This document shows, piece after piece, positions 1 to 50,333 of a DNA stretch of 50,333 nt. Origin of the DNA: Mycobacterium syngnathidarum (GTDB lineage: Bacteria; Actinomycetota; Actinomycetes; Mycobacteriales; Mycobacteriaceae); NCBI RefSeq assembly GCF_001942625.1, contig NZ_MLCL01000083.1:1-50333 (forward strand). Reading direction: 5' to 3'. Position numbers and translations under genes: made by a program. The notes below the pieces were generated by a model, which saw only the letters and a list, made by a program, of their open reading frames with translations, was not told the origin of the DNA and ran no database searches. Positions within the stretch are counted from its first letter, which is position 1. Each line of letters starts with the position of its first letter.

Positions 1-132
1 GAGGCCGAACGCGCCGGAACCTACCAGCACTGGCTGCATCACTACAATCACCACCGACCCCACACCGGCATCGGCGGAATGACACCAATCGAGCGCCTAC
101 GCGTTCACAACCTACCCGTGAAGAACACCTAG
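1..132 (+). mobile_element. IS481-like transposase, C-terminal fragment (partial at window edge)
   Basis: Frame 1 is open from the first base to a TAG at 130-132 and encodes about 43 residues. They contain HYNHHRPHTGIGGMTPIERL, the typical end of an rve-type integrase/transposase core: a basic, His-rich 'YN..RPH' segment followed by 'TP.ER'. This pattern is characteristic of IS481 and the related IS3 group, where it closely follows the catalytic Glu. Only the tail lies in the window, so completeness cannot be judged, and no terminal inverted repeat is obvious before cwsA. The stop sits inside the last codons of the convergent cwsA gene (overlap 129-132), so the element abuts or slightly intrudes on that gene's 3' end. 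Confidence 0.8.
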
Positions 133-527
133 GGCTTCGGGCTGACTTCCACGCTCGGCGGCAACGGTGACGGCTCGGGCTGGGTGGAGCGTCGCACGAT
201 CGAGAACGTCACGGCCCCACCGGCCAGGACGGCCGCGGCGATCCCGGCGATCACCAGCCGGCGGCGCCGGCGGTTGGGCTGTGGCGCTGCGGCTGCCTCC
301 TGCAGTACCTCGGGCAGCGCCGCCACGGTCTGGGCGGCTGCGGCAAGCTGGCGGCGCAGCTTGCCCGACTCGTAGCGCTTGCGCAGTCCGGCCGCTGCGG
401 CGGACACGGTGTTGGCGCTGATGCCCACCACGCCCCGGGTCACGTCGACCGGGCCGACGGTGCTGTATTTCAAACCGCGGGCTAGGCGCTGACGGGGGGC
501 CAACCGGGTTTGGACGTTCGCGGTCAT
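129..527 (-). CDS. cwsA: Cell wall synthesis protein CwsA
   Basis: This is a 132-residue single-pass membrane protein. Its N-terminal basic region carries YSTVGPVDVTRGVVG, followed by a helical segment (about 45-80), a cluster of five Arg (86-90), one hydrophobic helix (about 91-111) and a Pro-rich tail. Size, topology and position next to and divergent from ppiA match Rv0008c/CwsA. Family knowledge: CwsA interacts with CrgA and Wag31 and supports peptidoglycan synthesis and cell shape. The ATG at 527 is preceded by a strong AGAAAGGTG ribosome binding site. The frame stays open further upstream to about 1076, but that extension runs antisense to ppiA and is not real. The 3' end touches the IS481-like fragment, so the last residues could differ from the ancestral protein. 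Confidence 0.85.
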   Translation of the reverse strand: MTANVQTRLAPRQRLARGLKYSTVGPVDVTRGVVGISANTVSAAAAGLRKRYESGKLRRQLAAAAQTVAALPEVLQEAAAAPQPNRRRRRLVIAGIAAAVLAGGAVTFSIVRRSTQPEPSPLPPSVEVSPKP

Positions 528-674
528 CTGGCACCTTTCTGGGCACGGGCGGCGGGGGTGAGCTGTGGCCGGGGTTTGTCGGCTGAGATCCACATTGCCA
601 TCTCCGCGGGAGTCTGGGGGCGTTGGTGGGGTATCTGACCGTCGGCGGCGGCCGGGATGGCAGACTGAGTAGCC

Positions 675-1202
675 GTGACGAGCCCCATTCAGACCGCGAC
701 GGCGACATTGCACACCAACCGCGGCGACATCAAGATCGCACTGTTCGGAAACCACGCTCCCAAGACCGTGGCCAACTTCGTCGGCTTGGCGCAGGGCACC
801 AAGGACTACAGCACCGAGAATGCCTCGGGTGGGACGTCCGGTCCGTTCTATGACGGCGTCATCTTCCACCGGGTGATCGACGGCTTCATGATCCAGGGCG
901 GCGACCCGACCGGCACCGGCCGCGGCGGCCCGGGCTTCCAGTTCGCCGACGAGTTCCACCCCGAGCTGCAGTTCGACAAGCCCTACCTGCTGGCGATGGC
1001 CAACGCGGGCCCGGGCACCAACGGCTCCCAGTTCTTCATCACGGTCGGCCAGACCCCGCACCTCAACCGTCGCCACACGATCTTCGGCGAGGTTGTGGAT
1101 CCGGAGTCCCAGAAGGTCGTCGACGCGATCGCGTCCACCCCGACCGATCGTTCGGACCGGCCGACTGATCCGGTCGTCGTCGAATCGGTCACCGTGTCAT
1201 AA
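675..1202 (+). CDS. ppiA: Cyclophilin-type peptidyl-prolyl cis-trans isomerase A
   Basis: A 175-residue cyclophilin that isomerises X-Pro peptide bonds. The core motifs are in order: [19 protein letters not shown] (catalytic Arg and the Phe/Met/Gln pocket), then [26 protein letters not shown] and [11 protein letters not shown]. There is no signal peptide, so it is probably cytosolic. The start is GTG at 675 ([17 protein letters not shown]), matching the start region of mycobacterial PpiA (182 residues in M. tuberculosis). It diverges from cwsA across about 147 bp that must hold both promoters. A strong inverted repeat lies 26 bp after the stop. The identification is firm from motifs and synteny. 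Confidence 0.95.
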
Positions 1203-1228
1203 CGGGCCCAACCCCGCACCTACAGATG

Positions 1229-1258
1229 CGCGACGCCCCCGAATCCGGGGGCGTCGCG
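1229..1258. terminator. Bidirectional terminator between ppiA and the PH-domain gene
   Basis: A perfect 12-bp inverted repeat, CGCGACGCCCCC (1229-1240) and GGGGGCGTCGCG (1247-1258), has a 6-nt loop. It lies between two convergent genes. The tail is only moderately T-rich, as is common for mycobacterial terminators. It probably serves both transcripts. Confidence 0.75.
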
Positions 1259-1275
1259 TGTTGTGTGGGGCCCGA

Positions 1276-1695
1276 TCATCCCGGGGCTGCGTAACCGGCC
1301 TCGGTGAGCGCGTCCAGGACGTCGAGCGGGTCGGTTCCGAGATCCCACCGCGTGAGGACCACCAGGTGGTCGTCGACGGTGTCGATCTCCAGCAGGCGGA
1401 CCTTCCGGGCGATCCGGCGGAACTCCGTGATGCGGATTTTCCGGATCTCATTGCGGCGATATGTTCGGTTGCTCCACCAGCCGGCGACCGTGAGACCGTC
1501 TTGGTTAATTGCCAGTTTGGGTCGTGCCCGCCACGACAATGTTGCGAACGTGAGCAATCCCACCCCAGCTATGCCGGCAAGAACACGTCCGGGTGGGTCT
1601 GTGATCAGGGTCACAGCTGCGATAGCCATCATAAGTCCGCCTATGCCGCAACCTGCGACTCCGGCGGCCGGTGGCCCCCAATGAGTTTGCTGCAC
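1276..1695 (-). CDS. PH-domain membrane protein (Rv0010c-like)
   Basis: This is a 139-residue protein with two hydrophobic helices near the N-terminus (about 10-32 and 38-52). A soluble beta-rich domain follows, starting PKLAINQDGLTVAGWW and containing the RRNEIRKIRI strand typical of the bacterial PH (bPH_6) family. Length and position between ppiA and crgA match the conserved membrane protein Rv0010c. The start is a GTG at 1695. The molecular role is not established; a membrane-associated scaffold near the division machinery is only a guess from context. The region directly upstream (1696-1850) is rich in palindromes that could be its operator. Confidence 0.8.
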   Translation of the reverse strand: MQQTHWGPPAAGVAGCGIGGLMMAIAAVTLITDPPGRVLAGIAGVGLLTFATLSWRARPKLAINQDGLTVAGWWSNRTYRRNEIRKIRITEFRRIARKVRLLEIDTVDDHLVVLTRWDLGTDPLDVLDALTEAGYAAPG

Positions 1696-1730
1696 GGGTT
1701 CGTCACACCCTCTTACCGCGGGTAATGGAG

Positions 1731-1779
1731 TTATCCACAGGTGCTATCCCCAATGGGGATGAATCACAACGATGTGATT
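1731..1779. promoter_or_regulatory. Cluster of a DnaA-box-like site and two palindromes upstream of the PH-domain gene
   Basis: Three elements are packed into 49 bp of the intergenic region between crgA and the PH-domain gene. TTATCCACAG (1731-1740) matches the classical DnaA box. ATCCCC-AAT-GGGGAT (1746-1760) is a perfect inverted repeat. AATCACA-ACGA-TGTGATT (1762-1779) is another, with 7-bp arms. The last has TCACA and TGTGA half-sites in the reverse order to a CRP site, so it is not a standard CRP box. They lie immediately upstream of the minus-strand GTG at 1695 and are candidates for its operators. Confidence 0.45.
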
Positions 1780-1850
1780 GAGCATCCGCGACGTTGCTGA
1801 ACGGGTAACGCTGAAAACGTAAGATGAATTCATTATGAAGCCAGCTCGGG

Positions 1851-2135
1851 TCAACGCCAGCGCATCGTGAGCAACAGCCCACTGATCATGAAGGCAAAGG
1901 CGATCGCGTAGTTCCACGGACCCAGGTCAGCCATCCACTGAAGGAAAGACGGGGTGTCCACCGGGTTGGTCGCGGCGAGCTGGAAAACCAGCAGCCACAA
2001 CAGGCCGAACAGCATGAGGCCGATGAACAGCGCGACGAACCACACACTCGACGGCCCGGCTTTCACCTTGACCGGGGTCCGGCTCACCGACTTGATGGTG
2101 AAATCGTTCTTCTTACGGACTTTGGACTTGGGCAT
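1851..2135 (-). CDS. crgA: Cell division protein CrgA
   Basis: A 94-residue protein with the CrgA layout: a short basic N-terminus ([16 protein letters not shown]), two transmembrane helices (about 30-53 and 73-91) and an extracytoplasmic loop containing [11 protein letters not shown]. Family knowledge: CrgA bridges FtsZ, FtsQ, FtsI/PbpB and CwsA at the septum, and cwsA lies about 1.3 kb away. The N-terminal basic/aromatic motif and overall length (93 in M. tuberculosis) agree. It diverges from the DUF881 gene starting at 2230, so the roughly 95 bp between holds both promoters. Confidence 0.95.
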
Positions 2136-2229
2136 GGGTACCTTCGCGGACAGTCGGCGTCACACGGTGCGACGATGAGGCAGGATGCCTCACGAGCCTA
2201 ACGTAGCTGCACGTCCAGGAGAGACTGCG

Positions 2230-2979
2230 ATGGACCAACCGGATCGATCCCCGTGGCGTTTCGGCGTCCCGGTCGTCTGCCTGGCCGCAGGCTTGCTCCT
2301 GGCCGCTACCCACGGGGTCTCCGGCGGTGACGAGATCCGCCGCAGCGATGCGCCCCGCCTGGTCGACCTGGTGCGTGAGGCTCAACAGTCGGTCGACCGG
2401 CTCACCGCCCAGCGCGATTCGCTGTCGACCGAGATCGACAGCCACCACGGCGGCTCCCCCGCATCACATGCGGCCCTCGGGGCGATCACCCGGCGCTCCG
2501 CGGAACTGGCCGTCGACGCGGGCACGGTCCCGATGCGCGGACCCGGACTGGTTGTCACACTCAACGACGCCCAGCGCGACGCTCAGGGCCGCTTTCCCCG
2601 CGACGCCTCCCCAGACGACCTGGTGGTGCACCAGCAGGACATCCAGGCCGTCTTGAACGCACTGTGGAGTGCCGGCGCCGAAGGCATCCAGATGCAGGAC
2701 CAGCGCATCATCGCCACGTCGGCGCCGCGCTGCGTCGGCAACACCCTGCTGCTCAACGGCCGTACCTACAGCCCGCCCTACGTGATCACCGCGATCGGTG
2801 ACGCGTCCGCCATGCAGGCCGCCCTGGCCGCCGCCCCCAACGTCACCCTCTACAAGCAATACGTGGTGCGGTTCGGCCTGGGCTATCTCGAAGAACCCCG
2901 CGCCGAGGTTCAGCTGACCGGGCACACCGAACCGTTGCGGATGCGCTACGCCAAGCCCGCGGGCCCTGTCGGCTATTAA
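2230..2979 (+). CDS. DUF881 family membrane-anchored protein (Rv0012-like)
   Basis: A 249-residue protein with one N-terminal membrane helix (about 10-27) and a predicted coiled coil (DLVREAQQSVDRLTAQRDSL). The DUF881 domain follows, with VPMRGPGLVVTLNDA, the VVHQQDIQAVLNALWSAGAEG stretch and VITAIGD. The fold is presumed extracytoplasmic. Members sit beside division genes in Actinobacteria and Firmicutes, but their biochemical function is unknown. The ATG at 2230 is preferred over an in-frame ATG at 2185 because AGGAGA (2217-2222) lies 7 nt before it. It is 31 nt upstream of trpG in the same direction, so co-transcription is possible. Confidence 0.82.
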   Translation: MDQPDRSPWRFGVPVVCLAAGLLLAATHGVSGGDEIRRSDAPRLVDLVREAQQSVDRLTAQRDSLSTEIDSHHGGSPASHAALGAITRRSAELAVDAGTVPMRGPGLVVTLNDAQRDAQGRFPRDASPDDLVVHQQDIQAVLNALWSAGAEGIQMQDQRIIATSAPRCVGNTLLLNGRTYSPPYVITAIGDASAMQAALAAAPNVTLYKQYVVRFGLGYLEEPRAEVQLTGHTEPLRMRYAKPAGPVGY

Positions 2980-3010
2980 CGGTGGTTTTCGCGGCCGGTA
3001 GCCTGAGTCG

Positions 3011-3662
3011 ATGCAGGTTCTGGTCGTCGACAACTATGACAGCTTCGTGTTCAACCTGGTCCAGTATCTGGGCCAGCTCGGGGTCGACGCGCAGGTGTGG
3101 CGTAACGACGACGACCGGCTGGCCACCGAAGCCGACCTCGCCAAGGTGGCCGCCGACTTCGACGGCGTCCTGCTGAGCCCCGGCCCGGGCACACCGGAAC
3201 GGGCCGGCGCCACGATCCCGCTGGTGCGCGCGTGCGCCGCGGCCGGCACTCCCCTGCTCGGCGTCTGCCTCGGGCACCAGGCCATCGGGGTGGCGTTCGG
3301 CGGCACCGTCGACCGGGCACCCGAACTGCTGCACGGCAAGACCAGCGTCGTGCACCATGCCGATACCGGTGTGCTCAAGGGCCTGCCTGATCCGTTCACC
3401 GCGACCCGCTACCACTCCCTGACGATCCTCCCCGAGACCACGCCCGATGTGCTCGAGGTGATCGGGCAGACCGACGGCGGCGTGATCATGGCCGTGCGTC
3501 ACCGGGAGCTGCCGATTCACGGCGTGCAGTTCCACCCGGAGTCGATCCTCACCGAGGGTGGGCACCGCATGCTGGCCAACTGGCTGGGCGTATGCGGTGC
3601 CGCCCCCGAGGAACATCTGGTGGCTGCCCTCGAAGCCGAGGTGGCTCGCGCCGTAGCGGCGG

Positions 3663-3685
<23 letters not shown>
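3011..3685 (+). CDS. trpG: Anthranilate/aminodeoxychorismate synthase component II (class I glutamine amidotransferase)
   Basis: A 224-residue class I glutamine amidotransferase that supplies ammonia from glutamine for anthranilate and/or p-aminobenzoate synthesis. It opens MQVLVVDNYDSFVFNLVQYL, followed by LLSPGPGTP, the nucleophile elbow GVCLGHQA (Cys86), and HPES near the C-terminus (His175, Glu177). These three residues form the catalytic triad. Synteny matches Rv0013 (trpG/pabA); sequence alone cannot separate the trpG from the pabA role, and amphibolic use is plausible. Its last 23 bp overlap the convergent pknB 3' end. Confidence 0.9.
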
Positions 3686-5530
<1,845 letters not shown>

Positions 5531-5534
<4 letters not shown>

Positions 5535-6811
5535 CGCAGTATCTGTTCCGGTGCCCCTGATATGGCCGGAGCGTCACTTCCGGCTTCTCTGGGCATGATC
5601 ACGTGGAGTGCCAGGTTCGGCAACGCTGCCGGGGTCTGGTAGGGCGTCGTCTGGGTCACCGTGTCGGTGACCGTGGGCGGTGGTGACTGCTGCTGATCCT
5701 TGCGGTCCTGCGCATTGAGCACGATCAGGATGGCGATCACGATGGCCAGCGCTCCGAGTACCCCGGCAGCCCACAGCAGGGCCCGCTGACCCGACGAGAA
5801 CGTGCGCCGGGCGGGCGGGGCCGGACGATGGGCGGCGGCCGCGGTGGGCCGGGCCCGGGTCGCGGTCACCGGTGTGCGACCCGAGAGGTCCGCTGCGGCA
5901 CGGGCCTGAGCGGCTGACGGTACCGCGGCCGGGGCGGCTCGACCCAGTGTCGGGGCCTGATTGGGACGCGGTGGACGGCGGCCGGAGCGCACCGCGGCGA
6001 CCGCATCGGCGAACGGACCGCCTGACTTGTAGCGCATCCCCGGGTTCTTCACCAGGGTGATCTCGATCAGCTCGCGCACATTGGGCGGCAGATCCGCCGG
6101 CAGTGGCGGCGGTGTTTCCTTGATGTGCTTCATCGCCACCGTCAGCGCACCGTCGCCGGTGAACGGGCGCTTGCCCGAAACCGATTCGTAGCCAACGACT
6201 CCCAGTGAATAGACATCGCTGGCCGCGGTGGCGTCGTGGCCCAGGGCCTGCTCGGGCGCGATGTACTGGGCGGTGCCCATCACCATGCCGGTCTGGGTGA
6301 CCGGGGCAGCGTCGACCGCCTTGGCGATACCGAAGTCGGTCAGCTTCACCTGGCCGGTCGGGGTGATCAGGATGTTGCCCGGTTTGACGTCACGGTGCAC
6401 CAGGCCTGCGGTGTGGGCCACCTGCAGCGCCCGCCCGGTCTGCTCGAGCATGTCCAGCGCATGGCGCAGCGACAGCCGGCCGGTGCGCTTGAGCACCGAG
6501 TTCAACGGCTCGCCGTTGATCAGCTCCATCACCAGGTACGCGGTCCGGCCCTCACCGTCCAGCTCGGTCTCGCCGTAGTCGTACACGCTGGCGATACCAG
6601 GGTGGTTGAGCATGGCCACGGTGCGGGCCTCGGCGCGGAACCGCTCGACGAACTCGGCATCGGTGGAGAACTCGGCCTTGAGCACCTTGACCGCGACGCG
6701 CCGGCCCAGCCGTGAGTCGACGGCCTCCCAGACCTGACCCATGCCGCCGGTGGCGATCAGTCGCTGCAGCCGGTACCGCCCGGACAGCGTGACTCCAACG
6801 CGAGGGCTCAC
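5531..6811 (-). CDS. pknA: Serine/threonine protein kinase PknA
   Basis: A 426-residue transmembrane kinase. The kinase domain has [35 protein letters not shown] and [22 protein letters not shown] Pro/Ala/Arg-rich linker leads to one helix ([20 protein letters not shown]) and a short outer tail without PASTA repeats. It phosphorylates division and wall-synthesis proteins such as Wag31 and acts with PknB. I chose the GTG at 6811 (encoding [15 protein letters not shown]) because it reproduces the known family N-terminus. The frame is open 62 codons further up, into pbpA, but that extension is low-complexity and improbable. The stop overlaps the pknB ATG. The distance to the pbpA stop is about 130 bp, unusually large for this operon. 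Confidence 0.95.
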
Positions 6812-6840
6812 GGCTCGACTCCCAGTCGCTCCGGTCCTCG

Positions 6841-6895
6841 CTCGTCCCTCGCTGCGAGGGCCACGGTCCGTTTCCTCAACGCCACTCGTCCCTCG
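6841..6895. repeat. Direct repeat and small hairpin in the pbpA-pknA spacer
   Basis: CTCGTCCCTCG occurs twice, at 6841-6851 and 6885-6895. The first copy forms a hairpin, CCCTCG-CTG-CGAGGG (6846-6860). The spacer is about 130 bp, while other junctions of this operon overlap. This may be a small inserted repeat sequence. Confidence 0.5.
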
Positions 6896-6941
6896 TGTTG
6901 CATCGTCAGCGGACGCCTCACTCCGGGTCGCCTTCGCGGAC

Positions 6942-8417
6942 TCATGAATCCTCCCGTAGCGCCGCGGCAATCGTGGCGCGTCCGATCGGGGCGGCAAGTG
7001 CGCCGCCGGTGGCCGACAACCGGTCCCCGCCGTCCTCGATCAACACCGAGACCGCGACCTTCGGGTCCGAGGCCGGTGCGAATGCGATGTACCAGGCATG
7101 CGGCGGAGTGTTACGGGGATCCGTCCCGTGCTCTGCCGTACCGGTCTTCGAAGCGATCTGCACGCCGGCGATGGCTCCCTTCTGCTGAGTCACCTGCTCG
7201 GCGGCGACCATCAAGTCCGTAAGTGTAGCTGCGACCTGGGGTGACACCGCCCGGCGCTCTTCGGCGGGCGCGGTGGTGGCGATGGTGGTCAGGTCGGGTC
7301 CTTTTAGGCTATCCACAAGATACGGGCGCATGGCGATGCCGTCATTAGCGATGGTCGCGGCCACCTGCGCGTTCTGCAGTGGCGTCAGCGCGACATCGCG
7401 CTGCCCGATGCTGGACATGCCCAGGGCGGCCCCGTCGGCGATCGGGCCGGTGGTGGATTCGGCCACCTGCAGCGGGATGGTCGGCGGCGGCGAGTCCAGA
7501 CCGAAGGCCTGGGCGGTGGACTTGAGCTTGTCGGCCCCGGTCTTGATCCCCAGCTGGACGAAAGCGGTGTTGCACGATTTGGCGAACGCCTCGCGCAACG
7601 TGGCCGTGGGACCGGGACCGCACGAGGCTCCTCCGAAATTCTCCAGCGTGGCGGTGCTGTCGGGCAGGGGGATCCGGGGTGCTGCGGTCAGCTCGGTGTC
7701 GGGGGTACTGCCGGACTGCAGCGCCGCGGCGGTGGTGATCACCTTGAACGTCGAGCCCGGCGGGTAGGTCTCGGCGATGGCCCGGTTCAGCAGCGGGGAC
7801 TGTGCGTCGTCGCGCAGCTGCTGCCAGGCCTCGCTCTGGGCGTTCAGATCGTGGGTGGCGAGTCGGTTGGGGTCGTACGACGGGGACGACGCCATGGCCA
7901 GGATCTTGCCCGTCGACGGTTCCAGGGCCACCACCGATCCCTTGCAGGGGCCGTCACAACCGTGCTGCAGGGCGTTCCAGGCAGCCTGCTGGACCGGTGG
8001 CTTCAGCGTGGTGTCGACGTTGCCGCCGCGCGGGTCACGGCCGGTGAAGAAATCGGCCAGCCGGCGGCCGAACAGGCGTTCGTCGGAGCCGTTGAGGATC
8101 TGGTCCTCGGCGCGCTCCAACCCGGTGCTGGAGTACCCGAGCGAGTAGAAGCCGGTCACCGGGGCGTAGACCTCGGGATCGGGGTAGGTACGCAGGAACC
8201 GGAACCGGCCTTCGGTGGCCTCTGAATAGGCCAGCAGCTGACCGCCCGCGGTGATCTGGCCTCGCTGGCGCGAATACTCGTCGAGCAGGACCCGCTGGTT
8301 GCGCGGATCGGCGCGCAACCCGTCGGCGGTGAAGACCTGGGTGATCGTGGCGTTGGCCAACAACAGCACGATCAGCACCATGATCGTGACTGCAACCCGG
8401 CGCAGGGAGGTGTTCAT
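6942..8417 (-). CDS. pbpA: Class B penicillin-binding protein PbpA
   Basis: A 491-residue class B transpeptidase, the same length as M. tuberculosis PbpA. It has an N-terminal membrane anchor (about 7-25), a dimerisation region and the transpeptidase domain. That domain carries all three active-site motifs: YPPGSTFK (Ser222, Lys225), SCN (in AKSCNTAF) and KTGTAE. It cross-links peptidoglycan and is known to be a target of PknB. The ATG at 8417 overlaps the rodA stop as ATGA (8414-8417), so it is translationally coupled to its partner SEDS glycosyltransferase. Reading frames further upstream lie antisense or internal to rodA and are not used. Confidence 0.96.
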
Positions 8418-9829
8418 ACCTTCTCGATCACCTCGGTGCTGGCCGCGGCGATGGGAGTGGGGTTGGGGCCGGGGGTGGTGGTGATCGGCCGCCGTGCGGC
8501 GTGCGAGATGCGCACCAGGATGGCCAGCAGGATGTAGTTGGCCAGCAGCGAGGAACCGCCGTAGGACATCCACGGGGTGGTCAGGCCGGTCAGCGGGATC
8601 AGTTTGGTGACGCCGCCGACCACGATGAACAGCTGGATGGCCAGCGTCGAGGCCAGCCCGGCGGCCAGGAGCTTGCCGAAGCTGTCGCGCACGGCGATCG
8701 CGGTGCGCATGCCGCGGATGATCAGGATCGTGTAGAGCATGAGAACGCCTGCCAGGCCGACCAATCCGAGCTCTTCGCCGATCGCGGCGACGATGAAATC
8801 GGTGGCGGCGGCGGGCACGGTACCGGGCTGCCCGTTGCCCAGGCCGGTACCGAAGATGCCTCCGGTGGCGAAGCTGAACAGCGATTGCACCATCTGGTAG
8901 CCGGCGCCGTCAGGGTCGGCGAACGGGTCCAGCCAGGTTTCGACGCGGACCCGGACATGGCCGAAAACCTGATACGCCACAATGCTTCCCGCGGCGAACA
9001 GGGCCAGCCCGATGACCACCCAGCTGAGCCGCTCGGTGGCCACGTAGACCAGCACCAGAAACGACGAGTACAGCAGAAGTGAAGTGCCCAAATCTTTTTC
9101 GAAGACCATCACGCCCACCGAGGCGGCCCAGGCCAACAGCAGCGGAGCCAGGTCGCGCGGCCGCGGCAGGTCGAGGCCGAGGAAATGCTTACCCGCGCTG
9201 GTGAACAGGTCACGCTTGGCCACCAGCACCGCGGCGAAGAAGATGAGCAGCAGAATCTTGGAGAACTCGGCGGGCTGGATCGAGAAGCCGGGGAACTGGA
9301 TCCAGATCTTGGCGCCGTACTGCTCGGAGTACTTCCTCGGCAACAACGCCGGAATGACAAGCAGCACAAGGCCGGTCAGCGCACAGATGTATCCGTATCG
9401 GGCGAGCATGCGGTGGTCGGTCAACAGGGCCACCACCACGGAGAACCCGATGACACCCACCAGCGTCCACATCATCTGCTGGTTGGCGGTGCCGCCGAGC
9501 CCATCGGAGGCCGTCTCGCCCTTGGCCAGGTCCAGCCGGTGGATCATCACCAGGCCCAGCCCGTTGAGCAGCGCGGCGACCGGCAGCAGCAAGGGGTCGG
9601 CGTAGGGGGCGAACCGGCGCACAGCCAGGTGCGCGGCGCCCATCAGGACGATGAACGCGACGACGTAGCGGATCAGGTCCCAGCTCAGTCCCTGTTCCTG
9701 ATTGGCCTCCACGATCAGCAGCGCGACCGTGGTGATGAAGGCCGCAAACCCCAGAAGCAGCAGTTCCGCGTTGCGCCGATTGGGAAGCGGCGGCATGACG
9801 GTAACCGGCGACTGGGGTTGAGTCGTCAT
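8414..9829 (-). CDS. rodA: SEDS family peptidoglycan glycosyltransferase RodA
   Basis: A 471-residue polytopic membrane protein of the FtsW/RodA/SpoVE family with roughly twelve hydrophobic segments. Signature stretches include FEKDLGTSLLLYS, which carries the Asp conserved at the SEDS active site. Others are FATGGIFGTGLGNGQPG, ATDFIVAAIGEELG and the C-terminal GLTTPWMSYGGSS. It polymerises lipid II into glycan strands and is expected to pair with PbpA, encoded next with a 4-bp overlap. Its own ATG overlaps the pstP stop (ATGA, 9826-9829). Confidence 0.95.
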   Translation of the reverse strand: MTTQPQSPVTVMPPLPNRRNAELLLLGFAAFITTVALLIVEANQEQGLSWDLIRYVVAFIVLMGAAHLAVRRFAPYADPLLLPVAALLNGLGLVMIHRLDLAKGETASDGLGGTANQQMMWTLVGVIGFSVVVALLTDHRMLARYGYICALTGLVLLVIPALLPRKYSEQYGAKIWIQFPGFSIQPAEFSKILLLIFFAAVLVAKRDLFTSAGKHFLGLDLPRPRDLAPLLLAWAASVGVMVFEKDLGTSLLLYSSFLVLVYVATERLSWVVIGLALFAAGSIVAYQVFGHVRVRVETWLDPFADPDGAGYQMVQSLFSFATGGIFGTGLGNGQPGTVPAAATDFIVAAIGEELGLVGLAGVLMLYTILIIRGMRTAIAVRDSFGKLLAAGLASTLAIQLFIVVGGVTKLIPLTGLTTPWMSYGGSSLLANYILLAILVRISHAARRPITTTPGPNPTPIAAASTEVIEKV

Positions 9830-11343
9830 GACACAGCTCGGCAGTTCATCCCCGGTTCGGGCGGTGGGGGAGGCAGTGCGGTGACCGTGGGCGACGGCGT
9901 CGGTACGACGGGGGCCGGGACGGCGGGGGCCGGTGATTCGGGTGCGGGAGATTCGGGGGCCTGCGGCTCGGCACCCGGTGTCGGAGCCGGGGTGGCCCCG
10001 GGTGACGGCGACGGCGAGGGTGACGGTGACGGGCTGGGCGGCGGCGTGGGCTTGGTCGTCGTGGGCGCGGTGCGCGGTGCGCAGACTGGAAGGACCGAGC
10101 CGCGAGCCAGATCGTTGATCTGCTGGATGGCCTCGTCCTGGGTACCGCCGGGCAGGCCGGCCCGCACCGAGGCGCGGGCCGACGGACGCATGTCGTCGAC
10201 CGCCATCAGCCGGCAGCCGAGTGCGCTGCGGTCCTGGTCGACGCTGATCAGCGACAGTTCGTTGCGGGCGTTGAGACAGCCCAGCCGATACGGCTCCTGC
10301 AGCGAGATGCCCAGAAACGTGCCCTGGACCCCGCGCATGATGGACACGGTGCCCTCATGTTCGGCGACGTAATAGTTGTTGCGGATGATCTCGCGGCCGA
10401 TGGCGAGCCCGCCGACGAGCACCAGCACCAGCAGTATCGCGGCGATGAGGATGCGGCGGCGTGAGCGGGGCCGGCGATCCGGCTCGGCGGGCTGGGGGAT
10501 CACCCGTTTCGGTTCGTTGCGGCGCGGGTTGAACGCCGAGGCCCGTCCGGCAGCCGTGTCCGGCGGCGCGCTCTGGTCGTCGTTCCCGGACACGGCGCCG
10601 GCCAGGATCGGCTGCGTCTGTCCGTAGTCGTAGTCGACGACGTCGGCGACCACCACGGTCACGTTGTCCGGTCCGCCGCCGCGCAGCGCCAATTCGATGA
10701 GCCGGTCGGCGCTTTCGGCGACATCCTCGATCTGCATGGCCTCGTGGATGGTCTCGTGGCTGACCGGATCGGACAGCCCGTCCGAACACAACAGATAGCG
10801 ATCGCCGGCCTTGGCCTCGCGCATGATCAGGGTCGGCTCGACCTCGTGACCGGTCAGTGCCCGCATGATCAGCGAGCGCTGCGGATGGCTGTGGGCCTCC
10901 TCGGCGGTGATGCGGCCTTCGTCGACCAGCGTCTGGACGAAGGTGTCGTCCTTGGTGATCTGGGTCAGTTCACCGTCGCGCAGCAGGTAGCCGCGCGAAT
11001 CGCCGATGTGGACCAGGCCCAGCCGGTTGCCCGCGAACAGGATCGCGGTGAGCGTCGTGCCCATGCCTTCGAGTTCGGGGTCGGCCTCTACATGGGCCGC
11101 GATCGCGGCATTTCCCTGGCTGACCGCGGTGTTGAGCTTGCTGAGCAGATCGCCGCCGGGCTCGTCGTCGTCGAGATGTGCCAGCGCCGCGATGACCAAC
11201 TGCGAGGCCACTTCGCCTGCCGCATGGCCACCCATGCCGTCGGCCAGCGCCAGCAGCCGCGCCCCGGCGTACACCGAGTCCTCATTGTTGGCGCGAACCA
11301 GCCCGCGATCACTGCGCGCGGCGTATCGGAGAACGAGGGTCAT
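9826..11343 (-). CDS. pstP: PP2C-family serine/threonine phosphatase PstP
   Basis: A 505-residue membrane-anchored PPM phosphatase that reverses PknA/PknB phosphorylation. The catalytic domain (about 1-240) has the metal-binding motifs: ANNEDS, ALADGMGGHAAGE (Asp35), HIGDSRGYLLRDGEL, LCSDGLSD and GGPDNVTVVV. A linker leads to one membrane helix (ILIAAILLVLVLVGGLAIG) and an extracytoplasmic region ending in a long Pro/Ser/Ala-rich tail. It is about 10 residues shorter than the M. tuberculosis protein, within the variable tail. It lies 31 bp downstream of fhaB and overlaps rodA. Confidence 0.96.
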   Translation of the reverse strand: MTLVLRYAARSDRGLVRANNEDSVYAGARLLALADGMGGHAAGEVASQLVIAALAHLDDDEPGGDLLSKLNTAVSQGNAAIAAHVEADPELEGMGTTLTAILFAGNRLGLVHIGDSRGYLLRDGELTQITKDDTFVQTLVDEGRITAEEAHSHPQRSLIMRALTGHEVEPTLIMREAKAGDRYLLCSDGLSDPVSHETIHEAMQIEDVAESADRLIELALRGGGPDNVTVVVADVVDYDYGQTQPILAGAVSGNDDQSAPPDTAAGRASAFNPRRNEPKRVIPQPAEPDRRPRSRRRILIAAILLVLVLVGGLAIGREIIRNNYYVAEHEGTVSIMRGVQGTFLGISLQEPYRLGCLNARNELSLISVDQDRSALGCRLMAVDDMRPSARASVRAGLPGGTQDEAIQQINDLARGSVLPVCAPRTAPTTTKPTPPPSPSPSPSPSPSPGATPAPTPGAEPQAPESPAPESPAPAVPAPVVPTPSPTVTALPPPPPEPGMNCRAVS

Positions 11344-11374
11344 AGTGTGTCTCGAGCTCCTCGCATGCGCGGCC

Positions 11375-11842
11375 TCACGGACGCAACTCGATTACCGTCT
11401 TACCGATTCGAACCGGTGTTCCGATCGAAACCCTTACCGCTGTTGTCACCTTCGCCCTGTCAAGGTATGTGCCGTTGGTCGATCCTAGGTCTTCGACGTA
11501 CCACTCCGAACCTCGTGGCGAGAGACGGGCGTGGCGCGTCGAAGCGTAATCATCGGTGAGCACCAGGGTGGAGTCGTCGGCACGGCCGATCAGCACCGGC
11601 TGGGCACCCAACGTGATGCGGGTCCCGGCCAGCGCGCCCTCGGTGACCACCAATTGCCGCGCGATATGACGCCCGTCCCGGCTCGGAAGCAGGGAACCGC
11701 GGAGCGCCAATCCCCGGCGGACCATCACGGCGCCCGTCGGCGCGTAGATGTCGGTTCGCAAGATGCGCAGCACCGACCAGATGAACAGCCACAGCAGCAG
11801 GAGGAATCCGACGCGCGTCAGTTGCAGCACTAACCCCTGCAT
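11375..11842 (-). CDS. fhaB: FHA-domain protein FhaB (FipA)
   Basis: A 155-residue protein with an N-terminal membrane helix (VGFLLLLWLFIWSVLRIL), a short linker and a C-terminal forkhead-associated domain. That domain contains LIGRADDSTLVLTDDYASTRHARL and DLGSTNGTYLD, the Arg and Ser/Asn residues that bind phosphothreonine. Family knowledge: FhaB/FipA bridges FtsZ and FtsQ and is a PknA/PknB substrate. The ATG at 11842 is chosen over an in-frame start at 11869 because it gives exactly the family length and has GGAGAGGA about 6 nt upstream. Confidence 0.95.
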   Translation of the reverse strand: MQGLVLQLTRVGFLLLLWLFIWSVLRILRTDIYAPTGAVMVRRGLALRGSLLPSRDGRHIARQLVVTEGALAGTRITLGAQPVLIGRADDSTLVLTDDYASTRHARLSPRGSEWYVEDLGSTNGTYLDRAKVTTAVRVSIGTPVRIGKTVIELRP

Positions 11843-11974
11843 CTGACGTCCTCTCCGTATCCGCCCCACTGGTATCGCTCAGCTACCGTCGGCAACGTCA
11901 CGATACTTGGACGCCGATCGCCGTGAGGGCGAAGCCGCGCGCTTGCCACTCAGGTGTGTCCGGTCTCGCAGGGC

Positions 11975-13420
11975 TTAGTGCACGCGCACGATGATCTCGG
12001 AGTGGCCGAGCCGGATGACGTCGCCGTCGGCCAGCTGCCACTCCTGCACCGGCGCGTTGTTCACCGTGGTGCCGTTGGTGGAGTTGAGGTCGGACAGCAA
12101 CGCAACCTGTCCGTCCCACCGGATCTCGAGGTGCCGCCGCGACACCCCGGTGTCGGGGAGCCGGAACTGGGCATCCTGGCCGCGGCCGATGACATTGGCG
12201 CCCTCACGCAACTGGTACGTGCGGCCACTGCCGTCGTCGAGCTGAAGGGTGACCGCAGCGCCGCCGGCGGCGTAGTCGCCACCGCCGTATCCGCCGGGCT
12301 GGCCGCCGTAACCGGCCGGACCGCCCGGGGGCGCGCCGTACTCACCCCCGCCGTAGCCGGCGGGTTCGCCGTAGCCGGGCTCGCCGTAACCCTGCTCGGG
12401 GTAGCCGCCCTGCGCAGGCTCGGCGTAGCCGCGGCCGTAGTCCTGCGGCTGACCGTAATCCTGGCGTCCGTAGGGCGGCTGACCGCCGCCGTAGCCGCCC
12501 TGTTCGGGGTAGCCGCCGCCTTGGCGCGGGTCCGGACGTCCGTAGTCGTAGTCACCGCCGTATCCGGGTTGACCGCCGGGCGCTCCGGGCGCGGGCTGGC
12601 CGTAGCCACCGCCCGGCTGCCCACCGTAGCCACGGTCATAGCCGCCGCCTGGCGGGCCGCCGTACCCGGCGGGCGGGCGCTGCTGTTCGTAGGACTGCGG
12701 GGGGTAGCCACCCTGGTCCGGGTACCCACCTTGATCGGGGTATCCGCCCTGGTCCGGATAGCCGCCCTGATCGGGGTACCCACCTCGGTCGCCGCCGCCG
12801 TAGCCGCCGCGTGCCGGGGGATAGCCGCCCTGATCCTGCGGCGGGTAGCCGGGCTGATCCGGGGGGTATTGGCCGCCGCCGCGGGGATCGTCCTGCGGGT
12901 GCCCGTAGCGGTCGTCGTAGTAGTCGTCGCCGGGCCGCCCTTGTCCCTGGCCGCCGCGGTAATTCGGGTTATCGGTCATAGGTGGTTCTCCTGATTCTGC
13001 GGTGAACGCATGGTCGCCTTGGGCTCGCGCGGATTCGCCAGCGGTCGAATCGGGGTTGACCGCGCCGTGTGCGCGGAACTGTCCGGTGTGCAAGTTCGGT
13101 GATTGCTCGAATCTAACGACCACATCACCATACGTTTGCCACCCCTGATCACGAATGAATCCCCCCAGATGCTTGGCGAATGCGGTCGAGGTCAGGTCAG
13201 TATCGGCGCTTACTTTCTGATAGTCAGTGCCACTGAGCGTAATTACGTAGTCGTTCGGTGCCAAAACTTGTCCACCGGCCACCGTACGGGCTCGGGACTC
13301 GGCTTCTCGGCACAACGCCGTCTCTACTTCCCGGGGCACTATCGAGCCGCCGAAGACCCGGGCGAACGCATCGCCGACGGTCGACTCGAGTTTGCGTTCG
13401 ATGCGGTCGACCAGACCCAT
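11975..13420 (-). CDS. fhaA: FHA-domain protein FhaA with Gly/Tyr/Gln-rich linker
   Basis: A 481-residue protein with a conserved N-terminal domain of the DUF3662 type ([23 protein letters not shown] through about 120). A long Gly/Tyr/Pro/Gln/Asp-rich linker (about 150-385) follows, then a C-terminal FHA domain with [24 protein letters not shown] and [11 protein letters not shown]. FhaA binds phosphothreonines of PknB and of the pseudokinase region of MviN/MurJ, restraining peptidoglycan synthesis. It is the first gene of the kinase operon, divergent from leuT, with about 270 bp upstream. The linker contains perfect hexapeptide repeats and may be disordered. Confidence 0.95.
12703..12783. repeat. 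18-bp tandem repeats in fhaA (GYPDQG units)
   Basis: About four and a half tandem copies of an 18-bp unit encode GYPDQG within the FhaA linker. Synonymous differences between units show they are old or under coding constraint rather than a recent slip. Copy number could vary between strains. Confidence 0.7.
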
Positions 13421-13650
13421 GTCACCGCCCGCCTTTTCTCGTTGTCGTTCGTCGCCTCGTCACGGGGCCCGTGCTCCCGCGTGTCGCTCTGGCCACACTG
13501 CTCACAAGCATGGTATCGGCCAGGTGCGGTAAAGCGGGACCAACAGAACTCTGAGAATCCGATCGATGCTGGTCAGTGACCTGATCTAGATGAGGTTAAG
13601 GGTTCTCTGACAACCTGACGGCCGCTCGATCGGCCTGCTGATCGGCCGGT

Positions 13651-13680
13651 TTGGGAACGATGCGCTGACAGTGTTACGCT
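13651..13680 (+). promoter_or_regulatory. Candidate promoter of leuT
   Basis: TTGGGA (13651-13656) and TACGCT (13675-13680) are separated by 18 bp and end 13 bp before the mature tRNA. That is a plausible sigma-A promoter. The rest of 13421-13693 must also hold the fhaA operon promoter on the other strand, which I could not place. Confidence 0.4.
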
Positions 13681-13693
13681 GCCTCGGTCATTC

Positions 13694-13776
13694 GGGCGAG
13701 TGGCGGAATGGCAGACGCGCTGGCTTCAGGTGCCAGTGTCCTTCGGGACGTGGGGGTTCAAGTCCCCCTTCGCCCA
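13694..13776 (+). tRNA. leuT: tRNA-Leu (anticodon CAG)
   Basis: An 83-nt class II tRNA. The acceptor stem is GGGCGAG/TTCGCCC with discriminator A. The anticodon stem CTGGC/GCCAG encloses loop TTCAGGT, giving anticodon CAG at 13727-13729. The long variable arm is GTCC-TTCG-GGAC, and the T arm is GGGGG-TTCAAGT-CCCCC. CCA is not encoded. The place beside fhaA matches leuT of other mycobacteria. Confidence 0.97.
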
Positions 13777-13801
13777 CAGCAGCGGTTCTACGAACTGCGA
13801 C

Positions 13802-13841
13802 GAAGGCCGCGGACTCAACAGAGTTCGCGGCCTTCTTGTTT
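13802..13841 (+). terminator. Rho-independent terminator of leuT
   Basis: GAAGGCCGCGGACTC (13802-13816) pairs with GAGTTCGCGGCCTTC (13821-13835), giving 15 bp including one G-T pair. It is closed by the AACA tetraloop and followed by TTGTTT. This is a textbook intrinsic terminator 25 bp after the tRNA. Confidence 0.9.
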
Positions 13842-13866
13842 GATAGGGCCAGATAGATACTGACGT

Positions 13867-14061
13867 CGTGGCTTCACAACTGAGAGCGTCGGACGGCAAG
13901 GTGGCTTGAGCTGGGCACCACTTCCAGAAGGTATGGACCGCCTGGCCGAGGCACTCCCGCACGCGCAGCGCGTCACCTGGCCCGACCAGTCCCATTTCGC
14001 GACCGACACGGCGCCGGAACGCGTGGCCGACGCTCTGGGGCGCTTCTTCGCCACGGTGTGA
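13867..14061 (+). pseudogene. Remnant of an alpha/beta hydrolase C-terminus
   Basis: The frame ending in TGA at 14059-14061 reads LPEGMDRLAEALPHAQ, RVTWPDQSHFATDTAP and ERVADALGRFFATV. This is the typical last ~45 residues of an alpha/beta hydrolase: the final helix-strand, then the catalytic His in SHF and the closing helix. No nucleophile elbow or upstream domain exists; the frame closes at a TGA at 13861 and the leuT terminator lies just before. An ATG at 13933 could give a 42-residue peptide, but a functional enzyme is impossible. It is best read as a leftover from a deletion or an insertion at the tRNA. Confidence 0.6.
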
Positions 14062-14064
14062 CTG

Positions 14065-14811
14065 TCAACTCATCGCCTTCATGAACTTGGTCAGCACGAT
14101 ATTGGCGATCGTGGCTGTCCAACCTAGTTGGGGGACGAAGTGCGCGACGACGCCCTCCAGATCGACCCACATATAACCGTGGGCGGCACCGCTCGTCGTC
14201 TGGAACAGGTGATCGGTCAGTACGTCGATCACTCCGACCGGGTGCCCGGTCTGGGCGACTATCTCGGCCAGCGTCTCTGCTTTCAAGTTGCCCAGCAGAC
14301 GCCCCTCTGTCATTTCGACACGGGGGAAGGGCATCGAGGCGAACACGGTGACGCTCGTGCCCGGTGCCGGATGCATGCCCGGCAGCTCTGATTGAGCCTG
14401 AAACTTGCGTATGTACTGCTTCACGGACCTGGCTTCCAGCGCCAGGATGGTGTCCATTCTCTCGCTACCGACCGCTGCGTCCGGAGCTGCCACGACGTAG
14501 GACAGGCGAGAGCTGGCCAAAAGCGATACGCGTAATGCGGACATGACGACCGGCACCGAGACCGTCCGACCCGGGGTCACGGTTTCGGTGACGTGCTTGA
14601 GGTTGAACAAGGAATGGTTCAAGTAACTTCGCAGGATCGCGGAGGGGAGCATCGGCAATGTTGCTCTCGCGTCGAGACCTGCGATGAGCGAGCGGGGAGC
14701 TGGATTCTCTATCCCGGCCAGCGCATCGAGCATCTGGTCGATCAATTCGCGGGTCCGGTTGAATTCTGCTGCGTCGGCGGCGCCGTCATTGGCGAAGTAT
14801 GTTTCAAACAA
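14065..14811 (-). CDS. Hypothetical protein, unrecognised
   Basis: A 248-residue protein I cannot assign. The N-terminal half is helical (FNRTRELIDQMLDALAGIENP, then SAILRSYLNHSLFNLKHVTETV). The second half is mixed alpha/beta, with ALEARSVKQYIRKFQAQSELPG, TSVTVFASMPFPRVEMTEG and a C-terminal hydrophobic stretch VVAHFVPQLGWTATIANIVLTKF. There is no clear signal peptide. The start is an unusual TTG at 14811, supported by AAGGGGG 6 nt upstream. It shares direction with rmlA (27 bp between rmlA stop and this start), so they may be co-transcribed. It sits beside the hydrolase remnant and leuT, consistent with lineage-specific acquisition. Confidence 0.6.
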   Translation of the reverse strand: MFETYFANDGAADAAEFNRTRELIDQMLDALAGIENPAPRSLIAGLDARATLPMLPSAILRSYLNHSLFNLKHVTETVTPGRTVSVPVVMSALRVSLLASSRLSYVVAAPDAAVGSERMDTILALEARSVKQYIRKFQAQSELPGMHPAPGTSVTVFASMPFPRVEMTEGRLLGNLKAETLAEIVAQTGHPVGVIDVLTDHLFQTTSGAAHGYMWVDLEGVVAHFVPQLGWTATIANIVLTKFMKAMS

Positions 14812-14838
14812 CCGGATCCCCCTTGTACCGGCTAGTGA

Positions 14839-15705
14839 CTACTTGCGCTCCAACAGCTTCAGCAGATAATCGCCGTACCCGGATTTGGGCAGTTCCTTGG
14901 CGCGTGCGACCAGTTGATCGTCGTCGATGTAACCGGCCCGCCACGCGATCTCTTCGGGGACACCGATTTTCAGGCCCTGGCGGCGTTCGATGGTCCGGAC
15001 GAAGTCACTGGCGTCGAGCAGGGAGTCGAAGGTGCCGGTGTCCAGCCACGCCGTCCCGCGGGCCAGCACCTCGACCGAGAGCCGGCCCTGGTTGAGATAG
15101 GTCTGGTTGATCTCGGTGATCTCGTACTCACCGCGGGCAGATTTCCGCAGTGAGCGCGCTATCTCGATGACGTCGTTGTCATAGAAGTACAGCCCCGGCA
15201 CGGCGTACTGGGATTTGGGGACAACCGGTTTTTCCTCGAGGGACAGGGCGGTTCCGTCGGTGCCGAACTCGACCACGCCGTAGGCCGTCGGATTGGCCAC
15301 CCAATACGCGAAAATCGCTCCGCCGCTGACATTCTGGAACCGGCGCAGGCTGGTACCCAAGCTCGGGCCGTAGAAAACGTTGTCGCCCAACACAAGTGCC
15401 ACCGAATCGGTGCCGATGTGCTCGGCGCCGATCATGAACGCCTGGGCCAGGCCCTCGGGCTGCGGCTGCGCGGCGTAGCTCAGGTTCACACCGAATGCCG
15501 AGCCGTCACCCAACAGGCGGTGGAACGCCGGCGCGTCGGTAGGCGTGGTGATCACCAGGATGTCTCGGATGCCCGCCATGATCAGCGTGGACAACGGGTA
15601 GTAGACGAGTGGCTTGTCGTACACGGGCAGCAACTGCTTGCTGACACCCGTGGTGATCGGATGCAGCCGGGTGCCGGACCCGCCGGCCAGAAGGATTCCG
15701 CGCAT
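14839..15705 (-). CDS. rmlA: Glucose-1-phosphate thymidylyltransferase RmlA
   Basis: A 288-residue nucleotidyltransferase that makes dTDP-glucose from dTTP and glucose-1-phosphate. This is the first step to dTDP-rhamnose for the arabinogalactan linker. It has the signature [37 protein letters not shown], the EKP loop in [11 protein letters not shown], and [18 protein letters not shown]. The ATG at 15705 (MRGILLAGG) gives the family length; an in-frame GTG at 15717 would add four residues and neither has a strong ribosome site. In M. tuberculosis rmlA lies elsewhere in the genome, so its place here is a rearrangement or a second copy. Confidence 0.93.
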
Positions 15706-15755
15706 GACGCCCGTCACCCTATCGCGCCGGGTCCGGCCTCCCGGCGGTAATCAAG

Positions 15756-16541
15756 TCAACGCAGCAGGTAGGACGTCATCGACAACGACCCGTAGGTGTA
15801 GCCGGTGACCAGAGTCTCGACCGAACCCGCTGCGGCACCGGCGAGCCCGGCGAAGTACAGCATCGGGATGAAGTGGTCCGGGGTGGGGACCGCAGCCGCA
15901 TAGTCGGGATGGCTTTCCAGGGCGAGGACATCGGCGGGGGAGTGCAAGAGCTGCTCGCGGGCCGCGTCGTCGAAGCGTCTGGCCCAGGCGAAGCCGTCGT
16001 CAGGCCGGCTCGCATCCATGCCGGCGAGGTTGTGCACGATGTTGCCGCTGCCGAGGACCAGCACGCCGCGCTCGCGCAGCGGAGCCAGCTTCGCACCGAG
16101 CTGCAGGTGGTATTCGGCCGGTTCGTTGGCGTTGATCGCCAGTTGCACAACAGGTATGGACGCGTCGGGAAAGGCGTGTCGCAACACCGACCAGGTGCCG
16201 TGATCGATACCCCAGCTGTCCACGTCGGCACCCACCCAAGTGGGACGCACCACGTCGCTGACCTCCTCGGCCAACTCGGGCAGTCCCGGCGCGGGATACT
16301 GAACGGCGAACAGCTCGGGTGGGAATCCGTAGAAGTCGTGAATGGTGCGGGGGCGCGGCATCGCGGTCACCGCAGTGGCGTTGATGTACCAGTGCGCGCT
16401 GATCACCAGGATCGCGCGGGGCCGGGGCACTGCCTGCCCGAAACCGCGCCAGGCCGTGGTGAAGCGGTTGGATGCGAGCGCGTTCATCGGGCTGCCGTGG
16501 CCGATGAACGCCGCGGGCATCAGGGCAGATGCTGGACCCAT
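15756..16541 (-). CDS. DODA-type extradiol ring-opening dioxygenase (YgiD-like)
   Basis: A 261-residue LigB-superfamily protein. Expected metal ligands are visible: His15 in [11 protein letters not shown], His50 in ISAHWYI and a C-terminal His in [11 protein letters not shown]. It also has [16 protein letters not shown] and [11 protein letters not shown], typical of the DOPA 4,5-dioxygenase/YgiD family. Family members cleave catechols such as L-DOPA extradiol-wise using Zn or Fe; the physiological substrate here is unknown. It starts 9 bp after the nitroreductase stop in the same direction, so the two probably form an operon. A start at the second Met (residue 8) is possible. Confidence 0.88.
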
Positions 16542-16550
16542 GAATTCAGC

Positions 16551-17192
16551 CTAAAGCGCCGGACCATCCCAATGGTCCATGCAGACCAGCTCGGTGACCG
16601 GGCGGCGGCGCACCGGTCCGTGGGAACCACGCGGCCAGCCCACCACGACATGGCCGGCCAGCATCCAGTCCTCGGGCACCCCGACGGCCTCCCGCAGTAA
16701 CGGTTCACCGGCGTAGGACGCCCAGCTGGTCAGGCAGGCGCCCAGCCCCTGGGCCCGGGCGGCCAGCAGGAAGTTCTGCATGGCCGGGAAGATCGACCCG
16801 CCGAGCAGCAGTTCCGAGGCAGTGGGGAAGCGCTGCTGGGTGAACAGCACCGAGGTGAACTCGCCTGCCCGGTCGTGCAATTCGTAGGTGGCGCGGTTGT
16901 TTCTGGCCCGCCGGCTGGTGTCGTCGTCGGCGGGCCGGGTCATGCCGTAGACGGGTTCGATGACGGCCAGCGCCTGGGCGGCTGCCTTGGCCACCACCGC
17001 GCGTTGCTCGGCCGAGCGCAGCACCACGAAGCGCCAGGCTTGTGCGTTGGCTCCTGATGGCGCCCACGCCGCGGCCTGCAGGCAGCGGGTCAGCGTCGCG
17101 TCGTCCACCGGTTCGCTGGTGAACCGCCGGATGGTCCGTGCTGTCGACATCACTTCCCACACGTCGTTGCTGGTGGAGCGGGTAGGGGACAT
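16551..17192 (-). CDS. Nitroreductase family protein
   Basis: A 213-residue FMN-dependent nitroreductase-like oxidoreductase. Visible features are the FMN-binding opening TARTIRRFTSEPVDD, QAAAWAPSGANAQAWRFVV (the typical 'A PS..N.Q.W.F' patch), AMQNFLLAARAQGLGACLTSW and VVVGWPRG near the end. Substrate and electron donor (NADH or NADPH) cannot be told. The ATG at 17192 has GGAGGGA close upstream; the second Met at residue 15 is an alternative. The frame is open far upstream to 19106, but that region is antisense to the Fn3-like gene. It is divergent from the GTPase operon, with about 120 bp between. Confidence 0.88.
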   Translation of the reverse strand: MSPTRSTSNDVWEVMSTARTIRRFTSEPVDDATLTRCLQAAAWAPSGANAQAWRFVVLRSAEQRAVVAKAAAQALAVIEPVYGMTRPADDDTSRRARNNRATYELHDRAGEFTSVLFTQQRFPTASELLLGGSIFPAMQNFLLAARAQGLGACLTSWASYAGEPLLREAVGVPEDWMLAGHVVVGWPRGSHGPVRRRPVTELVCMDHWDGPAL

Positions 17193-17315
17193 GTCCCTCC
17201 TGGAGATCGCGAACGCTGCGGATGTGCCGACCATATGTGGTGGTGCACGACCCCTCGCGTCGGCGTGGCCCACCATGTGGCGGTGACCAGGCCGCTGCTG
17301 CGGTAGCGTTTCTGG

Positions 17316-19352
17316 GTGTGCAGGCCAGTGTCGGCCTGTGCACCTCAGGAGTTCGCGCTGTTCGAGCTGCCGGAGCACGTGACGCGCAGCGATCACGTCC
17401 GGCGGGGATTTGGTGTTCTGATGCCCGATCTGTATCCCGTCGACGATGCCGACGACGCGGATCCCAGGCTGGCACCACTGCTGGCCTGGCGTCAGCGACT
17501 GGTCGACTCCGGCGCGGTGGCGGCGCGCAGTTTCAAAGAGGCCCATCTGCGGCTCGTGCTCCGGTCCGGGCGCACCGATGTCGAGCAGATCCGGGAGATG
17601 CTGCCCGGATCGGTCGCCGAGCATGCCGACGAGATGGCCAGGCTGCTCGCCGAGCTCGAATCCGGGGCCCCGGTCAATGCGCCCGAGCCTCGGGAACCCG
17701 CGGCCGGTGAGGTGCGCGCCATCGCATTCCGCCACGATCCGGCCCGCCCCGGCGTCGTCGATCTCAGCTGGCCCGACTACCAGGCCAACGGGGGAGTGGT
17801 GCTGTACCGGGTGGTCAGCGGCGACGACCGGGAGCCCAAATCCCCGGAAAACGCTGACCTGGTCGCGGCCACACCGTTGTCGGCTGCCAGTGACGACCGG
17901 CCGTTGACCGGCCCGGTGCGCTACTACCAGGTGTGGGTCATCACCGGGACGTCTCGCTCCGACGCCCTGAGCACCCGGCCGGTGCTGTACGCCAGTGCGG
18001 TCATGGTTCCACCGGTCAGCGACGTAGCCGTTCGCGAGGACAACGGCCTGGTCATCGGAAAGTGGACGGCGCCCCCGACGTCGAGTTCGGTTCACGTGTA
18101 CCGCATCCCGATGGACGACGCGGCCGATGTATCCGGGATCGACGAGGCGCAGTACCGCATCCTGGCCGACGGCGAGCACCGGACAGGTTTTGTCGATTCC
18201 GCAGTGACGCGGGGGGTCCGATACCGCTATCGGGTGCGCTGCGCCGTCGACCTCGACACAGGGGTGAAGCTCTCCGAGCCCGTCGACGCCGACGTCGAGG
18301 TGTCGGCGGTGCTGTCGGCGGTCACCGACATCACGGTCGATACCGGATTCGACGGCGAAACGTTCGACGTGTCGTGGGCTGCCCCGGGAGCTGAGGTGGC
18401 GGTCTACCTCAGCCAGACCGGTCCGAGCGCCGGAGGGGCGGCCACCGAGCTTCCGGAGAAAGCACTCGATCAGGTTGGGCTCACCCCGGACCTGCGGCTG
18501 CGCGGGCCGGTGACGGATCAGCCGCAACCCGACGGCACCCACCGCTCCCTGATGGCCGGGGTGGCCTGGCCACAGGGCTGGAGCCGGGCCTACCTCACGC
18601 CGGTGACGATCCTGGCCGGACACGCGGTGCTGGGCCGGACGGTGTCGGCGGTGCGCACCGGCACGATCCGTGACATCGAGCTCGTCGAGTACTGCAACAA
18701 GCAGGTGCTGACCTTCGAGTGGCCCGACGGCGCCGCCGGTGTGGTGGTGACCCTGGCGGCCAAGGGCCACGACCCCCGCGCCGGCCTGACCGGCCGGTCT
18801 TTCGAGATCTCGCTCGAGGATTACGAGAAGTACGGCGGTATGCACCTGACCGGTGCGCTCCCGGTGGGTGGCTGCTCGTTGCACCTGGCGCCGGTGGCGT
18901 TCTCCGGCGGCCGGCGAGTGACCGGTCCGGTGGCCAGCATCGAGTATCCCGGCATGCTGCGGCTGCAGTACGCGGTGCGAATTGGCCGCGACCCCAATGG
19001 TTTCCCCACCACCGCCACCGTCGCGGTGCGTTCCGAACACGACCTTCCGGGCTCGCCCTCGTTCGTGTTGGTCAACAATCCTCAGCGGATGCCGTTGAGT
19101 GTGCACGACGGCCAGCCGGTGGATGTGGCGCCGCTGGATGCGCAGGGACAGTTGGCCGACCAGCCGTCCAAGCAGTTGCGCTGGACGGCGCTGACCGCAT
19201 CGGGCAGTGGCGAGCTGTGGGCCGCCAATGTCAGTGGCCTGCAGGGCTGGATTCGGCTGTTCCTGGACATCCCGGATCCCGTACAGCTGCGGACCGTTGC
19301 GCTGCTGGATCCGCCGGTGCAGACCCTGCAGCTCACCGCGACAGTCTTATGA
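17316..19352 (+). CDS. Fn3-like beta-sandwich protein, first gene of a GTPase-associated operon
   Basis: Up to 678 residues. A helical N-terminal part (LLAWRQRLVDSGAVAARSFKEAHLRLVL, then VEQIREMLPGSVAEHADEM) resembles a small adaptor domain. It is followed by repeated beta-sandwich units of Fn3 type. Each has strands such as VDLSWPDYQANGGVVLYRVV, PVRYYQVWV, VIGKWTAPPTSSSVHVYR, VRYRYRVRC and FDVSWAAPG. There is no signal peptide or membrane segment. GTG 17316 opens the frame but lacks a good ribosome site; GTG 17379 and ATG 17421 are in-frame alternatives, so the start is unresolved. The stop overlaps the next gene's ATG (ATGA). I infer a scaffold or sensor partner for the following GAP1-like protein and GTPase. 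Confidence 0.75.
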   Translation: MCRPVSACAPQEFALFELPEHVTRSDHVRRGFGVLMPDLYPVDDADDADPRLAPLLAWRQRLVDSGAVAARSFKEAHLRLVLRSGRTDVEQIREMLPGSVAEHADEMARLLAELESGAPVNAPEPREPAAGEVRAIAFRHDPARPGVVDLSWPDYQANGGVVLYRVVSGDDREPKSPENADLVAATPLSAASDDRPLTGPVRYYQVWVITGTSRSDALSTRPVLYASAVMVPPVSDVAVREDNGLVIGKWTAPPTSSSVHVYRIPMDDAADVSGIDEAQYRILADGEHRTGFVDSAVTRGVRYRYRVRCAVDLDTGVKLSEPVDADVEVSAVLSAVTDITVDTGFDGETFDVSWAAPGAEVAVYLSQTGPSAGGAATELPEKALDQVGLTPDLRLRGPVTDQPQPDGTHRSLMAGVAWPQGWSRAYLTPVTILAGHAVLGRTVSAVRTGTIRDIELVEYCNKQVLTFEWPDGAAGVVVTLAAKGHDPRAGLTGRSFEISLEDYEKYGGMHLTGALPVGGCSLHLAPVAFSGGRRVTGPVASIEYPGMLRLQYAVRIGRDPNGFPTTATVAVRSEHDLPGSPSFVLVNNPQRMPLSVHDGQPVDVAPLDAQGQLADQPSKQLRWTALTASGSGELWAANVSGLQGWIRLFLDIPDPVQLRTVALLDPPVQTLQLTATVL

Positions 19353-21808
19353 CCTCGCGCTACGGCCAGCTCGCCTACACGTCGTTCGATGCCGTCGGGA
19401 ATGTCGGTGGCTGGCAGGTCAAGGAAACCAGCGGCGATCTGACGCCGGAGGAGACGCAGGCCTTGATCGCCGGGGTTCGCACGGTGTTCCGTCCGGTGGG
19501 GCAGATACCCGATTTCCCCACCCCTGAGCAGCTTGAGCAGGGCCCTCGCCGGCTGGCCTACCGCCATCTGGCCGAAGGCGCCGGCTACTGGCACACCTTC
19601 CCGGCCGGGTCGGACAGTATGGGCCGGCCGGGCAACGTATTCGCCCACGTGCTGTTGGATCGGGCACCCGACACGCACCCGCGTTGGCGGGCCATCGAAC
19701 GGTGGCGGTCTGCGCACTGGCTGCAGCCTTACGGTGCCGCCGCGGTGGCCCGGGCCGTGCTTCCCGGGGTGCTGCCGGAGGTGGGCGGCGCGGTGACCAA
19801 GGACAGCGTGGTGGCGTTCGCGTTGGATACCGCCACGTGGCGGTTGGCGACGCTGTTCGCGTTGTTGGATGCGGTGGCCGCGGCGCTGGCCGGCGGGCCT
19901 CCGGTGGTGCTGGGCGTGCAGTCCCCGGACACGGCAGCGCAGTGGATCGGCCTGGTGAGTTTCCTGATGTCCCCGGGCACCGCTGCGGGCTTGAGCTTTT
20001 CCACGTTCGATCGCGCCGAGCAGGTCGCGCCGCACAACGGGCAGGTGCTGAGCGCGGTGCCGGTGGGGGATGTGGCCGCTATCGAGCCGGGCATGGTGGT
20101 GATCAGCGAGTCCGAGACGGTGTCGCTGGGTGAGCTCGGCGGTGATCCGCACCGTACCGCCGGTGGGCACCGCATCGAGGTGACGCGGTGGTCGGTGATG
20201 GCGCAGGTGGTGCTGCTCGATGCGGCGTCGGCCCGCCGCGTGCTCGACGACATCGACACGTTCTCCACCCAGGTGCGTGATGACGGGTTGCATCCGGCGT
20301 GGCCGATGGCGATGGCGGTGGCCCGGCACCCGGAGTTCGCCGACGCGCAGGCGGAGGCCCATGAGGTGATCGCCGCGCATTCGCCGCCGGGTGCGCTGGT
20401 CGGGTCCGAGGCCGCGCACACCATCGCCGACGTGCTCTCGGCCATGGTGGGCGCTACGACGGGCGACGCGTGGCGGGCCGTGCACGAGTTGCCGGACGGA
20501 GCGGGTGCGGCCTTCGCCGATGCCACCTACTTCGCCAGGGCGATTGCCGATGACGCGTGGTTGACCCAAGACGGCCCAATTCCTTTGGGGCCGAGAATGT
20601 TTCACGGGAAACCAACACCTTCGGCATTGCGGAAGGCGATCGGGCCGGCCATAGAGGATAGCAGGACACACGGGCCCGATCGATTGCTGCGGGTTGTCGA
20701 CCTGTTGTTGCGGGCCGGAGTCGCCGACGACCGGTTGGTGACGGCGTTGACCGAGGGCGTGCTGCCGGCTCTGGCGGATCCGGGGGTGCGTGCGCGGATC
20801 GGTGCCGCGGACCGGCTGTCGCTGGCGGTGTGGTTGCTGCGCGACGGTGACACCGGGGGCAACGCCATCGCTGACGACGTGCTGGACTGGCTGGCCGAGG
20901 CGGCCGCTGTGCCCGAGCCCGCAGAGCTCGCCGAAGCGCAGCCGTGGGATCCGGTGTGGATCTGCGCCGCGCTGCGTGGGCTGCGGTCGCGGCGGCACGG
21001 GCCGCAACTGGCCGGCGATCTCGGTGCGCAGCTGTGGTGGCTGCGGATCACCGAGCCCGAGCACTTCGCTGCCGCGGCTGCGGCCTCGGTCTGGAGCCCG
21101 TCGGATCTGCTGCTGGCCATCGGAGCCGAGCCGCTGCCCAGGATGGCCGCACTGCGAACCCTGGTGGGGGCGGCGGATTCGGTCGCGTTGCGCCGGCTGG
21201 CCGGCAAGGTGATCGAGGACAACGGTGACAACGTGGCGGTGGCGTGCGCCGCGGTACGCCACGTCGAGCCGCAGGAGTGGCTGCACAAGGGCTATCTGCA
21301 CACGCATCAGAGCTCCTATGTGCCGCTGTGGGATCACGTGCTGGCCGGATTGGAACCGGCGTCCGTGCACCCGGATTTCTCGGTGCGGCTGCTGGCGTTC
21401 GCGCTGCTGGGTGTGCTCACCGGTCAGCCGTATCCGCAGGCCTGCAACGATCTGGTCACCGAAAACGGTTGCGGCGCACAGGCGGTGGCCCGAGTGCTGC
21501 CGCTGGTCGACGGCGGCCGGCTGGCGCCGGTGACGGTGGTGGCGATCAGCCTACTGAGAAGCGCCGCGGCCGAGTCCGGCGCCTATGTGCTCGACCCGGT
21601 CGATGAGCTCGCCGGAACGCTGGCCGCCCAGGTGGCGGCCACCATGGGCGGCACCGACGCGGAATCCGTGGTGGGGTTGATGGCGCAGTTGTCGGGTGAT
21701 GCCTCTGAGGGGACGATGCGCGGATACCGCAAAATGGTGAACAGACTGCTGACGCGCCGGGGCGAGCACCCGTCGCTGGCGGAGCGACTGAGGGGGAGCC
21801 GGGGCTGA
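19349..21808 (+). CDS. GTPase-associated protein 1 (GAP1)-like protein
   Basis: An 819-residue protein. The N-terminal domain (about 1-170) carries RYGQLAYTSFDAVGNVGGWQV, RRLAYRHLAEGAGYWHTF, and GSDSMGRPGNVFAHVLL. This pattern recalls the GAP1-N2 domain ('QL.Y.S', 'GWQ', 'Y..L..G', 'GR.GN.FAH.L'). A middle region (about 180-330, with VVLGVQSPDTAAQWIG and AAGLSFSTFDRAEQ) and a long alpha-helical C-terminus would correspond to GAP1-M and GAP1-C. These domains are named for their association with GTPases in predicted bacterial conflict systems; biochemical activity is unknown. ATG 19349 overlaps the upstream stop, and the next ATG is 1 bp after this stop. Confidence 0.75.
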   Translation: MTSRYGQLAYTSFDAVGNVGGWQVKETSGDLTPEETQALIAGVRTVFRPVGQIPDFPTPEQLEQGPRRLAYRHLAEGAGYWHTFPAGSDSMGRPGNVFAHVLLDRAPDTHPRWRAIERWRSAHWLQPYGAAAVARAVLPGVLPEVGGAVTKDSVVAFALDTATWRLATLFALLDAVAAALAGGPPVVLGVQSPDTAAQWIGLVSFLMSPGTAAGLSFSTFDRAEQVAPHNGQVLSAVPVGDVAAIEPGMVVISESETVSLGELGGDPHRTAGGHRIEVTRWSVMAQVVLLDAASARRVLDDIDTFSTQVRDDGLHPAWPMAMAVARHPEFADAQAEAHEVIAAHSPPGALVGSEAAHTIADVLSAMVGATTGDAWRAVHELPDGAGAAFADATYFARAIADDAWLTQDGPIPLGPRMFHGKPTPSALRKAIGPAIEDSRTHGPDRLLRVVDLLLRAGVADDRLVTALTEGVLPALADPGVRARIGAADRLSLAVWLLRDGDTGGNAIADDVLDWLAEAAAVPEPAELAEAQPWDPVWICAALRGLRSRRHGPQLAGDLGAQLWWLRITEPEHFAAAAAASVWSPSDLLLAIGAEPLPRMAALRTLVGAADSVALRRLAGKVIEDNGDNVAVACAAVRHVEPQEWLHKGYLHTHQSSYVPLWDHVLAGLEPASVHPDFSVRLLAFALLGVLTGQPYPQACNDLVTENGCGAQAVARVLPLVDGGRLAPVTVVAISLLRSAAAESGAYVLDPVDELAGTLAAQVAATMGGTDAESVVGLMAQLSGDASEGTMRGYRKMVNRLLTRRGEHPSLAERLRGSRG

Positions 21809-21809
21809 C

Positions 21810-22967
21810 ATGAGCAAATGCCCGCGGTGCTTCACTCTGCTGAGCCCGAACAATCACCTGTGGACGCTGCCGGCCCAGGCCGGTGGCACCCGCTATCGCG
21901 ACGACGTCGCCTCTGCATATGTCGGTGCGCCCGCCGACTGCGGCCCGCTCTACACCTGGACCCGCGCGCCGGGCTACAACGGCCCGCCGCCGCCGGGGTC
22001 GGAGGCCAGCCGGGCGTTGCAGGGGCACGCGGTGGAGATCTGCCCGACCTGCCACTTCACGCTTCCCGACGGTTTTCGGGAGGGGCATGCCATCTGCATC
22101 GCGCTCGCCGGCGCACGGGCGACCGGCAAGAGCCTCTATATCGCGGTGCTGGTCAAGCAGCTCGAGCTGTTGTGCGAGCGCTTCGGTGTGTTGATGGAAC
22201 CGGTCACCCGGGCCACCGCGCAAAACTACGCCACCAACTACGAGGGACCGCTGTACGTACAGCGGGGCCTGCTGCCGCCCACTCCGACGGTGCACACCCA
22301 GGCCCCGAATCAGCGTGAGCCACTGGTGTTCTCGATCGGTGTCTGGCACGGTGTGCGTCGCTTCCTGGTGCTGCGGGATGTGGCGGGCGAGGACCTGGAG
22401 AACGGTGATCTGCGGGCCCCGCCCTTCCAGTTCTTCGCCCACGCCGACGCGGTGTTCTTCATGTTCGACCCGCTGCGGGTCAAAGCCATTCGCGATCAGC
22501 TGCAGGACCTACTACCGCCCCAGCCGTTCAGCGGCGGTGAGCCGCGATCGGTGTTGGCCAATCTGCTGATGGCGGTCAACCCGGGCCAGCCCAAGCTCGC
22601 GGTGATCTTGTCCAAATTCGATGTGCTGCGGGCGCTGCGTGACGTGCAGGGTTCGGAATGGGCCCTGGTCATGTCGAATGGGGGAGCGGCGTTCCTGCGC
22701 GACACCTCCGACGGCAAGCGCTACGACGACGTCGACGGTCAACTGCTCGACCAAGAGGTGCGCAGCCTTTTGGTCCGGCTGCACGGCGGCTCGATCGTGG
22801 CCGGCGTCGAAAATCCGTCCTCGGGTCCGCGGTTGGCCAGCCGGTATTTCGCGGTGTCGGCACTCGGCCATGCACCCACCGGAAACCGTCTGCACGCCAG
22901 GGGCATTGCCCCGTTCCGGTGTGTGGATCCGGTGCGTTGGGTGACCTCGCAGTTCGGTGTGCTCTAG
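21810..22967 (+). CDS. Zinc-ribbon P-loop GTPase (double-GTPase/TRAFAC-like)
   Basis: A 385-residue protein. It opens with an atypical split zinc ribbon: CPRC (Cys4, Cys7) and CPTC (Cys78, Cys81). A P-loop NTPase follows, with Walker A GARATGKS (101-108), a switch/Walker-B-like strand FLVLRDVAGED (Asp190, Gly193), the strand AVFFMFDPL and a guanine-specificity motif SKFD (268-271). This order fits TRAFAC-class GTPases of the 'DO-GTPase2' kind that occur next to GAP1 proteins. No membrane segments are seen. It is the last gene of a three-gene operon with 1-bp spacing. Nucleotide preference is inferred from SKFD and should be treated as likely, not proven. Confidence 0.78.
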   Translation: MSKCPRCFTLLSPNNHLWTLPAQAGGTRYRDDVASAYVGAPADCGPLYTWTRAPGYNGPPPPGSEASRALQGHAVEICPTCHFTLPDGFREGHAICIALAGARATGKSLYIAVLVKQLELLCERFGVLMEPVTRATAQNYATNYEGPLYVQRGLLPPTPTVHTQAPNQREPLVFSIGVWHGVRRFLVLRDVAGEDLENGDLRAPPFQFFAHADAVFFMFDPLRVKAIRDQLQDLLPPQPFSGGEPRSVLANLLMAVNPGQPKLAVILSKFDVLRALRDVQGSEWALVMSNGGAAFLRDTSDGKRYDDVDGQLLDQEVRSLLVRLHGGSIVAGVENPSSGPRLASRYFAVSALGHAPTGNRLHARGIAPFRCVDPVRWVTSQFGVL

Positions 22968-23009
22968 GCCCGTGGCTATGGTGGGCTGAGGTGAGCAGAG
23001 AGGTGACAG

Positions 23010-23513
23010 GTGGGCAAGAACGAGCGCACGAAGATCGTCATGAGCGATGACGAGATCGCCGAATTCATCGAACGCAGCCGCACCGCCACGATGGCCACGG
23101 TGTTGCCCAACGGCCGACCTCACCTGGTCGCCATGTGGTACGCGGTGCTCGACGGTGAGATCTGGTTCGAGACCAAGGCCAAGTCGCAGAAGGCGGTCAA
23201 CCTGCGTCGCGACCCGACGATCACGGTGATGATCGAGGACGGCGACACCTACAACACCCTGCGGGGGGTGTCGATCGACGGCACCGCCGAGATCGTCGAC
23301 GATCCGGAGACCCTGCTGCGCGTGGGGATCAGTGTGTGGGAGCGCTACACCGGTCCCTACACGGAGGAGATGCGCCCGTTCGTCGACCAGATGATGAACA
23401 ACCGTATCGCCGTGCGGGTGGTGCCCAACCGGCAGCGCAGCTGGGACCACCGCAAGCTCGGGCTGCCGGAGATGCCGGTCGGCGGCAACACGGCCCAGTA
23501 TCTGAACGCCTAA
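23010..23513 (+). CDS. PNPOx-like split beta-barrel protein (probable F420- or flavin-dependent oxidoreductase)
   Basis: A 167-residue pyridoxamine-5'-phosphate-oxidase-fold protein. It has SRTATMATVLPNGRPHLVAMWYAVLDGEIWFET, KAVNLRRDPTITVMIEDGDTYNTLRGVSIDGTAEI, and a C-terminal IAVRVVPNRQRSWDHRKLG. This fits the FDOR-B type common in mycobacteria (Rv1155-like), which binds F420 or FMN; cofactor and substrate are unknown. The GTG start at 23010 is preceded by GAGAGG. It converges on the pirin gene and the two stops overlap by 4 bp (23510-23513). Confidence 0.85.
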   Translation: MGKNERTKIVMSDDEIAEFIERSRTATMATVLPNGRPHLVAMWYAVLDGEIWFETKAKSQKAVNLRRDPTITVMIEDGDTYNTLRGVSIDGTAEIVDDPETLLRVGISVWERYTGPYTEEMRPFVDQMMNNRIAVRVVPNRQRSWDHRKLGLPEMPVGGNTAQYLNA

Positions 23514-24478
23514 CCCGACGGCCGCGGACGCGGTTTGAGCCGCCCGTTGGGTAGCGGCGGTGCGGGTAGCCTTGCGATGTGGCCTTGGTAGCCGTGCACG
23601 TCTCCGAAGCGTGCGTCGCCGGCCTGCCACAGTTCGCGGTAGGTCACGATGTCGTCGTGGCTGCGGCCGACGAAGTTCCACCACATCACCAGCTCTTCGG
23701 TGAACGGCGGCCCGCCCAACAGGATCGCCCGGGCCGGGCCGTCGCCGCGGTTGGTCAACTGCAGCTGCGCGCGCCCGGGCGCCTGATAGCCCAGATCGGC
23801 GACGGCCAGGGTGGTGCCGCACACCTCGATCTCGCCCTGGTCCAACAGGACGCCGTGCTCGAAGGCCGGGTCGACATCCAGCGTCAGCACCGCGCCCGGA
23901 TCCAGGTCGAGCTGCGCGCCCAACAGTGGCGTGAAGGTGTGTACCGGGGAGGCCGAGTCCGCCAGCTCACCGAGAAAAACGCGGATGGTGGCGTCGTCGA
24001 TGGTTTGTGGGGGTGGCGCGTAGTGGGCGAAGTCGCGCCCGGTGTCGCGAGCGGAGTCCGGCAGGGCCACCCACAGCTGCACGCCGTGCAGCAGTGTCGT
24101 CTCGGGCGTCGAGACCTCCGAGTGGCATATCCCGGCACCCGCGGTCATCAGGTTGAGTTCGCCCGGGCGAACGATGGCATGCACTCCGGCGCTGTCGCGG
24201 TGTTCGATCAGGCCTTCGAAAAGCCAACTCACTGTTTGTAATCCGGTGTGAGGGTGGGGCGCCACGTCCATGCCCCGACCGGCGGCCCGGACGTCGTGGG
24301 GTCCGTAGTGGTCGGCGAAACACCACGCACCGATCATGGACCGGTCCCGCTGCGGCAGGGTGCGCCTGACCAGCATCGCCCGGGGCCCGCCCAGCGGTAC
24401 CTCCCGCGGGTGCAGAACCCCGGTGAACTCCGAGTTGGCGCACGTGACTTCGGCAGGCGCCGTGTCGGTGTTGCTCAT
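23510..24478 (-). CDS. Pirin family protein
   Basis: A 322-residue bicupin. The N-terminal cupin holds the metal-site motifs of pirins: MIGAWCFADHYGP, DVAPHPHTGLQTVSWLFEG and LNLMTAGAGICHSE. The C-terminal cupin includes LLDQGEIEVCGTTL and AILLGGPPFTEELVMWWNFVGRS. Bacterial pirins can act as quercetinases or redox-dependent regulators; no specific role is visible. The ATG at 24478 (MSNTDTAPAEV) is chosen; an upstream open extension of 66 codons would run through the neighbouring promoter region and the opposite DivIVA-like gene. It diverges from that small gene at 24530. Confidence 0.92.
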   Translation of the reverse strand: MSNTDTAPAEVTCANSEFTGVLHPREVPLGGPRAMLVRRTLPQRDRSMIGAWCFADHYGPHDVRAAGRGMDVAPHPHTGLQTVSWLFEGLIEHRDSAGVHAIVRPGELNLMTAGAGICHSEVSTPETTLLHGVQLWVALPDSARDTGRDFAHYAPPPQTIDDATIRVFLGELADSASPVHTFTPLLGAQLDLDPGAVLTLDVDPAFEHGVLLDQGEIEVCGTTLAVADLGYQAPGRAQLQLTNRGDGPARAILLGGPPFTEELVMWWNFVGRSHDDIVTYRELWQAGDARFGDVHGYQGHIARLPAPPLPNGRLKPRPRPSG

Positions 24479-24529
24479 GAACCTCACGGTAACCACGTTC
24501 AGGCGAGCCGGACGCGATAGGCGGTTAAC

Positions 24530-24796
24530 ATGGCCCGCATGACCGGGGGATTGACAGCCGAAGACGTTCGCAACACCGAATTTTCGAAGCCGCCGATGGG
24601 CAAGCGCGGTTATGACAAGAAGTCGGTGGATGATTTTCTCGCACTGGTGGCCCGGAGGCTCGACGGACGCGGCCACCTCGATGCCGACGATGTCCGAAAC
24701 ATCGCGTTCCCCAAGCCGCCGCTTCTTCAGCGCGGCTACAACGAGGACGATGTGGACGCTCTGCTCGATGCGGTGGTCGCCACGCTCGAGCGGTAG
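24530..24796 (+). CDS. Small DivIVA-domain protein with two tandem repeats
   Basis: An 88-residue protein made almost wholly of two DivIVA-like repeats: LTAEDVRNTEFSKPPMGKRG with YDKKSVDDFLALVARRL, then LDADDVRNIAFPKPPLLQRG with YNEDDVDALLDAVVATL. In Wag31/DivIVA this motif is the N-terminal membrane-curvature-sensing crossed loop followed by the start of the coiled coil. Here the long coiled coil is absent. The two copies share 'DVRN..F.KPP...RGY....VD..L'. It could compete with or decorate Wag31 assemblies at the poles, which is an inference. Downstream is a bidirectional hairpin region before whiB5. Confidence 0.85.
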   Translation: MARMTGGLTAEDVRNTEFSKPPMGKRGYDKKSVDDFLALVARRLDGRGHLDADDVRNIAFPKPPLLQRGYNEDDVDALLDAVVATLER

Positions 24797-24871
24797 TCGA
24801 AGGAGAAGTTGGGGACGGTGCCGTCACTGCGCCTCGCGGCGAGTGGTCGCTCGAAGCGACGATTCTGGTGT

Positions 24872-24992
24872 GGGGCCCGGGGCAATGCCCGACACCGTCC
24901 GCGGGTGTAACGACATACCCCGGGCCCCTATTCCTCCCCCAGTGGAAATGTGCCCTTGCCCTGCCGTCCCCTCGAATCGGCAGCGCAAGGGC
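24872..24992. terminator. Two strong hairpins between the DivIVA-like gene and whiB5
   Basis: The first inverted repeat is GGGGCCCGGGG (24872-24882) with CCCCGGGCCCC (24918-24928), loop 35 nt. The second is GCCCTTGC-C-CTGCCG (24952-24966) with CGGCAG-C-GCAAGGGC (24978-24992), loop 11 nt with one C-C mismatch. On the plus strand the second is followed by an A-rich tract, on the minus strand by ACATTT. The two convergent genes flank them, so bidirectional termination is the simplest role. The rest of 24797-25028 shows no gene. Confidence 0.65.
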
Positions 24993-25028
24993 CAGACAAA
25001 AATACTGGTGTGTTGCGCCGGCTTGGGC

Positions 25029-25322
25029 TCAGGCGGCTTCGGGAAAGACCAGGCCCAGCTTGCGCACCGGGTAGCCGTTGCGCTCGGCCAGTGAGCGGAG
25101 CTGCTTGAGCGCGAAGGTACGGCCGCGGCCCGCCTCGGGAACCATGATGCCGGCCCAAAGTCCCTCGGCGCGAGGAAGTTCGCAGGCCTCGCGGGCACAG
25201 AGCCAGCGCCGCGGGCATTCCCGGCAGATGACCTTCGCCTGATCGTCGGGGGTGGAGGTCCACCGCTCCGGGTCACTGGTGCACACGCCGAGCGGGATGC
25301 CATTGGCCATCAGTGCGTTCAT
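25029..25322 (-). CDS. whiB5: WhiB-family iron-sulfur regulator, WhiB5-like
   Basis: A 97-residue WhiB-like protein. The four cluster-binding cysteines are Cys14, Cys33, Cys36 and Cys42 (CTSDPERW, CRECPRRWLC). The Gly/Trp turn is GLWAGIMVPEAGRG, and a basic C-terminal segment LKQLRSLAERNGYPVRKLG is the likely DNA or sigma-A contact. It binds a redox-sensitive [4Fe-4S] cluster and tunes transcription with SigA. Placement next to a divergent Rv0023-like regulator supports WhiB5 (Rv0022c); it is shorter than the annotated 139-residue M. tuberculosis protein. The ATG at 25322 has AGGAG 6 nt upstream. Confidence 0.85.
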   Translation of the reverse strand: MNALMANGIPLGVCTSDPERWTSTPDDQAKVICRECPRRWLCAREACELPRAEGLWAGIMVPEAGRGRTFALKQLRSLAERNGYPVRKLGLVFPEAA

Positions 25323-25706
25323 GCTCTGCTCCTGTTAGGACTTTTGTTGCGGTATGTCCCGCGTTGGGAGGAACGCTATAGCAAGAACCGTAGCGATGCA
25401 ACAGTTTGATCCGAACCGCAGCGGTGCAACGCTACGGAAATTTGCAAAGGTAACGATGCTCGATCACCAGCGAAAAGGGTCTTTGGATCTAAAACCGCAC
25501 GTCAGAACGCTGATGGGTACCCCGTTGTACCCGTAGCGTGAGCGCGGTTTGAGCGCGAGGGAAGCCGTAGCGTCGTGGTTGTTTGCTACGAATGCGAAAA
25601 ACCCAATGCGTAGCGGTGCTGCGGTCTGGGGTTAGGATTGAGGCGTCCCGGCAACCGCTTCAGCACCTGGCTGAGGCTGAGCACATTGGCGAGGAAACAG
25701 CCCCGT
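25323..25706. promoter_or_regulatory. Repeat-rich divergent regulatory region between whiB5 and the HTH regulator
   Basis: No gene is seen in these 384 bp. A 17-bp imperfect direct repeat, AACCGYAGCGRTGCAAC, occurs at 25386-25402 and 25414-25430. Further copies of its CGTAGCG core or the reverse complement appear near 25430 (GCTACGG), 25531 (CCGTAGCGTG), 25564 (CCGTAGCGTC), 25585 (GCTACG) and 25609 (CGTAGCGGTGC). Local base composition is less GC-rich than the flanks. This looks like a multi-site operator controlling one or both divergent regulators. Confidence 0.6.
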
Positions 25707-26489
25707 ATGACCGACGCTGAGTACGACCTCGCCACGGGCGAGTTCGATGTCGGACTCATTCGCGCTGGTGCTGCAGCCGCGGCCAGACGCCGCGAACTCG
25801 ACATCAGCCAACGCAGTCTCGCCGCCGACGGGATCATCAATGCCGGGGCACTCATCGCGTTCGAGAAGGGCCGCAGCTGGCCCCGCGAGCGCACCCGGCT
25901 CAAGCTCGAAGAGGTGTTGCGCTGGCCGCCTGGCACCATCGCCCGGCTGCGCCAGGGCGGGCCGGTACCGGATCCGGCGATGCCTGCACCGGCGGCCGTT
26001 GAACCCCCCACCGTCGTCACCGCGCAGCCGGCCTTGGCCACCACACCGCCTGCCAATGACGAGGTACCGCTGATCGCGCAGGCGGTCCTGACGGCGGTGA
26101 ACACGCTGGAGTCGACGATCGCCACGCTGCCGGCAGTCGGAGAACCCGAGTTCACGCCGCGGGTCACGTCCGTGCTCGCCGACCTGCGACAGCTCGAGGC
26201 GGTGGCCGCCCGCGCCGCGCGGCTCAGCATGGTGACGCCCGCCCTGATCAAGGCGCTCAGCGCGGTCCGGCGCCAAATCGATGAACTGACCACCCGCGCC
26301 GCCACCGCGCCGGGAGCCACCCTCGGGCAGCGCCTGTATGCCGCGCGTCGCGCGGCCAACCTGACGCTCAGTGAAACCGCAACGGCGGCAGGAGTTTCCG
26401 AGGACACCGTGGCCCGCGCCGAGGCCGAATACCCGGTAGACGCCCCCGCCGTGCACGCCTTGGAGACCCTGATCGGCGCGATGCGCTGA
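25707..26489 (+). CDS. HTH transcriptional regulator (Rv0023-like)
   Basis: A 260-residue protein with two helix-turn-helix-like domains. The N-terminal one (about 12-60) reads LIRAGAAAAARRRELDISQRSL with GALIAFEKGRSWPRERTRLKLEEVLRWPPGTI. The C-terminal XRE-like one reads LGQRLYAARRAANLTLSETATAAGVSEDTVARAEA. A Pro/Ala linker and a helical middle (TAVNTLESTIATL, DLRQLEAVAARAARLSM) separate them. Length and synteny with whiB5 match Rv0023. The ATG at 25707 is chosen over an earlier in-frame start at 25638 whose extension has no family resemblance. Autoregulation through the upstream repeats is likely but inferred. Confidence 0.82.
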   Translation: MTDAEYDLATGEFDVGLIRAGAAAAARRRELDISQRSLAADGIINAGALIAFEKGRSWPRERTRLKLEEVLRWPPGTIARLRQGGPVPDPAMPAPAAVEPPTVVTAQPALATTPPANDEVPLIAQAVLTAVNTLESTIATLPAVGEPEFTPRVTSVLADLRQLEAVAARAARLSMVTPALIKALSAVRRQIDELTTRAATAPGATLGQRLYAARRAANLTLSETATAAGVSEDTVARAEAEYPVDAPAVHALETLIGAMR

Positions 26490-26501
26490 TCAGTTGCCCG
26501 G

Positions 26502-28007
26502 CTAGTTGTCCCGGCGCTCGTCCTGGGTCGGGAAATGCTCGGCCAGCGCCGCGGCGATCTCCAGGAACTTGCGCCGGGTCGCGGTCGACATCTCGCGCGG
26601 ATCCACGACCCCGCCGGGCCGCAGATGCCCGTCGTAGGGCACCTCGATGACGCGCTGACCCTGACCCGAGAACTGTCCGGCCAAGACGGAGCGCATGCGT
26701 TTGTCGGCGTGGCCGTCGGAATCGTTGAGCACCACGACCGTCCGCTGCAACAGGCCCGTCATCTCGTGCGCGGCCAACCAGTCTAGCGTCTGACCGGCGG
26801 TGGCGGCGCCGTCGACCCACGGTGAGGAGACCACGATCAAGCCGTCGAGATCGCGCAGCACCTCCTGGGTGACGGGCGAGTCCATGGTGGAACTGCAGTC
26901 CACCACCGAGATCGAGAAGTGTTTGTCGAGCCGCGTGGTGGCCTCGCGGTAGATGGCCGCGTCGAGCACCCGGCGACGGGCCGGGGTGCCCTCGCCGGCC
27001 AGGACGAACAGGCCGGCAGCGTTGTTGCCGACGCGACTGCGCACATCGGCGAACGAGTCCAGGTGCTTGTCGTTGGCCAGTTCCCAGTACGAGCTCTGTG
27101 CGTGCGGATCGACGCGGCTGCCGAGCTTGCCGAAGGACGTATCGGCGTCGATGGCCACCACGCGATCGTCCTGACGCAGCTGGGCGAAGATCGAGCCGAC
27201 GCTGGCCGAGACCGTGGTCTTGCCGACGCCGCCCTTGCCCATCACCCCGACCTTGTAGTGGCCGCGTAGGACACCCTTGATCGTGCTCTCCAACTCGGCC
27301 TGACGAAGGTCCTCGGGCGAAGGGCCGGGGTTGATCAGGCCGAACGTGGCGCGGTACACGAACAGTCGCCAACCGCTGCCCGGTGGCTGACGCTTCGGCG
27401 GCAGCAGCTCATTGACCCGGATGCGGTCGGCATAGGAACCGGTGGGCAGTGGCGGTACACCCGGCGAGATATTTGGATCCGGCGCGAACCCGCCTTCGGC
27501 GGGCCAGGGTTGGCCGGGTGGCGGGCCGTAGGGCTGCGGCGGCGGGCCACCGGATCCCGGTGGTCGCTGAGACGGAAGCTGCCAGCCCGGGGGATGTTGC
27601 TCCCACGGATCGGGCCGGCGTTCCGGATGGCCCTGGGTGGGCGGTGGCTGGTGCGGCGGCATCGGGTGGGCATCGTGCGGAGGAGCCTGCGCCGGAGGCG
27701 GGGGTGGTGGCGGTGGTGGCGCCTGCTGTTGCGGTGGAGTCGGCGGTGCGGGGGGCGCCTCCCGGAACGTGCTGCGCGCACGCTCGGCGTCCGGGTCGGT
27801 CGGTACGACTTGGGTTGCTCCCGGGTCGTCGGGATCGCTCGTGTTCTCCGGTGGCTTCGACGGCACGAAATTGACCGGCGGGCGCCCGGGTATCGACGGC
27901 GGCGCCGGCGGCTTGCGACGCGTGGGCCGGGTGTCCGGCTCGAAATCGGATTCCTCCGGACCCGTCCAGCCGAGCTCTCTACGCAAGGTGTCGTCGGGGT
28001 CGGGCAC
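26502..28007 (-). CDS. ESX-associated MinD/ParA-like ATPase with Pro-rich N-terminus
   Basis: A 501-residue protein. The first ~210 residues are low-complexity and rich in Pro/Gln/Gly. The C-terminal domain is a SIMIBI-class ATPase with deviant Walker A GKGGVGKTT (257-265), VVAIDADTSFGKLG and SVVDCSSTMDSP. It belongs to the EspI/Rv3860/Rv3888c group that accompanies ESX loci. It diverges from the espE-like gene and is a paralogue of espI at 41560. The GTG at 28007 has GAGGAGA about 7 nt upstream. Family role is uncertain: regulation of ESX assembly or secretion in response to ATP level has been proposed for EspI. Confidence 0.85.
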   Translation of the reverse strand: MPDPDDTLRRELGWTGPEESDFEPDTRPTRRKPPAPPSIPGRPPVNFVPSKPPENTSDPDDPGATQVVPTDPDAERARSTFREAPPAPPTPPQQQAPPPPPPPPPAQAPPHDAHPMPPHQPPPTQGHPERRPDPWEQHPPGWQLPSQRPPGSGGPPPQPYGPPPGQPWPAEGGFAPDPNISPGVPPLPTGSYADRIRVNELLPPKRQPPGSGWRLFVYRATFGLINPGPSPEDLRQAELESTIKGVLRGHYKVGVMGKGGVGKTTVSASVGSIFAQLRQDDRVVAIDADTSFGKLGSRVDPHAQSSYWELANDKHLDSFADVRSRVGNNAAGLFVLAGEGTPARRRVLDAAIYREATTRLDKHFSISVVDCSSTMDSPVTQEVLRDLDGLIVVSSPWVDGAATAGQTLDWLAAHEMTGLLQRTVVVLNDSDGHADKRMRSVLAGQFSGQGQRVIEVPYDGHLRPGGVVDPREMSTATRRKFLEIAAALAEHFPTQDERRDN

Positions 28008-28399
28008 GCCTGAATCTCCTCACCGAACTCACACACGGGAACTTTGAACGTGCTCAAGTATCGACTACAACGCGTCCGGCTTGCATGATCCGTCCACAAT
28101 CGGCCCGAAATTACGGTGCAGCAAATTTGTGTGGCAAACCTCCGCCCGCTCCGATCCCGCAGCCGAGGGTGCCCGCGCAGGTGTCGCCCGGGCCCCTGCA
28201 CCTGCCCCATGGCGCGCGCCACGCAGTATTGCTTGCCGCCTGCCCTCAGCGGTCGGCGAAACGATCGCTCAACTGCGATAAATCGAGGTCGAAGGATGTC
28301 CCGGGAGGCTCGGTCCAGGTGGTCGGAAGGGTCGAAATTGGTGCGCTGACCGGGTCAGATGCGCTGGTAATCTCTGTTCCGGCGAAGGGGATACGGGGC
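28008..28399. promoter_or_regulatory. Divergent intergenic region before espE
   Basis: There are 392 bp between the minus-strand ATPase and the espE-like gene. An open frame continues leftward from espE to about 28085, but its product is compositionally unlike the EspE protein and has no convincing ribosome site. I see no clear sigma-A promoter or strong inverted repeat. ESX-1 regulators (EspR, PhoP, WhiB6) would be expected to act here, but no site can be asserted by eye. Confidence 0.4.
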
Positions 28400-29959
28400 A
28401 TGGGACTGCTGGGCGATATTGCCGATTTCGGCAAAGGCGTGATCGAGAACAACGTGAAGTGGACCGAGCGCGCCGCCGAGGTCGGAGAGTTCATCGTCCG
28501 CAACACCGTGGGCGCCGAACTCGAGCAGGCCGGCAGGTTCGGCGGCCAGATCGTCGACCTCAGCCAGAAGGCCGCCAGTTTCTTCGCATCCCAGATCGGC
28601 CAGCGGCTGATCAGGGCCGCCCGTTCGCCCGTCCTGGCCGCCGGTCAGCAGACCATCGAGTCGATGAAGCACAGCACCGGAGTCGGCGAACCGGAGACCG
28701 GGCAGCGCTTCGGCGACGGGGCGGACAAGCTGGACGCGGCCGGGCAGGTGCTGGCGGCGGCGTTCCCCGACGACAGCTGGAACAGCGGAGGTGCCAGCGC
28801 CTACGCCGGCCGCAACACCGAGCAGGTCGGGCGCGTTCAGACCATGCTCGGGCTGGACAACACGGTGGCCGGAGTGCTTTCCGCCGAAGCCGATCAGATC
28901 GCGGCCACCCGCGACAGCCTCGACGGGCACTCCGACTGGTTGGGCGCGATGAGCCTGCTCACCACCACCACGGGCATCATTCCGGGTTTCGGGACGGCCG
29001 CTCAGATGTCAGCCGAGGTCGCGATGGTCGCCAAGGCGGTCAGCGATTCCAGCCGCGATCTCAAGACCTTGGGCGGCCAGATCGATCAGAACGCGGCCGT
29101 ATTACGCACCGCGGCAGCGCAATACGAGACCCTTGCCGGTGGCGCCGCCCCTGTCGGCGCGGAGTTCGCGCCCCCGGTCGGTGACCCGCAGGCCCCCACC
29201 CGAGCGACAGACACAGAGGCAGATCCAGAGTCCGTGGCGCCCGCCTCCACGGGTGGCGGCGGCTCCCCTTCCGGTGGAGGTGGGCCGTCGGGCGGCAGTG
29301 CTGGTGCACCCGCCGGCTCGTCGGGGCCGGTTTCGGCTCCCGCGACGCCGTCGACCACGCCGGCGGCCGCGGCGCCTCCCTCCTCACCTGCGGCCTCCGA
29401 AGCAGCTGGTGCGCTCGGCGGGCTTCTGGGGTCATTGGTGAGCCCACTCGGCGGAATCCTGGGCGGCGTACTGCAGGCCGCCGGCCAGGCGGCGACCCAG
29501 GCGGCACAGATGGGCAGTCAGGCGGCCGGGCAGCTGGGGAGCCCCGCGGCCGGTGCGGCCCAGCTCGACAAAGCGTCGGACATCGCCGACGCCGCAACCG
29601 ACGGCCACGACCGGGAGGACCGCGACGGCCGCGACAAAGACGACAAAGACGACCAAGACGAGAGGGACGACAAGACGGAAGGCGAAGGCACGGACGGCGA
29701 GCCCGAACAGGGTCGGCCCGACGGCTCGGCCGGGGCGGATTCGGCGGGTGGACCGGCTGATCCGCTGGGCGCGGGTGCCGATGAGGAGACCGCCAAGACA
29801 CTTCCGCCCGACCTCGAAGCGGTGGCCGCCGGCCGTGGCCTCGCGGGCCAGGCTCCGGTGCATGTCGGGGCGGATTTCGAGCAGGGCCAGCTGCATATGG
29901 CAGCGGCGGCTACATTAGATCGCGGTGTACCCGGATCTGCGGCCGTGATCGACAGGTAA
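28400..29959 (+). CDS. espE: ESX-1 secretion-associated protein, EspE-like
   Basis: A 519-residue substrate-like protein. The N-terminal half is helical, with a WXG-like turn in DDSWNSGGASAYAGRN, then SAEADQIAATRDSLDGHSDWLG and a hydrophobic segment LLTTTTGIIPGFG. A Gly/Ser/Ala/Pro-rich linker (about 255-345) and Gly/Gln/Ala-rich helices (LLGSLVSPLGGILGG) follow. The tail is highly charged, Asp/Lys-rich (DDKDDQDERDD), and ends in a short conserved-looking segment. Position just before espF and espG1 supports EspE (Rv3864). EspE localises to the pole or surface in other mycobacteria. The ATG at 28400 is the best start, but its ribosome site is weak. Confidence 0.72.
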   Translation: MGLLGDIADFGKGVIENNVKWTERAAEVGEFIVRNTVGAELEQAGRFGGQIVDLSQKAASFFASQIGQRLIRAARSPVLAAGQQTIESMKHSTGVGEPETGQRFGDGADKLDAAGQVLAAAFPDDSWNSGGASAYAGRNTEQVGRVQTMLGLDNTVAGVLSAEADQIAATRDSLDGHSDWLGAMSLLTTTTGIIPGFGTAAQMSAEVAMVAKAVSDSSRDLKTLGGQIDQNAAVLRTAAAQYETLAGGAAPVGAEFAPPVGDPQAPTRATDTEADPESVAPASTGGGGSPSGGGGPSGGSAGAPAGSSGPVSAPATPSTTPAAAAPPSSPAASEAAGALGGLLGSLVSPLGGILGGVLQAAGQAATQAAQMGSQAAGQLGSPAAGAAQLDKASDIADAATDGHDREDRDGRDKDDKDDQDERDDKTEGEGTDGEPEQGRPDGSAGADSAGGPADPLGAGADEETAKTLPPDLEAVAAGRGLAGQAPVHVGADFEQGQLHMAAAATLDRGVPGSAAVIDR

Positions 29960-29991
29960 GAATCCGGGGACAGGGATCGAGGGGAATTTTC

Positions 29992-30303
29992 ATGGCGGGT
30001 GATTTGCGGGTTGCCACCGCTCATTTGCACGAGCTATCGGCCAAGCAAGGCCAGGCGGCGACCAGCTTGGCCGCGGCCACCGGAGTTGTCGACGGGGTCG
30101 ACGCTTCGGTGCGCGTCACACACGGGCCGATTTCGTCGTCGACGGCGGCGGCCGTGGCGGCCGCGCTGCACGCGCGTCGGGCTGCGGGTACCGGTATGGC
30201 CAGGGTGTCGCTGGACCTCGGGGAGAAGCTCACTCGCGCAGCGGGGGGCTACGACCACACGGATTCGACGACGGCCGGCGCCCTCCGCGGAACCGTTCGG
30301 TAG
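29992..30303 (+). CDS. espF: ESX-1 secretion-associated protein EspF
   Basis: A 103-residue protein, exactly the length of M. tuberculosis EspF. It is a small helical-hairpin protein of the DUF2580/ESX-target type: LRVATAHLHELSAKQGQAATSL, a turn at VRVTHGPISS, then a second helix ending GEKLTRAAGGYDHTDSTTAGAL. The 'Y..TD' near the end resembles the YxxxD secretion signal. It lies 32 bp after espE and 10 bp before espG1, in one operon. It is expected to be co-secreted with EspE or other ESX-1 substrates. Confidence 0.85.
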   Translation: MAGDLRVATAHLHELSAKQGQAATSLAAATGVVDGVDASVRVTHGPISSSTAAAVAAALHARRAAGTGMARVSLDLGEKLTRAAGGYDHTDSTTAGALRGTVR

Positions 30304-30313
30304 GGGAGCACTG

Positions 30314-31162
30314 ATGACCAATTCCTTCAGCGCTGACGCCAACACCGCGGCGATCGACGATGTCGTCGGGGCCGAACTGACCATCGACGGAATCCTCGTC
30401 GTAGCCGACAAGCTGGGCCTGACCGATTTCCCGCCATCGATGGGAATCCGGTTGAACATCCCGCAACCCGACCTGCGCAAGGTCGTGTGGGAGCAGGTTG
30501 AGCGCGATCTCACGGCTCAGGGGGTGCTGGACGTCTTCGGCAACCCTCACCCGGAGGTGGCTGCAATGCTCGACACCTTGAGCCGGCCCGAACGCACGTT
30601 GGAGGGGCGCTGGTGGCGTCGCGACGCGGGCGGGAAGATGCTCCGGTTCGTGGTGTGCCGCAAGGGTGGTCGGCACGTGGTCGCCGCCCGCGACAACGAC
30701 ATGCTGGTGCTGCAGCGGGTGGCCGCGCAGGTGGGTCTGGCGGGCATGGTGACAACCGTGCTCGGTGAAGGCATGCCGGCCAGCGTCGAGCCGTTGACCG
30801 GCGTCGCCGAGACCCTGGCCAACTGCCGGACAGCCGACGAGCTCACCGGTTACGGCATTCCGCCGACCTCGGCACGGGTATACGCCAACATCATCTCCGA
30901 GCCGGAGAGCTGGGTGGAGCTCGTGGTGTCCGAGCGGAACCCGGGCGGCACCACCTCTCAGGTCGACGTGGCAGCGGGAGTGCTCGATTCCAAGCAGGGA
31001 CGCATCGTGTCCATCCCGCGCCGGGTGAACGGGGAGCTCTACGGCAGCTTCCTGACCGGCACCAGGGACAATCTGCAGCGGGCCCTTGACGCGCTGGTCG
31101 AGTTCCTGCCCTCGGGCTCGTGGTTCGACAAGTCCGAGCCGGACAGCTCCTACCTGCACTGA
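30314..31162 (+). CDS. espG1: ESX-1 specific chaperone EspG1
   Basis: A 282-residue EspG-family protein (283 in M. tuberculosis). It opens VVGAELTIDGILVVADKLGL, followed by the beta-sheet region TLEGRWWRRDAGGKMLRFVVCRKGGRHVVAARDND. The C-terminal helices end ALDALVEFLPSGSWFDKSE. EspG binds the tip of the PPE partner in PE-PPE dimers and keeps them soluble for delivery to the channel; here its likely clients are PE35/PPE68. The ATG at 30314 follows AGGGGAG at an ideal distance. A longer open frame begins at 29999 inside espF in another frame and is not real. Confidence 0.93.
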   Translation: MTNSFSADANTAAIDDVVGAELTIDGILVVADKLGLTDFPPSMGIRLNIPQPDLRKVVWEQVERDLTAQGVLDVFGNPHPEVAAMLDTLSRPERTLEGRWWRRDAGGKMLRFVVCRKGGRHVVAARDNDMLVLQRVAAQVGLAGMVTTVLGEGMPASVEPLTGVAETLANCRTADELTGYGIPPTSARVYANIISEPESWVELVVSERNPGGTTSQVDVAAGVLDSKQGRIVSIPRRVNGELYGSFLTGTRDNLQRALDALVEFLPSGSWFDKSEPDSSYLH

Positions 31163-31176
31163 AAGAGGCCGCCACG

Positions 31177-31734
31177 GTGGGTGACTTTCCGCCACATCAT
31201 CCGGACGACGATGACGATTATCAGGATCTCTCGGCGCTGGACTTCGCGTCCTCGGACGACAACTCGGACGCAGCGGCTCTGGATGCGCTCGGAACGTACG
31301 ACGACGACGGTGTCGTATTCGGCGACCCCGCGTCGGACGACACAGACAGCGGCGACGGTGGGGACTCGGAGGAATCTGTCGACGAGGACGAGAACCTTGC
31401 GGTGCCGCTGTTCACCGTCACCAACCCGCCAGAAACCGTCACGGTGACGGCTTTCATGGACGGTCGGGTCCAGCAGATCGAGCTGGCACCCAAAGTCACC
31501 AACCTGACCGAACGGGATCTCGCCGAGGAGATTCTCGTGATCGCGGGCCTGGCTGCTCAACAGGCCAAATCCGCGCAGTACTCGTTCATGCTCGCAGGCA
31601 TGCGTGAGCATGGGCACGACGACGCGGCGACCCGCGACTTTCTGACCCGCGACCTGGATCTGCTCACCCCAGAGCAAGCCGATGATGCTCGGGCCCAGGT
31701 CTTTTCGACTCGCTATGGAGGCGATCATGGTTGA
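31177..31734 (+). CDS. espH: ESX-1 secretion-associated protein EspH
   Basis: A 185-residue protein (183 in M. tuberculosis). The N-terminal half is strongly acidic and presumably disordered (VGDFPPHHPDDDDDYQDLSA). The C-terminal domain reads PPETVTVTAFMDGRVQQIEL, APKVTNLTERDLAEEILVIA, then TRDFLTRDLDLLTPEQADDA. EspH is cytosolic and needed for EspE/EspF export in related species. The start is a GTG at 31177. The last 8 bp overlap eccA1. A second gene with the same domain lies at 44661. Confidence 0.9.
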   Translation: MGDFPPHHPDDDDDYQDLSALDFASSDDNSDAAALDALGTYDDDGVVFGDPASDDTDSGDGGDSEESVDEDENLAVPLFTVTNPPETVTVTAFMDGRVQQIELAPKVTNLTERDLAEEILVIAGLAAQQAKSAQYSFMLAGMREHGHDDAATRDFLTRDLDLLTPEQADDARAQVFSTRYGGDHG

Positions 31735-33451
31735 CCACCTCGCTGGGATGTTCGGCTCGGCAGTCGGGATGCTGAGCAGTTCCCCGGCCCGTGCGCTCGA
31801 GATATTCACCGAGATCACCAATTACGACGAATCCGCGTGTGATGGGTGGGTCGGCCGGATCCGCTGCGGCGACAACGATCGCGTGACGCTGTTCCGGGCC
31901 TGGTATTCGCGCTCGAACTTCGGCCAGCTGGCCGGTTCGGCCGAGATCTCGATGAACAGTGTCGGTGCGAGGATCCCCATCGGTGGCATCTACGGCAAGG
32001 ACATCTCCTACCCGATCAACTCACCGCTGTCGATCACCATGGGCTTCGCCGTGCAGGAGGCCGCAGAGGGCAACTATGCCGATGCGATGGAGGCGTTGGA
32101 AGACGCCCCGTCCGCCGGTTCCGATCATCTGGTGGCCTGGGTCAAGGCCGTGATCTACGGTGCGGCGCAACGCTGGACGGATGTCATCGACCAGGTGCGC
32201 GGCGCCGATCACTGGCCGGACAAGTTCCTTGCCGCCGCGGCCGGGGTGGCACACGGGGTGGCGGCGGCCAACCTGGGGCTGTTCACAGAGGCTGACCGTA
32301 GGCTCACCGAGGCCAATGACACACCGGCCGGCCAGGCGTGTGCACCGGCCATCGCGTGGTATCTGGCGATGGCCCGGCGCTACCAGGGCAACGAGGAGTC
32401 GGCCCAGGTGCTGCTGGAGTGGCTGCAGGCGAACTTCCCGGAGCCCAAAGTCACTGCCGCACTGCGTGATCCAGCTTACCGGCTGGAGACCATCACCCCC
32501 GAGAAGATCGCCGCCCGCACCGACCCCTGGGATCCTTCCAGCGTGGTGGCCGACACCTCCGGGCGGGACAGGCTGTTGGCCGAGGCGCAGGCGGAGCTGG
32601 ACAAGCAGATCGGGCTGGGCCGGGTCAAGGAACAGATCGAGGCCTACCGGGCGGCCACCCAGATGGCCAGGATCCGTGCTGCGCGCGGTATGAAGGTGGC
32701 CCAGACCTCCAAGCACATGATCTTCGCCGGCCCGCCGGGTACCGGTAAGACGACGATCGCGCGGGTGGTGGCCAACATCCTGGCGGGTCTCGGGGTCATC
32801 GCCGAGCCGAAGCTGATCGAGACGTCGCGTAAGGATTTCGTCGCCGAGTACGAGGGTCAGTCGGCGGTGAAGACGGCCAAGACGATCGACCGGGCGCTGG
32901 GCGGTGTGCTGTTCATCGACGAGGCTTACACCTTGGTGCAGGAGCGCGACGGTCGCGCCGACCCGTTCGGCACCGAAGCACTGGATACCCTGCTGGCCCG
33001 GATGGAGAACGACCGCGACCGGTTGGTGGTCATCATCGCCGGGTACAGCAACGACATCGATCGCCTGCTGGAGACCAACGACGGCCTGCGGTCGCGGTTC
33101 GCCACCCGCATCGAGTTCGATTCGTACTCGCCCGATGACATCGTCGAGATCACGAAAGTCATTGCCAAGGCCAATGATTCACAGCTGGATGACGAGGCGG
33201 CCAAGCGGGTCCACGAGGCGGCGAGCCTGCTGAGCCAGCGCACACTCAACGGCAAGCCGGCGCTGGACATCGCCGGCAACGGGCGCTACGCCCGGCAGCT
33301 GGTGGAGGCCGGTGAGCAGAACCGTGACATGCGGTTGGCCCGGTCGCTGGACTTCGAGAACCTGGGCGTCGAACAGCTCAGTGAGGTCAACGGAGAAGAC
33401 ATGGCAGCGGCGATCGCGGGAGTTCATGCCCGCCTGAACATCGGCGGATAG
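31727..33451 (+). CDS. eccA1: ESX-1 AAA+ ATPase EccA1
   Basis: A 574-residue protein. The N-terminal TPR-like half contains [20 protein letters not shown] and [20 protein letters not shown]. The C-terminal CbbX-type AAA+ domain has Walker A GPPGTGKT (335-342), Walker B VLFIDEAY (Asp398, Glu399) and sensor/arginine-finger stretches [14 protein letters not shown]. It is a cytosolic ATPase thought to drive substrate-chaperone disassembly. The ATG at 31727 has GGAGG upstream and gives the family length; an earlier in-frame ATG at 31682 lies inside espH. It overlaps espH by 8 bp and is 2 bp from eccB1. Confidence 0.96.
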
Positions 33452-33453
33452 CG

Positions 33454-34896
33454 ATGGCAGGTTTCCGGCTCACCACCAAGGTCCAGGTCAGCGGCTGGCG
33501 TTTTCTGCTGCGACGCGTCGAGCACGCCATCGTGCGCCGGGACACCCGGATGTTCGACGATCCACTGCAGTTCTACAGCCGCGCGGTGTTCGCCGGCATC
33601 GTGGTCTCGATACTGATCTGCCTGGGCGCGGGCCTGATGGCGTATTTCAAGCCGCTGGGCAAGCGCGGCACCGACCAACTCGTGGTGGATCGCACCACCA
33701 ACCAGCTCTACGTGATGCTGTCCGGCAGCAATGTGCTGCGGCCGGTGTACAACCTGACGTCGGCTCGGTTGGCCCTCGGCAATTCGGGCACCCCGTCGGC
33801 GGTGAAGTCCGAGGAGCTCAATCGGATGCCCAAGGGGCAGCCGATCGGTATTCCGGGTGCGCCGTATGCCACGCCGACGGGCGTGCCCGCGTCGCGCTGG
33901 ACGCTGTGTGACACCGTCGCCAAGCCGGACAGCTCGGCGCCCAAGGTGGAGTCTTCGATCCTGATCCGTTCGCTGACAACGGATTCCGCCGTCGGCCCAA
34001 TGGGTCCGAACCAGGGCATGCTGGTGTCCTTCGAGGGGGACAACTGGCTGGTTACCGCCGACGGCCGGCACAGCATCGACCTGTCCGACCGGGCGGTGAG
34101 CTCCGCGGTGGGCATCCCGGTCACCGCCAGGGCCACCCCGGTGTCCGAAGGCCTGTTCAACGCACTGTCGAACATGGGACCGTGGCAGCTGCCGATGATC
34201 CCGGCCGCCGGTGCGCCGAATACCGTTGGGCTGCCGGAGAATCTGGTGATCGGGTCGGTGTTCCAGACGGCCACCGAATCCGAACCGCAGCATTACGTGG
34301 TGCTGCCGGACGGGGTGGCCCGCGTCAACCCGACCACGGCTGCGGCCTTGCGCGCCACCAACTCTTACGGGTTGTTGCAGCCGCCGTCGGTCGAGGCCAG
34401 CGTGGTCGCCAAGATCACCGAGCGGGTGTACGGCTCGCCGCTGCCGGACAAGCCGCTCGAGGTGTTGCTGCGTCAGGACTCGCCGGTGCTGTGTTGGGCC
34501 TGGCAGCGGGAACCGGGCGATCAGGCACCGAAGACCAGCGTCATCGCGGGCCGTCGCCTGCCGCTCCCGTCGTCTGCGGTCGGCACCGGCATCGACCAGA
34601 TCGGCGGTGACGCAACGGTGTACATCGAAGGCGGCCAGTTCGTCCGCCTGCAGTCACCGGATCCCCGGGTGGGCGAGAGCCTGTATTACATCGACCCGCA
34701 GGGAGTGCGGTACGGCGTGGCCAATGACGACGCCGCGAAAAATCTGGGCTTGTCGGGTGCGGTGAATGCACCGTGGCAGGTCGTGGGGCTGCTGGTGGAG
34801 GGCCCGGTGTTGTCGAAGGATGCAGCGCTGCTCGAGCACGACACGCTGCCCGCCGACCCGAATCCGCGCAAAGTCGAAAGCAAGCAAGGCTCATGA
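33454..34896 (+). CDS. eccB1: ESX-1 core membrane protein EccB1
   Basis: A 480-residue protein, matching the family length. It has the conserved cytosolic start [22 protein letters not shown], one membrane helix (about 44-65) and a large periplasmic domain of repeated beta units. That domain contains [44 protein letters not shown] and [10 protein letters not shown]. EccB forms the periplasmic part of the T7SS channel. Two Cys (in TLCDTV and VLCWAW) probably form the disulfide of the family. Its stop overlaps eccCa1 (ATGA). Confidence 0.96.
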
Positions 34897-37121
34897 CGAC
34901 CAAGAAATTCACCCCGACCATCAAGCGGGGGCCGCGGCTGACACCGGGTGAGATCAACGTCGCCGCACCAGATGACCTCGGCATCGACATCCCGCCCTCG
35001 GGCATGCAGAAAGCCATGCCCTGGGTCATGGGTGGCTGCATGATCGGCATGATCGCGATCATGATCTTCACCGGTGTGCGTCAGCTGTCCCCGTACATGC
35101 TGATGATGCCGCTGATGATGATCATGGGCACGGTCGGTTTCATGTCCAGCGGTGGCGGCGGCGGCAAGAAGGTCCCCGAAATCAACGCCGACCGCAAGGA
35201 ATACCTGCGATACCTGGCCGGCCTGCGCACCCGGGTGACCGCGTCGGCGTCGGCTCAGGTGGCGTTCTTCGGTTACCACGCACCGCATCCCGACGATCTG
35301 CTGTCGATCATCGGTACGCACCGGCAGTGGTCGCGGCAGGCCAACTCGGATTTCTACGCCGCAACCCGGATCGGTATCGGCGCCGAGATCGCGGTGGACC
35401 GGCTGCTCAAGCCGAACACCAGCGGGGAGCTGGCCGGTCCACAGGGTGCGCCACAGCCGCACCTGGAGCCCGTCAGCCACATGTGGGTGACCAAGTTCCT
35501 GCGCACCCACGGCCTGATCCAGGATTGCCCGAAACTTGTTCAGCTGCGGACATTTCCGACCATCGCCGTCGGCGGTGACATCCAGGGCGCGGCGGGGCTG
35601 CTGACCGCGATGATCTGTCATCTGGCGGTGTTCCATCCGCCAGACCTGCTGCAGATCCGGGTGCTCACCGACAACCCGGAGGACCCGAACTGGTCGTGGC
35701 TCAAGTGGTTGCCGCACGCGCAGCACCAGACCGACACCGACGCGGCCGGGCCCACCCGGCTGGTCTACACCCGGCCCGACGGCCTGAGCGATCTGACCGC
35801 ACGCGGCCCGCACAGCGCCGACTCGGTGCCCGGCGGCCCGTATGTGATCGTGGTGGACCTGACCGGCGGCAAGGCCGGCTTCCCGGTCGACGGCCGGGCC
35901 GGCGTCACCGTGCTCACCCTGGGCAACCACCGCGGCTCGGCCTACCGGCTGCGGGTCGACGCGGACGGCACGGCCGACGACAAGCTGCCCAACCAGAACT
36001 ACCGCGAGGTGACGCGAGTCGTCGACCGGATGACCCCGGCGCAGGCCGGCCGGGTGGCCCGCAAGCTTGCCGGCTGGTCGATCACCGGCACGATCATCGA
36101 CAAGAACGTCCGGGTGCAGAAGAAGGTCTCCAAGGAATGGCACCACCTGGTCGGCGCCAAGTCGGTGGAAGAGGTGACCCCGGCGCGTTGGCGGATGTTC
36201 ACCGACACCGACCGGGACCGGCTCAAGATCCCGTTCGGCCACGAGCTCAAGACCGGCGAGGTGATGAAGCTCGACATCAAGGAGGGCGCCGAGTTCGGTG
36301 CGGGCCCGCACGGCATGTTGATCGGGACCACCGGTTCGGGCAAGTCGGAATTCCTGCGCACCATGATCTTGTCGCTGGTGGCCACCCACCACCCCGACCA
36401 GATCAACCTGCTGCTCACCGACTTCAAGGGCGGTTCGACCTTCCTGGGTATGGAAAAGCTCCCGCACACCGCGGCTGTCGTGACCAACATGGAAGAGGAA
36501 GCCGAGCTGGTCGGCCGTATGGGCGAGGTGCTCACCGGTGAGCTCGACCGTCGTCAGCAGATCCTGCGTCAGGCCGGCATGCAGGTCGGTGCCGCCGGTG
36601 CGCTGTCGGGTGTGGCCGAGTACGAGAAGCACCGCGAGCGTGGTGCGGACCTCCCGCCGTTGCCGACGCTGTTCGTGGTGGTCGACGAGTTCGCCGAGCT
36701 GCTGCAGAACCATCCGGACTTCATCGGACTGTTCGACCGGATCTGCCGCGTGGGTCGCTCGCTGCGGGTGCACCTGCTGCTGGCCACCCAGTCGCTGAAC
36801 ACCGGCGGTGTCCGCATCGACAAGCTCGAGCCCAACCTGACGTACCGAATTGCGTTGCGTACCACCAGCTCTGCGGAGTCCAAGGCGGTGATCGGCACAC
36901 CGGAGGCGCAGTACATCACCAACAAGGAGAGTGGTGTCGGGTTCCTTCGGGTGGGCATGGAAGACCCGGTGAAGTTCAGCACCCTCTACACCGGCGCCAA
37001 CTACGTGCCCGAGGTGGAGGATTCCGGGGACGGTGAGGCCAGGCCTCGCGAGAAGCGCCAGACCCGTTTGCGCATCCACCAGTTCACGACGACCCCGATC
37101 TTCGATACGGCGGTGAGCTAG
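34893..37121 (+). CDS. eccCa1: ESX-1 FtsK/SpoIIIE ATPase subunit EccCa1
   Basis: A 742-residue protein. It has two membrane helices near the N-terminus (about 45-85, rich in Met), a DUF-type ATPase-like region, and an FtsK/SpoIIIE domain. That domain has Walker A GTTGSGKS (478-485), [12 protein letters not shown] and Walker [12 protein letters not shown]. It energises substrate export and links EccB/EccD to EccCb1. As in other ESX-1 systems, EccC is split into two genes here. The ATG at 34893 overlaps the eccB1 stop; the frame extends upstream but within eccB1. The eccCb1 ATG is 2 bp after the stop. Confidence 0.96.
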
Positions 37122-37123
37122 CC

Positions 37124-38875
37124 ATGAGTACTGACGCCGAACCCAGGGTGTTGCGCGAGGTCGTCCTCGAGCAGCTGGGCACCGGTGAGAGCCGCGCCTA
37201 CAAGATGTGGCTGCCGCCGCTGACCGACCCGACACCGGTCAATGAACTGATCGAGCGTGACTACCAGCGCGCGCCGTTGCGTTTCGCGCTGGGAATCATG
37301 GACGAGCCGCGCCGGCACCGGCAGGACATCTGGGGCGTCGACGTCTCGGCGGCCGGCGGCAACATCGCGATCGGCGGTGCGCCGCAGACCGGGAAATCGA
37401 CGTTCCTGCAGACGCTGATGTTGTCGGCCGCGGCCACCCACACGCCGCGCCAGGTGCAGTTCTACTGCATCGATCTCGGCGGTGGTGGCTTGATGTACAT
37501 GGAGGATCTGCCGCATGTGGGTGGCGTGGCCACCCGCGCCGAACCCGACCGGGTCAACCGGGTGGTGGCCGAGGTCAAAGCGGTGCTGAGGGCCCGCGAG
37601 CAGGTGTTCAAGCAGTACCGCGTCGGCTCGATAGCGTCCTACCGCGAGATGCGGGACGACCCGAACAACGCGGCCGCGCAGGATCCGTTCGGTGACGTGT
37701 TCTTGGTGATCGACGGCTGGCCGGCCTTCGTGGCCGAGTTCCCCGATCTGGAACCGGCTGTGCAGGATCTGGCCGGTCAGGGTTTGGCGTACGGCGTGCA
37801 TGTCATCATCTCCACGCCGCGCTGGACGGAGCTCAAGTCACGTGTGCGCGATTACCTGGGCACCAAGGTGGAGTTCCGTCTGGGTGACGTGAACGAGACC
37901 CAGATCGACCGGATCACCCGCGATATCCCGGCCAATCGTCCGGGTCGTGCCGTCTCCCTCGAGAAGCATCACCTGATGATCGGGGTGCCCCGGTTGGACG
38001 GTGTGCACAGCGCCGCCAACATCGTCGACGCCATCTCGGCGGGCGTGCAGCAGGTGGCCGCGCGTCACACCGATCAGGCACCGCAGGTGCGGGTGCTCCC
38101 GGACCGGATCTACCTGCATCAGCTCGACCCGAACCCGCCGGGACCGGATTCGGATTACCGGACGCGCTGGCAGGTACCGCTGGGGCTGCGCGAGTCGGAC
38201 CTCACGGTGGCCTACAACCAGATGAACTCGACGCCGCACCTGCTGATCTTCGGCGCTCCCAAGTCGGGCAAGACCACGATTGCGCATGCGGTGGCCAAGG
38301 CGATCTGCAGTCGCAACAGCCCCGATCAGGTCAGGTTCATGCTGGCCGACTACCGGTCGGGCCTGCTCGATGCGGTGCCCGAGTCGCATTTGCTGGCGGC
38401 CGGCGCGATCAACCGCAACAGCGCCTCGCTGGAGGAGGCGATCAAGGCGCTGGCGACCAACTTGAAGAAGCGGTTGCCGCCGCCGGACCTGACCACCGCG
38501 CAGCTGCGGGCGCGGTCATGGTGGAGCGGGCCCGACATCGTGCTGCTGGTCGACGACTGGCACATGATCACCGCCGCCGCCGGCATGATGTCGCCGATGG
38601 CGCCGCTCGGTCCGCTGCTTCCGGCAGCCGCCGATATCGGCTTGCACGTCATTGCGACATGCCAGATGAGCCTGGCGCACCGGGCAACGATGGACAAGTT
38701 CGTCGGCGCCGCCTACGGCGCCGGTTCGCCGACTTTGTTCCTGTCCGGCGAGAAGAACGACTTCCCGTCGCGGGAGATCATTGTCAAGAAAAGGCCGCCT
38801 GGCCAGGCATTTATGGTCGCGCCGGACGGCAAGGAGGTCATTCAGGCGTCCTATGTCGATCCGCCCGCCGAATAA
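37124..38875 (+). CDS. eccCb1: ESX-1 ATPase subunit EccCb1
   Basis: A 583-residue soluble protein with two FtsK-type ATPase domains. Walker A motifs are GAPQTGKS (85-92) and GAPKSGKT (377-384), with Walker B-like LVIDGWPAF and VLLVDDWHM. The second-domain pocket binds the C-terminal signal of EsxB in the well-studied systems. In both Walker B motifs a Gly or Asp-Asp replaces the usual DE pair, typical for the degenerate ATPase domains 2 and 3 of EccC. It is 180 bp from pe35, the largest gap so far within the cluster, with a hairpin between them. Confidence 0.96.
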
Positions 38876-38929
38876 GTGTTCTCAGCACTCCGAAACTGCA
38901 GTTAGTATTTACCCAACGCACTCAGCAAC

Positions 38930-38949
38930 GCTGGCGGCGGCCCGCCAGC
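38930..38949. terminator. Hairpin between eccCb1 and pe35
   Basis: GCTGGCGG (38930-38937) and CCGCCAGC (38942-38949) form a perfect 8-bp stem with loop CGGC, followed by AAAGGG. It lies 55 bp after eccCb1 and about 107 bp before pe35. It may end or attenuate the core operon transcript, leaving pe35-ppe68-esxBA to their own promoter. No T tract is seen. Confidence 0.5.
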
Positions 38950-39055
38950 AAAGGGATCGGGGGACAGGTTCCTTGGCGACTTGGCAAACTCCATGCCAGG
39001 TCGGTCTTGAGTGCTTGTCCCTGGTTATTTGCAATCGAAACAGGGGAGCAAGCAA

Positions 39056-39349
39056 ATGCAACCGATGATGCACAACCCGGGCGCCGAAGGTGTTGCGGCA
39101 CAGGTGATCGCAAACGCGGCCCGTGGTCTGGCCGGCGGCACCACGGCTTCTGCGGCCGTCACCGCGCTGGTTCCGGCCGGCGCTGACGAGGTCTCGGCCA
39201 TGGCGGCCATGGCCTTCGCCAGCGAGGGGGTCGAGGCCCTTACGGCGAACTCGTTCGCCCAGGAGGAGCTGACCCGCGCGGGTGCGGCGTTCCAGGAGAT
39301 CGCGGGCATCTACAACGCGGTCGACGCGGCCCAGGCCACCACGCTTTAG
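39056..39349 (+). CDS. pe35: PE family protein PE35
   Basis: A 97-residue PE-domain protein. Two helices are visible: EGVAAQVIANAARGLAGGTT and ADEVSAMAAMAFASEGVEAL. The C-terminal secretion signal YxxxD is YNAVD (86-90). It pairs with PPE68 and is recognised through EspG1. The N-terminal PE dipeptide itself is replaced by HNPGAE, as in other PE35 proteins. The ATG at 39056 follows CAGGGGAGC. It is 42 bp upstream of ppe68. Confidence 0.93.
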   Translation: MQPMMHNPGAEGVAAQVIANAARGLAGGTTASAAVTALVPAGADEVSAMAAMAFASEGVEALTANSFAQEELTRAGAAFQEIAGIYNAVDAAQATTL

Positions 39350-39391
39350 CACGTCGTAGGCATATTCGTCTTCAGATAGGGTCATCGAGTC

Positions 39392-40717
39392 ATGGTTGCG
39401 GCACCACCCGTCCCACCGACCTGGTTCGCGTTGCCTCCAGAGATCAACACCGCCCGCTTGATGGTCGGTGCTGGTCCGGCACCGATGCTCCAGGCGGCCA
39501 CGGGTTGGGAGGGGCTGGCGATCCTGCTCGAGACCCAGGCTGACGAACTTGCCGGTGCGCTGAGCAACTTGACCGCGGTGTGGAGCGGCACGGCAAGTGA
39601 GCGTGCGGTCGCTGCGACCATGCCGATGATCATGTGGCTGCGAACCATGGCACTGCAGGCTCAGAAGCGGGCTCTGCAGGCCGGCGCCCAGGCGAGTTCG
39701 TACAGCCTGGCGTTGGCGACCACTCCGCCGATTCCGGAGATCGAGCAGAACCACGTCACTCACGCGGTCCTGGAAGCCACCAACTTCCTGGGCATCAATA
39801 CGATGCCGATCGGGCTCAACGAGATGGACTACTTCGTCCGGATGTGGAACCAGGCGGCCGGGGCGATGGAGGCGTACCACGCCGAAACGACCGTCAACCT
39901 GCTGTTCGAGCCGATCATGCCGATGATGCCGATCGTGCTGCCCGGAATCGGAGAGACCACCGCGGCGGCGGCGCTCGCGTCGACCGCTCCGCGGACGGCA
40001 ATGGGTGCGGCCCGCAACATGACGATCGAAGGCATCAGTGCCATATCGACGATGTCATCGATCAAGTTGGCCACCGGCAATGCCGCCGCGCAGGCCAATC
40101 ATGCCGAGCAGCGGGCGATGGGCGCGGCGAGCAAGGGCGAGAACGCCGGGCAGCAGGAAAAGGATCCGTCTGAGAAGAACCCGATGCAGCAGGGCATGCA
40201 GATGGTCATGCAGATGGGGCAGCAGGGCGGGCAGCTCGCGGGGCAGATCCCGCAGATGCTCCAGTCCCAGATGCAGACCTTCACCCAGCCGCTGCAGCAG
40301 GTGACCCAGATGGTCAGCCAGTTCTCCGGCATGGGCGGCAGTCAGTCGGGCATGCAGTCCGGGCTGATGGGGGCGATGCCGTTCTCGAACCATCCGCTGG
40401 CCGGCGGCACCGGTGCGAGTTCGGGAGCGGGCCTGGTGCGCGCGGCGTCGCTGCCGGGTGCGCTCGGGTCCCCGCCGCGCACAGCGCTGTTGTCGAGCAT
40501 GTTGGGCATCAGCGGGGAGGCCAAGCCGGCGATGTCGGCCATGGCCGCGGGTCCGACGGGCCCGATGGCGCCGGTGGGTGCCGGCGGCGGCGGTGGGGCC
40601 GGTGCACCGGTGCACGCCGCCAAGAAAGAAGAACAGAGTGGCGGCACGAAAGACGGATTGATCGCGCCGACCGCTCTCACATATGACCAAACAGATGACG
40701 CCGACGACGACTGGTAG
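39392..40717 (+). CDS. ppe68: PPE family protein PPE68
   Basis: A 441-residue protein. The N-terminal PPE domain has PPE at 15-17 in WFALPPEINTARL and the WxG-type turn VWSGTAS (Trp64, Gly66). The EspG-binding tip lies in the helices around LRTMALQAQKRALQAGAQAS. The C-terminal half contains hydrophobic stretches and a Met/Gln/Gly-rich segment (MQQGMQMVMQMGQQGGQLAG), then Gly-rich sequence. It is expected at the cell envelope as partner of PE35. It is longer than the 368-residue M. tuberculosis protein, mainly through the Met/Gln-rich part. Confidence 0.94.
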   Translation: MVAAPPVPPTWFALPPEINTARLMVGAGPAPMLQAATGWEGLAILLETQADELAGALSNLTAVWSGTASERAVAATMPMIMWLRTMALQAQKRALQAGAQASSYSLALATTPPIPEIEQNHVTHAVLEATNFLGINTMPIGLNEMDYFVRMWNQAAGAMEAYHAETTVNLLFEPIMPMMPIVLPGIGETTAAAALASTAPRTAMGAARNMTIEGISAISTMSSIKLATGNAAAQANHAEQRAMGAASKGENAGQQEKDPSEKNPMQQGMQMVMQMGQQGGQLAGQIPQMLQSQMQTFTQPLQQVTQMVSQFSGMGGSQSGMQSGLMGAMPFSNHPLAGGTGASSGAGLVRAASLPGALGSPPRTALLSSMLGISGEAKPAMSAMAAGPTGPMAPVGAGGGGGAGAPVHAAKKEEQSGGTKDGLIAPTALTYDQTDDADDDW

Positions 40718-40808
40718 GCGTCCACGTCAAGACTTTCCGGCCACCCGGCCGGAGGACTCGCCAAATTTCCATCTGGTGAGGACAAAGGGAAAATAAGGGG
40801 AATCCAAC

Positions 40809-41111
40809 ATGGCACAGATGAATACAGATGCCGCCGTCCTCGCCAAGGAGGCTGGTAATTTCGAGCGCATCTCCGGTGAGCTCAAGAGCGTCATCGCACA
40901 GGTCGAGTCGACCGGTGGCACCTTGGCCGCTCAGATGCAGGGTCAGGCCGGCACGGCCGCTCAGGCGGCGCTCGCCCGCTTCCACGAGGCTGCTGACAAG
41001 CAGATCCAGGAGCTGAACGAGATCTCGACCAACATCCACACCTCGGGTACTCAGTACACGAGCACCGACGACGATCAGGCCGGCAACCTGGCCTCGTCGA
41101 TGAACATCTGA
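40809..41111 (+). CDS. esxB: ESX-1 substrate EsxB (CFP-10)
   Basis: A 100-residue WXG100 protein, the usual length. Helix one (DAAVLAKEAGNFERISGELK) and helix two (AQAALARFHEAADKQIQELNE) flank the turn. The C-terminal signal YxxxD is YTSTD (83-87), which docks on EccCb1. The turn reads AQMQGQAG, so the canonical WXG Trp at position 43 is Met. It forms the 1:1 secreted dimer with EsxA, encoded 30 bp downstream. Confidence 0.97.
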   Translation: MAQMNTDAAVLAKEAGNFERISGELKSVIAQVESTGGTLAAQMQGQAGTAAQAALARFHEAADKQIQELNEISTNIHTSGTQYTSTDDDQAGNLASSMNI

Positions 41112-41141
41112 CCTAACTGACCTCGAGAACGGAGACAAGAC

Positions 41142-41429
41142 ATGACAGAACAGGTTTGGAATTTCGCCGGTATCGAAGGTGGCGCCAGTGAGATCCAGGG
41201 CGCCGTCAGCACCACCGCCGGCCTGCTGGACGAAGGCAAGGGCTCGCTCGCTGCGCTCGCCTCGGCGTGGGGTGGCTCGGGTTCGGAGGCCTACCAGGCC
41301 GTTCAGACCCGTTGGGACAGCACCTCCAACGAGCTGAACCAGGCGCTGCAGAATCTCGCCCAGACCATCAGCGAGGCGGGACAGACCATGTCCCAGACCG
41401 AGGCCGGCGTCACGGGAATGTTTGCCTGA
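41142..41429 (+). CDS. esxA: ESX-1 substrate EsxA (ESAT-6)
   Basis: A 95-residue WXG100 protein, identical in length to M. tuberculosis EsxA. It starts [20 protein letters not shown]. The canonical turn is [12 protein letters not shown] (Trp43, Gly45), followed by the second helix and a flexible C-terminus [11 protein letters not shown]. It is the secreted partner of EsxB and is implicated in membrane interaction in pathogens and in conjugal DNA transfer in M. smegmatis. A long hairpin follows the stop. Confidence 0.98.
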
Positions 41430-41454
41430 CACTGCTCGGTATCAAGCATGCTTT

Positions 41455-41503
41455 TGGTGGGCGGGTACTCGGTCTATCTGGTGATAGCCGAACCCGCCCA
41501 CCA
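41455..41503 (+). terminator. Long hairpin after esxA
   Basis: TGGTGGGCGGGT (41455-41466) pairs perfectly with ACCCGCCCACCA (41492-41503). Inside, TCGG (41469-41472) pairs with CCGA (41488-41491) and CTATC (41474-41478) with GATAG (41483-41487) around loop TGGT. The result is one near-continuous hairpin of about 21 bp in the 130-bp gap between esxA and espI. It is likely a terminator or a stabilising 3' structure for the esxBA message. Confidence 0.75.
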
Positions 41504-41559
41504 CTTGTGCTTGGGTGTAAAGATCTAACCACTTGTATTTGACTATCTGAGGGGTCCCC

Positions 41560-42993
41560 ATGTCGGCCGACTATGACCGGCTCTTCCACTCGTCTGAACC
41601 GGGTAAACCGGTCGACGATGCCACCGCCATTGTGGACAGAGATGCCATTCTGAAGGCCGCCGCGGCCGCGCCGCCGCCACCGCCGGTTCAGGCCGGGGAA
41701 ACCAGCTCCACGGATGTGCCCGTGGCCCCCACGGCATCCACCCAGACTCAGGCTGCCGCGCAGCCGCGGCACGCGGAGACCACACCGCAGATGCCTGCGC
41801 CGATGCCGCAGCCGCCGGCCACCGCGCCGCAGTGGCCGCAGAACTCGATGCTTCGCGCGCCGCAGCAGCAACAGCAGTTCGGCCAGGGCGCTCGTCACGA
41901 GCAGGCCCGGACGCTGCCCGGCCCGGCCCCGCGCGTTGCGCCCGGCCCGGCGCCGTCGCAGTTCGCCGACCTCGATCCTGAGGTCAGCGGCCAGTGGCGG
42001 GCAGGCCAGGCCATCCCGACTCCCGCGGCGCCCGGCCCCACGTCAGCGGCCTCGATGGGCAACCACCGCGCGATCGACGCGCTGTCGCACGTCGGGGTCA
42101 AGACCGGTGTGAAGATGCCGTCGCAGCGCGGATGGCGGCACTGGCTGTACCTCACCACGCGAATCAACCTTGGTCTGTCGCCCGACGAGATCTACGAACT
42201 CGAACTGCATAATCGCATTCGCCGCAACGCCCGCGACTCTTACCAGATCGGCGTGTTCGGTCTCAAGGGCGGCGTGGGCAAGACCGCCGTCACCGTGGCG
42301 CTCGGATCGGCGATGGCCAAGGTACGTGGCGACCGCATCCTGGCGATCGACGCCGACCCGGACGGCGGCAACCTGGCCGACCGGGCCGGGCGCCAGTCCG
42401 CGGCCACCATCTCCGATCTGCTGGCTGACCAGGAACTGACGCGCTACAACGACATTCGCGCCTACACGAGCATGAACGGCTCCAACCTCGAGGTGCTGTC
42501 CTCGGAGGATTACAGCGGCGCGCAGCGCGAGTTCGACGACGAGGACTGGAAGGGCGCCACCTCCGTGGTGTCGCGCTACTACAACCTCGTACTGGCCGAT
42601 TGCGGCGCCGGCCTTTTCCAGAAGGCTTCTCGCGGCGTGCTTTCCACGGTGTCCGGCATGGTGATCGTGGCCAGCGCCTCGATCGACGGGGCTCGGCAGG
42701 CCGCGATCACGATGGACTGGCTGCGCCAGAACGGGTATCAGGATCTGCTCGGCCGGTCCTGCGTCGTCATCAACCACGTCACACCCGGCAAGCCCAACGT
42801 CGACATCGACGATCTGGTGCAGCAGTTCGAGCGCCACGTGCCTCCGGGCCGGGTCATCGTGCTGCCGTGGGACAAGCACATCGCCGCGGGCACCGAGATT
42901 CAGCTCGACCTGCTCGGCGACACGTTCCAGCGTCGCATCACCGAGCTGGCCGCTGCCCTGTCCGACGATTTCGACAGGCTTGAACGGCGTTGA
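41560..42993 (+). CDS. espI: ESX-1 associated MinD-like ATPase EspI
   Basis: A 477-residue protein. The N-terminal ~170 residues are rich in Ala/Pro/Gln. The C-terminal ATPase domain has deviant Walker A KGGVGKT (236-242), ILAIDADPDGGNLADRAG and LVLADCGAGLF. Position between esxA and eccD1 is that of EspI (Rv3876). In M. tuberculosis, EspI represses ESX-1 secretion when ATP falls. The N-terminal opening MSADYDRLFHSSE is typical. Its stop overlaps the eccD1 TTG start by 4 bp. Confidence 0.93.
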   Translation: MSADYDRLFHSSEPGKPVDDATAIVDRDAILKAAAAAPPPPPVQAGETSSTDVPVAPTASTQTQAAAQPRHAETTPQMPAPMPQPPATAPQWPQNSMLRAPQQQQQFGQGARHEQARTLPGPAPRVAPGPAPSQFADLDPEVSGQWRAGQAIPTPAAPGPTSAASMGNHRAIDALSHVGVKTGVKMPSQRGWRHWLYLTTRINLGLSPDEIYELELHNRIRRNARDSYQIGVFGLKGGVGKTAVTVALGSAMAKVRGDRILAIDADPDGGNLADRAGRQSAATISDLLADQELTRYNDIRAYTSMNGSNLEVLSSEDYSGAQREFDDEDWKGATSVVSRYYNLVLADCGAGLFQKASRGVLSTVSGMVIVASASIDGARQAAITMDWLRQNGYQDLLGRSCVVINHVTPGKPNVDIDDLVQQFERHVPPGRVIVLPWDKHIAAGTEIQLDLLGDTFQRRITELAAALSDDFDRLERR

Positions 42994-44522
42994 CCGCGAC
43001 CGCAGCCGCAGCAGGCACATCGAGCACGACGCCCAGTAGGCCGTCCACCACCAGGGTCACGATCCTGACCGGCAAACGGATGACCGATCTGGTGTTGCCG
43101 GCCACCGCGCCGATCGAGACCTACATCGACGAAACCGTGAATGTCCTGGGCGAATTGCTCGAGGACACCCCGAAGGACACCCTCGCCGGCTTCGACTTCG
43201 CCGAACAGGGCATGTGGGCGTTCGCCCGGCCGGGTGCGCCGCCGTTGAAGGCCGACGAATCTCTGGACGACGCCGGAGTGGTCGACGGTTCGCTGCTGAC
43301 GCTCGTCTCGGTCAGCCGCACCGAACGGTATCGCCCGCTGGTCGAGGACGTGATCGACGCGATCGCCGTGCTCGACGAATCACCGATATTCGACCGGACT
43401 GCACTGAACCGCTTTGTCGGCGTGGCGATCCCGCTGGTGGCCACGGCCGTCACGGTGATGTCACTGCTGTCCTGGAGCGGTGCCGGGCAGGGCTGGTGGT
43501 GGGCGCTGGCGCTCGGGTTGTTCGGTCTGGGCCTGCTGGGCGGCAGCTTCGCCGCGCAGACCCGCTACCAGAACCTGGACCTGGCCGAGAGCTTGCTGAT
43601 GGCCGCGACCATCGTGCTGGCCGGTGCCGCCGCATTGGCCGTGCCATTGCCGTACGACGCGGATTCCCTTGGCGCACCGCAAGTTGCCGGTGCCGGGGCG
43701 GTGGTGCTGTTGTTGACACTGGCGACCCGTGGCGGGCCGCGGCGCCGGGCCGATGTGGCCTCGTTCGTCGCGGTGCTGGCGATCGCCATCACCGGTGCGG
43801 CGATCGCGATCGGCTACGGTGCCGGTACCTGGGTGCCGGCCGGCGCCATCGCGTTCGGATTGATCGTGGTGACCAACGCCGCCAAACTCACTGTCGCTGT
43901 TGCCCGTATCGCCCTGCCGCCGATCCCGGCGCCCGGTGAGTCGGTCTCCAACGACGAGCTGCTCGACCCGGTCATCACACCGGACGAGGTCGACGAAGCG
44001 TCACCCACGTGGAAGGCGATCATCGCCTCAGTGCCGGAATCGGCCGCCCGACTGCAAGAACGCAGCTTGCTGACCCGCCAGCTGCTGATCGGATTCCTGT
44101 CCGCCGGTTCACTGGTGCTGGCGGTCGGTGCCATTGCCGTTGTGGTGCAAGGACACTTCTTCGTGCACAGCATGATCGTGGCCACGCTCGTCGCCGTGAT
44201 CTGTGGCTTCCGGTCACGGTTGTACGCCGAACGCTGGTGCTCCTGGTCCCTGCTCGCGGCGGCCATCGCCGTGCCGACGGGCGTGATGGTGCGCCTGTGC
44301 CTGTGGTACCCGGGCAGCGCCTGGATGGTGCTGTTGGTCTACACGGCCCTGGGCCTGGTTGCCGTGATCGCCGTCGGTGCCACCGATGGCGTGCGCCGGG
44401 TGTCGCCGGTGACGAAACGGATCCTGGAGTTGAGCGACGGCCTGGCCATCGCCGCAGTGATCCCGCTGCTGCTGTGGATCGCGGGCGTGTACGACCTGCT
44501 GCGGAACCTGCGGTTGCACTGA
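42990..44522 (+). CDS. eccD1: ESX-1 core membrane protein EccD1
   Basis: A 510-residue protein (511 in M. tuberculosis). It has an N-terminal ubiquitin-like domain (RVTILTGKRMTDLVLPATAP to about 115), then about eleven membrane helices. These include LVATAVTVMSLLSWSG, LLMAATIVLAGAAALAVPL, GFLSAGSLVLAVGAIAVVV and the last AVIPLLLWIAGVYDLLRNL. EccD dimers form the membrane vestibule of the T7SS. The start is TTG at 42990 within TTGA shared with the espI stop, indicating translational coupling; no other start gives the full ubiquitin-like fold. Confidence 0.95.
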   Translation: MTATAAAAGTSSTTPSRPSTTRVTILTGKRMTDLVLPATAPIETYIDETVNVLGELLEDTPKDTLAGFDFAEQGMWAFARPGAPPLKADESLDDAGVVDGSLLTLVSVSRTERYRPLVEDVIDAIAVLDESPIFDRTALNRFVGVAIPLVATAVTVMSLLSWSGAGQGWWWALALGLFGLGLLGGSFAAQTRYQNLDLAESLLMAATIVLAGAAALAVPLPYDADSLGAPQVAGAGAVVLLLTLATRGGPRRRADVASFVAVLAIAITGAAIAIGYGAGTWVPAGAIAFGLIVVTNAAKLTVAVARIALPPIPAPGESVSNDELLDPVITPDEVDEASPTWKAIIASVPESAARLQERSLLTRQLLIGFLSAGSLVLAVGAIAVVVQGHFFVHSMIVATLVAVICGFRSRLYAERWCSWSLLAAAIAVPTGVMVRLCLWYPGSAWMVLLVYTALGLVAVIAVGATDGVRRVSPVTKRILELSDGLAIAAVIPLLLWIAGVYDLLRNLRLH

Positions 44523-44660
44523 GGTTTATCGGTTATGGGTCGGTGAGGAACTGCCGGTCGATCCTGAGGTGCTGAAGCCTGTCGTTGCGTAGTTCGTGGT
44601 GGCAGGCGGGGCCGATAAGGGAGCCGGTAGAGAGGCGTCGTGCAGCGGGAGTGGACTGCG

Positions 44661-45284
44661 ATGGGATATGACTTACACATGACGCCCCACGGCTCCGACG
44701 GTTGGGACGATGACGACGCCGCCGACAATGGACTCGACGCGCTCGATTTTGACACTCCGGTGTTTGACGACGGTGTATCAGGACTCGACTCCCTGCCGGA
44801 CTACTCGGTGGGCGACGCTGCCCACGGCACGGCGCACGAGGGCGGCCTCGACGCAGTCCACGACTACACCGGCCAAGAAGTCGAGGACGCTGAGATCGAC
44901 GACTTCGGCGCCTTCGATGCCGAGGTCGAACCCGAAGACGAAGAGCAGATTCCGGTAGTCCAGGCCATCAACCCACCGGGCACCGTCACTGTCACGGCCT
45001 ACCTCAACGGTTCGGTCGCCCAGGTGGACCTGGATCCGAAGGTGACCACCCTGACCGAAGCGCAACTGGCTGATGAGATCCGGGTCGTGGCCGGCGTCGC
45101 CGCCAAGCGTGCGACAGCGGTGGTGCACATCGGTGTGGTGAACATGATGGTCGAGCAGGGGATGGACCTCCAGGAAGTGCGGGACTTCGTCACAACGAAC
45201 ATGCCGTTCGCCACCCCGGAACAAGCCGGCGAGGCTGAACTCGCACTCATCGCCCGGCACTCTGACCGGGGCACTGATCACTGA
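44661..45284 (+). CDS. EspH paralogue in the ESX-1 locus
   Basis: A 207-residue protein. The N-terminus is acidic and Asp/Gly-rich (HGSDGWDDDDAADNGLDALD). The C-terminal domain, PPGTVTVTAYLNGSVAQVDL with DPKVTTLTEAQLADEIRVVA and VRDFVTTNMPFATPEQAGEA, aligns clearly with EspH at 31177 over about 95 residues. The shared framework is 'PP.TVTVTA...G.V.Q..L.PKVT.LTE..LA.EI.V.AG.AA'. I infer an EspH-like cytosolic adaptor for other substrates, perhaps those encoded just downstream. The ATG at 44661 has GGGAG 9 nt upstream; GTG 44640 and ATG 44679 are in-frame alternatives. Confidence 0.8.
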   Translation: MGYDLHMTPHGSDGWDDDDAADNGLDALDFDTPVFDDGVSGLDSLPDYSVGDAAHGTAHEGGLDAVHDYTGQEVEDAEIDDFGAFDAEVEPEDEEQIPVVQAINPPGTVTVTAYLNGSVAQVDLDPKVTTLTEAQLADEIRVVAGVAAKRATAVVHIGVVNMMVEQGMDLQEVRDFVTTNMPFATPEQAGEAELALIARHSDRGTDH

Positions 45285-45717
45285 CGCCCAGCCGGCTACC
45301 GTTGCAGTGAGATAACGGGTTCGATGCCGAGGTAGACGACGAACCGATGGACTAGGCGAGATGCGCGTCCCGAGAACCAGATAAGGCCGCCTCGGTGCGG
45401 GTAGTTCTGGAACTCGTGGCTGCAATTGGACAGTGCAGGTGCGGGCCGGATTCTGGAACAGCCGCGGATGGTCTGGCGGGCTGAAAACGTAGAGAAAGCG
45501 TGCGGCAATGGGCCGAGGCCGAGCTCTAGAAGTTGTGCGTTCAGCGTGTCTTGAGCTCGGGTAGCATTTTGCTCAACCACTGGTAGAGGGGACTGTCAAC
45601 GGTCACCGCTGGAATGTTGCGATCGGCGGCCGCAGCGGCGCCGTCGCGTCCGGGGTCCCGGCGCTAGAGGTCGACCTGGCCGTCGGTCTCCTCGTGACTA
45701 GTTGATGGGGGTATGTG
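45285..45717. other. Gap of 433 bp with no convincing gene
   Basis: No coding signal I trust on either strand. A minus-strand frame of 94 codons (45296-45580) has no family resemblance or ribosome site. A 6-bp inverted repeat TTGAGC (45551-45556) and GCTCAA (45571-45576) with 14-bp spacing could be an operator. The region probably carries the promoter for the three downstream ESX-related genes, and may include decayed sequence. Confidence 0.5.
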
Positions 45718-46500
45718 GTGACTGGCGAGTTGCGGGTCAATGTTGCAGAGCTGCGGGCGGGTGCCTCGGGCTTCAAAGATGCGGCCGACGCACTTCCGGA
45801 TCCACCGAGTGCGTTTCCTTCGTTGGGTACAGATCCGCTGGCCCAGGCGTTGACGAGCCGCACCAATGAGGTGGAGTCGTCGTTGCACGACACGATGCCG
45901 ACGACCAGAAGCGATGCGCGCACGACGGCAACCAACATTGGGACGGCCGCTGACAGGTATGAGAAGACCGATCAGCAGGCCCATTCTGATGTCAACGCCC
46001 GGTTGGCGGAGTTCGATTCGAAATTCGGTTCGTCGAGCGGCGGAGGTGGGGGCATGGATGCGATGGGCCAATTCGGTCAGCTCATGCAGGTGCCCATGCA
46101 AATGGCGCAACAACTGGGCCAGGTGCCGATGCAGATGGCTCAACAGCTGGGTCAGGTTCCGCAGACGATCATGCAGAGCGTGCAGCAGCTCGGTCAGATG
46201 GGCAGCGGGCTCGGACAAGGCGGCGCGGGCGCCGAAGGCTCCGGTGCAGGTGGCCCCGGCGGACCGGCGTCTGCAGTGAAGCAAGAAGGCTCGGCCGACG
46301 ATGAGGGCCGGGACGTCCAGAGTGATCAGAAGGACGAAGGGGAGCAGCGTGACGGCGCCGCGGCGCCCGATAGCGGTGCCCAACAGGCCCCGGTGGCTGG
46401 CCCATCGGACGGGACTGCCCCGTTTGCGCCAAAGGTCGAGCCGGCGCCGGCCCAGCCGCCGCGCCAACCGCCGCCGCTCGATCCGTCAGTGTTGTTGTGA
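45718..46500 (+). CDS. ESX secretion-associated protein with Met/Gln-rich repeats
   Basis: A 260-residue protein. The N-terminal ~105 residues have the DUF2580/ESX-target helical layout: ELRVNVAELRAGASGFKDAADALP, LTSRTNEVESSLHDTMP, and NIGTAADRYEKTDQQAHSDVN with YEKTD as a YxxxD-type signal. A Gly turn leads to a Met/Gln-rich helix with an 11-residue tandem repeat (PMQMAQQLGQV). The tail is acidic, then Pro-rich, ending PPPLDPSVLL. It resembles EspJ/EspC-like substrates in size and place but I cannot assign an orthologue. GTG 45718 is preferred for spacing from GGGGG (45707-45711); GTG 45715 is equivalent. Confidence 0.75.
   Translation: MTGELRVNVAELRAGASGFKDAADALPDPPSAFPSLGTDPLAQALTSRTNEVESSLHDTMPTTRSDARTTATNIGTAADRYEKTDQQAHSDVNARLAEFDSKFGSSSGGGGGMDAMGQFGQLMQVPMQMAQQLGQVPMQMAQQLGQVPQTIMQSVQQLGQMGSGLGQGGAGAEGSGAGGPGGPASAVKQEGSADDEGRDVQSDQKDEGEQRDGAAAPDSGAQQAPVAGPSDGTAPFAPKVEPAPAQPPRQPPPLDPSVLL
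46093..46158 (+). repeat. 33-bp tandem repeat (PMQMAQQLGQV x2)
   Basis: Two 33-bp units (46093-46125, 46126-46158) encode identical 11-residue peptides with synonymous differences. A degenerate third unit follows (PQTIMQSVQQLGQM). They form the Met/Gln-rich helix of the ESX-associated protein. Confidence 0.8.
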
Positions 46501-46534
46501 CTAACAGATTGTTCTCTTACGCGAAGGTGTGGTG

Positions 46535-47695
46535 ATGACTGTTCCTCCCCAGGGGCCGTATGGTGCGCAACCCGTCGGGGGTGGTGGGCAGCAGTGGGGC
46601 GGGCCGCCTCCGCAAGGCCCGGGCGCACAGCCGCCATACGGACCTCCCGGCGGTCCGTGGTCGCAACAGCCGCAATGGGGCGCTCCGCCGCCTCCGAACA
46701 AGGGCGGTAAGGGCAAGTGGATCCTGGTAGGTCTCGCGCTTGTCGCGATCATTGCCGTCAGCATCGTCGGCACGGTTCTCGTGTTGCGCCCAGACTCCGG
46801 GGGCAGCAACGGCCAGCAGTCCAACACCGCCAACGGCGGGTCAGAATTCGCGAGTGCTAACGACACTGGGCCTGCCAACATCATCACTGAAGATCCGACA
46901 TGTGAAGCGTGGGTAAAGATTGCGCACGATATGGATACGGCGGCCCCTGATTGGAATAAACAGGATTATGCGATACCGGCGACAGAATGGACGCCCGAGC
47001 AGAAGTCGGTATTTGAGAAGAAGAGTGTCGCGTTGGCAGACGCAATCGAGAAATCGACAAACCTGGCGAAACAGACTCCACACCGGGTAATGCGTGAGCT
47101 GTACGGTCAATACATTGCCTACGCTCAAGCGGTTATTGATTCGATTCCAACGTACTCGACGGGAGACGATAATGCCGTTGGCGCCTCCAATCAATTCTTT
47201 AGCACGCTGAACAGAGTATGCGACGCCATCCACTACCGTGCGGCCCAGCAGACCGCTCCCCTCGTACCGGTTCCGTCGCCGCCGTCGGATGTCAAAACGT
47301 TGAATCAGGAGCTGACCACCGTACCGGGAAGGTTCCTTGGCGCCAGTAACGGCGTATGTGCTGACTGGATAACTGCGGCTGAGCGTTTCGACAATGACAC
47401 GAAGGACTGGCGCGGTATTGATTCAAAGATATCGGCGACAGAATGGACGCCAGACCAGAAAGCGGTTATGGATGCGGTAGTGCCGGTGATGACCGCTTAT
47501 GCCGATGAAATGGAACGCTTGGGCCGAAAGAGTGAGAACGCAGTCTGGGAAGACTTCTCAGTGGTCACGGCGCAGTACTTGCGCGCGTACATTGAGGCGA
47601 TACCCACGTATTCGGTAAACTCTAGCTATCTGGCGTCAGCGTCGACCCGTCTAGCGAATGCGATCTATTGGGCTTGTAAAGCTGAGTCCTCATGA
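46535..47695 (+). CDS. Membrane-anchored protein with a duplicated extracytoplasmic domain
   Basis: A 386-residue protein I cannot place in a named family. The N-terminal ~60 residues are Pro/Gly/Gln-rich (GPYGAQPVGGGGQQWGG), then comes one membrane helix (WILVGLALVAIIAVSIVGTVLVL). Outside are two homologous domains of about 110 residues. One runs from CEAWVKIAHDMDTAAPDW to RVCDAIHYRAA, the other from CADWITAAERFDNDTKDWRG to AIYWACKAE. Both contain ATEWTP[ED]QK near the start and Y..A.I..IPTYS later, with a Cys at each end, suggesting a disulfide per domain. The ATG at 46535 follows GAAGG. The stop overlaps the next gene's ATG. Codon use is less GC-biased than in the neighbours. Confidence 0.8.
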   Translation: MTVPPQGPYGAQPVGGGGQQWGGPPPQGPGAQPPYGPPGGPWSQQPQWGAPPPPNKGGKGKWILVGLALVAIIAVSIVGTVLVLRPDSGGSNGQQSNTANGGSEFASANDTGPANIITEDPTCEAWVKIAHDMDTAAPDWNKQDYAIPATEWTPEQKSVFEKKSVALADAIEKSTNLAKQTPHRVMRELYGQYIAYAQAVIDSIPTYSTGDDNAVGASNQFFSTLNRVCDAIHYRAAQQTAPLVPVPSPPSDVKTLNQELTTVPGRFLGASNGVCADWITAAERFDNDTKDWRGIDSKISATEWTPDQKAVMDAVVPVMTAYADEMERLGRKSENAVWEDFSVVTAQYLRAYIEAIPTYSVNSSYLASASTRLANAIYWACKAESS

Positions 47696-50091
47696 GCACG
47701 GTTGCTCGTCCTGCGCTCACTGGACCAGTGATGCTGGATGATATTACGGATCTTGTTTCCCTGCTAGGTGGACAAATTGCAAAGCCAGGCGGCGACGAGT
47801 ACCTGGATACCATGGCAGGTTCGGGCGCTTGGCCGGAGTTCGACGAGGCAGTGTTCGATCAGCGCAAGGAAATGCTCAGCGGTATCAAATCGACGGTTAG
47901 TCAAGCCCGTGCGGATTGGGATGCCGTCCACGCGGCAATTTTCAATGGGCTGTTCGTATGGGCTGGTGGTAGCGCATCGGCCGCGTCGGCGAAAGCCGAG
48001 CAACACAGCAAGGCAATGGAAGAGATCGAGAAACAACTGGCCGCCGCCATTGAATGGTGTGCTAAGGCGTGGTCGACAACTAGGAATGCGAAAAAAGCGA
48101 TCGCCGATTTTATCTGGCTCACGCACAGTGCAATCAAGGAGCTATTAAGTAAAGACTACGAAAAGGAAACGGACAAGAAAGACGCCGAGAACGCCGCCAA
48201 GGAGATGGCCAAGCAGGCATACCTCGCCAACAAGCGGTTCCTCGACAGCCTCGCGGAGAGCCTGAGCGGAAATACCGAAGAGAACGCCTCTCCGCCATCT
48301 GGGGCCCATGCCGCCGTACCCCTTGACAACAGCAGCGAAGGATCTGGATCGGCACCATCCGCTGGGAGCACCTCCGGTTCAGGTGGTACAGCGTCTGCGT
48401 CGCCGGCGAGCGGCCCAACTCAAGGGAAATCCGGGTCTGAGGAGGGCGCGCCAGCCGCTGAGGATGCTGATCCCGGGTCGGAAAAGGCGAGTTTGTTCTC
48501 CAAAGCTGAGACGCCTCCTGAGACGCCTGCAGTTGCTAAGGATGTGGCGCCGGGGGCGGCGCAGGTTGGTTTGCCTGCTAAGGCTGAGACGCCTCCTGAG
48601 ACGCCTGCAATTGCCGAGGATGTGGCGCCGGGGGCGGCGCAGGTTGGTTTGCCTGCTAAGGCTGAGACGCCCTCTGACGCACCCGCAGCTGTCGTGCCAA
48701 CTCCCGGCCAGCCCACTCCCGCTCGGCAATCACCCACGAACCCAGTGGCTCCCTCTTTCCCGTCGGCGCCGAGCGCCCCAAGCGCGCCCTCCTCTTCCAG
48801 CGCCGCCAGCGCGGCGAGCAGCTTGTCGAGTAGCGGATCTCCGGCTTCCTCGGCAGCCAGCGCAGGGGCCGGGCTGGACCCATCAAAGGCGGCAGGCCAA
48901 GCGCCGGTCGGTGCTGCGTCGACAGATCCGTTGCAGGCCTTCTCGAAAGGCTTCGCCGATTCGGCCGGTACGCCCGTGCATGCCGCTTCGTCGTCTGGTG
49001 GTGCTCCCCCACCGTTGGCTCCATCGCCTGCGGTTCCGGCCAGCGATGCGATGACGCCTGCCAGCACAACGTCGGCGCCAGTATCGCAAGCAGGTGCACA
49101 ACCACCTGCTTCCCCGGTGCAGGCTCCGGCGTCGGGTGGGTTGATGGGAAGCGGCACGGGCATGGGCGGTATGCCACTGGGCCCGCCGCCGACTCCGCCC
49201 CCTGCGGCACCGGTCGCGCCGCCTGCGACGGCCCCACCGCCCGCAGCCGGTCCACCGGCAAACATCGCCGGCGGTGCTCAAGTCGCGCCCATCCCGGTGT
49301 CGGCAGCGCGCGCTGAGCGGGATGCGGCCCAGAGTGCTGCGAAGCGGTCAGGTTCGGACCCGTTGGAGTTGGCGCGCAGGTTGGCAGCGGCACTCAATGC
49401 GCCCGGCATGACGAATAGTGCTGATTACAAGTTCTTCTGGGTCACCGGACTTACTGTGGACGGCAAGATCGTGGTGGCCAACAATTATGGGCTGGCGTAT
49501 ATCCCTGAACAGGTTCACCTGCCCGAGCCGGTGAACATGGCCTCCGCCGACGACTCGATTCCACCCGCCGAACGCGCCAGTTGGGTGAATGAGCCGGTGG
49601 TTGCGGTGCAGCGCTGGGCGCGACACCACGACACAGAATTGCGAGCGGTAATCGCGACCGAAGATCAGCTCCAGAACTCGGACGCCGGCGTGCACCATGA
49701 GGTACTGAGCCCCGACGACATCCCTGCCAGCGGCAAGATGGCAGGACGCGATCGTCTGCAGGTAATTGCCCCGCAGGCGAGCTCACAACTGGCCCGAATC
49801 AGTGATGTCGATCTGGTGAAGGTATTGCCCCCTGCACCGACCGATGTCAATCCGCCAGAAGATCGACGGACCGAGTTGTGGGACAAAGTGTGGAAGCCGT
49901 TGGCCAGCCGTGCCTCCAACCGGGGGGAGCGGCATCTACGGGCGTTTGTGGATTATGCGGCGCACGCCCAAGAGCAAGCGGTATACGCCGCGCACACCGC
50001 CGCCGAGTCCGAAGATCAGCGGCGAGCCGTCTGTGACTTCATTTACTGGCAGCACGTGGGTCAGTTGATTGCTGATGCTATCGCTGAGTAA
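47692..50091 (+). CDS. espK: EspK-like ESX-1 secretion-associated protein
   Basis: A 799-residue protein. The N-terminal helical domain (1-200) contains MLSGIKSTVSQARADWDAVHAAIFNGLFVWAGGSASAASAKAEQHSKAMEEI split over two helices. A Pro/Ala/Ser-rich disordered middle (200-540) has a 26-residue tandem repeat. The C-terminal domain (about 560-799) carries KFFWVTGLTVDGKIVVANNYG, then RWARHHDTELRAVIATEDQL and FIYWQHVGQLIADAIAE. This three-part organisation and its place after eccD1 match EspK (Rv3879c). EspK is reported to help EspB export. It starts in the ATGA overlap with the upstream gene and ends TAATAA. Codon use in the first 500 bp is AT-richer than in the rest. Confidence 0.72.
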   Translation: MSTVARPALTGPVMLDDITDLVSLLGGQIAKPGGDEYLDTMAGSGAWPEFDEAVFDQRKEMLSGIKSTVSQARADWDAVHAAIFNGLFVWAGGSASAASAKAEQHSKAMEEIEKQLAAAIEWCAKAWSTTRNAKKAIADFIWLTHSAIKELLSKDYEKETDKKDAENAAKEMAKQAYLANKRFLDSLAESLSGNTEENASPPSGAHAAVPLDNSSEGSGSAPSAGSTSGSGGTASASPASGPTQGKSGSEEGAPAAEDADPGSEKASLFSKAETPPETPAVAKDVAPGAAQVGLPAKAETPPETPAIAEDVAPGAAQVGLPAKAETPSDAPAAVVPTPGQPTPARQSPTNPVAPSFPSAPSAPSAPSSSSAASAASSLSSSGSPASSAASAGAGLDPSKAAGQAPVGAASTDPLQAFSKGFADSAGTPVHAASSSGGAPPPLAPSPAVPASDAMTPASTTSAPVSQAGAQPPASPVQAPASGGLMGSGTGMGGMPLGPPPTPPPAAPVAPPATAPPPAAGPPANIAGGAQVAPIPVSAARAERDAAQSAAKRSGSDPLELARRLAAALNAPGMTNSADYKFFWVTGLTVDGKIVVANNYGLAYIPEQVHLPEPVNMASADDSIPPAERASWVNEPVVAVQRWARHHDTELRAVIATEDQLQNSDAGVHHEVLSPDDIPASGKMAGRDRLQVIAPQASSQLARISDVDLVKVLPPAPTDVNPPEDRRTELWDKVWKPLASRASNRGERHLRAFVDYAAHAQEQAVYAAHTAAESEDQRRAVCDFIYWQHVGQLIADAIAE
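48502..48690 (+). repeat. 78-bp tandem repeat in the EspK-like gene
   Basis: Two full 78-bp units (48502-48579 and 48580-48657) and part of a third (from 48658) encode KAETPPETPA followed by AKDVAPGAAQVGLPA or a close variant. Sequence identity between units is very high, far above the rest of the Pro-rich region, which points to a recent duplication. Strain-to-strain copy-number change is likely. Confidence 0.85.
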
Positions 50092-50095
50092 TAAC

Positions 50096-50127
50096 GGTGA
50101 CCGGCTGATTGTGGGCAGACGGTCACC
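50096..50127. terminator. Hairpin after the EspK-like gene
   Basis: GGTGACCG (50096-50103) and CGGTCACC (50120-50127) form an 8-bp stem with a 16-nt loop, starting 4 bp after the stop. There is no T tract. It lies between two convergent genes and probably ends the ESX-1 distal transcript. Confidence 0.5.
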
Positions 50128-50197
50128 TGGGGCGGCCCAAAAAGGCGGATCGCGTGCCCCCAGCGGGCCCTTATGATTACCCACGGAACTCGGTGGG

Positions 50198-50211
50198 CAG
50201 GTTCGAACCTG
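50198..50211. repeat. 14-bp perfect palindrome
   Basis: CAGGTTCGAACCTG is a perfect palindrome. A neighbouring short hairpin CCCAC (50180-50184)/GTGGG (50193-50197) is 13 bp from it. It lies in the convergent intergenic region, so a terminator component or protein-binding site is possible. It resembles a T-loop core but no tRNA structure surrounds it. Confidence 0.4.
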
Positions 50212-50227
50212 AGTTAGGACATTTGGC

Positions 50228-50333
50228 TTAGTGCCCCGGTTTTGGGATGCCGAGGGTGGTCAGGATTTCTTGTTGGGCTGCCAGGATTTGCGGTGGGAAG
50301 GTCTGGGTGGCGCCGTTGATGGCGATGGTCGCC
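50228..50333 (-). CDS. C-terminus of an unrecognised protein (partial at window edge)
   Basis: A minus-strand frame enters from the right edge and stops at TAA (50228-50230). The 34 visible residues include ATIAINGATQTFPPQILAAQ followed by QEILTTLGIPKPGH. They look like genuine coding sequence (balanced composition, helix QILAAQQEILTTLG), but too little is present to name a family. It converges on the EspK-like gene and marks a switch of strand at the end of the ESX-1 cluster. Confidence 0.5.
   Translation of the reverse strand, partial: ATIAINGATQTFPPQILAAQQEILTTLGIPKPGH

Follow-up and report, generated by a model that had tools for sequence, protein, structure and literature searches.

A three-gene GTPase operon beside the ESX-1 locus of Mycobacterium syngnathidarum is most likely SaeABC and may be the core of a larger GAP1-N2 system

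We analyzed a window of 50,333 nucleotides from Mycobacterium syngnathidarum (contig NZ_MLCL01000083.1, positions 1 to 50,333) that contains an operon of three genes. Our main reading, to which we give a probability of about 0.72, is that these genes are SaeABC, which helps to build the ESX-1 secretion machinery, and that they are a core cut down from a tubulin-type GAP1-N2 system. The three genes are:

saeA: 17421..19352, + strand, probable FNIII-type protein, 643 amino acids from the ATG at 17421
saeB: 19349..21808, + strand, protein with a GAP1-N2 and GAP1-M head and a long alpha-helical, solenoid-like C-terminal part, 819 amino acids
saeC: 21810..22967, + strand, predicted zinc-binding TRAFAC-type GTPase, 385 amino acids

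The initial annotation had described three coupled genes without an effector gene, and both points hold. The end of saeA (19352) and the start of saeB (19349) share an ATGA overlap, a single base separates the end of saeB (21808) from the start of saeC (21810), and none of the three plus-strand ORFs (17421/17316-19352, 19349-21808 and 21810-22967) encodes an effector. The saeA ORF is open from a GTG at 17316, which would give 678 amino acids; we place the start probably at the ATG at 17421, because many close relatives are 642 amino acids long. At E ≤ 0.001 the matches listed include at least 659 homologs of SaeC, at least 192 of SaeA and at least 280 of SaeB. Purifying selection acts on all three genes and is strongest on saeC: compared with four relatives, dN/dS is 0.03-0.05 for saeC, 0.13-0.14 for saeA and 0.14-0.21 for saeB. 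Given the many homologs and the low dN/dS, the trio is not a chance set of reading frames. The nearest relative by SaeB and SaeC is Mycolicibacterium senegalense (93% identity), which would place the source of the window in the M. fortuitum group. NCBIfam profiles give no functional name for the three proteins.

Because relatives at 52-91% identity are named SaeA, SaeB and SaeC, with a role in ESX-1 scaffolding and assembly (the names are transferred annotation), and because an ESX-1 locus starts 5 kb downstream, the trio is most likely SaeABC, an operon for building ESX-1 and not a free-standing conflict system. Genes of PNPOx, pirin, HTH and MinD-like types lie between the trio and the ESX-1 locus, in which a profile search also finds a PPE gene. 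The genes recognized in the locus include:

espE-type gene, first recognized ESX-1 gene: 28085..29959, + strand, EspA_EspE 1e-22
espG1-type gene: 29999..31162, + strand, EspG 5.7e-50
eccA1: 31682..33451, + strand, EccA1 N-terminal domain 7.4e-97
eccB1: 33454..34896, + strand, EccB 8.3e-161
eccCa1 (start uncertain) and eccCb1: 34773..38875, + strand, two FtsK/SpoIIIE ATPase ORFs
esxB and esxA: 40809..41429, + strand, ORFs of 100 and 95 amino acids, named by eye from their translations
eccD1: 42990..44522, + strand, EccD 6.7e-32 and YukD 1.7e-17

The second FtsK/SpoIIIE ORF, eccCb1 (37124-38875), was used as the ESX-1 marker. The A-B-C unit adjoins ESX-1 in the window and is arranged in the same way in relatives; a three-gene A-B-C unit beside ESX-1 is what we take to define the sae locus of M. 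smegmatis. SaeABC is reportedly needed for polar ESX-1 assembly, a finding attributed to Wirth et al. 2012 (Mol Microbiol 83:654). With SaeA, SaeB and SaeC of M. smegmatis the window shares the names on its relatives, the A-B-C order and the ESX-1 neighborhood. This likeness is drawn through the named relatives, and in the window's own species the role is a predicted one. SaeC of M. smegmatis is UniProt A0QNH6 (excerpts of PMC8525676), and EccCb1 is placed at the old pole of that species in excerpts of PMC9118679, which cite Wirth 2012 for it. Our searches of the open-licence literature gave no description of SaeABC function, Sae is not treated in detail in the excerpts of papers that cite Wirth, and the term “sae” is absent from the main text of Bitter 2009.

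SaeC contains the motifs GARATGKS (residues 101-108), DVAGED (190-195) and SKFD (268-271), and exactly two CxxC pairs, C4/C7 and C78/C81. In 30 aligned SaeC sequences, G101, T105-S108, D190, G193, E194, K269-D271 and all four cysteines are invariant. The GTPase motifs GARATGKS and SKFD, proposed from the letters of the sequence, are confirmed, and the zinc ribbon is split, as had also been proposed. The DO-GTPase2 profile is found at E ≤ 0.01 in 27 of the 30 aligned members (best 8.5e-9), whereas the window protein itself scores 20.2 bits, below the Pfam cut-off of 27; the SaeC of one distant relative (L051) exceeds it with 31.7 bits. Read by eye, this relative and another distant one (L050) have four cysteine knuckles and mycobacterial SaeC has two. 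The predicted model of SaeC has a G-domain fold that resembles YcjX and Rag GTPases, with many other small GTPases within 1-2 Z. From YcjX and the Rag/Gtr GTPases SaeC differs by its N-terminal zinc domain. A PDB sequence search with SaeC gives chance-level matches only (best E 0.75).

The GAP1 protein of 819 residues is confirmed by two Pfam domains, each over its cut-off of 24 bits: GAP1-N2 (E 1.4e-14, 54.8 bits) and GAP1-M (E 1.3e-11, 45 bits). One relative (P0356) is named SaeB. In the predicted model the C-terminal part is long, alpha-helical and solenoid-like. The head weakly resembles DENN-module regulators and TagF, with scores near the level that the tool deems common without a clear match; for TagF, a T6SS repressor, the Foldseek E-value is 0.05. 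Matches of SaeB in the PDB sequence search are all at chance level (best E 0.39). SaeA is a probable FNIII-type protein. The Fn3 label is carried by its relatives, two of which (P0130 and P0229) bear the NCBI name “fibronectin type III domain-containing,” and 3 of 22 of which have a weak Pfam fn3 match (best E 0.019), but not by the window protein, for which a Pfam search finds no match. A further relative (P0225) is named SaeA. In the PDB sequence search SaeA also stays at chance level; the best match is a COP9 signalosome subunit (E 0.057), and the others include Fibcon (E 0.72), an FN3 consensus protein.

Comparison with relatives suggests that SaeABC makes up the core of a GAP1-N2 system of the tubulin type, which survives in some of them. 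The order of the full operon is vWA-like, Tubulin_2 (g1), 2-TM (g2), saeA, saeB, X, saeC. In one such operon (L074) the additional genes are:

vWA-like protein: 1015 amino acids, VWA_2 1.1e-4, below cut-off (23.3 versus 27 bits)
g1: 1183 amino acids, Tubulin_2 8.4e-47
g2: 879 amino acids, 2-TM protein
X: 309 amino acids, between saeB and saeC, vWA-like motif by eye
gene after saeC: PknH_C type

The two transmembrane stretches of g2 (hydropathy scan) and the PknH_C match were determined on L016, a close relative of L074. Pfam matches of g2 are sub-threshold only and X has none over cut-off; judged by eye, a DSSASM stretch in X would be a vWA metal site. Loci in Pseudarthrobacter, Arthrobacter, Curtobacterium and a Bifidobacteriaceae MAG (L049-L052) likewise have relatives of g1 and g2 next to the trio, and X is recognized by similarity at the Pseudarthrobacter, Arthrobacter and Curtobacterium loci. 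GAP1-N2 systems were predicted by comparative genomics and include a tubulin theme (Kaur et al. 2020; PMC7159879), which the L074 operon fits. With this theme the window shares a GAP1-N2/GAP1-M protein, a DO-GTPase-like GTPase, N-terminal zinc-binding cysteines and a probable FNIII protein, and the full relatives also share vWA-like proteins and a Tubulin_2 protein whose C-terminal part is long. In contrast to these systems, the window operon has no tubulin, vWA, membrane or effector gene, so that the variable effector or accessory component that is a feature of GAP1-N2 systems is absent from it; its SaeC keeps four cysteines only, where those systems have one or two N-terminal zinc ribbons; and the trio stands beside a type VII secretion locus. 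In the text of PMC7159879, “esx” and “type vii” each occur 0 times.

How the two forms are related can be seen from 73 typed loci, of which 31 are three-gene and 42 full, duplicates and partial loci being counted among the latter and a short fragment match at L021 being overruled by hand. ESX-1 flank genes are found at 30 of the 31 three-gene loci (espE or espG1 in 16; PNPOx, pirin or MinD-like neighbors in the rest), and the exception (L019) runs off its contig. Only 3 of the 42 full loci (L016-L018) have an ESX-1 flank. The tree of SaeB and SaeC (60 rows) requires a minimum of two changes in gene content and of three in the flank, and a single clade of trios is rejected (p-AU 1.85e-5, 56 rows). 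The three-gene form therefore arose at least twice, with both lineages at the ESX-1 flank. We infer that the change was a loss of the tubulin, membrane and X genes rather than a gain; loss is the simpler direction because the outgroups hold full systems. The 22 trio-only genomes have no g1 or g2 orthologs anywhere, so these genes have not merely moved, and g1, g2 and X are seen only with full relatives (g1 and g2 genome-wide, X at the loci). Counter to a clean loss, one trio-only genome (G249) has a weak 103-residue g2-like match with a stop (E 1.1e-4), which was left uncounted, as were weak matches (30-34%) in several trio-only genomes, where other ORFs contain stretches resembling 133-140 residues of g1. 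Being linked to ESX-1 is not enough to bring about reduction, since L016-L018 have both the ESX-1 flank and the full system. Loss of the accessory genes at least twice in lineages at the ESX-1 flank would explain the missing effector.

We surveyed 248 genomes of the genus, calling ESX-1 by EccCb1 at 73% identity or more. SaeC is present in 44 genomes and ESX-1 in 137: both in 35, SaeC alone in 9, ESX-1 alone in 102 and neither in 102. The distribution is as patchy as had been proposed. Universal vertical conservation with a housekeeping role, set beforehand as a refuting outcome, was not seen, and the reported role is secretion. Neither component needs the other, since SaeC is missing from 102 of the 137 genomes with ESX-1, and ESX-1 from 9 of the 44 with SaeC; their co-occurrence is modest (35/44 versus 102/204, p-value 4e-4, kinship ignored). 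One set of 22 genomes, each of which has SaeC, carries orthologs of both g1 (67% identity or more) and g2. ESX-1 is found in 22 of 22 SaeC genomes without g1, compared with 13 of 22 with g1 and 137 of 248 overall. The difference between 22/22 and 13/22 (Fisher test, p-value 0.0014) ignores kinship, amounts to about two independent events by the tree, and concerns a trio-only subset chosen for comparison after the loci had been seen. Among genomes with SaeC and EccCb1 on one contig (in others they are on separate contigs), eccCb1 lies downstream of the operon on the same strand, at 14.6-19.3 kb in 20 genomes and about 35 kb (to 35.1) in 2; single copies in G181 and G003 and a second copy in G122 are far from it. 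In the order, GAP1-N2 is found in 13 of 150 genomes, and in the control set in 1 of 14 (Corynebacterium glutamicum).

We propose that SaeC would act as a nucleotide switch cycling between GDP and GTP. SaeB may bind and regulate SaeC through its head while its solenoid carries partners, and SaeA would be a bridging beta-sandwich. Together the three proteins would mark or maintain the pole as the site of ESX-1 assembly. That the system's other genes were lost suggests that ESX-1 replaced the original client.

The initial annotation saw in the trio a candidate conflict or signalling system. The trio might be an autonomous GAP1-N2-type conflict or immune module that lies near ESX-1 by linkage only and has its effector encoded elsewhere; its core families are those of the predicted systems (Kaur et al. 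2020; PMC7159879), its distribution is patchy, and some genomes hold a second, full copy. However, trio-only genomes lack g1 and g2 throughout and all 22 have ESX-1, the FNIII-type protein shows no rapid evolution in this case (dN/dS 0.13-0.14), and PADLOC defence models give 0 matches (E ≤ 0.01) to the 3 trio and 4 accessory proteins. For this copy, the SaeA/B/C names of relatives and the same-strand position of the operon in 22 genomes, where eccCb1 follows 14.6-35.1 kb downstream, also argue against autonomy, and we consider it improbable. A free-standing defence system was rejected in view of the empty PADLOC search, the operon without effector and the absent accessory genes. We likewise think it unlikely that the trio is a general growth-pole or envelope scaffold with a client that is not specifically ESX-1. 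The 9 of 44 SaeC genomes without ESX-1, the related operons in Pseudarthrobacter, Arthrobacter, Curtobacterium and Bifidobacteriaceae, and the tubulin-like and two-TM proteins of the full systems would agree with such a role, but in both lineages the three-gene form goes with the ESX-1 flank. That the trio is a functionless, decaying remnant of a former full system is very improbable: other genomes do hold broken copies (G097 and G134 have saeC remnants, and the saeA and g2 frames of G250 are disrupted), but the three genes here have open, coupled frames and evolve under purifying selection, and the GTPase motifs are intact.

The window operon most likely belongs to an already named system. 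In the open-licence literature we found no published account of the suggested origin of SaeABC, in which a GAP1-N2 system of the tubulin type was reduced repeatedly at ESX-1. Nor did we find there a paper joining SaeABC with GAP1-N2/DO-GTPase systems, or GAP1 with DENN, most subscription papers being outside this scope; work on SaeABC in ESX-1 assembly and GAP1-N2/DO-GTPase comparative genomics are thus two fields apparently unjoined. A more speculative idea, which we hold doubtful, is that the predicted GAP1/DO-GTPase conflict systems are at root spatial assembly modules, in which a Rag/YcjX-like SaeC and a DENN/TagF-like SaeB on a solenoid scaffold site membrane machines; mycobacteria would on two occasions have discarded the other genes, those for the tubulin and the membrane protein among them, and put the remaining core to use in building ESX-1. 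If true, bacteria would have a counterpart of the DENN-Rab and FLCN-Rag logic. If the core is shared, the M. smegmatis operon would offer a tractable handle on a widespread, apparently untested GTPase family, and the conflict reading of such systems would gain a rival in GTPase-controlled placement of membrane machines.

An FHA gene lies directly after saeC in six sae loci of the second trio clade (L027, L029, L030 and L064-L066), and for two of these, L027 and L066, the assignment as FHA-HTH comes from profile matches. The HTH protein encoded in the window (25638-26489) is about 38% identical to the C-terminal part of the product of this second-clade FHA gene. Three loci of the window's own clade carry a related FHA-HTH gene (approximately 35% identity), placed between the MinD-like gene and ESX-1; the window itself gave no match of this kind. 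The MinD/ParA-like gene is present in the flank of many ESX-1-linked sae loci.

L027 11261-12301: FHA gene, FHA-HTH by profile, next after saeC
L047 12509-13369: FHA gene, one ORF beyond the position next to saeC
L002 17926-18933: FHA-HTH gene
L003 17977-18978: FHA-HTH gene
L012 18335-19345: FHA-HTH gene
Window 26502-28007, minus strand: MinD/ParA-like gene (CbiA, 1.8e-8), adjoining espE

Some relatives hold additional, broken or residual copies. In Mycobacterium sp. DL99, L013 and L020 share one contig, where a full copy precedes the three-gene one by about 14 kb on its upstream side, and both forms therefore coexist near ESX-1. The full system of G250 (L057, L075), a genome without ESX-1, has interrupted saeA and g2 frames, which may reflect decay or else sequence errors. 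Short saeC remnants in G097 and G134, one of which contains a stop, suggest loss in the past.

L012 11646-12287: additional incomplete saeB copy, 76% identical, flanked by PNPOx and pirin
G097, C166 53151-53285: short C-terminal saeC remnant
G134, C135 85327-85479: short C-terminal saeC remnant

Within residues 1-90 of SaeC, cysteines are by eye more numerous in the distant GTPases of L050 and L051 than in the mycobacterial proteins. The extra cysteines would fit two zinc ribbons; in the alignment with L050 and L051, again judged by eye, mycobacterial SaeC retains only the first and last of the CxxC pairs.

Six loci (L034-L038 and L057) have tandem genes 3' of saeC that are related to a PknH_C-type protein of L016, one of the full loci at the ESX-1 flank. 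These number three to five matches per locus among close relatives, with contig ends limiting some counts, and are candidates for the variable part of the full system.
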